Below are positions 1 to 48,769 of a stretch of DNA of 48,769 bases, piece by piece (positions within the stretch are counted from its first letter, which is position 1; every line of letters begins with the position of its first letter). Source of the stretch: a bacterium (lineage in GTDB: Bacteria; Bacillota_I; Bacilli_A; RF39; UBA660); NCBI GenBank assembly GCA_029007115.1, contig JAQXHG010000008.1:1-48769 (forward strand), in the 5' to 3' direction. The notes below the pieces were generated by a model. That model searched no databases and had not been told where the DNA came from. It saw nothing but the letters and a program-made list of their open reading frames with translations. Both the position numbers and the translations under genes were made by a program.

Positions 1-50
1 AATAAAAAGCATTTACAAATCAATATTATATATTTTTTTAATTTTTCAAT

Positions 51-71
51 AAAAAAGAAACAGATTTTTCT
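51..71 (-). terminator. weak intrinsic terminator after the hybrid kinase operon
   Basis: On the minus strand a 5-bp stem (AGAAA/TTTCT, loop of 6) is followed by six T residues. The hairpin overlaps the TAG stop codon of the kinase gene. The stem is short and all A-T but for one pair, so the call is tentative. Confidence 0.4.
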
Positions 72-1926
72 ATTCCTTTTTTCCTTTAAAAAATAAGTTT
101 ATTACTCTATCAAGTTCTTTGATATCAATTGGTTTTGCTATATATTCATCAAAACCTTTTTTTAAATAAACTTCTCTAACACCACTAAGTACATTTGCAG
201 TAAGTGCTACTATTGGAGGTACATCATATTGTTTATTTAAATATCTAAGTACATTTAAAACTTTTTCTCCACTTAACTCATTCATCATAAGATCTAAGAA
301 AATAATATCATACTTTGCACCGTTTTTCACTTTATTTATACATTCATTTCCATTATATGCACAATCAACATTAAAGCCATATCTTTTTAATAGTCTCATA
401 GTAATATTAGTATTTATTCTATTATCATCAACTATCAATGCAGTTAAGTTAGAACAATCTAGTAACTCTTTACTACCAATTTCTTTTTCATTATTATATT
501 CTTCTAAAGTTTTGCTAACACATATTTTTTGAGGTAAATCGACATAGAATGTAGTTCCTGCTCCATATGTACTATCAAACCATATCTTACCACCAAGTAC
601 TTCTACATTCTTTTTAGTATTTGCAATACCTAGGCCAGTACCTTCTATCTTTTGACTAGTTGCATCTTTTAGTCTTACAAACTCACTAAATACCTTTGGT
701 TTATCCTCATCCTTAATACCAAATCCTGTATCACTAACCTTAATATGTAGCATAATATTATCATTGTCAATCCTTGTTCCCGTTATATCAAGTGAAATCT
801 TACCTACATCTGTATATTTAGCTGAATTTGATAAAATATTCATTAAAATTCTATACATCTTAGCAGCATTTCCAATTAACAAATTTGGTAATGATTTATC
901 TACATTTAATTCTAATTTTATTGGTTTATTTCCAATTCTACTTTCAGTAATATTTCTCAAATCAGCTACTAATTCATTCATATTATATATATCAATTCCT
1001 ACATGTTGATTATTTCCAGACATCTCCAATATGTCATCTAATATATTAAGCAAATTCTTACCAGCAACTAATATATTATCAATATTAAATTTTATTGATT
1101 CTTTGTCTAAATCCTTTATTTCTGCAAGTTCTGCACTATAATTAACTATAGCATTCATTGGAGATCTAATATCATGCGACATATTTAATATGATATCAGT
1201 TTTTGCATTACTTGATGCAATTATTTCTTCATTTATTTTTTTTAAATTACTAATCATTTCCAAATCAGGATTTTCACTAGTAGCATATAAGAAATACATA
1301 ACTGAAATAAAAGCTATACCATAAAAAGATACTTCTCTTACCGCAAATTGAAAGAATAAGAATATAGAAAATATTAAAGTTAGCCCAAAAACAACTGTTC
1401 TATCTAATTTTTTTTCTCCACCTTTATTAAATCTGATGTAATATACAAATATCATTAAAACTATAAATATCATTATCGCTTGGATATATAAACCTAAAGA
1501 ACCTGGAATATAATTATATTTATCGTTTATTCTTAAAGTACATGGTATAAAAAATGAAACTATAAATAATATACCTAATATTATAGTAGTTATTTTTGTA
1601 AACCTATTTGTTAAAACTACATCAACTACTTTTTTACATTCTAAATTTGAAATAAATGCAATTATATAGAAATAAAACATTATTGATAAAGCAACAACAC
1701 CATACCAGTGAGCTCTCATTAATGCATCTGCTAACTTTATATTAATTTCATTTTGACACATTAATTCTGAAATAATTATTATAAATCCTAAAACAAATAA
1801 AACTATTAACATATATTTATAAATCTTGCTTTTAGCATTATTAAATTTTAATTTACTTTTATATATTACATATAAGGTAATTATAAAAATTAATCCTGAT
1901 AAACTACAAATAAAACTAACTAACAT
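70..1926 (-). CDS. 7-TM hybrid sensor histidine kinase with C-terminal receiver
   Basis: A 618-residue membrane-bound hybrid histidine kinase. About seven hydrophobic helices fill residues 1-215. A short linker leads to a HisKA domain with an intact H-box (SHDIRSP, His251) and a HATPase_c domain with an N-box (ILMNILSNSAKY), G1 box (DTGFGI) and G2 box (GTGLGI). A receiver domain follows, with the phospho-acceptor Asp in IIFLDLMM and the conserved Lys in YIAKPID. The family autophosphorylates on His and passes phosphate to the receiver; the signal here is unknown. Its ATG overlaps the TAA of the upstream kinase-like gene by one base (TAATG), and its ribosome site lies inside that gene, so the two are translationally coupled. 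No DNA-binding response regulator or Hpt gene is adjacent, so the output is not evident. Confidence 0.93.
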   Translation of the reverse strand: MLVSFICSLSGLIFIITLYVIYKSKLKFNNAKSKIYKYMLIVLFVLGFIIIISELMCQNEINIKLADALMRAHWYGVVALSIMFYFYIIAFISNLECKKVVDVVLTNRFTKITTIILGILFIVSFFIPCTLRINDKYNYIPGSLGLYIQAIMIFIVLMIFVYYIRFNKGGEKKLDRTVVFGLTLIFSIFLFFQFAVREVSFYGIAFISVMYFLYATSENPDLEMISNLKKINEEIIASSNAKTDIILNMSHDIRSPMNAIVNYSAELAEIKDLDKESIKFNIDNILVAGKNLLNILDDILEMSGNNQHVGIDIYNMNELVADLRNITESRIGNKPIKLELNVDKSLPNLLIGNAAKMYRILMNILSNSAKYTDVGKISLDITGTRIDNDNIMLHIKVSDTGFGIKDEDKPKVFSEFVRLKDATSQKIEGTGLGIANTKKNVEVLGGKIWFDSTYGAGTTFYVDLPQKICVSKTLEEYNNEKEIGSKELLDCSNLTALIVDDNRINTNITMRLLKRYGFNVDCAYNGNECINKVKNGAKYDIIFLDLMMNELSGEKVLNVLRYLNKQYDVPPIVALTANVLSGVREVYLKKGFDEYIAKPIDIKELDRVINLFFKGKKE

Positions 1927-3731
1927 TACTTTTCACCGCCTTTATCATCAAATAAATTATTAATCATTTTATCTAATTTATTAGGTTCAATTGGCTTTGC
2001 CAAATAATCTGTAAATCCATTTTTTACATATTCATCTTTAAGTCCATCATATGAGTTTGCTGTTAGTGCAATTACTGGTGGTAAATTAAGTCCCATATTT
2101 TTAAGTTCTCCTAATGTTTGAACTCCACTAAGACCAGGCATCATATCATCTAAGAAGATAATATCATATTTCTTTTCTTGAACCTTTTTAATACAATCAT
2201 TTCCTGATATTGCTTCTTCTATAGTAAAACCATATTTAATGAATAATCTCTTAGCTATATTTATATTCATTTGACTATCATCAACTATTAAAATAGTCTT
2301 ATCCGAATAATCAGATATCTCTTTATTTTCATTTTTAATTGATGCTGCCTTTATTTTTTCATTTATATTTTCAAGTTTTCTTTCACTTAATACTTTTTGA
2401 GTAATTGATAATGAACATACAACATTATTATCAGTATCTTGAATATATTTAATTTTAGAATCTAGTACTCCATTATAAGCATCAATAATTTGTTTTTCTA
2501 AATCTAATTTATTTTGTCTTAATGTTCCTTCTACACCAACATTTGCAAGATTAAATGTTATTAGTTCTTCTATAGTTTGATTATCAATAATTTTATATGC
2601 AAACTCTAACAATAAACTTCTTCCAACTCTATCTTTAGTTACATATTCACATATTAATTGTACTACTTTCTCTATTTTTAAATTATCTCCATATAAGTCA
2701 TTTGGAAAATCTTTCATAAATTTATAAGATATTTTTACATCATTATAAGTATTTATTAAATCATTATTTATGTCTAATATTAATTTTTCAAATAAATATT
2801 CTCTTTCTTCTTTCTTTTCTTTACCTGCTTCAAATCTAGATAAGTCAAGAATATTATTAATAATACTTAAAAGATTTATTGCTTCTTTGTGTATTTCAAT
2901 TCCATCTTTATTTACTGCATCTAATTTCATATTATCCTGATCTAAAATTATCAAATTTGAAAAACCAACTATATTGCTCATTGGCGTTCTTATTTCTCTT
3001 GAAAGATTAGCAATAAATTCATCTCTTTCTTTATTTTTAGCGTCTGATTCTGCTTTAATCTTTTCATAATTTTCTAACAATGCAGAATCTTGACTTTCTG
3101 TATTGTAAAATAAATATGCAACTATAAAAGTAAAAAACATTGAAAATGTATTCATAAAATCTTTTGTTAATATTTGGTATACAGTTAATATTGTTAATAA
3201 TGCAAATGTAATAATATATGGTGTTAGTGATGTTCCTTTTAACTTAACTATTTTTAATGACATTAATAATATTGCCGTTAGACTACCAAGTATTGCATAA
3301 AAAAGAATACAAATAGTTAATTGTCCACAAACTGCATATGGAACTGAAGTAGTATAATCAATAGGAATAAATATACACGCAACAAGTCCTACTACACTAA
3401 AAGCTATTTCTATAACTCTAATTATTTTTATAATAGAATTCATACCATATTGACTCATATGTTCAACAGATGTAAAAGAACATAAAATAATAGAATATAA
3501 GTATGTTCTACAAACAATTTCATTTAAAACTGGTATTTTATCTTTAATCGAAATTGTGAAAACTGATAATATTTCAAATATAATTACTACAACAACTGAA
3601 AAAATCATCCAGTTATAAGTATTATTATTATAATTATTATTTTTTCTTTTGTTAAGAAATAAATACAATATGGCTGCAAGAATAAATATAGAACTAATAC
3701 TCCAACCCATGCTTAAAATTATATTTTTCAC
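1926..3731 (-). CDS. 7-TM degenerate hybrid histidine kinase (pseudokinase) with intact receiver
   Basis: About 601 residues with the same layout as its downstream neighbour: roughly seven TM helices, a HisKA-like coiled coil, an ATPase-like region and a C-terminal receiver. The H-box reads NLSREIRTPM, so the phospho-acceptor His is Arg (codon 2997-2999). The ATPase region has no recognisable N-box Asn, DxGxG or GxGxG motif. The receiver is intact (ILIVDDS, IIFLDDMMPG, YLAKPIE). I infer it cannot autophosphorylate and instead modulates the partner kinase, or receives phosphate from it. Start choice: a GTG at 3731 has GGAG nine bases upstream and lies about 22 nt from an extended -10 promoter. 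An in-frame GTG at 3746 would overlap that GGAG and has no ribosome site of its own. Confidence 0.88.
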   Translation of the reverse strand: MKNIILSMGWSISSIFILAAILYLFLNKRKNNNYNNNTYNWMIFSVVVVIIFEILSVFTISIKDKIPVLNEIVCRTYLYSIILCSFTSVEHMSQYGMNSIIKIIRVIEIAFSVVGLVACIFIPIDYTTSVPYAVCGQLTICILFYAILGSLTAILLMSLKIVKLKGTSLTPYIITFALLTILTVYQILTKDFMNTFSMFFTFIVAYLFYNTESQDSALLENYEKIKAESDAKNKERDEFIANLSREIRTPMSNIVGFSNLIILDQDNMKLDAVNKDGIEIHKEAINLLSIINNILDLSRFEAGKEKKEEREYLFEKLILDINNDLINTYNDVKISYKFMKDFPNDLYGDNLKIEKVVQLICEYVTKDRVGRSLLLEFAYKIIDNQTIEELITFNLANVGVEGTLRQNKLDLEKQIIDAYNGVLDSKIKYIQDTDNNVVCSLSITQKVLSERKLENINEKIKAASIKNENKEISDYSDKTILIVDDSQMNINIAKRLFIKYGFTIEEAISGNDCIKKVQEKKYDIIFLDDMMPGLSGVQTLGELKNMGLNLPPVIALTANSYDGLKDEYVKNGFTDYLAKPIEPNKLDKMINNLFDDKGGEK

Positions 3732-3759
3732 ATTTATCAACTCCACTATACTCTATACC

Positions 3760-3768
3760 ATTATATCA
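3760..3768 (-). promoter_or_regulatory. extended -10 promoter of the kinase pair
   Basis: The minus strand reads TGA-TATAAT, an extended -10 element, with no convincing -35 box. The predicted start near 3753 leaves a 5' UTR of about 20 nt that carries the GGAG used by the GTG at 3731. Confidence 0.6.
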
Positions 3769-4001
3769 TATTTTTTTAAAAAAAATAGTATTATTTATAT
3801 AAATTTTAGGTCAACATTACATATCTTATTTATCGTAAAATCACTATATATTTTTTAAACATATAATATTTTTATAAGATAAAAAATTAAGTTACTCACA
3901 TAGATATTATTTCATATTTTCAGTCTTATTTATTGTTGATTTTATTACACATCTTTTTCTATATATTTTTATCTCATCTTTATAACTAATTTATTCATAA
4001 T
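3769..4001. other. AT-rich intergenic stretch, no gene seen
   Basis: Together with the flanking promoter and terminator this makes a gene-free interval of about 320 bases. I see no ORF with a ribosome site, no RNA gene and no repeat in it. Confidence 0.6.
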
Positions 4002-4035
4002 AAAAAACTCATTTCTATGTATATAAAATGAGTTT
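4002..4035 (-). terminator. intrinsic terminator after the small membrane protein gene
   Basis: A 10-bp stem (AAACTCATTT paired with AAATGAGTTT, loop of 11) is followed on the minus strand by a run of T. It lies 18 nt past the stop of the gene ending at 4053. Confidence 0.8.
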
Positions 4036-4052
4036 CCCATCACAATTCAATT

Positions 4053-4484
4053 TTAAAGATTATTAAGATTAGTTGAATCTTGAATAGTTGCTTGATTATT
4101 TATATTACCTTGTAATTCTTGGGCTTGTTGCTGATTCGTTGTTGATTGTATAGATTGCTCAGATGCTATCTTTTCTTTCTTTAATCTATTATATTTAACA
4201 ATAGCATATATAAACAAACCTAAAAATGCAATATTATAAATAGTAGATATAGTACAACTAATACTTTCAGGTAATATTGTATGTATGGTTTCTACACCAT
4301 TAATAGTTGTTGTATAAGTTCCTGTTAAAAATATACATATTACCAAAATCCATCCAACAAACTTATTTATAGTTAATTTACCTAATAAATAAACATCAAA
4401 TATTGGAATCCACGCCATAGCAGTGCCTTTTCCATAAACCAATTTATTGAATTTGTTAAAAAAAATTGCTAATCCTATAAACAA
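4053..4484 (-). CDS. small DUF5684-like membrane protein, N-terminus in another frame
   Basis: Open from a TTG at 4484 to 4053 (143 residues), with two or three TM helices around a KGTAMAWIPIFDVYLLGK segment that resembles DUF5684-type membrane proteins, then a Gln/Asn-rich cytoplasmic tail. The TTG start has no ribosome site and an in-frame TGA sits just upstream at 4500-4502. A better start, GTG at 4537 behind AGAAAGG, opens a frame that stops at TAG 4475-4477 after 20 codons. The two frames are joined by a -1 step at T-TTT-TTA (4499-4493). The gene is therefore either frameshifted (a homopolymer error or mutation) or decoded by -1 frameshifting. Function is unknown. Confidence 0.6.
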   Translation of the reverse strand: MFIGLAIFFNKFNKLVYGKGTAMAWIPIFDVYLLGKLTINKFVGWILVICIFLTGTYTTTINGVETIHTILPESISCTISTIYNIAFLGLFIYAIVKYNRLKKEKIASEQSIQSTTNQQQAQELQGNINNQATIQDSTNLNNL

Positions 4485-4572
4485 AATAAATTTAAAAAAT
4501 CAGCTAATAACTCTAAAAGACTCTCTATATTAACCACATTACCTTTCTATATTAATTTTACATATTAAAAAT

Positions 4573-4603
4573 AAAAAAGAAAGTACTACTCTTGAGTACT
4601 TTC
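4573..4603 (-). terminator. intrinsic terminator after rpoC
   Basis: A 9-bp stem (GAAAGTACT with AGTACTTTC, loop of 7) is followed on the minus strand by TTTTTT. It overlaps the last codons of rpoC and ends the rpoBC transcript. Confidence 0.9.
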
Positions 4604-7600
4604 TTCTACTTTATTATCTACTTCTAATGCTGGTGCAACAACTTCATCATTTTCATCAAAACTTAAAAAGTTTTCTTCTAATATTTCAGCAGCATCATCA
4701 TCAAGTAATTGTTTTTTTAATATTACTTCTATATTATTATATTGTTTTGCTCCAGTTCCTGCTGGAATTAATTTACCAAGAATAACATTTTCTTTTAATC
4801 CGTTTAGCATATCAACTTTTCCTCTTGTAGCAGCATCAGTTAAGATTCTTGTAGTTTCTTGGAATGATGCAGCTGATAAGAATGAATCAGTTTCTAATGA
4901 TGCTTTTGTAATACCTAACATAACAGGTTTACCAGTAGCTGGAACTCCACCAGCTAAGATTACTGGTTTATTGATATCTGCAAATTCTCTTAATGGAACA
5001 CTTGCTCCTTCAAATAAATTAGTATCTCCTGGATCAATAACTTTAATCTTAGTAATCATTCTTCTTACAACAGTTTCAATATGTTTATCTGAAACATCAA
5101 CACCTTGACTCTTATAAACTTTTTGAATTTCTTTTAATATATATGCTTGAACAGTAGTTGGGTCTGTTACAGCAAGTAATTCTTTTGGAGATATACTTCC
5201 TTCAGTTAATGCTTCTCCTGCTTGTACAATATCACCTTTTTCTACTTTCAATTTAGCATTATATTGAGTTGCATGTTCACGAGTTTCAACATCATTTGTA
5301 ATATAAATTTTAAATCTATTTTTCTCATCAGTGATTTTAGTAATTTTACCATTTATTTCAGCAATTGTTGCTTTTGCTTTTGGTATTCTTGCTTCAAATA
5401 ACTCTTCAACTCTAGGAAGACCTTGAGTAATATCTGCAGCACTAGCAACACCACCAGTATGGAATGTACGCATTGTTAATTGAGTACCTGGCTCACCTAT
5501 TGATTGAGCAGCCATAATACCAGTTGCTTCACCAACTTCTACTAAATTACCAGTAGCTAAGTTAATTCCATAACATTTTTGACATATACCATTTGTACTC
5601 TTACAAGTAAGTACACTTCTAATTTCCATCTTAGTTATACCAGCATCAACAATTTTATCAGCTACTCTTTCTGTAATTAGAGCACCCTTATCAATAAGAA
5701 CTTCTTTTGTTTCAGGATGTAATAGTTTTTGATTAGAGTAACGACCTACTATTCTATCTCTAAATGATTCAATAATATTTCCACTCTTCTCATCAGTAAA
5801 TGCTTCTACTTCAATACCTTGAATAGTTCCACAATCTTCTTCACGAACAATGATATCTTGTACTACATCTACTAAACGTCTTGTTAAGTAACCAGCATCT
5901 GCAGTTTTTAATGCTGTATCAGCTGTACCTTTTCTAGAGCCATGAGTAGATAAGAAGAATTCTTGAACATCAAGTCCTTCACGGAATGATGCCAATATTG
6001 GTATTTCTACTTGACCACCATCTGGTTTAGCCATAATACCACGCATACCAGCAAGTTGTCCTAATTGGTTAGCAGAACCTCTGGCACCAGAATTAATTAT
6101 CATTGATAATGGATTTTCTACATCAGCCTTCAATATTTCACCAAGTTTACTTTGAACATTTGTTGTTGCATCTGTCCATAATTTGATTACTTTATTATGT
6201 CTTTCTTCATCAGTTATAAGACCACGCTTAAATTGTTTATTAATCTTTTCAATTGTTTCATTTGTTTCTTTAATAATGGTTTCTTTTTCACTATTTACAG
6301 GAATATCTGAAAGTGAAATTGTAATACCTGATTTAGTACTGTATTTAAATCCTAAATCTTTTAAATTATCTAAGAATATAGAAGTTTCAGTAGTCTTATA
6401 TCTTTTAAATATTTGAGCAATTATCTTACCTAAATCTTTCTTAACCAAAGCACCAACAACAGGCATTTTAGCAACTTCTTCAGGTAAATTTTTTCCTCTT
6501 TCAATAAAGAATTTATCAGGAGTCATATATTCAATATTCTCTTTACTTCCTTCATTTATATAAGGATATGTATCAGGGAATATTTCATTAAATATTATTT
6601 TTCCTGCTGTTGTAACTAAATATTTATCTTTTTGTTCATCTGTCCAAATCTTATGCTTTAATTCTTTAGTTGGAACACATATTCTTGTATGTAGAGTTAT
6701 ATCTCTTCTTTCATATGCCATTAATACAGCATTAGAATCTTTATAAGCTTTACCTTCATTTGGCTCACCAGGAAGTTCAAGTGTTAAATAATAATTACCA
6801 AGTACCATATCTTGAGATGGAGTAACAATTGGTTTTCCATCTTTTGGATCAAGAATGTTATTAGCGCCTAACATTAATAGTCTTGCCTCAGCTTGAGCCT
6901 CTTCACTAATTGGAATATGAATAGCCATTTGATCGCCATCAAAATCTGCATTAAATCCACCACAAACTAATGGGTGTAATCTTAAAGCTTTTCCACCAAC
7001 TAATACTGGTTCGAATGCTTGAATAGAAAGTCTATGTAATGTAGGAGCACGGTTTAGTAATACTGGATGTTCACGAATAACATCTTCAACAACATCCCAT
7101 ACTCTTTCATCTTGAACATCTATTATTTTCTTAGCTGCTTTAATATTATGTGCTATACCTCTTTCAACTAATTGTTGCATTACATATGGTTTAAATAATT
7201 CTAAAGCCATATCTTTTGGAACACCACATTGATACATTTTTAAATTAGGTCCAACAACGATAACACTACGACCAGAGTAATCAACTCTCTTACCAAGTAA
7301 GTTTTGTCTAAATCTACCTTGTTTACCTTTTAACATTGAAGATAATGATTTTAAAGGTCTATTTCCTACACCTTGAACGCTTCTTCCTCTTCTACCATTA
7401 TCAATTAAAGCATCAACGGCTTCTTGAAGCATACGCTTTTCATTTTGAACAATTATTGTAGGAGCTTCTAATTCTAATAACTTTTTAAGACGATTATTTC
7501 TATTAATAATTCTTCTATATAAATCGTTTAAATCAGAAGTAGCAAATCTTCCACCAGGTAATTGAATCATTGGTCTTAAATCTGGTGGTAATACAGGAAG

Positions 7601-8290
7601 AACATCTAAAATCATCCATTCTGGTCTATTACCACTTTCCTTAAATGAATTTAAGCAATCAAGTCTTTTGATTAATCTTAATTTCTTTTGACCTTGAGCT
7701 TTTTCAACATCTTTTTTAAGTTCAGCTATTTCTTTATCAAGATCAACTTCAGTTAATAATTCTTTAATTGCCTCTGCTCCCATGCCAACTCTAAAGTCAT
7801 CACCATATTTTTCATAATAAGCTCTATATTCTTTATCAGATAATGTTTGCTTTTTATTTAATGGAGCAGTTCCAGGATCTAATACTATATAACTTACAAA
7901 ATATAATACTTCTTCAAGTTCACGAGGTGAAATATCAAGAACAAGACCCATTTTTGGAGGTACACCCTTAGCATACCATATGTGGCTTACGGGACTAGCA
8001 AGTTCAATATGTCCCATTCTTTCTCTTCTAACCTTAGCACGAGTTACTTCAACACCACATCTATCACAAATTACATTTTTATATCTAAGTCTTTTATATT
8101 TTTTACAAGTACATTCAAAGTCTTTAGTTGGACCAAATATTTTTTCACAAAATAATCCATCTCTCTCAGGGTTTAATGTCCTATAATTAATAGTTTCTGG
8201 CTTTTTTACTTCACCATAAGACCATTCTCTAATCTTATCTGGTGATGCAATACCAATACGAATTCCATCAAATTCATTAACTTCGTTCAT
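4586..8290 (-). CDS. rpoC: DNA-directed RNA polymerase subunit beta'
   Basis: A 1234-residue beta' subunit of the normal Bacillota length, forming the clamp and most of the active centre of RNA polymerase. The catalytic magnesium motif NADFDGDQM is present. The N-terminal zinc-binding cysteines (CTCKKY...CDRC) and the second zinc site (the CGT segment, then [13 protein letters not shown]) are intact, as is the trigger-loop/bridge-helix region ([14 protein letters not shown]). The C-terminus is acidic. The start ATG overlaps the rpoB stop by one base (TAATG), so the two large subunits are translationally coupled, and a strong terminator follows. Confidence 0.99.
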
Positions 8291-11200
8291 TATTCTTCAC
8301 CCCTTTCATAATAATCTTCAAACGATTCTTGTAATTCATACTCTTCTTCATAATCTAAATCATCTTCATCTGGATCGTAATCATCAAAATCATCTTCATC
8401 ATCTTCTGGTTGTACATCTTCATAATCAGATTCATCTACAACTTCTTCTTGTTTTCCAATTTCTTCAATTGAAACTGGAGAATCATCACCATCTTCTTCT
8501 TTCTCAAGATCTTTAATATCTTTTAAACTTCCATCTTTATTAATAATTTGAATATCTAATCCTAAAGCTTGGAACTCTTTAATTAATACTCTAAATGATT
8601 CTGGAACACCAGCGCCAGGAATTGGTTTACCTTTAACAAGTGCTTCATACACTCTAACTCTTCCAACTACATCATCAGACTTAATTGTAAGAACTTCTTG
8701 TAGAATATGAGCAGCACCATATGCATATAATGCCCAAACTTCCATCTCTCCAAATCTTTGACCACCAAATTGAGCTTTTCCTCCTAATGGTTGTTGTGTA
8801 ACTAAACTATATGGTCCAGTTGCACGAGCATGAATCTTATCATCAACCATATGGATAAGTCTAATCATGTACATTACTCCAACAGAAACTTTCTTATCGA
8901 ATTTTTCTCCTGTTCTACCATCATATACCCAACTCTTATAGTCTGGATCAAGTCCTGCTTCAGCAGTTTGCTCAATAATATCTTCTTCAGTAGCACTATT
9001 AAATATTGGTGTTGCATAATGAACGCCTAATTTTTTACCAGCCATACCTAAATGCAATTCTAAGATTTGACCTAAATTCATACGAGATGGAACACCTAAT
9101 GGATTTAAAATTACATCAACAGGAGTACCATCTGGTAAATATGGCATATCCTCTTCAGGTAATATTAATGAACATACACCTTTATTACCATGACGACCAG
9201 CCATTTTATCTCCAACTTGAATTTTTCTCTTCTTAACTATATATACTCTAACTACTTTAGAAACTCCTGCTGGTAATTCATCAGAATTCTCTTTAGTAAA
9301 TATTTGTACATCATGCACAATTCCAGAACATCCGTGTGATACTCTAAGTGAAGTATCTCTAACTTCACGAGTTTTCTCTCCAAATATAGCATGTAATAAC
9401 TTTTCTTCACTTGATAATTCTTGCATACCTTTTGGAGTAACTTTACCTACTAAAATATCATTTTCTTTTACTTCAGTACCAATTCTTACAATACCATTTT
9501 CATCTAAATTTTTACGAGCATCTTCTGAAATATTTGGAATATCACGAGTAAATTCTTCAGGACCAAGTTTAGTATCACGACATTCAATTTCTTTCATTTC
9601 GATATGAACAGAAGTTAATACGTCATCTTTAACTATTCTCTCATTTAGTATAACAGCATCCTCATAATTATAACCATTATAAGTCATGAACGCTACTACT
9701 AAGTTTTTACCTAAAGCAATCTCTCCCTGATCAGTAGAAGGTCCATCAGCAATAATTTCACCTTTATGAACTTTTTCACCTTTTTTAACAATTGGTCTTT
9801 GATTATAGCATGTCTCAGCATTGCTTCTTTGATATGATATAAGTTCATAAACTCTCTTTTCTTCAAGTCCTTTTACTATTATTTTTTTAGAATCTACATA
9901 TTCTACTACACCATCAATATCACTTACAACTGAGCAACCAGAATCTCTAGCAATAGCTGCTTCAACTCCTGTACCTACAATTGGTGCTTCTGTAATCATT
10001 AATGGTACAGCTTGTCTTTGCATGTTAGCACCCATTAATGTACGGTTAGCATCATCATGTTCCATAAATGGAATCATACTAGTTGTAACAGATACAATTT
10101 GTGATGGAGATACATCTATATAATCAACCTTTTCTTTTGGCACAATCATATTATCTTTGTTATATCTAACTGGTACATTATCATCTATAATATATCCATC
10201 TTTATCAACATCAATAGTAGCTTGACTAATATAATAATCTTCTTCTTCATCAGCAGTCATATATACCATTTCATCAGTTATTTGATTATTAACGACTTTT
10301 CTATATGGTGTCATTATAAAACCATATTCATTTATTCTAGCATAACTTGCAAGTGATGTAATAAGACCTATATTTTGACCTTCTGGTGTCTCAATTGGAC
10401 ATATTCTACCATAGTGTGAAGGATTTACATCACGAACTTCCATACCAGCTCTATCACGAGATAATCCACCTGGACCTAAAGCACTAAGTCTTCTTTTATC
10501 ATTTAATTCAGCAAGTGGATTTATTTGATCCATGAATTTTGATAATTGAGAAGAACCAAAGAATTCTTTTAATGCGGCAGTTACAGGTCTAATATTAATT
10601 AATGACTTAGGTGTTACTGTATCTATTTCTTGTGTAGACATCTTATCTCTAATTTGTCTTTCCATACGAGCAATACCGATTCTAAATTGATTTTGAATTA
10701 ATTCTCCTACTTGTCTTACACGTCTATTTCCTAAGTGATCTATTTCATCAAATTTACCAACACCATATAATAAACAAATATAATATGATAAAGATGCATA
10801 AACATCAGAAATAGTTAATCTCTTAGTATCTATAGTTTGATCATTACCAATAATTTTAATTACTTTTTCTGTTTCATCATTAGCATAAACCAACACTTCT
10901 TGAATCTTATTATAAGTATCTAACTCTTCATTAATTGTTACTTCTTTTACTCCATATCCATTTTCAAAATATGGTTTAATAGTTTCAAGAATATCTTTTG
11001 TAATAACTGTACCTTTTTTAACTATTACTTCATCATCTATCTTAATATCTTGTGCAATTTTATTATTAATAAGTCTATCTAAAACATTAAGTTTCTTATT
11101 AAATTTATATCTACCAACTTTACCTAAATCATATCTAAATTTATCAAAAAATCTTACTATTAATTGATTTTTAGCTGAATCTAGTGTAGCAGGTTCTCCT

Positions 11201-11925
11201 GGTCTTAATTTTTCATATATTTCTATTAATGCTTCATCAGTATTCTTAGTAGAATCTTTCTCTAATGTATTGATTAAATATTCATCTTGTCCAAATAACT
11301 CTAAAATTTCTTCATTAGATGAAAGACCTAATGCACGTAATAATGTAGTAACTGTAACTTTTCTAGTTCTATCTATTCTTACATACAAAATACCTCTAGC
11401 ATCAAGTTCATATTCTAACCATGTACCTTTATTAGGTCTAACCTCACTTGATATGATGTTTCTACCATTTTTATCTACTTCATTCTTATAATAACAAGAT
11501 GGTCCCATAACAAGTTGTGAGTTAATAACTCTTTCTGCTCCATTTATAATAAATGAGGCAGTATCAGTCATTAAAGGCATATCCCCTAAAAATACTTCTT
11601 GTTCTTTTACTTCTCCAGTTTCATTAATAAATAATCTTGCTTTAACCTTTAAAGGTGCTGAATAAGTAACTTTTCTCTCTCTACTTTCCTTTACAGAATA
11701 TTTAGGCGCATCAAAATAATAATCACCAAATTCTAGTGATAATGAACCTGAAAAACTCTCTACTGGAAAAATATCATCAAATACTTCCTTTATTCCTTCC
11801 TTTAAAAATAAGTCAAACGAATCTTTTTGAACTTCTAATAAATTAGACAATTCTAGCGTGCTACGCTTTGTTGAGAAACTTCTTCTTTCTCTATGGTCAC
11901 CAAATTTTACTGTTTTGTATGCCAC
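8290..11925 (-). CDS. rpoB: DNA-directed RNA polymerase subunit beta
   Basis: A 1211-residue beta subunit with a GTG start behind GGGGTGA. Conserved blocks include the rifampicin-pocket region, [28 protein letters not shown]-type motif (GRHGNKGV) and the C-terminal [23 protein letters not shown]-type block. The last 65 or so residues are a strongly acidic tail, as in many Bacillota. Within the rifampicin pocket, the position equivalent to E. coli Gln513 is Lys (residue 463, codon 10537-10539) and that of His526 is Asp (residue 476, codon 10498-10500). Both changes are known rifampicin-resistance substitutions in other bacteria. Transcribed from a good sigma-A promoter at 11997-12026, with rpoC directly behind. 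Confidence 0.99.
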
Positions 11926-11996
11926 TTTTTCACCCCAATCCTAAATTTTTAAAGAACACAAATTTTAAATATAAAACAAATGTACTGCAATTTAAA

Positions 11997-12026
11997 ATAT
12001 TATCATATTTTATTGCAATATGTCAA
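11997..12026 (-). promoter_or_regulatory. sigma-A promoter of rpoBC
   Basis: The minus strand carries TTGACA, an 18-nt spacer and TAATAT. The -35 is a perfect consensus. It lies between the methyltransferase gene and rpoB, giving rpoBC its own promoter besides any read-through from rplJL. Confidence 0.85.
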
Positions 12027-12045
12027 TGCAAATTTGTATTTTTAA

Positions 12046-12645
12046 CTATTTTTTCACATTTTTTACTTTATATATAAAGTATCCTTTATCTTTATTAATA
12101 ATTTCTACTTTTTTAGTTTCTTCTAATATTTTTTTAATTGATAATGCGCCTTGATCTTTACGAATAACAAAATACAAATAACCATTATCTTCTAAATGAT
12201 CAAAAGCACCATTTAATATTTCCAATAATTTAACCTTTCCAACTCTAATTGGTGGATTAGTTATAACAATATCATATTTATCAGTAACCTCACTATATGC
12301 ATCACTTAAAAAAGCATTACCATTAAAATCTTTATATTTTTTTATATTTCTTTTAGCTAGATGAACTGCTCTTTTATTAATATCTATCATATCAACATAA
12401 GAGTTAGTAATAATACTAATTGATATTCCAATAAATCCATATCCACATCCAACATCTAACACTTTCTTATTTTTATTATCTTCACTTAAGTATGTTTCCA
12501 ATAATAGTCTACTTCCAAAATCAATAGATTTTTTACTGAATACACCATTATCGGATAAAAAAGTAAATGAAAAAGAAGAATATTTATATTTGAGTTCCCT
12601 TACTTCACTTACTAACTTTTCATCATTCATAAAATAATGACTCAT
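12046..12645 (-). CDS. class I SAM-dependent methyltransferase, RsmC/YbxB family
   Basis: A 199-residue methyltransferase of the RsmC-like (small-domain MTS) family. Motif I is LDVGCGYGFIGI, the acidic motif II end is MIDINKRAV, and the catalytic NPP motif reads ITNPPIR, typical of N-methylation of a base amino group in rRNA. B. subtilis has a homologue, YbxB, in exactly this place between rplL and rpoB. The ribosome site AAGGATATTTAT precedes the ATG. It is probably reached by read-through of the rplL terminator. The substrate, probably 16S rRNA, is inferred from the family. Confidence 0.92.
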   Translation of the reverse strand: MSHYFMNDEKLVSEVRELKYKYSSFSFTFLSDNGVFSKKSIDFGSRLLLETYLSEDNKNKKVLDVGCGYGFIGISISIITNSYVDMIDINKRAVHLAKRNIKKYKDFNGNAFLSDAYSEVTDKYDIVITNPPIRVGKVKLLEILNGAFDHLEDNGYLYFVIRKDQGALSIKKILEETKKVEIINKDKGYFIYKVKNVKK

Positions 12646-12696
12646 ATAAATATCCTTCCCTTTCTACATTTGTTTTATTTTATATATTATAATACG

Positions 12697-12720
12697 CAAA
12701 AAAGCCTAATTAATAGGCTT
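12697..12720 (-). terminator. intrinsic terminator after rplL
   Basis: A 7-bp stem (AAGCCTA with TAGGCTT, loop of 5) runs into T residues on the minus strand, 11 nt past the rplL stop. It probably lowers transcription into the methyltransferase gene. Confidence 0.85.
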
Positions 12721-12730
12721 ATTAAATAAC

Positions 12731-13102
12731 TTACGCTAATTCTACAGTAGCGCCAGCTTCTTCTAATTTTGCTTTTAATTCTTCAGCTTCACTAGCAGGA
12801 ATTCCTTCTTTAACATTTCCACCAGCATCAGCAATATCTTTAGCTTCTTTAAGACCTAATCCAGTAGCTTCTCTAATTACTTTAATTACTTGTAATTTTT
12901 GAGCACCAGCATCTTTTAATACTACAGTTTTAACTCCACTTCCAGCACTTTCTTCTTCTGCTTGAGCAGGAGCAGCAGCTACAGCTACAGCACTTGGATC
13001 TACTCCAAATTCTTCTTTCATCATATCAACTAATTCTTTAACTTCAAGAATAGTTTTTTCTTTTAAAGCTTCGATAATATCTTTGTTTTCAATTTTTGCC
13101 AT
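12731..13102 (-). CDS. rplL: 50S ribosomal protein L7/L12
   Basis: A 123-residue L7/L12. The N-terminal dimerisation helices (to about residue 35) are followed by an Ala-rich hinge and the C-terminal domain with the factor-binding motif [15 protein letters not shown] and a final GATVEL. It forms the ribosomal stalk with L10 and recruits translation GTPases. The start overlaps the rplJ stop by one base (TAATG), and a GAAGGAGG site lies in the end of rplJ, fitting the need for several L12 copies per L10. Confidence 0.98.
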
Positions 13103-13605
13103 TAGTTATTTCCTCCTTCTTCTAACTTTTCAGCATATAAATTTAATCCTATACTTAAATTTCTTACATGTTCCATTAAGCCACCTGCAAACATAGTAAG
13201 TAATCCTTCCATACTTGGAATAGTTGCATATTCATTAATAACTTTAGTATCAACTACTTCATTATCAATATATCCAACTCTAATTTCTAAAGCAGGATGT
13301 TCTTTAGCAAACTTACTAACTACTTTAATAGGTTCTATAATAGAATCTGCAAAAAGATAAGCATTTGGTCCTTGCATATAATCGTTTAATTTAATATTCT
13401 TATTCTTTAAAGCAATATTCATAAGAGTATTTTTATAAACTTTTATATCAGAATTTACATTTCTTAAACCTTCTCTTAATTCTGCTATTTCACTAACTGT
13501 AAGACCTTGATAGTTTAATAACAAGAATGTTTTAGCATTGTCTAATTTATCACTAATTTCTTTAACAATACTTTCTTTTTGTTTAAGAATCTCTTTGCTT
13601 GCCAT
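13102..13605 (-). CDS. rplJ: 50S ribosomal protein L10
   Basis: A 167-residue L10, the base of the ribosomal stalk. It has the N-terminal rRNA-binding domain ([29 protein letters not shown]) and a C-terminal helix that holds L12 dimers. AAAGGAG precedes the ATG. The gene has its own promoter and L10 leader; rplK and rplA are not upstream, so this is a self-contained rplJL unit autoregulated by L10. Confidence 0.98.
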
Positions 13606-13629
13606 ATAGTGTCTCCTTTCACTAAATAA

Positions 13630-13735
13630 AAAGTTTCCTAAGGCAAGGAAACTATAATATAATCGTCATTATAAAATTGTTTCCTCGGTAAGATTTACTT
13701 GCATACTTACTGTCTTTGGTCACTTCAACGTGTTT
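13630..13735 (-). ncRNA. ribosomal protein L10 leader (autoregulatory)
   Basis: The rplJ 5' UTR contains the L10 leader core GACCAAAGACAGTAAGT and, further on, TCTTACCGAGGAAAC. L10, in complex with L12, binds such leaders to repress its own operon. The leader ends in a perfect 8-bp hairpin (13632-13653, AGTTTCCT/AGGAAACT) followed by TTTTATTT, so control is probably by premature termination. Confidence 0.88.
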
Positions 13736-13736
13736 A

Positions 13737-13765
13737 ACTATACCATAAATTCTATGGTTTGTAAA
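13737..13765 (-). promoter_or_regulatory. sigma-A promoter of rplJL
   Basis: The minus strand carries TTTACA, a 17-nt spacer and TATAGT, directly upstream of the L10 leader and just after the end of the preceding gene. Confidence 0.85.
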
Positions 13766-13784
13766 GTGTTTTATGATTTTTTAA

Positions 13785-15365
13785 TTACTTTTTTAATATC
13801 ATATTATTTGTTTTTCCCAAATCTTCTATTATTTTCTTTCTTTCTAAATCTTCTTTACACCATAAATAATCAAAAGTATTTAATAAAGATGAATCTAAAC
13901 TTATTACAAAATTTCTAACCACTTCTATATTTTCTTCATCTACTTGTGCTAGATATGGTATTAATAGTGCTTTCTTTTCATTATTCATTTCAAAAATATC
14001 ACTACTATAATTTCTATTTATAACATCATCTATAGTTATTATTTTTTCTTGAACTAAACACTTTAATATGTTAGTAAGTTCTTCCCCTAATATATAATTT
14101 AATAATTTAACATTACCATTTGTTTTTAATATTTTTGATGCTCGAATTAATTTTTTATGAGTAGTCATAGAATTTATTCTATCTTCACCTAAATATAATA
14201 TTAGTGTATATATCAATGAATGAACATCTTCTTTTATTAATATTTTTATCATCTTTGGAATATATGGTTTTACTTTAAATTTAAAAGAATCAATACCCCT
14301 TAACATAAAATCAACATCTACATCTTTAGTACTTACCATAGTATAGTTTTTAATATTTTCCATATAATTAATTATAATTTGTAAATATTGATTTTTAAAA
14401 TCAATATCCCTATGATAAACATTTAAAATATGCATCCTATCTGGCTCTTTAATACACTTATTTTTAAATTCATTTAATAAATCATAAATATCATCTGTCC
14501 TTAATAAAACATAATTAGAATCTATACTTCTTAATATATCTTCTTTTTCTTTATCAGCATCACCAATTAATGAAACCGGTATACCACATAATATTAAATT
14601 TCTAATAACATCATTCTCACTTAAGTTTTCATAATTTAAATTATATATGTGACCTTCTTCTGATTTTTTTTCACTCTTATTAATAGAAACCATTAAATCT
14701 TTAAGCATTACTTCATTTAGATATCTATACATAATTGTACTCTCAAAGCTATCTATAGGTTCATCAATAGAATCATGAAATTTAACTCCAGACATAATAA
14801 TTTCTTTTGATATTAATCTTTTATTATCATTATCTACTATCCATTTAACAGGCTTTAATTCAAACCATACAATATCACCGGTAGCTGATATATAAGATTG
14901 TACAAAATATTTATCTTTATATAAGAAAACATCAGAAAAAGAATTATTTCCAACTACATTAAGTTGTCCTTCATTTTTTAATCTTTCTAAGGTTTCTTTA
15001 GGATATATTACATTTTTAGGATATAATCCATATTCAACTTCATATTCATAATCTTCATTTAAATATTTATCTTTAGTAATTTCATCAAAATTATCTATAT
15101 CCTCTATTACCGGTCTAATACCATAATTTGTTTTATTCAAAGTATTATATCCTATTTTTTGTGGTAAGCCAGAATTGCTATTAATATAATAAGCAACATA
15201 GCCAGGTTTTTTAATACTAGATGATTTTAAATAATACCCATTTAAATTAACAAAATTACTAGCATTAATTTTACCTCCATAAACACGCGCAACATCTGTT
15301 AAGTTACAATCTTTAATATATTTTCTATCATCTTTATTTTTTTCATCTAATAATACTATTTTCAT
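13785..15365 (-). CDS. DUF6273-like protein with degenerate MoxR-type AAA+ domain (paralogue 2)
   Basis: A 526-residue cytoplasmic protein with no signal or TM segment. Residues 1 to about 220 resemble DUF6273-type domains: a GIRPVIE segment, a YGLYPK segment, then PVKWIVDNDNKRLISKEI and RYLNEVML. From about residue 265 it follows the layout of MoxR-like ATPases (CGIPVSLIG...), but the Walker A site is replaced by GDADKEKE and the Walker B site reads ILNVYHRDID, so ATP hydrolysis is unlikely. The last 110 residues (from TIDDVINRNYS through ENIEVVRNFV and LDSSLL) match its upstream neighbour. Its ATG lies one base after that gene's stop, so the two are co-expressed. Function is unknown; domain names are from pattern memory. 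Confidence 0.72.
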   Translation of the reverse strand: MKIVLLDEKNKDDRKYIKDCNLTDVARVYGGKINASNFVNLNGYYLKSSSIKKPGYVAYYINSNSGLPQKIGYNTLNKTNYGIRPVIEDIDNFDEITKDKYLNEDYEYEVEYGLYPKNVIYPKETLERLKNEGQLNVVGNNSFSDVFLYKDKYFVQSYISATGDIVWFELKPVKWIVDNDNKRLISKEIIMSGVKFHDSIDEPIDSFESTIMYRYLNEVMLKDLMVSINKSEKKSEEGHIYNLNYENLSENDVIRNLILCGIPVSLIGDADKEKEDILRSIDSNYVLLRTDDIYDLLNEFKNKCIKEPDRMHILNVYHRDIDFKNQYLQIIINYMENIKNYTMVSTKDVDVDFMLRGIDSFKFKVKPYIPKMIKILIKEDVHSLIYTLILYLGEDRINSMTTHKKLIRASKILKTNGNVKLLNYILGEELTNILKCLVQEKIITIDDVINRNYSSDIFEMNNEKKALLIPYLAQVDEENIEVVRNFVISLDSSLLNTFDYLWCKEDLERKKIIEDLGKTNNMILKK

Positions 15366-15366
15366 A

Positions 15367-17025
15367 TTAATAACCTCTTTTTATAACTAATTTTTTTGCA
15401 AATTTATATGTATCACTTTTATTTATTTCCAAAACTTCATTATTTGTTCTATTTAATTCATCAATTAACTTTCTTTTTTCTTCATCATTTTTTATAAAAT
15501 AATTGTCAAAATATGGAATAAGTGAACTATCAAGTTCCATAATAAAGTTTCTAACTATTTCAACATCACTAAATTCTACTTCAAGCAGATGAGCAAATGT
15601 TAAATACTTAGATGCATCATTACCATTTTTCATACTTTCAAATAGTTCATTTGAATAATTTCTTTTTATAACATCCTCAAGTGATATATATTCTGCCTCT
15701 AATAATCTCTTATACTTTTCACGACTATCATTACCCCAAAGAAAATTAATAGCATAAATAGGATTAGAACTTTTATATAAAAAATTAGATGCTCTAACTA
15801 AATCCTTAGTTCTATTATTTTTATAACTATTTGAGAGATTATCTGACGATCTATTTTCACAATATGTTTCACTATCATATAAATATAAAGTATACATTAA
15901 TGGATGAATATTATTTTCCACAGCCCATTTTAACCAATCTATATCAATCTTTATATATGATAAATTCCCTCTTATTTTTTCACTTAACGTAACATTAGTA
16001 AAACATGAGTTTAAAAGAATAACTTTAGTATCTCTTGGTATTTGATCACTTCTTTCATCACAATTTCCTTTTTTATTAATTTTATTTATTACATGAAGTT
16101 TATTCTTATCATCTATTAAATCAAATCCATCAAAAAATAGATAATATTTATCATATCTATTAACTAAAGTTAACCAAAAAGGTGTTTTTTCTTTTCCTAT
16201 AATATCTTCTTCAGTTAAATCTTCTAAATTAAAAATTATACTAGGGGATAATTTTCCTATAATACTTTCTATATATTCTCTTCTTCCATTTAATAATACT
16301 GCAAAATTAGATTCACTAATTTCTTTAATCATATTTACATAATAATCTTCATTCATAGTTTCTTCATTAATTTTCATTTTTTCACTTTCACCTTTTATTT
16401 CATATTTTGTTCCTTTTAAAATATCTTTTAATAAATAATTTTCAATAAATGAATCAATATTTGGTAAAGGAACTCCCGCTAATAAACCTTTAACACTAAT
16501 TAGTTTTTTATTTTTTAAATCTATATGCCATTCTATATCCTCTACTTTAAATAAAGTTCCAGATAATTCTATTACATCATCAAAAGAACCATCAGTATTT
16601 TTAATTTTTTTTGCTTTAATTTTTTTACAATTTGGCAAATAAAATTCAAGGTCACTATTAAAATAAATTCTATAGCAATCTTCAACTCTTGTCATAGGAT
16701 ATTTACCAAATTTAACTATTCCTCTTTGTTTTTCTTCATAAGTTAAATTATTAAAAAAAGAATCAGGCATTTGTAATATCGGTCTAATCATTAATCCATC
16801 TTCAGTTTTTTCTGTTTCTTGTACTTTAGGATTCAAATATCCATTACTACTTAAATATTTTGAATTACCTATGTAATAATCTCCAAATACTTTTGAATAA
16901 ATACTATTATAATTTGTCCTTGTGTTAAAGTACCTTGCATATTCTGTAGGTTCGCAGAAAATCATATCTGAACTCATTTTTTCCATACCATCATAATAAA
17001 AACCAATTTTAATTTCTTCTTCCAT
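15367..17025 (-). CDS. DUF6273-like protein with degenerate MoxR-type AAA+ domain (paralogue 1)
   Basis: About 552 residues, a diverged paralogue of the next gene. The N-terminal half has MIRPILQ, VKFGKYP and VEDIEWHIDLKNKKLIS as in DUF6273-like domains. From about residue 240 comes an AAA+-like region: the Walker A position reads LLNGRREYIE with no GKT/S, while a Walker B-like YYLFFDGFDLI and a sensor-1-like DTKVILLNS remain. The C-terminal ISLEDVIKRNYSNELF...EIVRNFIMELDSSL block is shared with the paralogue. The start at 17025 is chosen because GGAG lies eight bases upstream; an upstream in-frame start at 17121 would run across the preceding terminator region. Function unknown. Confidence 0.72.
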   Translation of the reverse strand: MEEEIKIGFYYDGMEKMSSDMIFCEPTEYARYFNTRTNYNSIYSKVFGDYYIGNSKYLSSNGYLNPKVQETEKTEDGLMIRPILQMPDSFFNNLTYEEKQRGIVKFGKYPMTRVEDCYRIYFNSDLEFYLPNCKKIKAKKIKNTDGSFDDVIELSGTLFKVEDIEWHIDLKNKKLISVKGLLAGVPLPNIDSFIENYLLKDILKGTKYEIKGESEKMKINEETMNEDYYVNMIKEISESNFAVLLNGRREYIESIIGKLSPSIIFNLEDLTEEDIIGKEKTPFWLTLVNRYDKYYLFFDGFDLIDDKNKLHVINKINKKGNCDERSDQIPRDTKVILLNSCFTNVTLSEKIRGNLSYIKIDIDWLKWAVENNIHPLMYTLYLYDSETYCENRSSDNLSNSYKNNRTKDLVRASNFLYKSSNPIYAINFLWGNDSREKYKRLLEAEYISLEDVIKRNYSNELFESMKNGNDASKYLTFAHLLEVEFSDVEIVRNFIMELDSSLIPYFDNYFIKNDEEKRKLIDELNRTNNEVLEINKSDTYKFAKKLVIKRGY

Positions 17026-17123
17026 CTTATATTCTCCTAATAGTAGTAAAAATATCCCATTAAAATTGTTTATTAATATATCAAAATCGCAACCTAATGT
17101 CAATAAAAGACTATCTTTCATAT

Positions 17124-17152
17124 AAAAATGAAGCTAAATATATTAGCTTCAT
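17124..17152 (-). terminator. intrinsic terminator after cdaR
   Basis: A 10-bp stem (ATGAAGCTAA with TTAGCTTCAT, loop of 5) is followed by a T run on the minus strand. It separates the cdaAR operon from the paralogue pair. Confidence 0.85.
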
Positions 17153-17158
17153 TAACTG

Positions 17159-18538
17159 TTAATTTTTTCTTTTAATAACTATTTTAACCCTTGTTTTCTT
17201 AGATATATAAGTAAGTTTATTATCTTCTCCAGTCACTAATACTGGAACTTCAATTGTAGTCTCTTCATCAATATTAGATAAATCAACATATGCTTTTATG
17301 TCGTCTGAGGTTAATTTATCAAGTAATGATTGAACACCTTTTACTTGAACATCAACCTTAGTATCTTCTACAGTTGCTGCTTTTGCATCAAATTTCGTAG
17401 TATCAAGACCAACTATATCTATTGTTATTCCTAAGAAATCTTTAGATGTTTCAGTTTCCATTTGTACTTTTATTGTAATTGCTGTCTCACTCATTGACCT
17501 AATTCCATTTGGTTTAGTTATTGTTTCTTGATAAGTTTTATCAGCACTTAATCCTTCTACATTAATAGGTACTTCAACATACTCTATTCCTTTTAAAACT
17601 TCTTCATCACCATATAATGTTACAGTACTTACATTTGGCTTAATAGAACTAATTGCACTACCACTAGATACATTACCTTCAGGTATTACTTTTATTGGCA
17701 CTGCTTTACTTGGACTCTTAATTGTAACTGTCGCCGTTACACTACCAGGAACTATTTCAATATCTTTAATCTCTGTTCCCTTTTCATCATAAGCAATTAA
17801 CTTTACATTATCAAGAGTATATGTACCTGTTTGTGTTGCATTTAATGCATTTACATCAACTAGTGCTTTAACACTTGCAACAGTCTCTAGTTTTTCTTTA
17901 TATGATTTAATTATTACTTCTGTCTTATTTAATTCAACACTACTAATTACTAATGTTGGATCTAATTTATCAGTATTTAAAATATCAGTCGTTAGTGTCT
18001 TTGATTCACTAACTTTTTTATATATAACAATTGTTACTCTTGATGGATCTAATTTATAATCAAGCGTATTTATAGGATTATTATATTTAATATTAACTTT
18101 ATGAGTACCCTCAGAATAATTTGTTAAATCAAGGGTTAATTTATGATCTCCTAATTGTTCTGCTAAATATAAAGAACTTTTTTTACCCATAAGCACAATA
18201 TCTGCTGTTTCTGGTATTCCCTCAACTACATATTTTTCTTCGTTATATTCTGCTTTTATTGGCTGATTTGAAAGAACTATTGCTTCTGTTTCAGATAAAT
18301 TTACCGCTTTTAAATCAATTGCAAAAAATGCTATAAAGGCAAAAAATAATGATATATATATTAATGTATTTGGATTATTTAAGAACTTATCCAATCTACC
18401 ATTCTTATTATTTAAACCATCAAGTAACCAATATACACTTTTTGATATTGGAGTTATAATAAGTACATCTAGTATTCTATATAAAATTTTAAAGATTTTT
18501 ACAAAAAATTTGAGGATTTTATTTATTATTTTCTTCAT
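17159..18538 (-). CDS. cdaR: YbbR-domain regulator of diadenylate cyclase
   Basis: About 459 residues: an N-terminal amphipathic and TM region (one clear TM around residues 55-75), then an extracytoplasmic part made of repeated YbbR domains, recognisable by recurring PxxVxxxG- and TVTIKSPS-type strands. CdaR binds the membrane cyclase CdaA and modulates its activity. The ATG at 18538 is chosen for the GAGGGTG site six bases upstream; it overlaps cdaA by 20 nt. In most Bacillota glmM follows, but here a terminator does. Confidence 0.92.
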   Translation of the reverse strand: MKKIINKILKFFVKIFKILYRILDVLIITPISKSVYWLLDGLNNKNGRLDKFLNNPNTLIYISLFFAFIAFFAIDLKAVNLSETEAIVLSNQPIKAEYNEEKYVVEGIPETADIVLMGKKSSLYLAEQLGDHKLTLDLTNYSEGTHKVNIKYNNPINTLDYKLDPSRVTIVIYKKVSESKTLTTDILNTDKLDPTLVISSVELNKTEVIIKSYKEKLETVASVKALVDVNALNATQTGTYTLDNVKLIAYDEKGTEIKDIEIVPGSVTATVTIKSPSKAVPIKVIPEGNVSSGSAISSIKPNVSTVTLYGDEEVLKGIEYVEVPINVEGLSADKTYQETITKPNGIRSMSETAITIKVQMETETSKDFLGITIDIVGLDTTKFDAKAATVEDTKVDVQVKGVQSLLDKLTSDDIKAYVDLSNIDEETTIEVPVLVTGEDNKLTYISKKTRVKIVIKRKN

Positions 18539-19346
18539 TTGAATCACCCTCACTTTCTTTGTCTACTTCATAGAATGTTTCTTTTTTAGGTTGTAATTCC
18601 TCTAATAAAATCATTTTAGCATCATCAAGCGATAAATTATAATTTAACTCGCTTTGAATAGCAATAGATATTCTTCCAGTCTCTTCACTTACAACTACTG
18701 CAATAGAGTCTGTTGTTTCACTAATACCTAATGCAGCTCTATGTCTAGTTCCAAGTCTCTTTGAAATATTAGGATTCATACTTGTTGGAAAAACTGAACC
18801 TGCACATGTAATTTTATCTCCTTGTATTATAACGCCACCATCATGAAGTGGATTATTTGGGAAAAATATTGATATTAATAATTCACTACTAATATCAGCA
18901 TATAATTTATTTGCTGGTTCAATATATTGAGCTAAACTATAATCTCTCTCTATTACTATTAAAGCTCCAATCCTATTCTTCTTTAAATAATCAAGAGCAT
19001 TTATAATTTCATATACTATTTTTTCTCTTTCATCTACAGTTAGAGTTTTATGTCTTCCAAGCAATTGACTTCTACCAATACTTTCAAGAACATTTCTAAT
19101 TTCTGGCTGAAATATAATAATTAGTGCTAATGGTCCCCAGGATATAACATATTCTAACATTATTCCCACTGTATTTAATTTTAACCAATCACTTAATAAT
19201 TTTAGAATTACTATTATAAGTACTCCTTTAAATATAAGTGTCAATTTAAAATTATTTCTTGAATACTTAAGCAATTGATAAAATATATACCAAACAATTG
19301 CTATATCAAGTACTTTACTAGCAATGTTTAATATCGTATTAAACAT
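18519..19346 (-). CDS. cdaA: membrane diadenylate cyclase CdaA
   Basis: About 275 residues, with three N-terminal TM helices (to about residue 85) and a cytoplasmic DisA_N cyclase domain that joins two ATP into c-di-AMP. The RHR motif is intact (GTRHRAALG). The usual DGA motif reads LHDGGVII, with Gly for Ala. C-di-AMP controls potassium and osmolyte transport and is essential in many Bacillota. The ATG at 19346 has GAGG eight bases upstream and follows an extended -10 promoter; the in-frame GTG at 19355 would overlap that ribosome site. Confidence 0.95.
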   Translation of the reverse strand: MFNTILNIASKVLDIAIVWYIFYQLLKYSRNNFKLTLIFKGVLIIVILKLLSDWLKLNTVGIMLEYVISWGPLALIIIFQPEIRNVLESIGRSQLLGRHKTLTVDEREKIVYEIINALDYLKKNRIGALIVIERDYSLAQYIEPANKLYADISSELLISIFFPNNPLHDGGVIIQGDKITCAGSVFPTSMNPNISKRLGTRHRAALGISETTDSIAVVVSEETGRISIAIQSELNYNLSLDDAKMILLEELQPKKETFYEVDKESEGDSNEENNK

Positions 19347-19369
19347 ACTCTTCACCTCTTCTCTATAGT

Positions 19370-19378
19370 ATTATAACA
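19370..19378 (-). promoter_or_regulatory. extended -10 promoter of cdaAR
   Basis: The minus strand reads TGT-TATAAT (extended -10), with no good -35. The predicted start near 19363 gives a 5' UTR of about 17 nt that holds the AGAGGTGA ribosome site. Confidence 0.6.
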
Positions 19379-19483
19379 TTAAATTATATACTTTTTCCAT
19401 AATTTTAATCTGCTTTACAAGAACATAAGACACTTTTTATATAATATGTGATATTGTTATATTATGAATAAAATAAAATTAAG

Positions 19484-19511
19484 AAAAAAAAAGAAACTAT
19501 TATTTAGTTTC
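19484..19511 (-). terminator. intrinsic terminator after spoVS
   Basis: A 7-bp stem (GAAACTA with TAGTTTC) overlaps the spoVS stop codon and is followed by nine T residues on the minus strand. Confidence 0.88.
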
Positions 19512-19763
19512 TACAAGTAACTTAATAGCGGTTTTCTCTTTATTATCTATAATTACATCATAGAAAGCTGGAGTACATACTAAGTTATATCCAAGTGGTG
19601 CTACAAAACCTCGAGCAATTGATATGGCCTTAATAGCTTGATTAACCGCACCTGCTCCGACAGTTTGTATTTCTACTTGCTTACTTCCTTCTCTAAAAGA
19701 ATTAGCAATACTACCTGCTACCTTTTGAGAAATACTTTTGCTAGATACTTTAATTATATCCAT
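19500..19763 (-). CDS. spoVS: stage V sporulation protein S
   Basis: An 87-residue SpoVS, matching the family in length and sequence: KVSSKS at the start, GAGAVNQAIKAISIARGFVAP in the middle, and a TAIKLLVE end. It is an Alba-like small nucleic-acid-binding fold needed for spore coat and late sporulation stages in B. subtilis. AGAGGTGA precedes the ATG. It sits between rpe and cdaA and is bounded by terminators on both sides. Confidence 0.95.
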   Translation of the reverse strand: MDIIKVSSKSISQKVAGSIANSFREGSKQVEIQTVGAGAVNQAIKAISIARGFVAPLGYNLVCTPAFYDVIIDNKEKTAIKLLVETK

Positions 19764-19798
19764 TTTGTCACCTCTAATTAAACATATGATGTGATATT

Positions 19799-19833
19799 AA
19801 AAAATATAATTACTTTTATTAGCAATTATATTT
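19799..19833 (-). terminator. intrinsic terminator after rpe
   Basis: An AT-rich 8-10 bp stem (AATATAATT paired with AATTATATT) is followed by T residues on the minus strand, overlapping the end of rpe. Only 35 nt separate it from the spoVS start, so some read-through or a compact internal promoter must serve spoVS. Confidence 0.7.
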
Positions 19834-20461
19834 CTTTTAATATTTTTACATTATTAATTATATCTTTATGAATATATGATGCTGATACTAACATATCTGC
19901 TCCTGATTCCTTACACAATACCCCAGTCTCATTATTAATGCCACCATCTACTGATATTATAGTTTTATAATTATTTTTTTCTATTTCTGCTTTTAAATCT
20001 CTTATTTTTGATAAAGAACTATCTATAAAAGATTGACCACTCTTACCTGGAACTACGCTCATTACTAACACTTGATCTATATCTTTTAAATATGGGAATA
20101 GTACATCAATAGAAGTATCTGGACAAATAGATACTCCTACTTTTAATCCATAATCTTTTATCTTATTAATCGTTTTTGATATATCGCTAACAGCCTCATA
20201 ATGAAATGTAAAATAACTTGTATTTAAAAGAGCATAATCTTCTAAATATTTAAGTGGATCTTTAACCATTAAATGAACATCTAATGGTAAGTTAGAATAA
20301 CTAATTATTTTTTTTACTTCACTAAATGTCCAAGTCTTATTTTCTACAAATTTTCCATCCATTATATCTAAATGTATATAATCTGCCAAAGACATATCTA
20401 ATTTCTTAGTTATATCACTGGCTTTTATACTGCTAGATAAAATTGATACACTTACTTTCAT
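19826..20461 (-). CDS. rpe: ribulose-phosphate 3-epimerase
   Basis: About 211 residues, a TIM-barrel enzyme that interconverts ribulose 5-phosphate and xylulose 5-phosphate in the pentose phosphate pathway. Metal and catalytic motifs are present: SILSSS, HLDIMDGKFV, DVHLMV, VMSVVPGKSGQSF and SVDGGIN. The ATG at 20461 is chosen because GAGG lies nine bases upstream and it follows the rsgA stop by one base; a GTG at 20476 would overlap rsgA. Last gene of the rlmN-prpC-prkC-rsgA-rpe operon. Confidence 0.96.
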   Translation of the reverse strand: MKVSVSILSSSIKASDITKKLDMSLADYIHLDIMDGKFVENKTWTFSEVKKIISYSNLPLDVHLMVKDPLKYLEDYALLNTSYFTFHYEAVSDISKTINKIKDYGLKVGVSICPDTSIDVLFPYLKDIDQVLVMSVVPGKSGQSFIDSSLSKIRDLKAEIEKNNYKTIISVDGGINNETGVLCKESGADMLVSASYIHKDIINNVKILKEI

Positions 20462-20462
20462 A

Positions 20463-21290
20463 TTATTTTGCCTCACTTATAAATTTTATATAATTTTCAT
20501 ATCTCCAAGTAGGAATTTTACCAGATTCTACTAATTTTATTATCTGACATCCATCTTCCTTAACATGACTACAACTTCTATACTTACATGGCTTTTTAAA
20601 ATCTTTATAATATGTTTTAATATCTTTTTTATCAATGTTTATATCTAACGAACTAAATCCTGGAGTATCAGCTATAAGACCATCATTAACTTCAAGTAAT
20701 TCAACTAATCTTGTAGTATGTTTTCCCCTACCTAAAGATAATGATATTTCTCCGGTTTTTAATTTTAAAGATGCATCTATTCTATTTAATAAACTAGATT
20801 TTCCAGCACCAGTTTGACCACATAATGCCACTGTTGAGCCTTTAAATTCTTTTTTAATCTTGCTTACACTAGTATTTACGTAAACTTTTACACCTATTTT
20901 TCTATAATAACTAATATATTTTTTTATTTCTATTTTTTCTTTTGGTTTAATCATATCCATTTTAGTTATTATAATAATAGGCTCTATTTTATTAGCATAA
21001 GCAATTATTAAAAATTTATCTATAAGATAAGTTGAGAAAGTAGGAATAGATGTACTCATGACTATTAATAACTTATCAATATTAGCAATAAGTGGTCTTT
21101 CTAAATAGTTTTTTCTTTTTTCTACTTTCTCTATAGTTTTTGTATTAATATCAACAACAACATTATCACCAACTACTGGAAAAACTTTTTGATTTCTAAG
21201 TTTTCCTCTAGTTCGTGTATCTATAATAGTATTATTTTCAAGTAATACTTTATGAAGTGATGCATTAATACACATTATTTTACCTTTCAT
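20463..21290 (-). CDS. rsgA: small ribosomal subunit biogenesis GTPase RsgA
   Basis: A 275-residue circularly permuted GTPase that acts in late 30S maturation. An N-terminal OB fold is followed by G4 (TKMD, 109-112), then G1 (GQTGAGKS, 158-165), G2 (GRGKHTTR) and G3 (DTPG, 208-211), and a C-terminal zinc motif (CKYRSCSHVKEDGC). The ribosome site GGGG lies seven bases before the ATG and overlaps the end of prkC. Confidence 0.97.
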   Translation of the reverse strand: MKGKIMCINASLHKVLLENNTIIDTRTRGKLRNQKVFPVVGDNVVVDINTKTIEKVEKRKNYLERPLIANIDKLLIVMSTSIPTFSTYLIDKFLIIAYANKIEPIIIITKMDMIKPKEKIEIKKYISYYRKIGVKVYVNTSVSKIKKEFKGSTVALCGQTGAGKSSLLNRIDASLKLKTGEISLSLGRGKHTTRLVELLEVNDGLIADTPGFSSLDINIDKKDIKTYYKDFKKPCKYRSCSHVKEDGCQIIKLVESGKIPTWRYENYIKFISEAK

Positions 21291-21292
21291 AT

Positions 21293-23059
21293 TTATTCCC
21301 CTGTTTCTGGTATTTCTTCTGTTATTTCACCTGGAAGATCCTCTTCTACATCAGGCTTTATTGCAACTGTTATTACAAGCGTTGCTCCTGGAGTCACAAC
21401 TGAAGATGCTGCTCTACTTTGTTTTAATATAGTACCCTCATCTACAGTAGTTGTAGTTTGATACTTATATTCTAATTTTAATTCATGTTTTTTTGCAAAT
21501 TCTTCAATTTTATCAATTGTATATCCTTTAGTAAAATCAGGATATTTATATTCAACTTCTGGTATAACTATTGTAATAGTTTCTCCTAATTTACTTTGTT
21601 CATTTTTAGCTGGTATTGTTCTTAAAACAGTATCTTCTTTGGCTTTTTTATCTTCATCTACCTTTTCTGTTTCAACAATAACATTACATTCACACTGAGC
21701 CTCTATTTTACCTTTTGCAACTAAATAATTCTCACCAGTAAAATCCTCTACAACATAAACCCCTTCTCCTGATGATATATATAATATAACCTTAGTTCCA
21801 CTTTTTCTCTTACTACCAATTTCAGGACTCGTTTGTACAACTTTCCCTTCATCAATAGTATCACTTGATATATATTTATATTCTGTTTCCACATCAAATC
21901 CAGCATCTACAAGTTTATTTGAAGCTTCAACTGGTTCCAAATTTGAAACATCAGGTATTACTATATTCTTAATTTCAGTCTTTTCAAAATATATAGTTAT
22001 TGCTACTGTAGTAATTAGCACGAGCGCAGTAAATATACTAACTAAAATAATTAAAAGTTTATTACTTTTTACTGGCTCAGCAATATCTTCAAAGTCTTCC
22101 TCTTCTTCATTAACTTCTTTTTTTGCTTTTTTCTTAGTAGTTTCCTTAACCTTACTTACCTCTTCATCTAATACTTTAGTTTCTTCTAAGTCATTCTCAG
22201 GATATTTATATATAAATCTTTTTTCATCCTTCCTTGATTCATCTAATGCAGTCATTAAATCTTGATGCATCTCTCTTGCATCAGTATATCTATTTTTAGG
22301 ATTTTTAGCAGTAGATTTAATTATAATATTCTCAATAGATTGAGGAATACTTGAATTAGCTTTTCTTACACTTGGTAATGGCTCCTTTAAATGCTTTAAA
22401 GCTATTTCTACTGCATTATCACCTTTATATGGAACAAGACCTGTTAATAATTCATACATCATTATTCCCATAGAATAAATATCACTTCTTATCGTAGAAC
22501 CTTTTCCCTGAGCTTGCTCTGGTGGAAGATAATGTACAGTTCCCATAACTGAATTAGTTTGTGTCAATTGAGTGGAATTTAATGCAGTCGCAACACCAAA
22601 ATCAGTTATTTTAATCATTCCATTAGATAAAATCATTATGTTTTGTGGCTTTATATCTCTATGAATTATATACGCATCATGTGCATGTGCCATACCATCA
22701 GTAAGTTGGAGCATTATATCAACTACTTCAGTTATAGATAAATGTCCTCGCTGTTTCAACACTTGTTTTAAAGTCTTACCATCAACATACTCCATAACAA
22801 TGTAATATTGTCCATCATCTTCACCAACATCATACATTTCTACAATATTAGGATGAGATAAACTTGATGCTGATAGCGCCTCCCTTTGAAATCTTCTTAC
22901 GAACTTTTCATCATTTGCAAGATCCCCTCTTAAAACTTTAACAGCAACTTTTCTATCTAATATAGTATCATGTGCTAAATAAACATTAGCCATTCCACCT
23001 TCGCCCAATGTCTTAATTATTTGATATCTATCATTAATTTTAGATCCTTTTACTATCAC
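21293..23059 (-). CDS. prkC: PASTA-domain Ser/Thr protein kinase
   Basis: A 588-residue membrane kinase. The N-terminal Hanks-type domain has the glycine loop GEGGMANV (19-26), Lys41, the catalytic loop HRDIKPQN (133-140) and DFG (153-155). A charged linker leads to one TM helix at about 330-355, then three extracellular PASTA repeats that in relatives bind muropeptides. It ends in an acidic tail. In Bacillota, PrkC and its phosphatase link the state of the cell wall to growth and spore germination, which fits the spore genes nearby. GTG start, two bases after the prpC stop. Confidence 0.96.
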   Translation of the reverse strand: MIVKGSKINDRYQIIKTLGEGGMANVYLAHDTILDRKVAVKVLRGDLANDEKFVRRFQREALSASSLSHPNIVEMYDVGEDDGQYYIVMEYVDGKTLKQVLKQRGHLSITEVVDIMLQLTDGMAHAHDAYIIHRDIKPQNIMILSNGMIKITDFGVATALNSTQLTQTNSVMGTVHYLPPEQAQGKGSTIRSDIYSMGIMMYELLTGLVPYKGDNAVEIALKHLKEPLPSVRKANSSIPQSIENIIIKSTAKNPKNRYTDAREMHQDLMTALDESRKDEKRFIYKYPENDLEETKVLDEEVSKVKETTKKKAKKEVNEEEEDFEDIAEPVKSNKLLIILVSIFTALVLITTVAITIYFEKTEIKNIVIPDVSNLEPVEASNKLVDAGFDVETEYKYISSDTIDEGKVVQTSPEIGSKRKSGTKVILYISSGEGVYVVEDFTGENYLVAKGKIEAQCECNVIVETEKVDEDKKAKEDTVLRTIPAKNEQSKLGETITIVIPEVEYKYPDFTKGYTIDKIEEFAKKHELKLEYKYQTTTTVDEGTILKQSRAASSVVTPGATLVITVAIKPDVEEDLPGEITEEIPETGE

Positions 23060-23061
23060 AC

Positions 23062-23799
23062 TTATTCACCACCAAATCTTATACAAGCAATTGTAATATT
23101 ATCTAGCCCCCCACGCATATTTGCTTTCATTATCATTTTTCCAACTTGCTCTTCCAAATCAAGTTCACTATCATTTAATATTTTTTCTATTTGTTCAGAT
23201 GTTAACATATTTGTAAGTCCATCACTACACAAGAATATACCATCTACATTAGTTTCAACATCAAATATATCAATTTCTATTTCTTCAGCAGCACCAAGTG
23301 CTTTCATAAGTACATTTTTTTGTGGATGCACTTTCGCAGCACTTTCTGTTAATTCCCCATTTTCAAGTAACATATTTACTAATGTGTGATCTTTAGTAAC
23401 TTTATACAATTTACCGTTTTTAATTACATAACCACTTGAATCACCTATATTTCCAAATAACAAGAACTCTTTTGTATATATGCAACATACACAAGTAGTA
23501 CCAAGCCCACTTGCATCTACATGCTCTTCTGCATATCTAAGTATTTTAACATTTATTTCATCTATTATTTCTTTTAACCAAACAACAGCTTCTTCTTTAC
23601 TACCAATACTTGATAATTCACCAAATCTTTTTCCAAGTTCATTTACTACCAAAGAACTAGCAACCTCTCCTGCTTTATGTCCACCCATTCCATCAGCAAC
23701 TACACATAATAATTCATTGTTTTGATTTTTAACTATCGTAACAGAATCTTCATTATGACTTCTTACTTTTCCTGGGTCTGTTTGATAAAATATTTTCAT
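23062..23799 (-). CDS. prpC: PP2C-family protein phosphatase
   Basis: About 245 residues, a metal-dependent Ser/Thr phosphatase that reverses PrkC phosphorylation. PP2C motifs are present: TDPGKVRSHNEDS, VVADGMGGHKAGEVAS, GNIGDSSGY, LCSDGLTNML and a final GGLDNITIACI. The ATG at 23799 is chosen because AAGGAG lies seven bases upstream; an in-frame start at 23820 would overlap rlmN. Confidence 0.95.
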   Translation of the reverse strand: MKIFYQTDPGKVRSHNEDSVTIVKNQNNELLCVVADGMGGHKAGEVASSLVVNELGKRFGELSSIGSKEEAVVWLKEIIDEINVKILRYAEEHVDASGLGTTCVCCIYTKEFLLFGNIGDSSGYVIKNGKLYKVTKDHTLVNMLLENGELTESAAKVHPQKNVLMKALGAAEEIEIDIFDVETNVDGIFLCSDGLTNMLTSEQIEKILNDSELDLEEQVGKMIMKANMRGGLDNITIACIRFGGE

Positions 23800-23803
23800 A
23801 CTA

Positions 23804-24823
23804 TTACTCCTTTTCCGCATTTGCTCTTAGTTGTCCACAAGCAGCTGATAAATTGCCACCCATTTCTTTCCTAATTGTAACATTAATATTATTCTTTTTA
23901 AGTATATCATAAAATCTTTTTATTTTAAAGTTATTACTTCTTTTAAGTTCAAAATGAGTAGTCTCATTATAAGGTATTAAATTTACATACATAAGTTTAC
24001 CCCTAATTAAATTTGCAAGTTCTTCTGCACATTTATCACTATCATTTATACCCTCTAACATAATATATTCTATTGTTACTCTTCTATTAGTTTTATTTAT
24101 ATAATAATCTAATGCTTCCATTAATTTTTCTATTTTGAATCCGTGATTAACTTTCATTATCCTATCTCTTATTTCATTATTTGGTGCATGTAAACTAACT
24201 GCCAAGTTTACACCAGTTTCAAGATCAGCAAATTCATAAATTTTTGGAACAATACCACAAGTAGATATTGTCAAATGTCTTTGTCCAATCGCAATCATTT
24301 TATTGTTTGTAACCACACTTATAAATCTTTTGATATTATTAAAGTTATCAAACGGCTCTCCTATTCCCATAACAACTACACTATCTATTCTAATATTTTC
24401 TATTTTTGATACACATATTATTTGTCCAACTAACTCATCAAGAGTTAAATCTCTTACTTTTTTTAATCTTCCACTTTCGCAAAATGAACAACCCATATTA
24501 CAACCAACTTGACTAGATACGCATAAAGAATAACCATAATCATGATTCATTAAAACACACTCTACACGATTACCATCAATAAGTTCAAGTAAATATTTAT
24601 TTGCAAGTTCACTTTTTTCAGCAATTACTAATTTTGGTAACTTAAAAAACATATTTTTATTTAAAAATTCAATTAATTTTTTACTTAAATTACTCATCAT
24701 ACTAAAATCAGTAACATTATGCTCATAAACCCACTGTATTATTTGAGTAGCATTATATTTTTTAAAACCATTTTCTATTAAATAATTTTCTAACTCTTCT
24801 TGCGTAAAATCATAAAAATTCAT
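23804..24823 (-). CDS. rlmN: 23S rRNA/tRNA adenine-C2 methyltransferase
   Basis: About 339 residues, a radical-SAM enzyme that methylates C2 of A2503 in 23S rRNA and A37 in some tRNAs. The radical-SAM cluster motif is CNMGCSFC; MGIGEPFDN and a C-terminal CGQLRAN cysteine (the methyl-carrying partner) are intact. The second of two nearby ATGs (24823) has better spacing to AGGTGA than the one at 24829. First gene of the rlmN-to-rpe operon. Confidence 0.96.
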   Translation of the reverse strand: MNFYDFTQEELENYLIENGFKKYNATQIIQWVYEHNVTDFSMMSNLSKKLIEFLNKNMFFKLPKLVIAEKSELANKYLLELIDGNRVECVLMNHDYGYSLCVSSQVGCNMGCSFCESGRLKKVRDLTLDELVGQIICVSKIENIRIDSVVVMGIGEPFDNFNNIKRFISVVTNNKMIAIGQRHLTISTCGIVPKIYEFADLETGVNLAVSLHAPNNEIRDRIMKVNHGFKIEKLMEALDYYINKTNRRVTIEYIMLEGINDSDKCAEELANLIRGKLMYVNLIPYNETTHFELKRSNNFKIKRFYDILKKNNINVTIRKEMGGNLSAACGQLRANAEKE

Positions 24824-24893
24824 ATTCATTCACCTATATAAATTATACATTAAAAATATATATTTTTATAGTAATTTATTTACAATAATATAA

Positions 24894-24922
24894 TAAAAAA
24901 GAAATATCAGCAAAGATATTCC
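24894..24922 (-). terminator. intrinsic terminator after alaS
   Basis: An 8-bp stem (GGAATATC with GATATTTC, one G-U pair) is followed by TTTTTT on the minus strand, directly after the alaS stop. Confidence 0.88.
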
Positions 24923-26667
24923 TATTCTAAAACAGCTTTTATTCTTCTTACACCCGCAGAACTTGCTTCTTCTTTTTTTATTTTAAATTTACCAAGTTCA
25001 CTTGTATTTTTAACATGAGGACCACCACATAATTCATGAGATATATTTCCAATTGAATATACTGTTACCACATCTGGATATTTTTCAATAAACATACACT
25101 CAGCGCCTGATTTAATAGCATCTTCTTTATTCATTTCTTTAACAGTTACATCAAGTTTCTCATTTATCCATTTATTTACAAGCTCTTCAGTTTTTAATTT
25201 TTCTTCTTCACTTAATTTATGATCACAACTAAAATCAAATCTTAATCTTTCAGTTGTTATATTACTTCCTTTTTGATGAACATCACTTCCTACGACTTGT
25301 TTTAAAGCTGCATTTAATAAATGAGTTGCTGTATGATATTTTATTTCTATTTCTCCATTTCCACCAAGACCACCCTTAAATTGACCAGCAGATGCTGTTC
25401 TAGATAATTCTTGATGTTTCTTAAATTTTTCTTTAAAACCTTCTTCATCAACTTTAAGATTTCTCTCACTTGCAAGCTCTATAGTAAGTTCAATTGGAAA
25501 ACCATAAGTATCATATAACTTAAATGCATTTTGAGCATCTATATCACTATTATCTCTCGTTATTTTTTCAAATTCTCTTAGTCCTTTTTCTAAAGTCCTA
25601 TTAAATTTCTCTTTTTCATTTTTTAGTACTTCTAATACAACATTTCTATTTTCTTTAATCTCACTATAGTAATTTTCATATTTATCCATTATAGCACAAG
25701 CAATTTTACTATCCCAATCACTAGATATATCAATATTTAAACTCTTAGCATGCCTTATTGCTCTTCTAATAAGTCTTCTTAGTATATAACCTTGTCCTAC
25801 ATTACTTGGTTTAATAGATGAATAATCCGCACTTATAAATACGCTTGTTCTAATATGATCGGCAATTATTCTCATACTCTTTTCATTACCCTCATATGGT
25901 AAATTAGATATTTTACATATTAAATCAATTATATCTTTCCAAATACTTGATAAGTAGTTATCATTTACACCCTCTAAAATAGCAGTAACTCTCTCAACAC
26001 CCATACCTGTATCAACATTTTTATTTTGAAGTAACTGCATAGAACCATCTTCATTATGATTATATTGCATAAATACATCATTCCATATTTCTACCCATCT
26101 TTCATCTTCTGGATCAAATTTTTCTGGTATCTCATCACTACTTCTAAAATAAAACATTTCACTATCTGGGCCACATAATCCAGGTAATTCTAAATTTGGC
26201 CACCAATTATCTTCTTTTGTTTCTGCAATTCTATTTTCAGGTATTCCAAGACTCATCCATATTTCTTTTGCTTCTATATCTTTTGGTGCAATTTCATTTC
26301 CTGCAAATATTGTAACTGCTAATCTATTTACTGGAATATTTAATACTTTAGTTAAAAATTCAAAACTCCAAGTAATTGCTTCTTTCTTAAAATAATCTCC
26401 TAAAGACCAATTACCAAGCATTTCAAAAAAAGTATGATGATATGAATCTCCAATTGAATCTAAATCATTCGTTCTAATACACTTTTGATAATCACATAAT
26501 CTTTTACCATATGGATGTGGTTTGCCTTTTAAATATGGTGTTATTGGTTGCATACCAGCAGTGTTAAATAATACAGTATTATCATTTTCTGGTACTACTG
26601 GAGCACTAGGTATTTGTTTATGTCCTTTACTTACAAAAAAATCAATATACAAATCTTTTAAATTCAT
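24922..26667 (-). CDS. alaS: compact alanyl-tRNA synthetase
   Basis: A 581-residue AlaRS against about 870 for the usual bacterial enzyme. The class II catalytic domain is complete (TAGMQPITPYLKG, HHTFFEMLGNWSLGDYF, motif 3 GYILRRLIRRAIRHA). The editing-domain zinc ligands are present (HTATH at 445-449, CGGPH at 547-551). The beta-barrel that normally precedes the HxxxH motif is replaced by a short Gly-rich link (FKGGLGGNGEIEI), and the protein ends after RRIKAVLE, so the coiled coil and C-Ala domain are absent. Short AlaRS of this kind are known in some reduced or uncultured bacteria. The reading frame is clean and a terminator follows, so it is not a truncation by mutation. Controlled by the T-box upstream. 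Confidence 0.95.
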   Translation of the reverse strand: MNLKDLYIDFFVSKGHKQIPSAPVVPENDNTVLFNTAGMQPITPYLKGKPHPYGKRLCDYQKCIRTNDLDSIGDSYHHTFFEMLGNWSLGDYFKKEAITWSFEFLTKVLNIPVNRLAVTIFAGNEIAPKDIEAKEIWMSLGIPENRIAETKEDNWWPNLELPGLCGPDSEMFYFRSSDEIPEKFDPEDERWVEIWNDVFMQYNHNEDGSMQLLQNKNVDTGMGVERVTAILEGVNDNYLSSIWKDIIDLICKISNLPYEGNEKSMRIIADHIRTSVFISADYSSIKPSNVGQGYILRRLIRRAIRHAKSLNIDISSDWDSKIACAIMDKYENYYSEIKENRNVVLEVLKNEKEKFNRTLEKGLREFEKITRDNSDIDAQNAFKLYDTYGFPIELTIELASERNLKVDEEGFKEKFKKHQELSRTASAGQFKGGLGGNGEIEIKYHTATHLLNAALKQVVGSDVHQKGSNITTERLRFDFSCDHKLSEEEKLKTEELVNKWINEKLDVTVKEMNKEDAIKSGAECMFIEKYPDVVTVYSIGNISHELCGGPHVKNTSELGKFKIKKEEASSAGVRRIKAVLE

Positions 26668-26686
26668 AATCTTTCCTCCCTAAAAT

Positions 26687-26875
26687 AAAAAAGAATGGTA
26701 TAAAGGAGTTGATTAACAACGGTACCATCCTTTTATTTAACTTAATTTTGATAACGCCTATTTCGCGTGAGCAATTAACTCATAAGAGAAAGTAGCTTCA
26801 AATAATTTCTATATTAGTTTCCACCAAACACTAACTCTCTATAAAAGAAAATTACTCTACTAGTCTTTCAATGAA
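26687..26875 (-). promoter_or_regulatory. T-box riboswitch, Ala-specific
   Basis: The alaS leader has a Stem I closed by AGAGA/TCTCT with GGTGGAAACTAATATAG in its upper part, and a specifier codon GCT (Ala) at 26794-26796. The T-box sequence AGGATGGTACCG (about 26720-26731) offers TGGT to pair with the ACCA end of uncharged tRNA-Ala. The competing terminator pairs GGATGGTA with TACCATTC and runs into TTTTTT (26687-26692). Uncharged tRNA-Ala therefore raises alaS expression. Confidence 0.94.
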
Positions 26876-26878
26876 GTT

Positions 26879-26907
26879 AATATATCAAAAATATTAATTT
26901 TTTTCAA
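26879..26907 (-). promoter_or_regulatory. sigma-A promoter of the alaS T-box transcript
   Basis: The minus strand carries TTGAAA, a 17-nt spacer and TATATT, directly before the T-box leader and just after the end of the spoVAE gene. Confidence 0.75.
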
Positions 26908-26913
26908 GTTTTT

Positions 26914-27264
26914 TTAGTGTTTTACTTTAAAAAATATACTAATTATAAACGCCATACAAATTGCAATACTAAGTCCCGCTGATGCATTTACAAGTATTCC
27001 TTTAAATAAACCAATTACACCATATTTTAAATATCCCTCACTCGCTCCACTTACAAGCAAGTAACCAAAATTCAAGATAGGAACGCATGCACCTGCATGA
27101 AATATATCAATTATTTTATCATAAATTTTAAATCCAGATAAAATACAGCCAATAACAACTAAACCTGTATTAATATGACCGGGAGTTAATTTAGTTTTTT
27201 CAATTACATATTGTGATATTGCACATACAACACCACAATACAAATAAGATAATAAATATGTCAA
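26914..27264 (-). CDS. spoVAE: stage V sporulation protein AE
   Basis: A 116-residue integral membrane protein with three or four TM helices, of the SpoVAC/SpoVAEb family (PILNFGYLLVSGASEGYLKYG motif). With SpoVAC and SpoVAD it forms the channel that moves Ca-dipicolinate into the forespore and out at germination. It starts with TTG behind GGAGGTG and overlaps the spoVAD TGA stop (TTGA). No clear terminator follows before the alaS promoter. Confidence 0.93.
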   Translation of the reverse strand: MTYLLSYLYCGVVCAISQYVIEKTKLTPGHINTGLVVIGCILSGFKIYDKIIDIFHAGACVPILNFGYLLVSGASEGYLKYGVIGLFKGILVNASAGLSIAICMAFIISIFFKVKH

Positions 27265-28235
27265 TTTGACACCTCCAAACTAATTGCATGTGCAATTGAA
27301 GGTATTGGTAATTTTAAATTTGTACTAATTACTGAATGTAAAGACCCAGTACCTATTACTAATATCTTCTTATATTGTTTTTGTTTTAAAATATAGTCAA
27401 ATAATACAAGTGGCAAACATACAGGACCACTAGCTCCAGCAAAAATATTATCTTCATTATAAAATATACTACCAGAGTCAATAATGTTATTAAGTTTTTC
27501 TTTAGTTACGTCATTATAGTATTCTTTTACAATTTCTATTCCATATATTCCAAGATCACCTGTCAATATTAAATCATAATAATTACTTTTTCTTTTTGTT
27601 TCTTTTAAATGTTTAATTAAAGTTTCACTACAAGCACTTGCCATAGCTGATCCCATATCATTAGTATCTTTATGATTAGTTGTTATAACACTACCAATAG
27701 TGGCCGATTCTATCTTTATTTTTGATTTTGTATTATTTAAAAGTACAGCTACACTACCACTTGCTGTTAATGTATTAGTTCTTTTTCTAAGTGCTCCATA
27801 TTCAATTGGAAATCTAAATTGTTTTTCACTTACTAAATTATGTGATGAAGAAGAAACAATAACATTTGAATTACTTCTTCCATTTATAAACATACTTCCA
27901 ATTACCATTCCTTCAATAAATGATGCACAAGCTGAATATATACCTAAAGTTGGAATCAAAAATTTATTTGATGCTAAAGTTGATGAGAGTATTTGATTTT
28001 GAAGATCTCCATTTATTAAGATATCTATTTTATCATTAGTTATTTTTGTTTTTTCTAAAAGTCCATCAATTACTATTTCTTGATATTTAGACTCACATAA
28101 TTCTACACATTTTTGTCCCATATAATAATCATTTTTAAAATAATCTACATCATTTAATACTATTGGAGTGTATTTATCACTAGCAAGAAGAGAATATTTA
28201 TCTTTTATATATACATTGTTAAAATAATATGTCAT
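27261..28235 (-). CDS. spoVAD: stage V sporulation protein AD
   Basis: A 324-residue thiolase-fold protein, close to the usual 338. SpoVAD binds dipicolinic acid on the inner spore membrane. Family marks include the Cys-containing GIYSACASFIEGMVIGS segment, a Gly-rich TASGSVAVLL segment and the C-terminal KKILVIGTGSLHS. The ATG overlaps the spoVAC stop by four bases (ATGA) and is preceded by AAGGAG. Confidence 0.95.
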   Translation of the reverse strand: MTYYFNNVYIKDKYSLLASDKYTPIVLNDVDYFKNDYYMGQKCVELCESKYQEIVIDGLLEKTKITNDKIDILINGDLQNQILSSTLASNKFLIPTLGIYSACASFIEGMVIGSMFINGRSNSNVIVSSSSHNLVSEKQFRFPIEYGALRKRTNTLTASGSVAVLLNNTKSKIKIESATIGSVITTNHKDTNDMGSAMASACSETLIKHLKETKRKSNYYDLILTGDLGIYGIEIVKEYYNDVTKEKLNNIIDSGSIFYNEDNIFAGASGPVCLPLVLFDYILKQKQYKKILVIGTGSLHSVISTNLKLPIPSIAHAISLEVSN

Positions 28236-28657
28236 ATTACACTCCTTATAAATCCAAATATTATTCCAAATACAACACCATATAGAATAATACTACCAGT
28301 TAATTTAAATATATTTGAACCAATTCCTCTTACAAAACCTTCTTTATTATTATCCATAGCAGAACTAGTCATACTATTAGCAAATCCAATTGATGGAACT
28401 ATTAATCCACATTTACAAATACTTAGTACTTTATCAAAAAAACCAAATCCTGTAAATATTGAACCAATTACCACTAGTACTATAAATACTGCTAAATATG
28501 AATCATTAGTATTCATAAAATTATCAAATATATTTGCAAGAAATTCTCCAAATACTCCAATTAATCCGCCACTTAAAAAAGCAACTAAAACATTTTTTGA
28601 AATATCGTCTTCTTTTATTACCTTTTTAATTATTTCATCATATTTTTCATTATTCAT
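28232..28657 (-). CDS. spoVAC: stage V sporulation protein AC
   Basis: A 141-residue membrane protein with four predicted TM helices and the family motif IVPSIGFANSMTSSA. SpoVAC is the mechanosensitive core of the dipicolinate channel. First gene of a minimal spoVAC-AD-AE operon without spoVAA, AB or AF, the clostridial-type set. GGTG precedes the ATG. A sigma-G promoter is expected but I could not identify one with confidence. Confidence 0.95.
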   Translation of the reverse strand: MNNEKYDEIIKKVIKEDDISKNVLVAFLSGGLIGVFGEFLANIFDNFMNTNDSYLAVFIVLVVIGSIFTGFGFFDKVLSICKCGLIVPSIGFANSMTSSAMDNNKEGFVRGIGSNIFKLTGSIILYGVVFGIIFGFIRSVI

Positions 28658-28709
28658 TATTTCACCATTATTAGTTTTTACTATTTTAATTTATTAATAC
28701 ACAAAATCG

Positions 28710-28738
28710 TTGTAAACATTAAAAAAATATGCTAAAAT
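28710..28738 (+). promoter_or_regulatory. sigma-A promoter of tRNA-Glu
   Basis: TTGTAA, a 17-nt spacer and TAAAAT lie 17 bases upstream of the tRNA on the plus strand. Confidence 0.85.
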
Positions 28739-28755
28739 GAATTTGTTCTTAAAAA

Positions 28756-28831
28756 GGCCCATTGGTGAAATGGTTAACACATCGCCCTCTCAAGGCGACA
28801 TTCATGGGTTCAAATCCCATATGGGTCACCA
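28756..28831 (+). tRNA. tRNA-Glu (anticodon CTC)
   Basis: A 76-nt tRNA with encoded CCA. The acceptor stem pairs GGCCCAT with ATGGGTC; the anticodon stem CGCC/GGCG closes the loop CTCTCAA, giving anticodon CTC, which reads GAG. The T-arm is ATGGG-TTCAAAT-CCCAT. The discriminator is A, as in B. subtilis tRNA-Glu. It is the only plus-strand gene here and has its own promoter and terminator. Confidence 0.96.
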
Positions 28832-28875
28832 AATTAAAAATTCCAAAACTATTTAGTTTTGAAAATAATAAATTG

Positions 28876-28897
28876 CTAACAGTAATGTTAGTTTTTT
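28876..28897 (+). terminator. intrinsic terminator after tRNA-Glu
   Basis: A 6-bp stem (CTAACA/TGTTAG, loop GTAA) is followed by TTTTTTG on the plus strand. Confidence 0.82.
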
Positions 28898-28927
28898 GTT
28901 TATAAAAGATTTTGTATATTATCAATT

Positions 28928-28955
28928 AAAAAGATTAGATTTTATAAATCTAATC
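28928..28955 (-). terminator. intrinsic terminator after the O-antigen ligase-like gene
   Basis: A 10-bp stem (GATTAGATTT with AAATCTAATC, 3-nt loop) is followed by TTTTT on the minus strand. Confidence 0.85.
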
Positions 28956-28976
28956 AATACTTTTATTAATATATAT

Positions 28977-30311
28977 TTATTTATTTTTATTAATCTTAAA
29001 ATATTTCTTAAATTCCAATTTTTCTTTATCTGTTTGATGAATTAATAAACCTAGTACTAAAAAGAAATAAGGAGCAACATCTATAACACTTATATTAGCA
29101 AATGCTTGAATACAATATGTTACAAATGCCATATATAAAGCATGAGAGAATTTATCTTTCAATTTAAATCCTTTTGCAAATGGTATAAAGCATATTATCA
29201 TATATACTATTAAAGCTGGTATACCATTAGTAATACCAATTTGCAAATATACATTATGAGCCTTATCATAACTTATATATCCACTTTGAGGATAAATATC
29301 TCTAAAATTATCTATACCTGCACCAAATAACCAATATCTTTTAAACAAAGGTAGCGTATTTACCCATACCTTTACTCTATTAGTAGCTACACTCATAATT
29401 TCATTTTTATTACCACTTGATATTTTTTTAATATTTTCTTTTATATCCTCTTTAATATAATATTTACTTGCTATTTCAAATCCATATATTTCTTCTTGTA
29501 CATATATTAATAATTTATCACTAATAAATAAAGTCAGTATAATTATTATTCCTAAAGATAGCATTTTATACCATTTTTTTCTAAGTAAAATAAAAATAAA
29601 CATAAAAGACAATACAAATCCTAATAATGGTCCAGTTGATCCAGATAAATATAAACAAAATGCAAATAATATAACTAATATTGTATTAATTAAATTTGTT
29701 TTATATATATAATAAATACTTACTATTGATAATAAAATTCCTATATAGCTACCATAAAAGTTAGGATTACTACATAGACCTAATGCCATATAAGGACTAC
29801 CTGGAAATCTTCTAACAAATGATAAATTAGTCAATGATTGTAATATACCTATTATAGATTGAAATACACCTATTATAATAAATATATTAATTATTTTAAC
29901 TCTTAACTTTTTAGATTCTAGATTCTTAGCATTTAATGCTATTAAATAATAACTAAACAACGATAAAATTCCTTCATACCTATTTGGTTCTCCAAATATA
30001 GATTTTTCTAAATCAATCGCAAATATAGTTGATATTATTCCAAGAAAACCAAGAATATAAAATAAATAATCTATATAATTTACTTTTCTTTTCTTAGATA
30101 TTGTTGAATATAAATATATTATCAATAAAAAAATAATTGAAACCCATAAAAAATATGCTCTTGATCTTATAAAAAAAGTATTATGTATCTTATTTAAAAA
30201 ATCAACATAAGATAATGATTTTAAAAAAGGTATACCAATCATAATAATGATAAATGATATATATATCATTTTATCAATTCTATCATATTTTATATTACTA
30301 TTTGTCTTCAT
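28977..30311 (-). CDS. O-antigen ligase/polymerase (Wzy_C) family membrane protein
   Basis: A 444-residue polytopic membrane protein with about ten to twelve TM helices. The large loop and following helix carry the Wzy_C family signature: GAGIDNFRDIYP, then KAHNVYLQIGITNGIPAL. Relatives polymerise or ligate surface glycans at the outer face of the membrane, using lipid-linked sugars. It lies after a terminator and ends its own unit. No sugar transferases are in the window, so the glycan is unknown. Its position next to the surface-fibre genes suggests a role in surface glycosylation, but this is inference. Confidence 0.82.
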   Translation of the reverse strand: MKTNSNIKYDRIDKMIYISFIIIMIGIPFLKSLSYVDFLNKIHNTFFIRSRAYFLWVSIIFLLIIYLYSTISKKRKVNYIDYLFYILGFLGIISTIFAIDLEKSIFGEPNRYEGILSLFSYYLIALNAKNLESKKLRVKIINIFIIIGVFQSIIGILQSLTNLSFVRRFPGSPYMALGLCSNPNFYGSYIGILLSIVSIYYIYKTNLINTILVILFAFCLYLSGSTGPLLGFVLSFMFIFILLRKKWYKMLSLGIIIILTLFISDKLLIYVQEEIYGFEIASKYYIKEDIKENIKKISSGNKNEIMSVATNRVKVWVNTLPLFKRYWLFGAGIDNFRDIYPQSGYISYDKAHNVYLQIGITNGIPALIVYMIICFIPFAKGFKLKDKFSHALYMAFVTYCIQAFANISVIDVAPYFFLVLGLLIHQTDKEKLEFKKYFKINKNK

Positions 30312-30348
30312 AAATTAATTTTATCAAATATAAAAATAATTGTCATTA

Positions 30349-30372
30349 AAAAAGAGTAGCTAAACACTACTC
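30349..30372 (-). terminator. intrinsic terminator after the SipW-like gene
   Basis: A 6-bp stem (GAGTAG with CTACTC, loop of 7) is followed by TTTTTT on the minus strand. It ends the second fibre-locus transcript and isolates the Wzy_C gene. Confidence 0.85.
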
Positions 30373-30376
30373 ATTC

Positions 30377-30916
30377 TTACTTTTCTTCTTTTCCAAATTT
30401 TATTTCAATTACTAATTCATATATTTGATATATAAATATTAAGAAACATGGAACTAATATTATAAATAAGAATCCCCATTTAGAATTAACTACACTTAAA
30501 ACTGAACCTATATTTTTGTACACTTTTTCTGGAGTACCAATAACTAATTTCATATCAAATGTACTACCATTTTCAAATGAAATATCATTTTCACTTTCAT
30601 ATACTTTACCAACTACTCCAAATTCGATAAACGTCTCATTATTATTAATTCTATATGCAAATGCTTCATCCCCAACTTTGATTGGATCTTTAATTGATGG
30701 ACCTAGTTTCTTTTGTCTTAGAATTACTAAATCTCCTTTTTTGTATTTATCAGAAGAAAAATCCTCTTTTATTACTAATAGTATTCTATCTCCAAATTGT
30801 GTAAGACCATATTCATTATAATTTAATAATAATATTGTCATAGATAATGCAAACAAGAAGAATACAATTAATATTAGATTTAATATTATTTCTTTTATTT
30901 TATCTACTACTTTCAT
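30377..30916 (-). CDS. SipW-like signal peptidase homologue lacking catalytic residues
   Basis: 179 residues: TM1 at about 10-31, an extracytoplasmic domain, TM2 at about 147-169. The layout and sequence trend match SipW/ER-type signal peptidases: FGDRILLVI, KKGDLVIL, VVGKVY, and a C-terminal WGFLFIILVPCFLIF helix. The catalytic SGSMEP segment is replaced by IKEDFSSD (49-56), and the His of the family's THRI segment is Tyr (AYRI, 87-90). It should therefore be inactive as a protease. Last gene of an operon of camelysin-like proteins, where an active SipW is normally found. The ATG at 30916 is chosen for GAGGAG nine bases upstream. Confidence 0.7.
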   Translation of the reverse strand: MKVVDKIKEIILNLILIVFFLFALSMTILLLNYNEYGLTQFGDRILLVIKEDFSSDKYKKGDLVILRQKKLGPSIKDPIKVGDEAFAYRINNNETFIEFGVVGKVYESENDISFENGSTFDMKLVIGTPEKVYKNIGSVLSVVNSKWGFLFIILVPCFLIFIYQIYELVIEIKFGKEEK

Positions 30917-30973
30917 TTTATTTAACTCCTCTATAATAATTCTAACATAAACTATTTTAACTATCAACTATAT

Positions 30974-31852
30974 TTAACATTCATTAGACTGAGTAATTTC
31001 AAAATCATCTAAAGTATAATTTATTTTATTATCTACTCTATAAAATATAAAATTTTTTAATGACTTAGTTGGAATATTAACGTTTATTTCATTTATATAC
31101 CCACTACTATCCATATTATAATTTATTATACCATCTTTATTAATTCTAAATTTATTACTATCCCAAGATAACTTAATACATTTATCTTCTGTAAATGTAT
31201 TATTTATAATTACCCTACTATAATCTTCATACTCATCATATATAAGATTAGTTTTTCCACTTTCATCAAGACCTCTTGTTAAAATAAATTCACTTATAAT
31301 TGTTTTTTTATATGGATATGTACTTTCAAGTATTACTTCAACAACTGCACTACTTATTTGAGAATTATCATCACTATTTATATCAAAATACATATCTTTT
31401 ATTGTTTCTTTTGATCTATACTCATATCCATTATCAATGCAAGTTTGATAATCCATACTACTCACATTAGTATTACCGCTTAAATCTACACATTCTTTAT
31501 AACTAGATAAAACACCTGTTAAAGTATTTGTATTAGTATTATTTAGAAAACACTTAGCATTTGAATTATCTTTTATATTACATGTAACTTTATAATTAAT
31601 ATCATAATCAGTAGCAATAAGACTACTATTAGAGTTCTTAATATCAAAATGAATACTACTACCATCCCAATTATTATTAACATTAGATGAAGTAAGAACA
31701 TCACTATTAAAATAAAATCCCTTTGTTCCCAAATAATAATTCCATATTGAATTGCCTGCATATTTAGCTAGTGATATTCCAGATATAAATATTCTAATTA
31801 TTATTAGTGAAGATAAAATGATTAATAAAATCTTAGTTCTTTTTTTCATCAT
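30974..31852 (-). CDS. camelysin/TasA-like secreted protein
   Basis: A 292-residue protein with a single N-terminal hydrophobic helix (about 7-28) ending in SGISLAKYAGNS, resembling the signal region of SipW-dependent proteins. The rest is beta-rich, Asn/Ser-rich and carries six or so Cys, suggesting an extracytoplasmic, disulfide-bearing domain. No sortase motif or second TM is present. Overlaps the preceding gene by four bases (ATGA). Probably a minor subunit or anchor of the surface structure encoded by this locus; function inferred only from context. Confidence 0.65.
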   Translation of the reverse strand: MMKKRTKILLIILSSLIIIRIFISGISLAKYAGNSIWNYYLGTKGFYFNSDVLTSSNVNNNWDGSSIHFDIKNSNSSLIATDYDINYKVTCNIKDNSNAKCFLNNTNTNTLTGVLSSYKECVDLSGNTNVSSMDYQTCIDNGYEYRSKETIKDMYFDINSDDNSQISSAVVEVILESTYPYKKTIISEFILTRGLDESGKTNLIYDEYEDYSRVIINNTFTEDKCIKLSWDSNKFRINKDGIINYNMDSSGYINEINVNIPTKSLKNFIFYRVDNKINYTLDDFEITQSNEC

Positions 31853-32400
31853 TCACCTACCTTCTGATAACTTTCTATTTTTAAATCTATATAATCAATT
31901 AAACTAGAATATTCATATGAATTATATTCTTCATCAAAAGTTAACCTTAATATATAATTATCAATTATATTAGTGTCATAATTCATCTGTTGTTTTTCAC
32001 TTTTACATACTAATTCATTTTTTTCATTTCTAGAATAAGACTCATCACAAGTCATTATCAATACTTCACTGCTATTTTCTTTATATAATTCAATTTTTAA
32101 TGGCATAAAATGATATGTATTAACAATAATATTATAAATTATTGTAACGTCGCTTGATATGTTTGATTCATTCTCTTCTAAATTATTACTAACAGAAAAA
32201 CTATAATCTTTAACATCGCCTGGTTTTAAATCATATAATGGCAATTCTATTAAGTCAGTCTTTTGCGCATTAAATATAAATTTTGCTATATTTTGATTAG
32301 TTATAGCATCAACACTAGTACTTAATGCTGAATAAGTAATACCAGATAGCAATATTATAGAAATTATAAAAAATATAATTATAATTACTTTCTTTCTCAT
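31849..32400 (-). CDS. camelysin/TasA-like secreted protein
   Basis: A 183-residue protein. The N-terminal hydrophobic helix ends in SGITYSALSTSV and is followed by AKFIFNAQKTDLIELPL and LKPGDVKDYSFSVSN, the pattern of the camelysin/TasA (peptidase M73-like) fold. Two Cys (CDESYS, VCKSE) could form a disulfide. It starts two bases after the large beta-helix gene and overlaps the next gene by four bases, so all three are co-translated. Confidence 0.75.
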   Translation of the reverse strand: MRKKVIIIIFFIISIILLSGITYSALSTSVDAITNQNIAKFIFNAQKTDLIELPLYDLKPGDVKDYSFSVSNNLEENESNISSDVTIIYNIIVNTYHFMPLKIELYKENSSEVLIMTCDESYSRNEKNELVCKSEKQQMNYDTNIIDNYILRLTFDEEYNSYEYSSLIDYIDLKIESYQKVGE

Positions 32401-32402
32401 AT

Positions 32403-35400
32403 TTAACTATCCCCCCTTACTATAAATTTCTGATCAACTAGCGTTACTAATTTATCTCCATCATATAACTCAAATATTAATTTATAACCATTTAAATCAA
32501 GTTTCTCTGTATCTAATAGTAATTCAAATCTAGTATAATTTGTATTATATGGGGCTTGTTTTAATGCATATATAGTATTTTCACTATATAACTCAACTTC
32601 CCCACTTATATAATCTACAATATTAACTAAATCATAACTCTGATTATATGCAGTCAATTCTCTCTTCTTATATAAACTAACCCTAACATTAGGATTATCT
32701 AGTCTACTCATTTGTAGTATATCAAATTCTAATGCTTGAATTCCATTTTTGTTAATAACTCTATTTTCACTATTCATAATAACATCAAAATTAAATTCTT
32801 TTTTTAGATTGCCATCTATAATTAATGGAATTAACTTGCATTCATTATTATTACTTTCATTATAATTAATACCATCATAGGATAAATAAGGACAAACTTT
32901 AAATACATATTCACCCTCTTCAATATCAAAATTATCAGTATATGTTTGAATATTTAAATTACCTATCATATTATTATCTAAATCAATATTAACAATACCC
33001 TTACTATTTGGATGATAACTAGTATCATCTATCATAAACTTAACATTATTTAAATATTTTTTATTCATTACAGTAGAAGTTGTTTTATTATATAAACTTA
33101 TTTCTAAACCATATTTCATATCTTCATATTCACTATCATATATTGTTAAATCATCTAACGAAAAATAATTTAACTTTAATTCATAAGGAATTATATTTAA
33201 ATAATCTTGATTATAATTAATAGTATTACTGTAATTTATTTCTAAAGAAACACGAGCTTTTACATCATTATCGTTATAGCCATCATAAATATTAAATGAC
33301 TTTATATTATCTTTAAGAGTTGTTATTTTTATATTATTATCATCAATTATACTCATATATATATTAATATCTTTATAATTGTTAGTAACTTGTGTATTAC
33401 TAAAATCTATAATTACATCAAAATCTTCATTAATTTTTCCTATATAGTCACTATCTTTAAAATACTTATCATCTATACTACCTACTTCTATAAAATTAGA
33501 TAATAAATATGTTGATATGTTGTTAGTACTATATCCATAATCATCAGAAGTTAATGTATATGTATATACTTTATTAGTATTGTTGTCAATTAATGTAAAT
33601 TTAGTATTTTCTGGTAACTTAGTATTTGATATTAATACATGTTTTAATTCACTTGTAAATTCATTATCATCAATAAACTTTGTATTAAACTTTATTGACG
33701 AATTATTTGTAATATTTAAATTATTACCAGTAAAAATATTTCTTCCAACCGTTAAATCACTTTGAGAGTATCCTTTTAATATAATATAATCTGTATTTAT
33801 ATAAGAATAATAATCAGTATTATCTTTAACCCTAAAATATATTATTTTAGGTGTTTGACTTGATATATTAAACTCTACATATTGGTTCCAAAGAGAATTA
33901 TCTAATGCACTTAGCTCTTCTTCACTAAGTGCTATATCACTAATATAGTAACTTACTTTTTCTAATTTAGTATATTCTTCATTTACACTAACACTTACTT
34001 TAGTACTTTCATTTATATATAGATAATCATTTGGAGTATTAAATGAACTAAATTCATTATTACCAATTATAGCCTTTATTATAGAAGTATCTAAATCTAT
34101 TGATAATATATCACTATTTATATATGTTATTTTATCATCACTATCAACTATCTTAGCATAAATAATATATTTTCCAGGAGTATTAACTTCAACAATATTA
34201 CTATATTCTACCCACTCAATATTTTCTAATTCATCACTTGATAATGATACATCACTATTGTGAATATAATAATATATATTTTTTATACTAGATATCTCAT
34301 TTCCACTTGTTATACTAAATATAAATTTATTACTAAATTTAAGAGTATTTAAATCATTAGATAAATTATTCCATGAAAACATACTAACATTAATTTTAGC
34401 AATTGGATTATTTAAATCATCTATATATAGTATTGGATATTCATTATTAGTAATCACCCATACATTATCACTAATTAGTGCATTTTCTAAATTTACATAT
34501 TCACTAAAACCAAGAGTATCCTTTACAAAAGATGAATTTTTAAAATTACTTTCACTAGTACTAATAAAACTTATCTCATTAGAACTTTCTTTAACACTAC
34601 TATTATGAGTTATATATGAATTATTTATTGTAACTGTTGATAAACTATCTATTCTATTTATTCCGTATGTTCCATATATAGAAAAAGAATTAGTTATTGT
34701 TACTTGAGAATTATTATTAATGCTGTTTATAAAAGAATAACTCTCAGAAGAATTTAAGTTTCCACTATTATAACAATTTGTAATATTAATATTACCATCT
34801 GTTTCATTAATTAAGCCAGTAGATAACTTACTTGTAATATTTCCCTTATTATAACTATTTTTTAATGATATAGTATCACTAGCATTAAATATTAATCCAG
34901 ATGCTATACCACTTGTATAAACATCAATTGAATTTACTACATTTTCTAAACTAGTATTATTTGCATTAACTATAAGACCACTAGCCACCTTATAATCTGT
35001 AGTTACACTATACTTTAAATTACTTAAAGTAATTTGACCGATACCACTAATTGAATAATTAATATTATCTTTAGTATTACCAAGTGTAATACTAAAATTC
35101 CCCTCTTCAATTACTTGATCATTTATTTTAAATTCTTCTATTTCACCACTTTTACTATAAACACCAGTTAACGTTGATGAAATAATATTTCCATTTATTA
35201 ATATACTTGATAAATCAATAACACCATCTACATCACTAATAGTATCATCTAAGTCATATGTATCTACATTATTAGATGAAGATGATATTAAATATCCATC
35301 ATATAAAACATTTTTTATATTAGCATTATTTGAATTTATTGCAAGACCACTACTTATAACACCACCATTAATAACACTATTTTCTATATATAAATTATTA

Positions 35401-35909
35401 ATATTTCCATTTAAATTCTTAAATAACGATACTTCTTCTAAACCACTATCAATAAATAGTCCATATATTTTAAATCCATTACCATCTAAATTACCATTAA
35501 AAGTATCTATCATACTTATTTTATTTACATTAAATTCATTTATATAATATGTTTCATCTTCATACTTATATTTAATATTTGTTTCATCATAACTAAATAA
35601 TCCTTTATTTAAAACAATATCATTATTTAATTTAAAGTATACACCTTCATAATTAGTAGTTTTAAGATTCTCTACAAAGAAAGCAAATTCTTGACCATTT
35701 GAAATGATATACGGGTTATCTATACTACCGCTTCCACTTCTATATTCACTAGCAATAGTACCATCCCATTCTACTACTTGATAATAATTAGTTCTATTTT
35801 TATATCTTGAAAGTGTAGGAATACTTATAGATACAATAAAAAGAATACCTATTATAATTAATAAATATTTAAACTTTTTACTAATTTTTATTGTACTAAA
35901 CTTCCTCAT
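32403..35909 (-). CDS. large exported beta-helix / Ig-like surface protein
   Basis: 1168 residues with one N-terminal TM or signal helix (about 14-30) and no C-terminal anchor or sortase motif. After GSGSIDNPYIISNGQEFAFF, residues about 60-480 form short repeats with N-x-S/N-N-turns (DGNGFKIYGLF, NGNINNLYIENS, NNANIKNVLYDG) typical of GLUG/right-handed beta-helix regions. Residues about 500-1160 look like Ig-type beta-sandwich modules (GKYIIYAKIVDSDDKI and a similar IIYFRVKD segment). It is very rich in Asn, Ser, Thr, Tyr and Ile. First gene of the second fibre-locus operon. Likely an adhesin or fibre-tip component; this is inference. Confidence 0.72.
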   Translation of the reverse strand: MRKFSTIKISKKFKYLLIIIGILFIVSISIPTLSRYKNRTNYYQVVEWDGTIASEYRSGSGSIDNPYIISNGQEFAFFVENLKTTNYEGVYFKLNNDIVLNKGLFSYDETNIKYKYEDETYYINEFNVNKISMIDTFNGNLDGNGFKIYGLFIDSGLEEVSLFKNLNGNINNLYIENSVINGGVISSGLAINSNNANIKNVLYDGYLISSSSNNVDTYDLDDTISDVDGVIDLSSILINGNIISSTLTGVYSKSGEIEEFKINDQVIEEGNFSITLGNTKDNINYSISGIGQITLSNLKYSVTTDYKVASGLIVNANNTSLENVVNSIDVYTSGIASGLIFNASDTISLKNSYNKGNITSKLSTGLINETDGNINITNCYNSGNLNSSESYSFINSINNNSQVTITNSFSIYGTYGINRIDSLSTVTINNSYITHNSSVKESSNEISFISTSESNFKNSSFVKDTLGFSEYVNLENALISDNVWVITNNEYPILYIDDLNNPIAKINVSMFSWNNLSNDLNTLKFSNKFIFSITSGNEISSIKNIYYYIHNSDVSLSSDELENIEWVEYSNIVEVNTPGKYIIYAKIVDSDDKITYINSDILSIDLDTSIIKAIIGNNEFSSFNTPNDYLYINESTKVSVSVNEEYTKLEKVSYYISDIALSEEELSALDNSLWNQYVEFNISSQTPKIIYFRVKDNTDYYSYINTDYIILKGYSQSDLTVGRNIFTGNNLNITNNSSIKFNTKFIDDNEFTSELKHVLISNTKLPENTKFTLIDNNTNKVYTYTLTSDDYGYSTNNISTYLLSNFIEVGSIDDKYFKDSDYIGKINEDFDVIIDFSNTQVTNNYKDINIYMSIIDDNNIKITTLKDNIKSFNIYDGYNDNDVKARVSLEINYSNTINYNQDYLNIIPYELKLNYFSLDDLTIYDSEYEDMKYGLEISLYNKTTSTVMNKKYLNNVKFMIDDTSYHPNSKGIVNIDLDNNMIGNLNIQTYTDNFDIEEGEYVFKVCPYLSYDGINYNESNNNECKLIPLIIDGNLKKEFNFDVIMNSENRVINKNGIQALEFDILQMSRLDNPNVRVSLYKKRELTAYNQSYDLVNIVDYISGEVELYSENTIYALKQAPYNTNYTRFELLLDTEKLDLNGYKLIFELYDGDKLVTLVDQKFIVRGDS

Positions 35910-35945
35910 TAATTCTAATATTCCTCTACTATCTATTCATAATAA

Positions 35946-35954
35946 ATTATAGCA
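35946..35954 (-). promoter_or_regulatory. extended -10 promoter of the second fibre-locus operon
   Basis: The minus strand reads TGC-TATAAT, with no strong -35, about 37 nt before the ATG of the 1168-residue protein and just after the terminator of the previous unit. Confidence 0.6.
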
Positions 35955-35967
35955 TATTTATTGTAAG

Positions 35968-36011
35968 AAAAAAAGAGTAATCATTTAAGATTTCCTTAAT
36001 AAATTACTCTT
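35968..36011 (-). terminator. intrinsic terminator after the first fibre-locus operon
   Basis: A 9-bp stem (AAGAGTAAT with ATTACTCTT), extended inside by TTAAG/CTTAA, is followed by seven T residues on the minus strand and overlaps the stop of the 543-residue gene. Confidence 0.85.
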
Positions 36012-37635
36012 CTTCAGTATCCGCATTTTCTACTTGCTCTGAATCTAATATTTTTTTAGTTTGTACCATAAACCAAATCTTTTCAACAGAAGAACTGCTT
36101 TTATCTATTATACCTGCTCTTAATATTAGTTTTATTTTATTATATAGTGATATAATGTTTTCTTCAGATATATCACTTTCTTCTATTTTTAAATTGTTTA
36201 GTTTATATTTATTAGCAATTATACTTGATAAATTATAATCATCAAATATTTTTATTCCTTTAACAATTAAATTATTAGGATTCATAGAATATAAATCAAA
36301 ATCATTACTTATATCAATTATTTCATCATAATCATTTGTTTCATATGATTTTTGAATATCACTTTTCTTTAAATAGTCAAAACTATAATATAAATGTAAT
36401 ACATCTTCTACTGTTGTATCAACACTAACCATCTTTCTTATTCTATCTTTATTAACTTCATCATCATATTTATTATATAATTCCATTAACTCATTTACAT
36501 AATGATTAGCAAGAATCTTAGTTTTTTCAACTTTATTCTTAAATAAAGTATCAAATAATTTACTACTTTCATGAAAAATTACTTTATTACACTTATCTAA
36601 TTCTTTTTCTTTCTTTACTATTTCATTTAACATGTCTTTTGATTTAGTATTTTTATCATTTATTAAATTTTTATAATCATTTTTAAATAATGTAAATAAA
36701 GGTATAAACTTTATATAGTTTTGATATTCTTCAACATTATATTTTAATTTTGCTAAAACATCTCGTATTTTATCCATCTCTTTTTCATCCTCAGTGTCAA
36801 TATCATCTGGAATAATAGATGAAAATGCATTAATCCTTACTTTATTATCTTCAAAATAGTGATTAATATCCAAAGAGCCCTCTAACGCAAGAGAAATTAT
36901 CTTACCGATAGTTTCTTCTTCTAATTTTTCAAGTTCAGAATATTTATTTTTTAATTTTTCTAAACACTCTTCATAATCTTTAATATTATATTCTTTCATA
37001 GTTTTCTTTTGAAGTTTTAAAATATTATCATCAAATAATTTAGCATTTTTTCTAATAAGTATTTTAAAATTTAAAGCTAAATGATTAATTAAATCAGGAT
37101 TTAACCAATATATTCTTTCAAATATTTCACTTACTTTATCATACTTTTTGTCTATTTTATATCTAACATCTAAAAATGCGCTCATATATTCATTGACATA
37201 AGATGTTATTCTAAAATCTTCTGACTTTAGATTTAATCCAATTATTTCAAATTTATCTAAAAATGCATTAATTATATCATTTAAAGAATGAAAATTAAAT
37301 TTACTAAAATTATTAATTTGATATAATAGTTCATCAAATCCTAATTTTTCAATATATGTATTAGAAGGATTTAATAAAAATCTTAATTGTTCTAAAGAAA
37401 TAACTTCCTTTTTAACTTTTTCATATTCTTTATTATCTTCTTTTATTTCAAAAGAATGACTCTTAACAATTAAATAATTTTTAACATTGTCTTTATATAC
37501 TTTATATTTCTCTTCAATTTCTTCAATAGTGGTATTAATTTTCTTTTTATTAGTTTTAGTTTTACTTGGCATACTTGTAATCATTGTTTTTTTACTAGCA
37601 ATATCTCTAGTTATAAAATCTAAAAAATTATTCAT
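36004..37635 (-). CDS. large cytoplasmic helical protein of unknown function
   Basis: About 543 residues, highly charged, with no signal or TM segment. Long stretches are predicted helical and partly coiled-coil (KYKVYKDNVKNYL; ECLEKLKNKYSELEKLEEET; MLNEIVKKEKELDKCNK). It ends in an acidic tail. I recognise no known domain. Its ATG lies within the last codons of the 50-residue gene (8-nt overlap), with AGGA upstream, so its translation is coupled to that gene. It is the distal gene of an operon of TasA-like surface proteins, so it may act on the cytoplasmic side of their export or assembly. The 37635 start is preferred over an in-frame TTG at 37656, which has no ribosome site. Confidence 0.75.
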   Translation of the reverse strand: MNNFLDFITRDIASKKTMITSMPSKTKTNKKKINTTIEEIEEKYKVYKDNVKNYLIVKSHSFEIKEDNKEYEKVKKEVISLEQLRFLLNPSNTYIEKLGFDELLYQINNFSKFNFHSLNDIINAFLDKFEIIGLNLKSEDFRITSYVNEYMSAFLDVRYKIDKKYDKVSEIFERIYWLNPDLINHLALNFKILIRKNAKLFDDNILKLQKKTMKEYNIKDYEECLEKLKNKYSELEKLEEETIGKIISLALEGSLDINHYFEDNKVRINAFSSIIPDDIDTEDEKEMDKIRDVLAKLKYNVEEYQNYIKFIPLFTLFKNDYKNLINDKNTKSKDMLNEIVKKEKELDKCNKVIFHESSKLFDTLFKNKVEKTKILANHYVNELMELYNKYDDEVNKDRIRKMVSVDTTVEDVLHLYYSFDYLKKSDIQKSYETNDYDEIIDISNDFDLYSMNPNNLIVKGIKIFDDYNLSSIIANKYKLNNLKIEESDISEENIISLYNKIKLILRAGIIDKSSSSVEKIWFMVQTKKILDSEQVENADTEEE

Positions 37636-37780
37636 CTTCTTTTTCCTTTTCTTCAATTTCTATTTTATTTTCATCAAGAAAATTTAAAAACTCACTAATA
37701 TTCTCGTATACCTGTATTAACTCCCTTAATTCCAAATTAGATAAATCAAAATCCACTTTTTCTTCTTTAACTTTCCTCAT
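37628..37780 (-). CDS. small acidic protein, 50 residues
   Basis: A short ORF beginning MRKVKEEKVDFDLSNLEL and ending in a run of Glu/Asp/Lys (IEIEEKEKEDE). It fills the gap between the 379-residue TasA-like protein and the 543-residue helical protein, follows an AAAGGA site, and overlaps the next start by 8 nt. An in-frame ATG at 37789 would add three residues. The sequence looks like a single amphipathic helix with an acidic tail. Real coding status is supported by spacing and overlap but not by any known family. Confidence 0.6.
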   Translation of the reverse strand: MRKVKEEKVDFDLSNLELRELIQVYENISEFLNFLDENKIEIEEKEKEDE

Positions 37781-37798
37781 AAATATCATTTTCCTTTT

Positions 37799-38938
37799 TT
37801 ATTCATAATTATCCCAACCATTAGTATCTTTAACAAAGTTTATAGAAAGATTAATTTCTGCTCCTTCTGAGTCAGTTTCAATACTATCTATATCTCCACC
37901 TTCTATCCATACATAAATTCTTGCTTTAGTGATTCCATGTGGTATTGTAAATAAAGGTTTATCAAAATCCTTTTCTGTTATAGTTTTCTGAAGCGCAAAT
38001 GATTTTGTATCTAGAGTTGGAGACCCAGATAAAGTATCTATTATCTCAGCTTGATTAACACCTTGAATATTTGCATATGTTGGATAATACTCACCGTCAA
38101 TTACCGTTAAATTAAACTTATTAGCTTTATCAATAGACATTTGAGTATGAGATGTACTATTAGGTTCATAAATAATTGATTTACAATTGTTATTACATTG
38201 AATACTTTGTGCCTCTTTAGCAGTCGCATCCATTGGAACACTTCCAACTTTCACTATACCAATTCTAATTGAATTGAAAAGTCCCTCCATTTGTTCTGAT
38301 AGTTCTTCAACTGCTTTAACACCTGTACCTATATCGAAATATAAATTATCCGCTGTTGGTGAACCATTATTATCATTTCTAAAAAATATATCAAACGCTA
38401 AAAATCCAGAAGATTTCTTAGGCTGAGTTTGAGGATAAAATACAGTTTGTACATATCCATCTTCTCTTAATAGAAGATTATGATATTTTACACCTGGACT
38501 TCTATAAATATCAAAGAAATAAGAATTATTACTTTTATTACCTATTGTTGAAACAGGAAATAATCCACCTGTTGACCAAAAACTTTTATGATTAGGATAA
38601 TTTACTGGGACATCTTCAAATAATACATTTTCAGAAATCTCGATTTCCTCTGCATAATTAACTGCATCAAATGAAATTTCTAATCCTGCATTTTTAGAAA
38701 CTAACATATTAAATGTCTTAATTCTAACATTAAGTGTTGATGAAAACCATGCATATGTTGAAAATATCAATAATATACCAAGAAAAGTCAATGAAATTAA
38801 AGCAGCAATAAATCTACTTTTAGAAATAGGTTGTCTATTATTAACTTTTCTTTTTTTCGTAGTTTTCTTTTTACTTTTTACTTTATTATTACTAATTTTA
38901 GGCTTTGTTTTTTTTGTATTTTCAACATTTTTACCCAT
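37799..38938 (-). CDS. TasA/camelysin-like surface protein with SipW-type signal
   Basis: 379 residues. A Lys-rich N-terminus of about 45 residues precedes a TM/signal helix ending in FSTYAWFSS, the TYAWF mark shared with the two upstream genes. The ectodomain has a WSTGGLFPVSTIG segment, a two-Cys motif (IQCNNNCKS) before EPNSTSH, and a C-terminal ARIYVWIEGGDID strand, all shared with the 421-residue pair. Behind GGAGG. Likely a minor fibre subunit or base protein; the unusually long basic cytoplasmic tail would suit an anchored form. Confidence 0.8.
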   Translation of the reverse strand: MGKNVENTKKTKPKISNNKVKSKKKTTKKRKVNNRQPISKSRFIAALISLTFLGILLIFSTYAWFSSTLNVRIKTFNMLVSKNAGLEISFDAVNYAEEIEISENVLFEDVPVNYPNHKSFWSTGGLFPVSTIGNKSNNSYFFDIYRSPGVKYHNLLLREDGYVQTVFYPQTQPKKSSGFLAFDIFFRNDNNGSPTADNLYFDIGTGVKAVEELSEQMEGLFNSIRIGIVKVGSVPMDATAKEAQSIQCNNNCKSIIYEPNSTSHTQMSIDKANKFNLTVIDGEYYPTYANIQGVNQAEIIDTLSGSPTLDTKSFALQKTITEKDFDKPLFTIPHGITKARIYVWIEGGDIDSIETDSEGAEINLSINFVKDTNGWDNYE

Positions 38939-38960
38939 TAAAACACCTCCTAATATGAAA

Positions 38961-38991
38961 TAAAGAGTAATTATAATTATTACTCTTTATA
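38961..38991 (-). promoter_or_regulatory. 12-bp stem-loop between fibre-subunit genes
   Basis: A perfect 12-bp inverted repeat (ATAAAGAGTAAT with ATTACTCTTTAT, loop of 7) lies in the 100-nt gap between the second 421-residue gene and the 379-residue gene. It is followed by only a weak T tract, so it may be an attenuator or an mRNA-stabilising or processing element that makes the upstream subunits more abundant. Confidence 0.6.
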
Positions 38992-39038
38992 GTCATTTTA
39001 ATTATTATGTATTAATAATTACTTTTTTCTACTAAATA

Positions 39039-40304
39039 TTAAATACTTCCTGTTGGAGTTATATTAGTACTAGGACCATGATAATCTACATCAGTTTCAG
39101 TATATCTTTCTTTAGTAAATCCAAAGTTAACTGAAATTTGTTTTCCTAATGAAGCAAAATCATAATTATCAACATCTTGACCTTCTAAATATACATATAC
39201 TCTAACTTTAGTAATACTATTTGGTGCTAAAGTCATAAATTGAGGTCTATCATTTCCAGTCTTATTTTTCATAGTATCAGTAAAATAAGGGAAATCTATT
39301 AATTTAAATGTTGATTTATCAGATGCTGCTAAATAATTTTCATATGTATCAGTGTTAGCAGTATAAGTATTGTACTTTTCTCCATCATATACATCTACTT
39401 GGTCAGCTATATTTATTACTTTACTAACTGCATAAGTTGGATATGCATTACTATCAGCAACTGCTGTACAATCTTCTCCTTTGTTATAAGACGCAGGATC
39501 ACTTACAGTAGTTCCTGATGATTTTCTAACTTTACAAGCAGTATTATACCAATTAATTGCATTAGTAACATGAGATGTATCATTTGGCTCCCAAATTTGA
39601 GCATTTCTACAAATACCAGTTACACCTTTACCATCATCATTACTACAAGTTATACCTGTAATAATTTCTGCATTTTCAGTAGTACCAATTACACGTCCTA
39701 TTTGTAAGAATGCTACTCTAATTGAATTTTCAATACCAGTATTTTCAACACCTGCTGTTGAAACTGAAACTTTTGAGTTTGTTGTTAAATAAATTGCTTC
39801 TTCATTTAAAGGCTCATTAGTTGCATAATATTCTTCACCTGATAAGTTTTTAATGAATAAATCAAATGCAACATATCCTTTACCTTGATTTAATGCACCA
39901 CTACCAGTAGCAGCAGTTCTATAATTATCAACACGACTAGTTAACAATCTATAACCACCTGAACTAGGTGTTAAACTAGCTTTTTCATATAATTTCATTC
40001 TAGAAACTGTAGAGTCAGCTTCTCCTATAGTAGACATAGGAATTAATCCATCTGTTGCCCATGTATTTGTATTTCCATCATATTGATGCGCCGTTCCAAC
40101 ATTTAAATTGTATTGCCAATCAGCACCATCCATTGATAAGAATAAACCTTCTGTTGTAGCAATTTCGATTTCAAATTGACTAACATTAACAGTTTTCATA
40201 CCAATGAACCATGCATATGTTCCAACGGATAATATGATAGCAAATAAAGCACAAACAGTAATCAAATTTCTTAATTTTCTATTTCTTTTTTTATTTGTTG
40301 CCAT
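39039..40304 (-). CDS. TasA/camelysin-like surface protein with SipW-type signal (paralogue B)
   Basis: 421 residues and a clear tandem paralogue of the upstream gene of equal length. A short basic N-terminus and a hydrophobic helix end in SVGTYAWFIGMKTVNVS. The ectodomain shows GYVAFDLFIKNLSG, TGIENSIRVAF, a Cys-containing ITCSNDD...IC loop, IWEPNDTSH, NAINWYNTACK and VRVYVYLEGQDVDNYDFASLGKQ. Four Cys positions match paralogue A, implying two disulfides. TasA-type proteins polymerise into extracellular fibres by donor-strand exchange; I infer this role here. AGGAG precedes the ATG. Confidence 0.83.
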   Translation of the reverse strand: MATNKKRNRKLRNLITVCALFAIILSVGTYAWFIGMKTVNVSQFEIEIATTEGLFLSMDGADWQYNLNVGTAHQYDGNTNTWATDGLIPMSTIGEADSTVSRMKLYEKASLTPSSGGYRLLTSRVDNYRTAATGSGALNQGKGYVAFDLFIKNLSGEEYYATNEPLNEEAIYLTTNSKVSVSTAGVENTGIENSIRVAFLQIGRVIGTTENAEIITGITCSNDDGKGVTGICRNAQIWEPNDTSHVTNAINWYNTACKVRKSSGTTVSDPASYNKGEDCTAVADSNAYPTYAVSKVINIADQVDVYDGEKYNTYTANTDTYENYLAASDKSTFKLIDFPYFTDTMKNKTGNDRPQFMTLAPNSITKVRVYVYLEGQDVDNYDFASLGKQISVNFGFTKERYTETDVDYHGPSTNITPTGSI

Positions 40305-40338
40305 TTTTTCTCCTTTTTATATTTTTTATAATATTACA

Positions 40339-41604
40339 CTAATTTCCAGCTGTTGCAGTATTTGTTGGGTCTTTATGATTTTCATAAATTACATCATCTG
40401 GTAATGTAGCTGTTCCTTCATCATTATAATCAACATCTTCACCAAAATATCTTTCTTTAGATAGACTAAAATTAACTGCAATTTGTTTTCCTAATGATGC
40501 AAAATCATAATTATCAACATCTTGACCTTCTATATAAATATAAATTCTAACTTTAGTAATACTATTTGGAGCTAATGTGATAAATTCAGGTCTATCATTA
40601 CCTCTTAAATTCTTTTCAGTATCTGTAAAGTAATCTACTTCATTTAATTTTCCTGCTGTTGGTGTACTTGCAATTGAAGTAGTATATTCATTATAATCCG
40701 TTCCATCATATACATCTACTCTATCAGTATAATCAATTACACCACTTACAGCATAAGTTTTAGAATATTTTCCATCTTCTACTGTCTTACATGCACCTTC
40801 ATATGAAGCACCAAGTGTTAAATCTTCACCTGTTCTCTTCTTACAAGCTTTACTATACCAATTAATAGCATTAGCTGCATGATCAGTATCATTTGGTTCC
40901 CAAATTGTTGCTTTTCTCTTACTACAAATAGTAGTTACACCAGAAGTTTCAGCACATGAAATTCCTTGAATAGTTGTACTATCAGTTGTAGTTGCTACTA
41001 CACGACCAATTTGTGCAAATGCAACTCTTACAGAGTTTTCAATACCAGTGTCTGCAACACCAGCAGAACCTACTTTAACCATTGAATCTGGTTCTAAATA
41101 AATTGCTTCTTCATTTAATTGATTATATTCAGAATAATACTCATTTCCTGATAAGTTTTTAATGAATAAATCAAATGCAACATATCCACTTTTTTCTGCA
41201 CCTGCAGTATTTTCTACTAAACTAGCCATTAATCTATAACCACCAGGAGTTACAGTTAAACTTCCTTTTTCATACATTACTAGTTTAGATGTAGTATCGC
41301 TTACTACTCCTACTGTTGATATTGGGATTAAACCAGTTCCACCCCAAGTATTTGTATTGCCAGTATATGTTGCTACATTATAATTATCTTTATTTATACT
41401 AACTGTGTCAGCCCAAGTTATACCATCTAAAGATAAAGATAATCCATCAATTGCCGCTACTTTAACATCGAATGGCGAAACATTAACAGTTTTCATACCA
41501 ATAAACCATGCGTATGTTGATGTAGCTAGAAGAATTGTAAAAAGACCAGTCCCAACAATAAATCTTTTTATTCTTCTTTCATGTTTGTTATCTCTTTTTG
41601 CCAT
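40339..41604 (-). CDS. TasA/camelysin-like surface protein with SipW-type signal (paralogue A)
   Basis: 421 residues, with a signal helix ending in ATSTYAWFIGMKTVNVS followed by a beta-rich ectodomain. Conserved with paralogue B: WGGTGLIPISTVG, GYVAFDLFIKNLSG, LNEEAIYL, TGIENSVRVAFAQIGRV, IWEPNDTDH, NAINWYSKACK, DRPEFITLAPNSITKVRIYIYIEGQDVD. By eye the two are about half identical. The start overlaps the preceding stop by one base (TAATG). Probably a major fibre subunit. Confidence 0.83.
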   Translation of the reverse strand: MAKRDNKHERRIKRFIVGTGLFTILLATSTYAWFIGMKTVNVSPFDVKVAAIDGLSLSLDGITWADTVSINKDNYNVATYTGNTNTWGGTGLIPISTVGVVSDTTSKLVMYEKGSLTVTPGGYRLMASLVENTAGAEKSGYVAFDLFIKNLSGNEYYSEYNQLNEEAIYLEPDSMVKVGSAGVADTGIENSVRVAFAQIGRVVATTTDSTTIQGISCAETSGVTTICSKRKATIWEPNDTDHAANAINWYSKACKKRTGEDLTLGASYEGACKTVEDGKYSKTYAVSGVIDYTDRVDVYDGTDYNEYTTSIASTPTAGKLNEVDYFTDTEKNLRGNDRPEFITLAPNSITKVRIYIYIEGQDVDNYDFASLGKQIAVNFSLSKERYFGEDVDYNDEGTATLPDDVIYENHKDPTNTATAGN

Positions 41605-42317
41605 TATTTACTTCCTTTCTCCTTTTCATCAATAAATTCTGATTTAAAGTCTAAATGAGCTTTAAATTCACCACCCAAAATGTTATCAGTGCATTCTGGA
41701 TCACTTCCTTCAATCCACATGACTACAGTATATTTATGTATATCTCCTGGATTAAAGTCTGCAACGTGTTCACGCGCAATTATCTCATCTGATACAAAAG
41801 TGACTGTGCCTGACTCCGCAGTTCCTTTTGCAGATTTTTTAGCATACGTTACATAACTACCATCATTCTTATATATTCTAATTCTCACTGCTTCATCGAC
41901 ATTTTTAATAACATCATCAATAACAACTTCATAATAATAATTGTTAACTAAATCACCTTGATTTTCAATATAGAAAGTATAGGCGAGATAATTATCTCCA
42001 TTATGTGTTCCACCCATACTATCATGTAGATTATCAGGCAACCAACGATATGAAATATTGTCGAATGACTCAGGAGTCTTAGCATATAATTCAGAACGAT
42101 AGACTTTATAATTGACATCATCATAAATTATCATGCCTTTGTCAAAATATAAGTTTTTGTCTAACGTAACACTAAAATTCCCATTATTATAAAAAATACC
42201 TACTACAAAATACAAAATTAGGAAAAATAGCAATAAAACTAATATAGAGATTTTTAAAATCTTTTTAATTTTTTTCTCACGTTCTATTTTTTCACTACTT
42301 AATTTTGTCCTTCCCAT
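41604..42317 (-). CDS. single-TM TasA/camelysin-like protein, operon leader
   Basis: 237 residues. A basic cytoplasmic stretch and one TM helix (about 21-43) precede an ectodomain with NYLAYTFYIENQGDLVNNYYYEV and, near the end, YTVVMWIEGSDPECTDN, the same W-I-E-G-x-D strand as the three downstream proteins. It lacks the TYAWF mark, so it may stay membrane-anchored and act as assembly base or starter. First gene of the operon, behind AAGGG and a good sigma-A promoter. Confidence 0.75.
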   Translation of the reverse strand: MGRTKLSSEKIEREKKIKKILKISILVLLLFFLILYFVVGIFYNNGNFSVTLDKNLYFDKGMIIYDDVNYKVYRSELYAKTPESFDNISYRWLPDNLHDSMGGTHNGDNYLAYTFYIENQGDLVNNYYYEVVIDDVIKNVDEAVRIRIYKNDGSYVTYAKKSAKGTAESGTVTFVSDEIIAREHVADFNPGDIHKYTVVMWIEGSDPECTDNILGGEFKAHLDFKSEFIDEKEKGSK

Positions 42318-42396
42318 ATCCTATATCCCTTCATACAGTCATCTCGAAAAAACCATATGGCATAGTTATATTCCGATATCTTTATAATATAATTAG

Positions 42397-42426
42397 ATTA
42401 TACTTTAAATATACACATAAAGTCAA
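42397..42426 (-). promoter_or_regulatory. sigma-A promoter of the first fibre-locus operon
   Basis: The minus strand carries TTGACT, an 18-nt spacer and TATAAT. The predicted 5' UTR is about 70 nt and includes a CCATATGG palindrome followed by six T; I see no known riboswitch in it. Confidence 0.85.
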
Positions 42427-42450
42427 TAAATTTGTCGAAATATGTTAAAT

Positions 42451-42478
42451 AAAAATCATCATAAAAAATTATGATGAT
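42451..42478 (-). terminator. intrinsic terminator after feoB
   Basis: A perfect 10-bp stem (ATCATCATAA with TTATGATGAT, 4-nt loop) overlaps the feoB TGA stop and is followed by a T tract on the minus strand. Confidence 0.9.
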
Positions 42479-44537
42479 CACTTTTACAAATATTTTTAAA
42501 TTTACAATTATCACATTTATAATTACAATTATTTTTTTTAAATATTCTAAATACAATATAAATTATAACTATAATCGTTATTAGAGTTAGGATATTAAAA
42601 TTTGTACTAATTTGATAAATAGATGTTGATAATATCCATGAAAATAATACTTGATATAATATAACAAACAATAATAATTTATTACTTCCTAACTCTTTTC
42701 TTAAAGTACTTAATGTGGCAATACAAGGAGCACTAAATAAATTAAATACTATAAATGAATATGCTGATTGTTTATTAAATGTTGATAATATAAAACTATT
42801 CATACTCAAATCATTTATTATTTCTAAAGATGAAACTACTTGTTCTTTAGCAATTAATCCTTGTATTATAGATACACTAGCTTGCCAAGAATTAACTCCT
42901 AACATAGGATAAAATATCCATGATATCTTCTTACCTATAAATGAAAGAATCGTATTATCAAGACTAACCCCATACTTTAATTTTAATGAAAAAGATGATA
43001 AAAACCATATTACAATAGATGATATAAATATAATAGAACCTGCTCTTTTAACAAAAGCACTTATTTTATCATAAACATCATTAAATATATATTTTATATC
43101 TATGTTTTTATACTCTGGTAATTCTTCTATATATGTATTATTAGTTTTTTTGTTTGAATATTTTTTTATTAAAAGTGATGTAATTATAATTACTAATATT
43201 GTTAACAAATATAACGACATAATTATTAGAACTTGATTTTCTTTATAAAAATAGCTTGTCAGCATTAAAATAATTGGTAATTTCGCACCACATGGTATAA
43301 AAGGAGTTAAAATACTAGTTGTATTTCTAATTCTTTTATCCTCTATTACTCTACTACTTAGTATTCCTGGAACACTACATCCACACCCAACTATAAATGG
43401 TACTATACTCTTTCCACTTAATCCAATTTTTCTAAATAATGAATCAAACATCAATGATATACGAGACATATATCCTGTTGTTTCAAGAATAGATAAACAT
43501 GTAAATAGTATTAATAATTGAGGAATAAATACCAATACTGCTGATACCCCTGTAATTATACCATTTACTATTAGACTTATTAACCATTCACTAACATTAT
43601 TTACTTGTAATACTTTTTGAACTACAAAACTAAAATTATCTAAACAAACACGAATTAAATTAGACAAACTCTTACCTAAAGTACTAATAGATAAATAATA
43701 TATAAAAAACATAATAATTATAAATATTGGAAAAGATAAATATTTATTTAATAATACTTTATCAATTCTATCACTAATAGATATTTTACTATTAACTCTT
43801 TTAAATACATTTAATTTAACATTCTCTATATACCTATATCTTTGATTTATTATTTCTTCATATATATCACTACTATATCTAAAAGACAAACTATTAATAA
43901 TATAATCAATTTCATTACTTTTATATATATCAAATATATTATCTTGTTCAAGTAATTTAATACTTACAAATCTTTTATTAGTAACACTTTTATTTAATAA
44001 ACTGTTTACCTTAAAAATACACTCTTCTATATTAGAATCAAATACCCTCTGTAACTTTTTATAACTATTAGTATCTATAGACTTTAGCAATTCATCAATT
44101 CCAGTATTTTTTAAAGCAGATATTTTTATGACATCCACTCCAAGTATATTAGATAACTTTTTTTCATCTATAGATATACCTTTTTTTAAAAGCAAATCAT
44201 TCATATTAAGTACTAAAATCATTCTTATATTTAAATCAAGCAATTGTGTTGTTAAATATAGACTCCTTTCAAATGTAGTACTATCTATTATATTTATAAT
44301 TAAATCAGGTTTTTCATCAATTATATATCTTGTAGTAACTTCTTCTTCTATACTATATGAGCTAAGTGAATATATTCCTGGTAAGTCTACTAATTCATGA
44401 TTTGTTCCTTTGATTATTCCGCTTTTCTTTTCTACTGTTACGCCTGGATAGTTTCCTACTTTTGCAGTAAATCCTGTAAGTAAATTAAATAAAGTAGTTT
44501 TACCACTATTCTGATTTCCAACTAGTGCGATTTTCAA
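42459..44537 (-). CDS. feoB: ferrous iron transporter B
   Basis: 692 residues. The N-terminal GTPase domain has G1 (GNQNSGKTT), G2/G3 (NYPGVTVEKKSG, DLPGIYSL) and G4 (LNMND); a helical regulatory domain and about eight to ten TM helices with two Gate motifs follow (VPFIVGCGCSVPG and SAPCIATLSTLRKE). It imports Fe2+. The C-terminus carries a Cys-rich tail (CNYKCDNCKFKNIC), as in Feo systems that need no FeoC. ATG overlaps the feoA stop by four bases. Confidence 0.97.
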   Translation of the reverse strand: MKIALVGNQNSGKTTLFNLLTGFTAKVGNYPGVTVEKKSGIIKGTNHELVDLPGIYSLSSYSIEEEVTTRYIIDEKPDLIINIIDSTTFERSLYLTTQLLDLNIRMILVLNMNDLLLKKGISIDEKKLSNILGVDVIKISALKNTGIDELLKSIDTNSYKKLQRVFDSNIEECIFKVNSLLNKSVTNKRFVSIKLLEQDNIFDIYKSNEIDYIINSLSFRYSSDIYEEIINQRYRYIENVKLNVFKRVNSKISISDRIDKVLLNKYLSFPIFIIIMFFIYYLSISTLGKSLSNLIRVCLDNFSFVVQKVLQVNNVSEWLISLIVNGIITGVSAVLVFIPQLLILFTCLSILETTGYMSRISLMFDSLFRKIGLSGKSIVPFIVGCGCSVPGILSSRVIEDKRIRNTTSILTPFIPCGAKLPIILMLTSYFYKENQVLIIMSLYLLTILVIIITSLLIKKYSNKKTNNTYIEELPEYKNIDIKYIFNDVYDKISAFVKRAGSIIFISSIVIWFLSSFSLKLKYGVSLDNTILSFIGKKISWIFYPMLGVNSWQASVSIIQGLIAKEQVVSSLEIINDLSMNSFILSTFNKQSAYSFIVFNLFSAPCIATLSTLRKELGSNKLLLFVILYQVLFSWILSTSIYQISTNFNILTLITIIVIIYIVFRIFKKNNCNYKCDNCKFKNICKSDHHNFL

Positions 44538-44767
44538 TTTATCTTCTCCACCTTTATTCTTCTTAAATCTTCCATGCTTAAAGTTAAATTATAGTCTCTT
44601 AAATAAATTGTTAACAATTGATTGTTTGGGCTTTTCTTTTTTACTAGTATTTTTGTTCCTTTTATAAGACCCATTTCAAGTAAATGTCTTTTAACTTTTT
44701 TATTACTTTCTATAATACCATTTACTATTACTGTTTCTCCTACATCAATTTTATCTAAAGTTATCAT
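44534..44767 (-). CDS. feoA: ferrous iron transport protein A
   Basis: About 77 residues, an SH3-like FeoA domain: ITLDKIDVGETVIV, HLLEMGLIKGTKILVKK, LTLSMEDLRRI. It assists FeoB at the cytoplasmic face. Neither this ATG nor the one at 44782 has a good ribosome site; the later one gives the normal FeoA N-terminus. Confidence 0.92.
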   Translation of the reverse strand: MITLDKIDVGETVIVNGIIESNKKVKRHLLEMGLIKGTKILVKKKSPNNQLLTIYLRDYNLTLSMEDLRRIKVEKIN

Positions 44768-44794
44768 GCTAATTATATGCAAATAAAAACAATA

Positions 44795-45145
44795 TTATGA
44801 TAAATATTGTCTTTCTATCCATTTCATTAAAAGATTTACTATATAGTCTATTTCTTCTTTATTTAATTTTTTACCCTTTTCTATTTTGTGCCATTTATAT
44901 AAACACTCTCTACAACAACAAGCACATGCATGCTGTGCAATAAATACAGGATGTCCTTTAAATGGGGTTTGTTTACCATCATTTGCTATATATGATGGAG
45001 CTATTCTTTTGTTTATAAAATCATAAGCATGAATTCTAATAGTATCTATACCTTTGTTTTTTATTAGTTCTTTATCTTTATCTCTTAATTTAAAACTACT
45101 TCTAAATTTGGATTTTGATAACCTATATAAGATATCATCATACAT
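44795..45145 (-). CDS. DUF4186 family protein
   Basis: 116 residues matching DUF4186: FKLRDKDKELI, GIDTIRIHAYDFINKRIAP, NDGKQTPFKGHPVFIAQHA, then a CACCCRECLYKWH cluster of five Cys and two His that may bind a metal, and a final helical segment. Function is unknown in the family. It overlaps tsaC by 8 nt and precedes feoA, so it is co-transcribed with the iron importer. Confidence 0.9.
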   Translation of the reverse strand: MYDDILYRLSKSKFRSSFKLRDKDKELIKNKGIDTIRIHAYDFINKRIAPSYIANDGKQTPFKGHPVFIAQHACACCCRECLYKWHKIEKGKKLNKEEIDYIVNLLMKWIERQYLS

Positions 45146-45722
45146 AATCTTTAAAATCTTTCTTTATTTTATCAGCAAGGATTCCTTCTCTTAGAAAAAT
45201 TATTTTATTATTTTCTATCTTTACTATAGTTGATGATATGTTTGTTTTTTCTCCATCATCTAAAATATATGAAATATGTCTTTTTAATTCTTCTTCTAAT
45301 AAATCAACTTTTGTTATAACATCCTTACTTGAGATATTTGCACTTGTTGATATTAATGGTTTATTTATTTTGTTCATAATTTCTAAAAGTAATTTATTAT
45401 TTGGCATACGAATTGCAACTGTTTTATTTCCACAAGTTAAAGTATCACTTAAATTATCATTTTTATCAAATATGATACTTAGTGTATTTGGCCAATATTT
45501 CTCAATTAATTCTTTTTGCAAATCACTTATTTCTATAACATATTTTTTTAACATTTCAATATTTGAAACTAATAAAATCAAAGGTTTTTTTTCTCTTTTT
45601 TTAGCAATAAACACTTTTTTAATAGCATCTTCGTTAGTAGCATCAGCCATTATTCCATATACTGTATCAGTAGGCATAATTACTAAATTACCTTTTTCTA
45701 TTTCTTCAATTATTTTTTTCAT
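45138..45722 (-). CDS. tsaC: L-threonylcarbamoyladenylate synthase (YrdC/Sua5 domain)
   Basis: 194 residues. The YrdC domain has the PTDTVYGIMADA motif, the KKREKKPLILL segment and STSANISSKD. It makes threonylcarbamoyl-AMP for t6A37 of ANN-reading tRNAs. No Sua5 C-terminal domain, so the short TsaC form. AAAGGA precedes the ATG. The partner genes tsaB, tsaD and tsaE are not in the window. Confidence 0.95.
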   Translation of the reverse strand: MKKIIEEIEKGNLVIMPTDTVYGIMADATNEDAIKKVFIAKKREKKPLILLVSNIEMLKKYVIEISDLQKELIEKYWPNTLSIIFDKNDNLSDTLTCGNKTVAIRMPNNKLLLEIMNKINKPLISTSANISSKDVITKVDLLEEELKRHISYILDDGEKTNISSTIVKIENNKIIFLREGILADKIKKDFKDYV

Positions 45723-45732
45723 ATTTTCCTTT

Positions 45733-46407
45733 CTATAATAATTTCATAATTATCATATATACTACCGCTATCCCTAATATGATATAAGAAGGTTTACTAA
45801 TAGTTATTTTCTTAAAATCTTCCCTTTTTACATCTTCACTACTTTTAATAAAATTAAGACATGTATGTTTTACTTTTGAAACATCATAATCTGCATATAT
45901 AGCAAAATACAATGGATTATCCATTTCCGTAAATTCTATGTCATCTTTTAACTTTCTAATAAATAGAAATGTAAAAATATCTGCAACGCTTCCAGATATA
46001 TTAAATGCTGATAATATTACTAATAAAGGGAAATTAAAAATAATACCAATTATATATGTTAATATACCAATAAAAAATAGTGGATAAATAGAAGAATAGG
46101 ATATATTTTTTTTACTTATATTTTGTTTACATAAGCAATAAAATACGCCTTTTTCTAGTTTAATACCATATACTATTTTATTAAAAGAAGCACCATTAAT
46201 AACATAACCTATACTATGTAATAATTCATGTAACAAAAAATAACCAAATAAATATATAATAAACATTGCTATATCAATATTGGGAGATAATATATTAGGA
46301 TTTATTAAGTAAGATAAAAATAATAAACCAGCAAAAATAATTATTAAAATAAAATTAAGTAAAAAACTATTTGTACCCAGTTCAAATATATAGTACTTCT
46401 TTTTCAT
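45733..46407 (-). CDS. DUF3267-like membrane zinc metallopeptidase
   Basis: About 224 residues, with five or six TM helices and a HELLHSIGY zinc motif (HExxH) in the third. The later Asp/Asn-containing ISGSVADIF segment may supply the third ligand. The pattern resembles DUF3267 putative zincins, whose substrates are unknown. GGTGA precedes the ATG at 46407; an in-frame ATG at 46425 has no ribosome site. Confidence 0.82.
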   Translation of the reverse strand: MKKKYYIFELGTNSFLLNFILIIIFAGLLFLSYLINPNILSPNIDIAMFIIYLFGYFLLHELLHSIGYVINGASFNKIVYGIKLEKGVFYCLCKQNISKKNISYSSIYPLFFIGILTYIIGIIFNFPLLVILSAFNISGSVADIFTFLFIRKLKDDIEFTEMDNPLYFAIYADYDVSKVKHTCLNFIKSSEDVKREDFKKITISKPSYIILGIAVVYMIIMKLL

Positions 46408-46431
46408 ATACTTCACCATAAACAATATATC

Positions 46432-46459
46432 AAAAAAAGACTATAAAATAAATAGCCTT
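46432..46459 (-). terminator. intrinsic terminator after the DUF7192-like gene
   Basis: An 8-bp stem (AAGGCTAT with ATAGTCTT, one G-U pair, loop of 7) is followed by T residues on the minus strand. Confidence 0.82.
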
Positions 46460-46472
46460 TTTAATAATAATT

Positions 46473-47423
46473 TTATCTTAATTTTCTTTCTAATACCGGA
46501 TTACTACTTTTAATATCAATAATATCTTGTAATCCTAAAGTTTCAATTACAGAGGTAAAATCTTCCATTAAATCCCCACCCTTAATATTTAATTTTATAG
46601 GTTCTTGGATTAATATATCTCCTTTTTGTAAATCTAATAACTCTCTTATCATTTCTTCCTTACAACTAATTCCGTAAGACCATCCCCAACCTCTTCTTTG
46701 AAAATCCATTGTTTCTAATACTCTAAATAATATTCTTCTTAAAAATTCTTTATTACATTGAGTTTTATAAAAACTAGATATATTTAAACTCTCATTATAT
46801 TTCTTTATTTGAACAATTATATAGGCTATTTCATCTTCTACTTTAGATAACATTACTGAATTTAAATCAACTATATATCCAGAATGTTCTAATGCTTTTA
46901 TAATATTTGCTATAATAATTGCCCTATTTTGAATTTGTTTATCTGTAGTATTTTTATCATAAGACAAAGTAACATAAATTTTAATAAATTTTGGTTGAGA
47001 AACTTTATGTGTTTCTTCATATACTAAAGGTGCTCCAGCACAATAAGCAGGCACATTAACACGACCACCCGCTACAGTCTTAACTGTTTTATATTTTTGA
47101 GTTTTAATACTCTTAGCTTTAATTAAATTATTTTTTAATCTTAATATATCATCAATTTCAAAATTATCTAGATGATCCAAATTAACTAAACTATCTAAAG
47201 TTTCATTAAAAGATCTTCCTGCAAAACAAGAATCTTGCTCATCACTATCGGTTATTTCAAATATATCACTATTAATTTTAGGATTACTTATAAGATAAGT
47301 ATAAAGTGAATGCAAAGTATTAAATCTCGCTTTATATATTGTATAATCTCTACCATTAATATTAACTACATATGGAGAAAAAATATTAATTGGAAAATTT
47401 TGTTGATTATAACTCTCTTTCAT
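46473..47423 (-). CDS. DUF7192-like protein
   Basis: 316 residues, soluble. The SCFAGRSFNETLDSL segment and a later RAIIIANIIKALEHSGYIVDL segment are the two marks I associate with DUF7192-type proteins of phages and accessory regions; KTVAGGRVNVPAYCAGAP lies between. It is coded 13 nt after an AAA+ ATPase of CobS/MoxR type, a known pairing. Function is unknown. Confidence 0.65.
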   Translation of the reverse strand: MKESYNQQNFPINIFSPYVVNINGRDYTIYKARFNTLHSLYTYLISNPKINSDIFEITDSDEQDSCFAGRSFNETLDSLVNLDHLDNFEIDDILRLKNNLIKAKSIKTQKYKTVKTVAGGRVNVPAYCAGAPLVYEETHKVSQPKFIKIYVTLSYDKNTTDKQIQNRAIIIANIIKALEHSGYIVDLNSVMLSKVEDEIAYIIVQIKKYNESLNISSFYKTQCNKEFLRRILFRVLETMDFQRRGWGWSYGISCKEEMIRELLDLQKGDILIQEPIKLNIKGGDLMEDFTSVIETLGLQDIIDIKSSNPVLERKLR

Positions 47424-47436
47424 ATTATCTATTTTC

Positions 47437-48769
47437 CTATTTCTTTCGTTCTAATCTTAATATTGCTTGATCGCAACCATATACTAATGAACTAGCAATA
47501 TCTTTTTCTATTAACTTATTTAAACCACTTGTTTTTTGCGCATTTGGATCATTTTCAATATCAGGTAAATTATACATTTTCTTTATATAATCTCTTATAT
47601 ATTTTAAATAATGAACATCTTTAGTTTGAATAAATTTTTCTTCAATAATTTGATTTACACTCTTACTATTATGAGATAAATATCTTGAAATATCATCAGC
47701 ATCACGAGTAGTTCCTACACCAGGAGCAAAATCATAACCAATTCCTGAACTATATGATAAGCAGGCTTCTCTAAAATCACAAAATAATTTATACCAACCA
47801 GGAGCATCTGCTAATATTATTTTTTCTACTCTATTATCATAAAGAACAAGTTTAGGTGTAAATCTATCTTGTAGAGACTCATCTATTCTACCTCGAGATG
47901 AATATATTTCATCTTCACCCTTACAATTAGTATTACCAGTAGCTACCATTCTAAAATTTGGATTAACTGGTACTCTTATATGACTACCAAATGTTACATA
48001 ATATTCTTTTTGTGGATTTCTTATTGCCTTACTTAACTTAGATTGAATACCATTTAATAAAATATGAGTATCTGTATTACCATTATCTAACTCATCATTA
48101 TTCAATAATTTCCCATTATATAATGCACTAAATGTCGGCGTTGGCACAAATTGACCTCTTGGATCATAATAACCAGTTATACTATAAACATCAGTTATTT
48201 TAACATTTTCTATCATATCTAGTCCTAATAATGATGATGCTTGTTCTATTGCATAAGATTTTCCACTACCAGATGGACCCCAAAGATATACAAAATCTCC
48301 TTCCATTATACAAGTTATTAATTGTGGAATAATTTCATGATATATCTCACCATTTTTTTCTCTTTTCTCTTTTTCTCTTAATACTTTTTCATATCTCTCT
48401 TCAAATGGAATCTTTTCATCAAACGCTGGTAAAATTTCTCTTGATTTAGAAGGTAATATAATTTCATCAACCTCAGGTATTATTATTCCACAATTAGCAA
48501 AACTAGTTGGCTGCTCTTGAACAATTACTTGTGGATTAGTTATAACTGAAGTATCTACTACTGAAGGTGTTTGCTCTACAAAAGAACTATTATTCTTTTG
48601 TATTACATTAGCTGCACTTTGAGCAATAATAACTTCTCTTGAACCTTTTGAATTTATTATCTCACTTAATACTCTTTGTAATTCAGGCTCATCCCTCAAA
48701 AATCCTTCTAAATCAGCTATTTTTTCATCAGCCATACTTTGAAGTCTTATTATATCCTTATTTGCACTA
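47437..48769 (-). CDS. CobS/MoxR-type AAA+ ATPase, 5' end outside window
   Basis: At least 432 residues. An N-terminal helical part (1-50) and a variable linker precede an AAA+ domain with Walker A GPSGSGKS (153-160, counted from the ATG at 48735), a Walker B-like LLNNDELD (210-217), sensor 1 ATGNTN (265-270) and an arginine-finger region LQDRF (288-292). Such ATPases work as rings with a VWA-domain partner. The ATG at 48735 has no ribosome site and the frame stays open to the window edge, so the true start is probably upstream and the entry is partial. Confidence 0.85.
   Translation of the reverse strand, partial: SANKDIIRLQSMADEKIADLEGFLRDEPELQRVLSEIINSKGSREVIIAQSAANVIQKNNSSFVEQTPSVVDTSVITNPQVIVQEQPTSFANCGIIIPEVDEIILPSKSREILPAFDEKIPFEERYEKVLREKEKREKNGEIYHEIIPQLITCIMEGDFVYLWGPSGSGKSYAIEQASSLLGLDMIENVKITDVYSITGYYDPRGQFVPTPTFSALYNGKLLNNDELDNGNTDTHILLNGIQSKLSKAIRNPQKEYYVTFGSHIRVPVNPNFRMVATGNTNCKGEDEIYSSRGRIDESLQDRFTPKLVLYDNRVEKIILADAPGWYKLFCDFREACLSYSSGIGYDFAPGVGTTRDADDISRYLSHNSKSVNQIIEEKFIQTKDVHYLKYIRDYIKKMYNLPDIENDPNAQKTSGLNKLIEKDIASSLVYGCDQAILRLERKK

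Follow-up and report, generated by a model that had tools for sequence, protein, structure and literature searches.

The window, by which we mean the whole 48,769-nucleotide stretch of DNA analyzed here, carries ten minus-strand genes, A to J, which form two tight operons (A to F and G to J). We found all ten genes where the preliminary description had placed them. Its picture of two adjacent operons with promoters and terminators also held up, as we found conserved promoters and two terminators. The features are as follows.

42397..42426, minus strand: sigma-70-type promoter of operon 1 (TTGACT, 18 nt, TATAAT; 11/12 match)
42373..42393, minus strand: conserved block ATTATATTATAAAGATATCGG, just 3' of the -10 element, aligned upstream of A in relatives
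41604-42317, minus strand: A, 237 aa, conserved in type I and type II loci
40339-41604, minus strand: B, 421 aa, presumed major fiber subunit with a SipW-type leader
39039-40304, minus strand: C, 421 aa, presumed major fiber subunit
37799-38938, minus strand: D, 379 aa, distant homolog of B/C
37628-37780, minus strand: E, 50 aa, acidic, cytoplasmic, no transmembrane (TM) helix, 8-nt overlap with the start of F
36004-37635, minus strand: F, 543 aa, cytoplasmic, no TM helix
35968..36009, minus strand: intrinsic terminator of operon 1, after F (13-bp stem, then T7)
35946..35956, minus strand: extended -10 element of operon 2, TATGCTATAAT, upstream of G
32403-35909, minus strand: G, 1168 aa, anchored or secreted beta-helix-like repeat protein
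31849-32400, minus strand: H, 183 aa, exported, pilin-like, with an invariant Ser at -1 in a 14-sequence alignment
30974-31852, minus strand: I, 292 aa, pilin-like and exported; its place between H and J is conserved
30377-30967, minus strand: J, S26B (SipW/SEC11-type) signal peptidase homolog with two TM helices
30348..30372, minus strand: intrinsic terminator of operon 2, after J (-9.0 kcal/mol, z -3.7)

A consensus scan by itself returned promoters at the chance rate and, of the terminators, only the one after J. The terminator after F was spotted by eye and by folding; its stem consists of 8 + 5 bp with an internal loop (-10.1 kcal/mol, z -3.1). For the promoters, we compared loci. TTGACA/TTGACT-16-TATAAT is recognizable upstream of A in L034, L036, and L098, and nine loci share an aligned TATG(N)TATAAT-like block upstream of G. 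The block ATTATATTATAAAGATATCGG may be a transcription start or an operator. The Rfam matches in the window were limited to one tRNA and one L10 leader. Beyond the terminator after J lies an O-antigen-ligase-like gene, and the spore genes SpoVAD and SpoVAC/AEB are found at 27261-28657.

Candidate fiber subunits and their partners

In a topology scan, A, C, D, G, H, and I each had a single hydrophobic helix at the N terminus. The leader of B aligns with those of the other subunits, yet B fell below the threshold of the scan. We found no informative match for A to I in Pfam, NCBIfam, or PADLOC scans of the window proteins, and no match to sortase or LPXTG/Gram_pos_anchor among those scanned in Pfam and NCBIfam.

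B and C are 56% identical (20-sequence alignment), and comparison of D with the BC profile gave an hhalign probability of 100% (E 7e-40). D is a candidate minor or tip subunit. Scored with a loose regular expression, a SipW-type leader end was found in 40/40 BC and 18/18 D sequences, where the helix ends in a motif resembling [YFL][AS]x[FYL], and likewise in 14/14 H and 15/16 I sequences, as well as in 20/21 P and 21/21 Q sequences, which are encoded outside the window. The leader of I ends in [FLYM][AS][KR]Y. The motif [YFL][AS]x[FY] is absent from most A homologs (5 of 28 were positive by the loose expression), and the C-terminal strand region of A matches the D2 profile (E 2e-6, 42 columns). 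A is a candidate base or initiator of the fiber, a membrane-anchored subunit with no SipW-type cleavage motif.

The preliminary description had called these proteins camelysin/TasA type. As a sequence family, this was not supported. No window protein matched Pfam Peptidase_M73 at the cut-off, the only near hit being H (E 0.34, 11.2 versus 22.5 bits), and profile comparison with camelysins gave probabilities of at most 62%, mostly over short stretches of the leader region. Our sequence searches did not place B to D in TasA/camelysin (M73), and this comparison did not find homology to camelysins. One type II paralog passes TIGR04088 (19.2 versus 19 bits). The genome to which the window belongs carries an M73 protein, L061.

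We also looked at the fold. F33, V39, and F44 are invariant in 20 B/C/D sequences, and M36 is present in at least 90%. The donor-strand hydrophobic anchors of TasA are F29, I32, and F39 (PMC9674648), to which F33, V39, and F44 may correspond, with the spacing off by one. We built an AlphaFold model of C from 6 sequences (mean pLDDT 44). Its best VIA-align matches were to subunits of donor-strand filaments, namely the TasA fiber 8aur (Z 5.5), the Sulfolobus 0406 filament 7pnb (Z 5.2), and FimA (Z 4.5-4.6); Z values below 8 can reflect only a common arrangement. Foldseek found nothing significant for the model in the PDB, and PDB profile searches with B/C/D gave nothing convincing. The low-confidence model of C hints at a donor-strand fold. 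The TasA-type fold predicted earlier for the 421-residue pair is weakly supported, by a TasA fiber and other donor-strand subunits at the top of the VIA-align matches, at Z of 5.5 or less and pLDDT 44.

The 50- and 543-residue cytoplasmic pair was borne out. E and F lack a TM helix, and HMM searches placed E homologs at the same site before F in most window-type relatives. F has no Pfam or NCBIfam match, a PDB profile search with it returned nothing convincing, and its AlphaFold model (2 sequences) is all-helical with a pLDDT of 37. Orthologs of G were found in most other window-type genomes, and type II loci have counterparts of 2300-3100 aa. G is a candidate tip adhesin.

J is 196 aa long from a TTG start or 179 aa from the ATG at 30916. 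Its best PDB profile match was SEC11A/C (E about 0.1), and hhalign matched it to two SipW proteins found in relatives, S2 (97%) and K (94%). Neither the Ser-Met nor the THR motif was present in any of the J homologs (21/21). Judged by these motifs, J is catalytically dead and is not classed as a peptidase; every copy examined lacks both the Ser and the His motif needed for catalysis, in agreement with the dead SipW homolog described before. That description also implied that an active SipW is missing. We found that it is present: K has GSM, THR, and GDANN motifs and is an active SipW by sequence. K adjoins J in several relatives, and in the window's own genome it is on another contig, C54.

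Gene order in relatives and the AAA+ module

We found F in 21 of 98 genomes of the family and in 47 of 241 of the order. D is present in 22 of the 98, and F and D occur together in 19 (Fisher p 3e-15 over the 98 genomes, kinship ignored). No F was found outside the family in a phylum sample, and no relatives of B/C/D or F were found among viral contigs. The distribution is patchy: about 20% of the sampled genera have the locus, and the congener G058 does not. The carriers are uncultured, small-genome, gut-type bacteria, known here from draft genomes alone.

In G143, G229, G188, G016, G031, and G037, the genes form one contiguous stretch, A-(BC)n-D-E-F / G-H-I-J-K-MB-MC-S2-P / Q, although G188 and G037 lose the start of operon 1 where their contigs end. 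B/C is duplicated in tandem, and in G101 E-F is duplicated along with BC. Thus, gene order is kept in relatives, as the preliminary description proposed to check, and because the genes co-occur as well, its refutation by genes that do not co-occur fails.

Its account of the locus was incomplete. On one contig with the fiber genes, at least 18 relatives encode a McrB-like AAA+ protein anchored in the membrane (MB), a DUF2357 protein (MC), a second SipW (S2), and more pilin-like proteins. The ten genes stand, as only part of a system whose remainder is on other contigs of the genome. Over the 98 genomes, the counts for both, the first only, MC only, and neither were 19/2/5/72 for F with MC and 21/1/3/73 for D with MC. 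Three of the five genomes with MC only have a different MB-MC system with no adjoining SipW.

In window-type genomes, K is fused to Kx, which elsewhere is a stand-alone protein before the AAA+ gene; the K extension matches the stand-alone Kx upstream of MB with a probability of 99.8% (E 4e-30). Wherever this stretch is complete in relatives, Kx-MB-MC has K on one side and S2 on the other. The genome of the window has the MB N terminus directly after K at a contig end, and contig C4 carries the MB C terminus, MC, S2, P, and Q, so that this MB is known solely from its two ends. Kinship of E or F with MC, Kx, or second-system proteins was rejected (hhalign <1%).

MB of G143 has a TM helix at residues 59-77, and we read a coiled-coil-like stretch in MB by eye. 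Walker A (GISGTGKTS), Walker B (ILDEMN), and NND are conserved in 16 MB sequences. MC proteins of relatives match PF09823 (DUF2357) above the cut-off (E 2.7e-12 and 1.7e-11). No nuclease family matched MC, and a D-(D/E)xK pattern is not conserved in 19 MC sequences. MC thus has no recognized nuclease and may keep a degenerate nuclease fold. MB matches the PADLOC candidate PDC-M26A.

Together with the fiber genes, the system matches CoCoPALM by domains, motifs, and neighbors. CoCoPALM was named in 2024 from its NTPase, and little was said on what such systems build; it takes up one paragraph in Bell et al. 2024, where neither SipW nor TasA is named in the main text (PMC11090510). Both have a McrB-like AAA+ protein that carries an N-terminal TM helix plus a coiled coil and an NxD-type motif, along with a DUF2357 protein as its partner and genes for signal peptidases. 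In contrast, candidate fiber subunits, a dead SipW, the E/F pair, the giant G, and the SipW-Kx fusion are described here.

A proposed fiber system and its alternatives

The best reading, which we consider probable though far from certain, is a SipW-processed, donor-strand-type fiber assembled at an AAA+ platform. From the locus we infer both filament formation and the motor function. The dedicated surface filament proposed earlier thus stands as a dedicated, conserved, exported-fiber-like locus, with the filament itself deduced from it. According to this model, Sec would export B, C, and D, and a SipW-type signal peptidase would cut after [Y/F]-A. B, C, and D would then polymerize in the manner of TasA, with the new N-terminal beta-strand of each subunit slotted into the one that follows. 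A would stay membrane anchored and probably start or anchor the fiber, H and I would be minor subunits along with P and Q, and the large, beta-helix-like G would probably be a tip or surface adhesin. At the membrane, J may hold precursors or subunits, a role proposed for S. pyogenes SipA in sortase pili, and E/F may be a cytoplasmic chaperone or targeting pair acting on pilins. The platform would take in the active K fused to Kx, MB, and its partner MC, and MB/MC would probably link the hydrolysis of nucleotides to fiber gating or assembly. In the window's own genome the parts need not be coexpressed, since a terminator and the O-antigen-ligase-like gene follow J and other contigs carry K and MB/MC.

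The usual view of TasA-type fibers is that they assemble extracellularly with no source of energy, and the AAA+/DUF2357-type motor-like pair is best known from antiphage restriction systems. Here, a fiber locus is tied to an AAA+ NTPase module of the McrBC world by gene order, co-occurrence, and gene fusion. Since the fiber cluster lies beside an ATP/GTP-driven motor-like pair in relatives, it may be an energy-linked fiber machine of a barely described kind. The locus supplies candidate fiber subunits and therefore a testable function for CoCoPALM, and it gives a concrete surface structure to seek in an uncultured, small-genome lineage. A bolder version, which we offer tentatively and would not expect to hold in full, is that a restriction-type motor has turned into a pilus motor. 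MB and its DUF2357 activator would drive or gate the export or assembly of donor-strand pili, with SipW-Kx as a physical link to the active SipW, J as a dedicated pseudo-signal-peptidase and subunit chaperone, and E/F as a cytoplasmic adaptor, in a new class of Gram-positive-type fiber machine.

The AAA+/DUF2357 pair recalls McrBC type IV restriction, which also has a McrB-like AAA+ protein and a DUF2357 McrC-like partner; in contrast, MB is membrane anchored, MC has no recognized nuclease, and the partner genes are pilin-like. S. pyogenes SipA resembles J in being signal-peptidase-like without catalytic residues and in lying in a pilus locus, where the proposal is that it enables polymerization of the pilus by binding a component on the surface (PMC4049620). 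SipA serves sortase-built pili, whereas J resembles the SipW/SEC11 branch and its locus has no recognized sortase signal. The window-type locus shares with B. subtilis tapA-sipW-tasA and B. cereus sipW-calY-tasA/CapP the SipW-type leader and an aromatic residue at mature +2, and its subunits may share a donor-strand beta-sandwich as well (PMC9674648, PMC10151520, PMC13082335). It differs in having many more subunits, a dead SipW, a giant beta-helix-like protein, the cytoplasmic pair, and the AAA+ module, and the mature domain shows no detectable sequence homology.

The locus could still be a plain TasA-like matrix or biofilm fiber locus that grew by subunit duplication, the McrB-like module being a neighboring defense system that plays no role in assembly. 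The tandem B/C duplication, the MB match to a candidate defense family, and the different contigs of the fiber genes and the module in the window's own genome all fit this. We nevertheless think it unlikely, given the fusion of SipW to Kx of the AAA+ module, a near-complete co-occurrence that is contiguous in 18 genomes, and an MC with no recognized or conserved nuclease motif.

A CoCoPALM-type conflict or defense apparatus, in which secreted fibers and AAA+/DUF2357 sense or block phage or competitor cells, seems quite improbable to us. No nuclease or toxin domain was recognized in the genes scanned. The patchy presence noted above would suit such an apparatus, but pili and adhesins are commonly patchy too; the membership of MB and MC relatives in the McrBC world (PMC11090510) also speaks for it. 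A system for the surface or the appendages of spores, in a bacterium that sporulates, seems very unlikely to us, as most of the family lacks the locus and several relatives have a canonical TTGACA-16-TATAAT promoter at A, the usual form for a vegetative sigma factor. On its side are the SpoVAD and SpoVAC/AEB genes at 27261-28657 in the window and the first naming of TasA as a spore component (PMC10151520).

Gene set and transcription units

The window's draft genome comprises 1.24 Mb in 54 contigs, and the window is contig C8 (48.8 kb) in full. We found all ten genes of the preliminary description on the minus strand, in the transcription order A, B, C, D, E, F, then G, H, I, J. These genes and those that accompany them in relatives encode the following.

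A, B, C, and D, minus strand, operon 1: exported pilin-like proteins
E and F, minus strand, operon 1: a cytoplasmic pair
G, minus strand, operon 2: a 1168-aa beta-helix-like protein
H and I, minus strand, operon 2: exported pilin-like proteins
J, minus strand, operon 2: a dead SipW homolog
K and S2: SipW-type signal peptidases
MB and MC: an McrB-like AAA+ protein and a DUF2357 protein
P and Q: further pilin-like proteins

In both operons, adjacent genes overlap or are separated by about 100 bp or less. The F-G interval holds a terminator (-10.1 kcal/mol, z -3.1) and an extended -10 element, and a second terminator lies 3' of J (-9.0 kcal/mol, z -3.7). When upstream regions of relatives were aligned, A was preceded by TTGACA-16-TATAAT-like promoters, and G by a TATG(N)TATAAT-like element. 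Because terminators follow F and J and promoter elements precede A and G, we uphold the earlier proposal of two operons. Directly 3' of A's -10 element, at 42373-42393, lies a block of ~20 nt, ATTATATTATAAAGATATCGG, which is kept in several relatives and is a possible operator.

Conservation of the locus and its link to MB and MC

We took the relatives' loci in two batches and annotated them with custom HMMs. Gene order, whose conservation the preliminary description had left to such searches, is kept and contiguous in several relatives. The window-type order, A-(BC)n-D-E-F / G-H-I-J-K-MB-MC-S2-P / Q with Q on the opposite strand, is unbroken in genomes G143 (locus L002, the same as L094), G229, G016, and G031 and also in G188 and G037, save that contig ends cut the start of operon 1 in the last two. 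In G083, operon 1 flanks the module from the opposite side. More divergent, type II loci (e.g., L046, L044, L052, and L101, the last from a one-contig genome) contain A, D-type subunits (one or two), a G-like protein of 2300 to 3100 aa, E-F, J, a further small gene of pilin-like type, a short K, H, Kx-MB-MC-S2-P, and Q. Fiber genes share a contig with MB or MC in at least 18 genomes. The loci have one to six B/C copies, and in G101 (L104) the E-F cassette and a B/C gene are duplicated together. In G031, a remnant of F lies between B/C genes (L038, 6284-6424).

K, an active signal peptidase of SipW type (NCBIfam TIGR02228, E 1e-19), bears a long cytoplasmic extension that matches the stand-alone Kx protein (hhalign probability 99.8%, E 4e-30). 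In type II loci, the Kx gene immediately precedes MB; Kx also has a distant relationship (probability 96.6%) to the gene that precedes MB in another of the family's MB-MC systems. MB (about 508 aa) has one transmembrane helix, a coiled-coil-like stretch, and an McrB-like AAA+ domain with the motifs GISGTGKTS (Walker A), ILDEMN (Walker B), and NND. MC contains DUF2357 (PF09823, E 2.7e-12), the McrC domain that activates McrB; we found in it neither a match to a nuclease family nor a conserved nuclease motif. S2, like K, is a peptidase of SipW type. A second MB-MC system in the family (L122, L123, L124, and L129) consists of a Kx-like gene, MB, MC, and a gene for a 420- to 440-aa protein, with no SipW alongside.

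In the window's own genome, the A-J part is on a different contig from K and MB-MC. K is at the start of contig C54, where 87 bases after its stop encode the MB N terminus (MNTFLRFFYEFISVFF...). Contig C4 ends within the MB AAA+ domain, and MC, S2, P, and Q follow. These ends are consistent with a single locus broken inside MB. With K and the MB N terminus on C54 and the MB C-terminal end, MC, S2, P, and Q on C4, the genome thus has the whole set.

Using D as a query, we found matches in 22 of 98 family genomes; the F profile matched 21, and 19 have both (Fisher p 3e-15, phylogeny ignored). The own-genome MC sequence matched 24 of the 98, 19 of which also have F (p 9e-14, kinship ignored). These tests disregard kinship, yet nearly each genome represents a separate genus; nearly all are drafts in many contigs. 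Five genomes have MC without F. In G005 (L051), the entire module is present together with A, J, and a D-type gene, and its F gene may therefore lie on a contig absent from the draft. The MB-MC system of G032, G035, and G045 is of another kind and has no SipW beside it. G076 shows a third arrangement, in which a SipW-type gene is accompanied by several exported proteins whose leaders are SipW-like. The F profile matched 47 of 241 order genomes, all 47 in the same family, and among 392 genomes sampled across the phylum its matches were confined to family members. D and F are absent from G058, another genome of the window's genus; the locus is therefore patchy.

Candidate subunits and the SipW homolog J

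The end of the single helix fits a loose regular expression, [YFL][AS]x[FYL], in all B/C (40/40), D (18/18), H (14/14), and Q (21/21) proteins and in nearly all I (15/16) and P (20/21) proteins; this leader-end motif is absent in 23 of 28 A proteins. YAWF, V39, and F44 are invariant in 20 B/C/D sequences. The N-terminal donor strand of TasA binds the next subunits through F29, I32, and F39 (PMC9674648), and the most conserved part of camelysins is the interface around F29 (PMC10151520). Counted from the Phe, TasA has F, +3 I, and +10 F, whereas B/C/D have F, +3 M (mostly), and +11 F.

The AlphaFold model of C, built on six sequences, was poor (pLDDT 44, pTM 0.51), and Foldseek found no significant match to it. 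We realigned 714 Foldseek candidates against this model. The top six were without exception subunits of filaments, of types known to use strand complementation: the TasA fiber (Z 5.5, 146 residues), the Sulfolobus 0406 filament (5.2), three FimA entries (4.6 to 4.5), and the TasA monomer (4.2). Since Z values below 8 may reflect a common arrangement, we regard these matches as suggestive of a donor-strand fold. Sequence profiles did not join the candidate subunits to camelysins, as the camelysin/TasA type assigned earlier would imply, and we claim no TasA/camelysin membership for them.

The earlier reading of J as a dead SipW held: the Ser-Met and Thr-His-Arg motifs are both absent in 21 J homologs and both present in K proteins and most S2 proteins. 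J retains the conserved C-terminal S-x-W-G-F-L-F helix and matches S2 (97% probability) and K (94%); its best PDB-profile matches were SEC11A/C (E about 0.1). Streptococcus pyogenes SipA, which is signal peptidase-like but without the catalytic Ser and Lys, is essential for pilus polymerization (PMC4049620). SipA is a precedent for a pilus-locus signal peptidase homolog without catalytic residues; J would represent a separate instance of this, apparently within the other branch of signal peptidases.

Proposed mechanism and further features

We hypothesize that K or S2 cleaves B/C (and D) and that the cleaved subunits polymerize outside, while A would remain anchored and start the fiber. G may sit at the fiber tip or surface, and J may hold subunits. 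Because E/F adjoin pilin genes and duplicate with them, they may bind precursors in the cytoplasm. MB/MC, linked to SipW via Kx, would power or gate assembly. MB/MC could instead serve defense and share only a neighborhood with the fiber genes, but the SipW-Kx fusion counts against this.

An McrB-like NTPase with signal peptidase genes was sketched as CoCoPALM by Bell et al. 2024 (PMC11090510). Within the collection of papers that we searched in full text, we found none on CoCoPALM beyond that one and its preprint, and none that relevantly links McrB with SipW. We therefore regard this CoCoPALM-linked fiber locus, with its identified candidate subunits, as a new variant.

We also noted the following features in the window and elsewhere in the genome.

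13618-13737: an ordinary L10 ribosomal leader RNA, ahead of the L10/L12 genes
13785-17121: two adjoining genes (526 and 584 aa), apparently paralogs, that have C-terminal motifs in common, e.g., RNYS and VRNF, and no Pfam match
27261-28657: the sporulation genes SpoVAD and SpoVAC/SpoVAEB, close downstream of the fiber locus, which make sporulation by the host probable; together with the genome size, they would be in keeping with gut Bacilli like RF39
46473-48735: a DUF7192 gene adjoining an AAA_5 (MoxR-like) gene, upstream of the fiber locus and FeoB
G000:C29:1808-3283 (L061): outside the window in the same genome, a distinct 491-aa protein that matches Peptidase_M73 at the family cutoff
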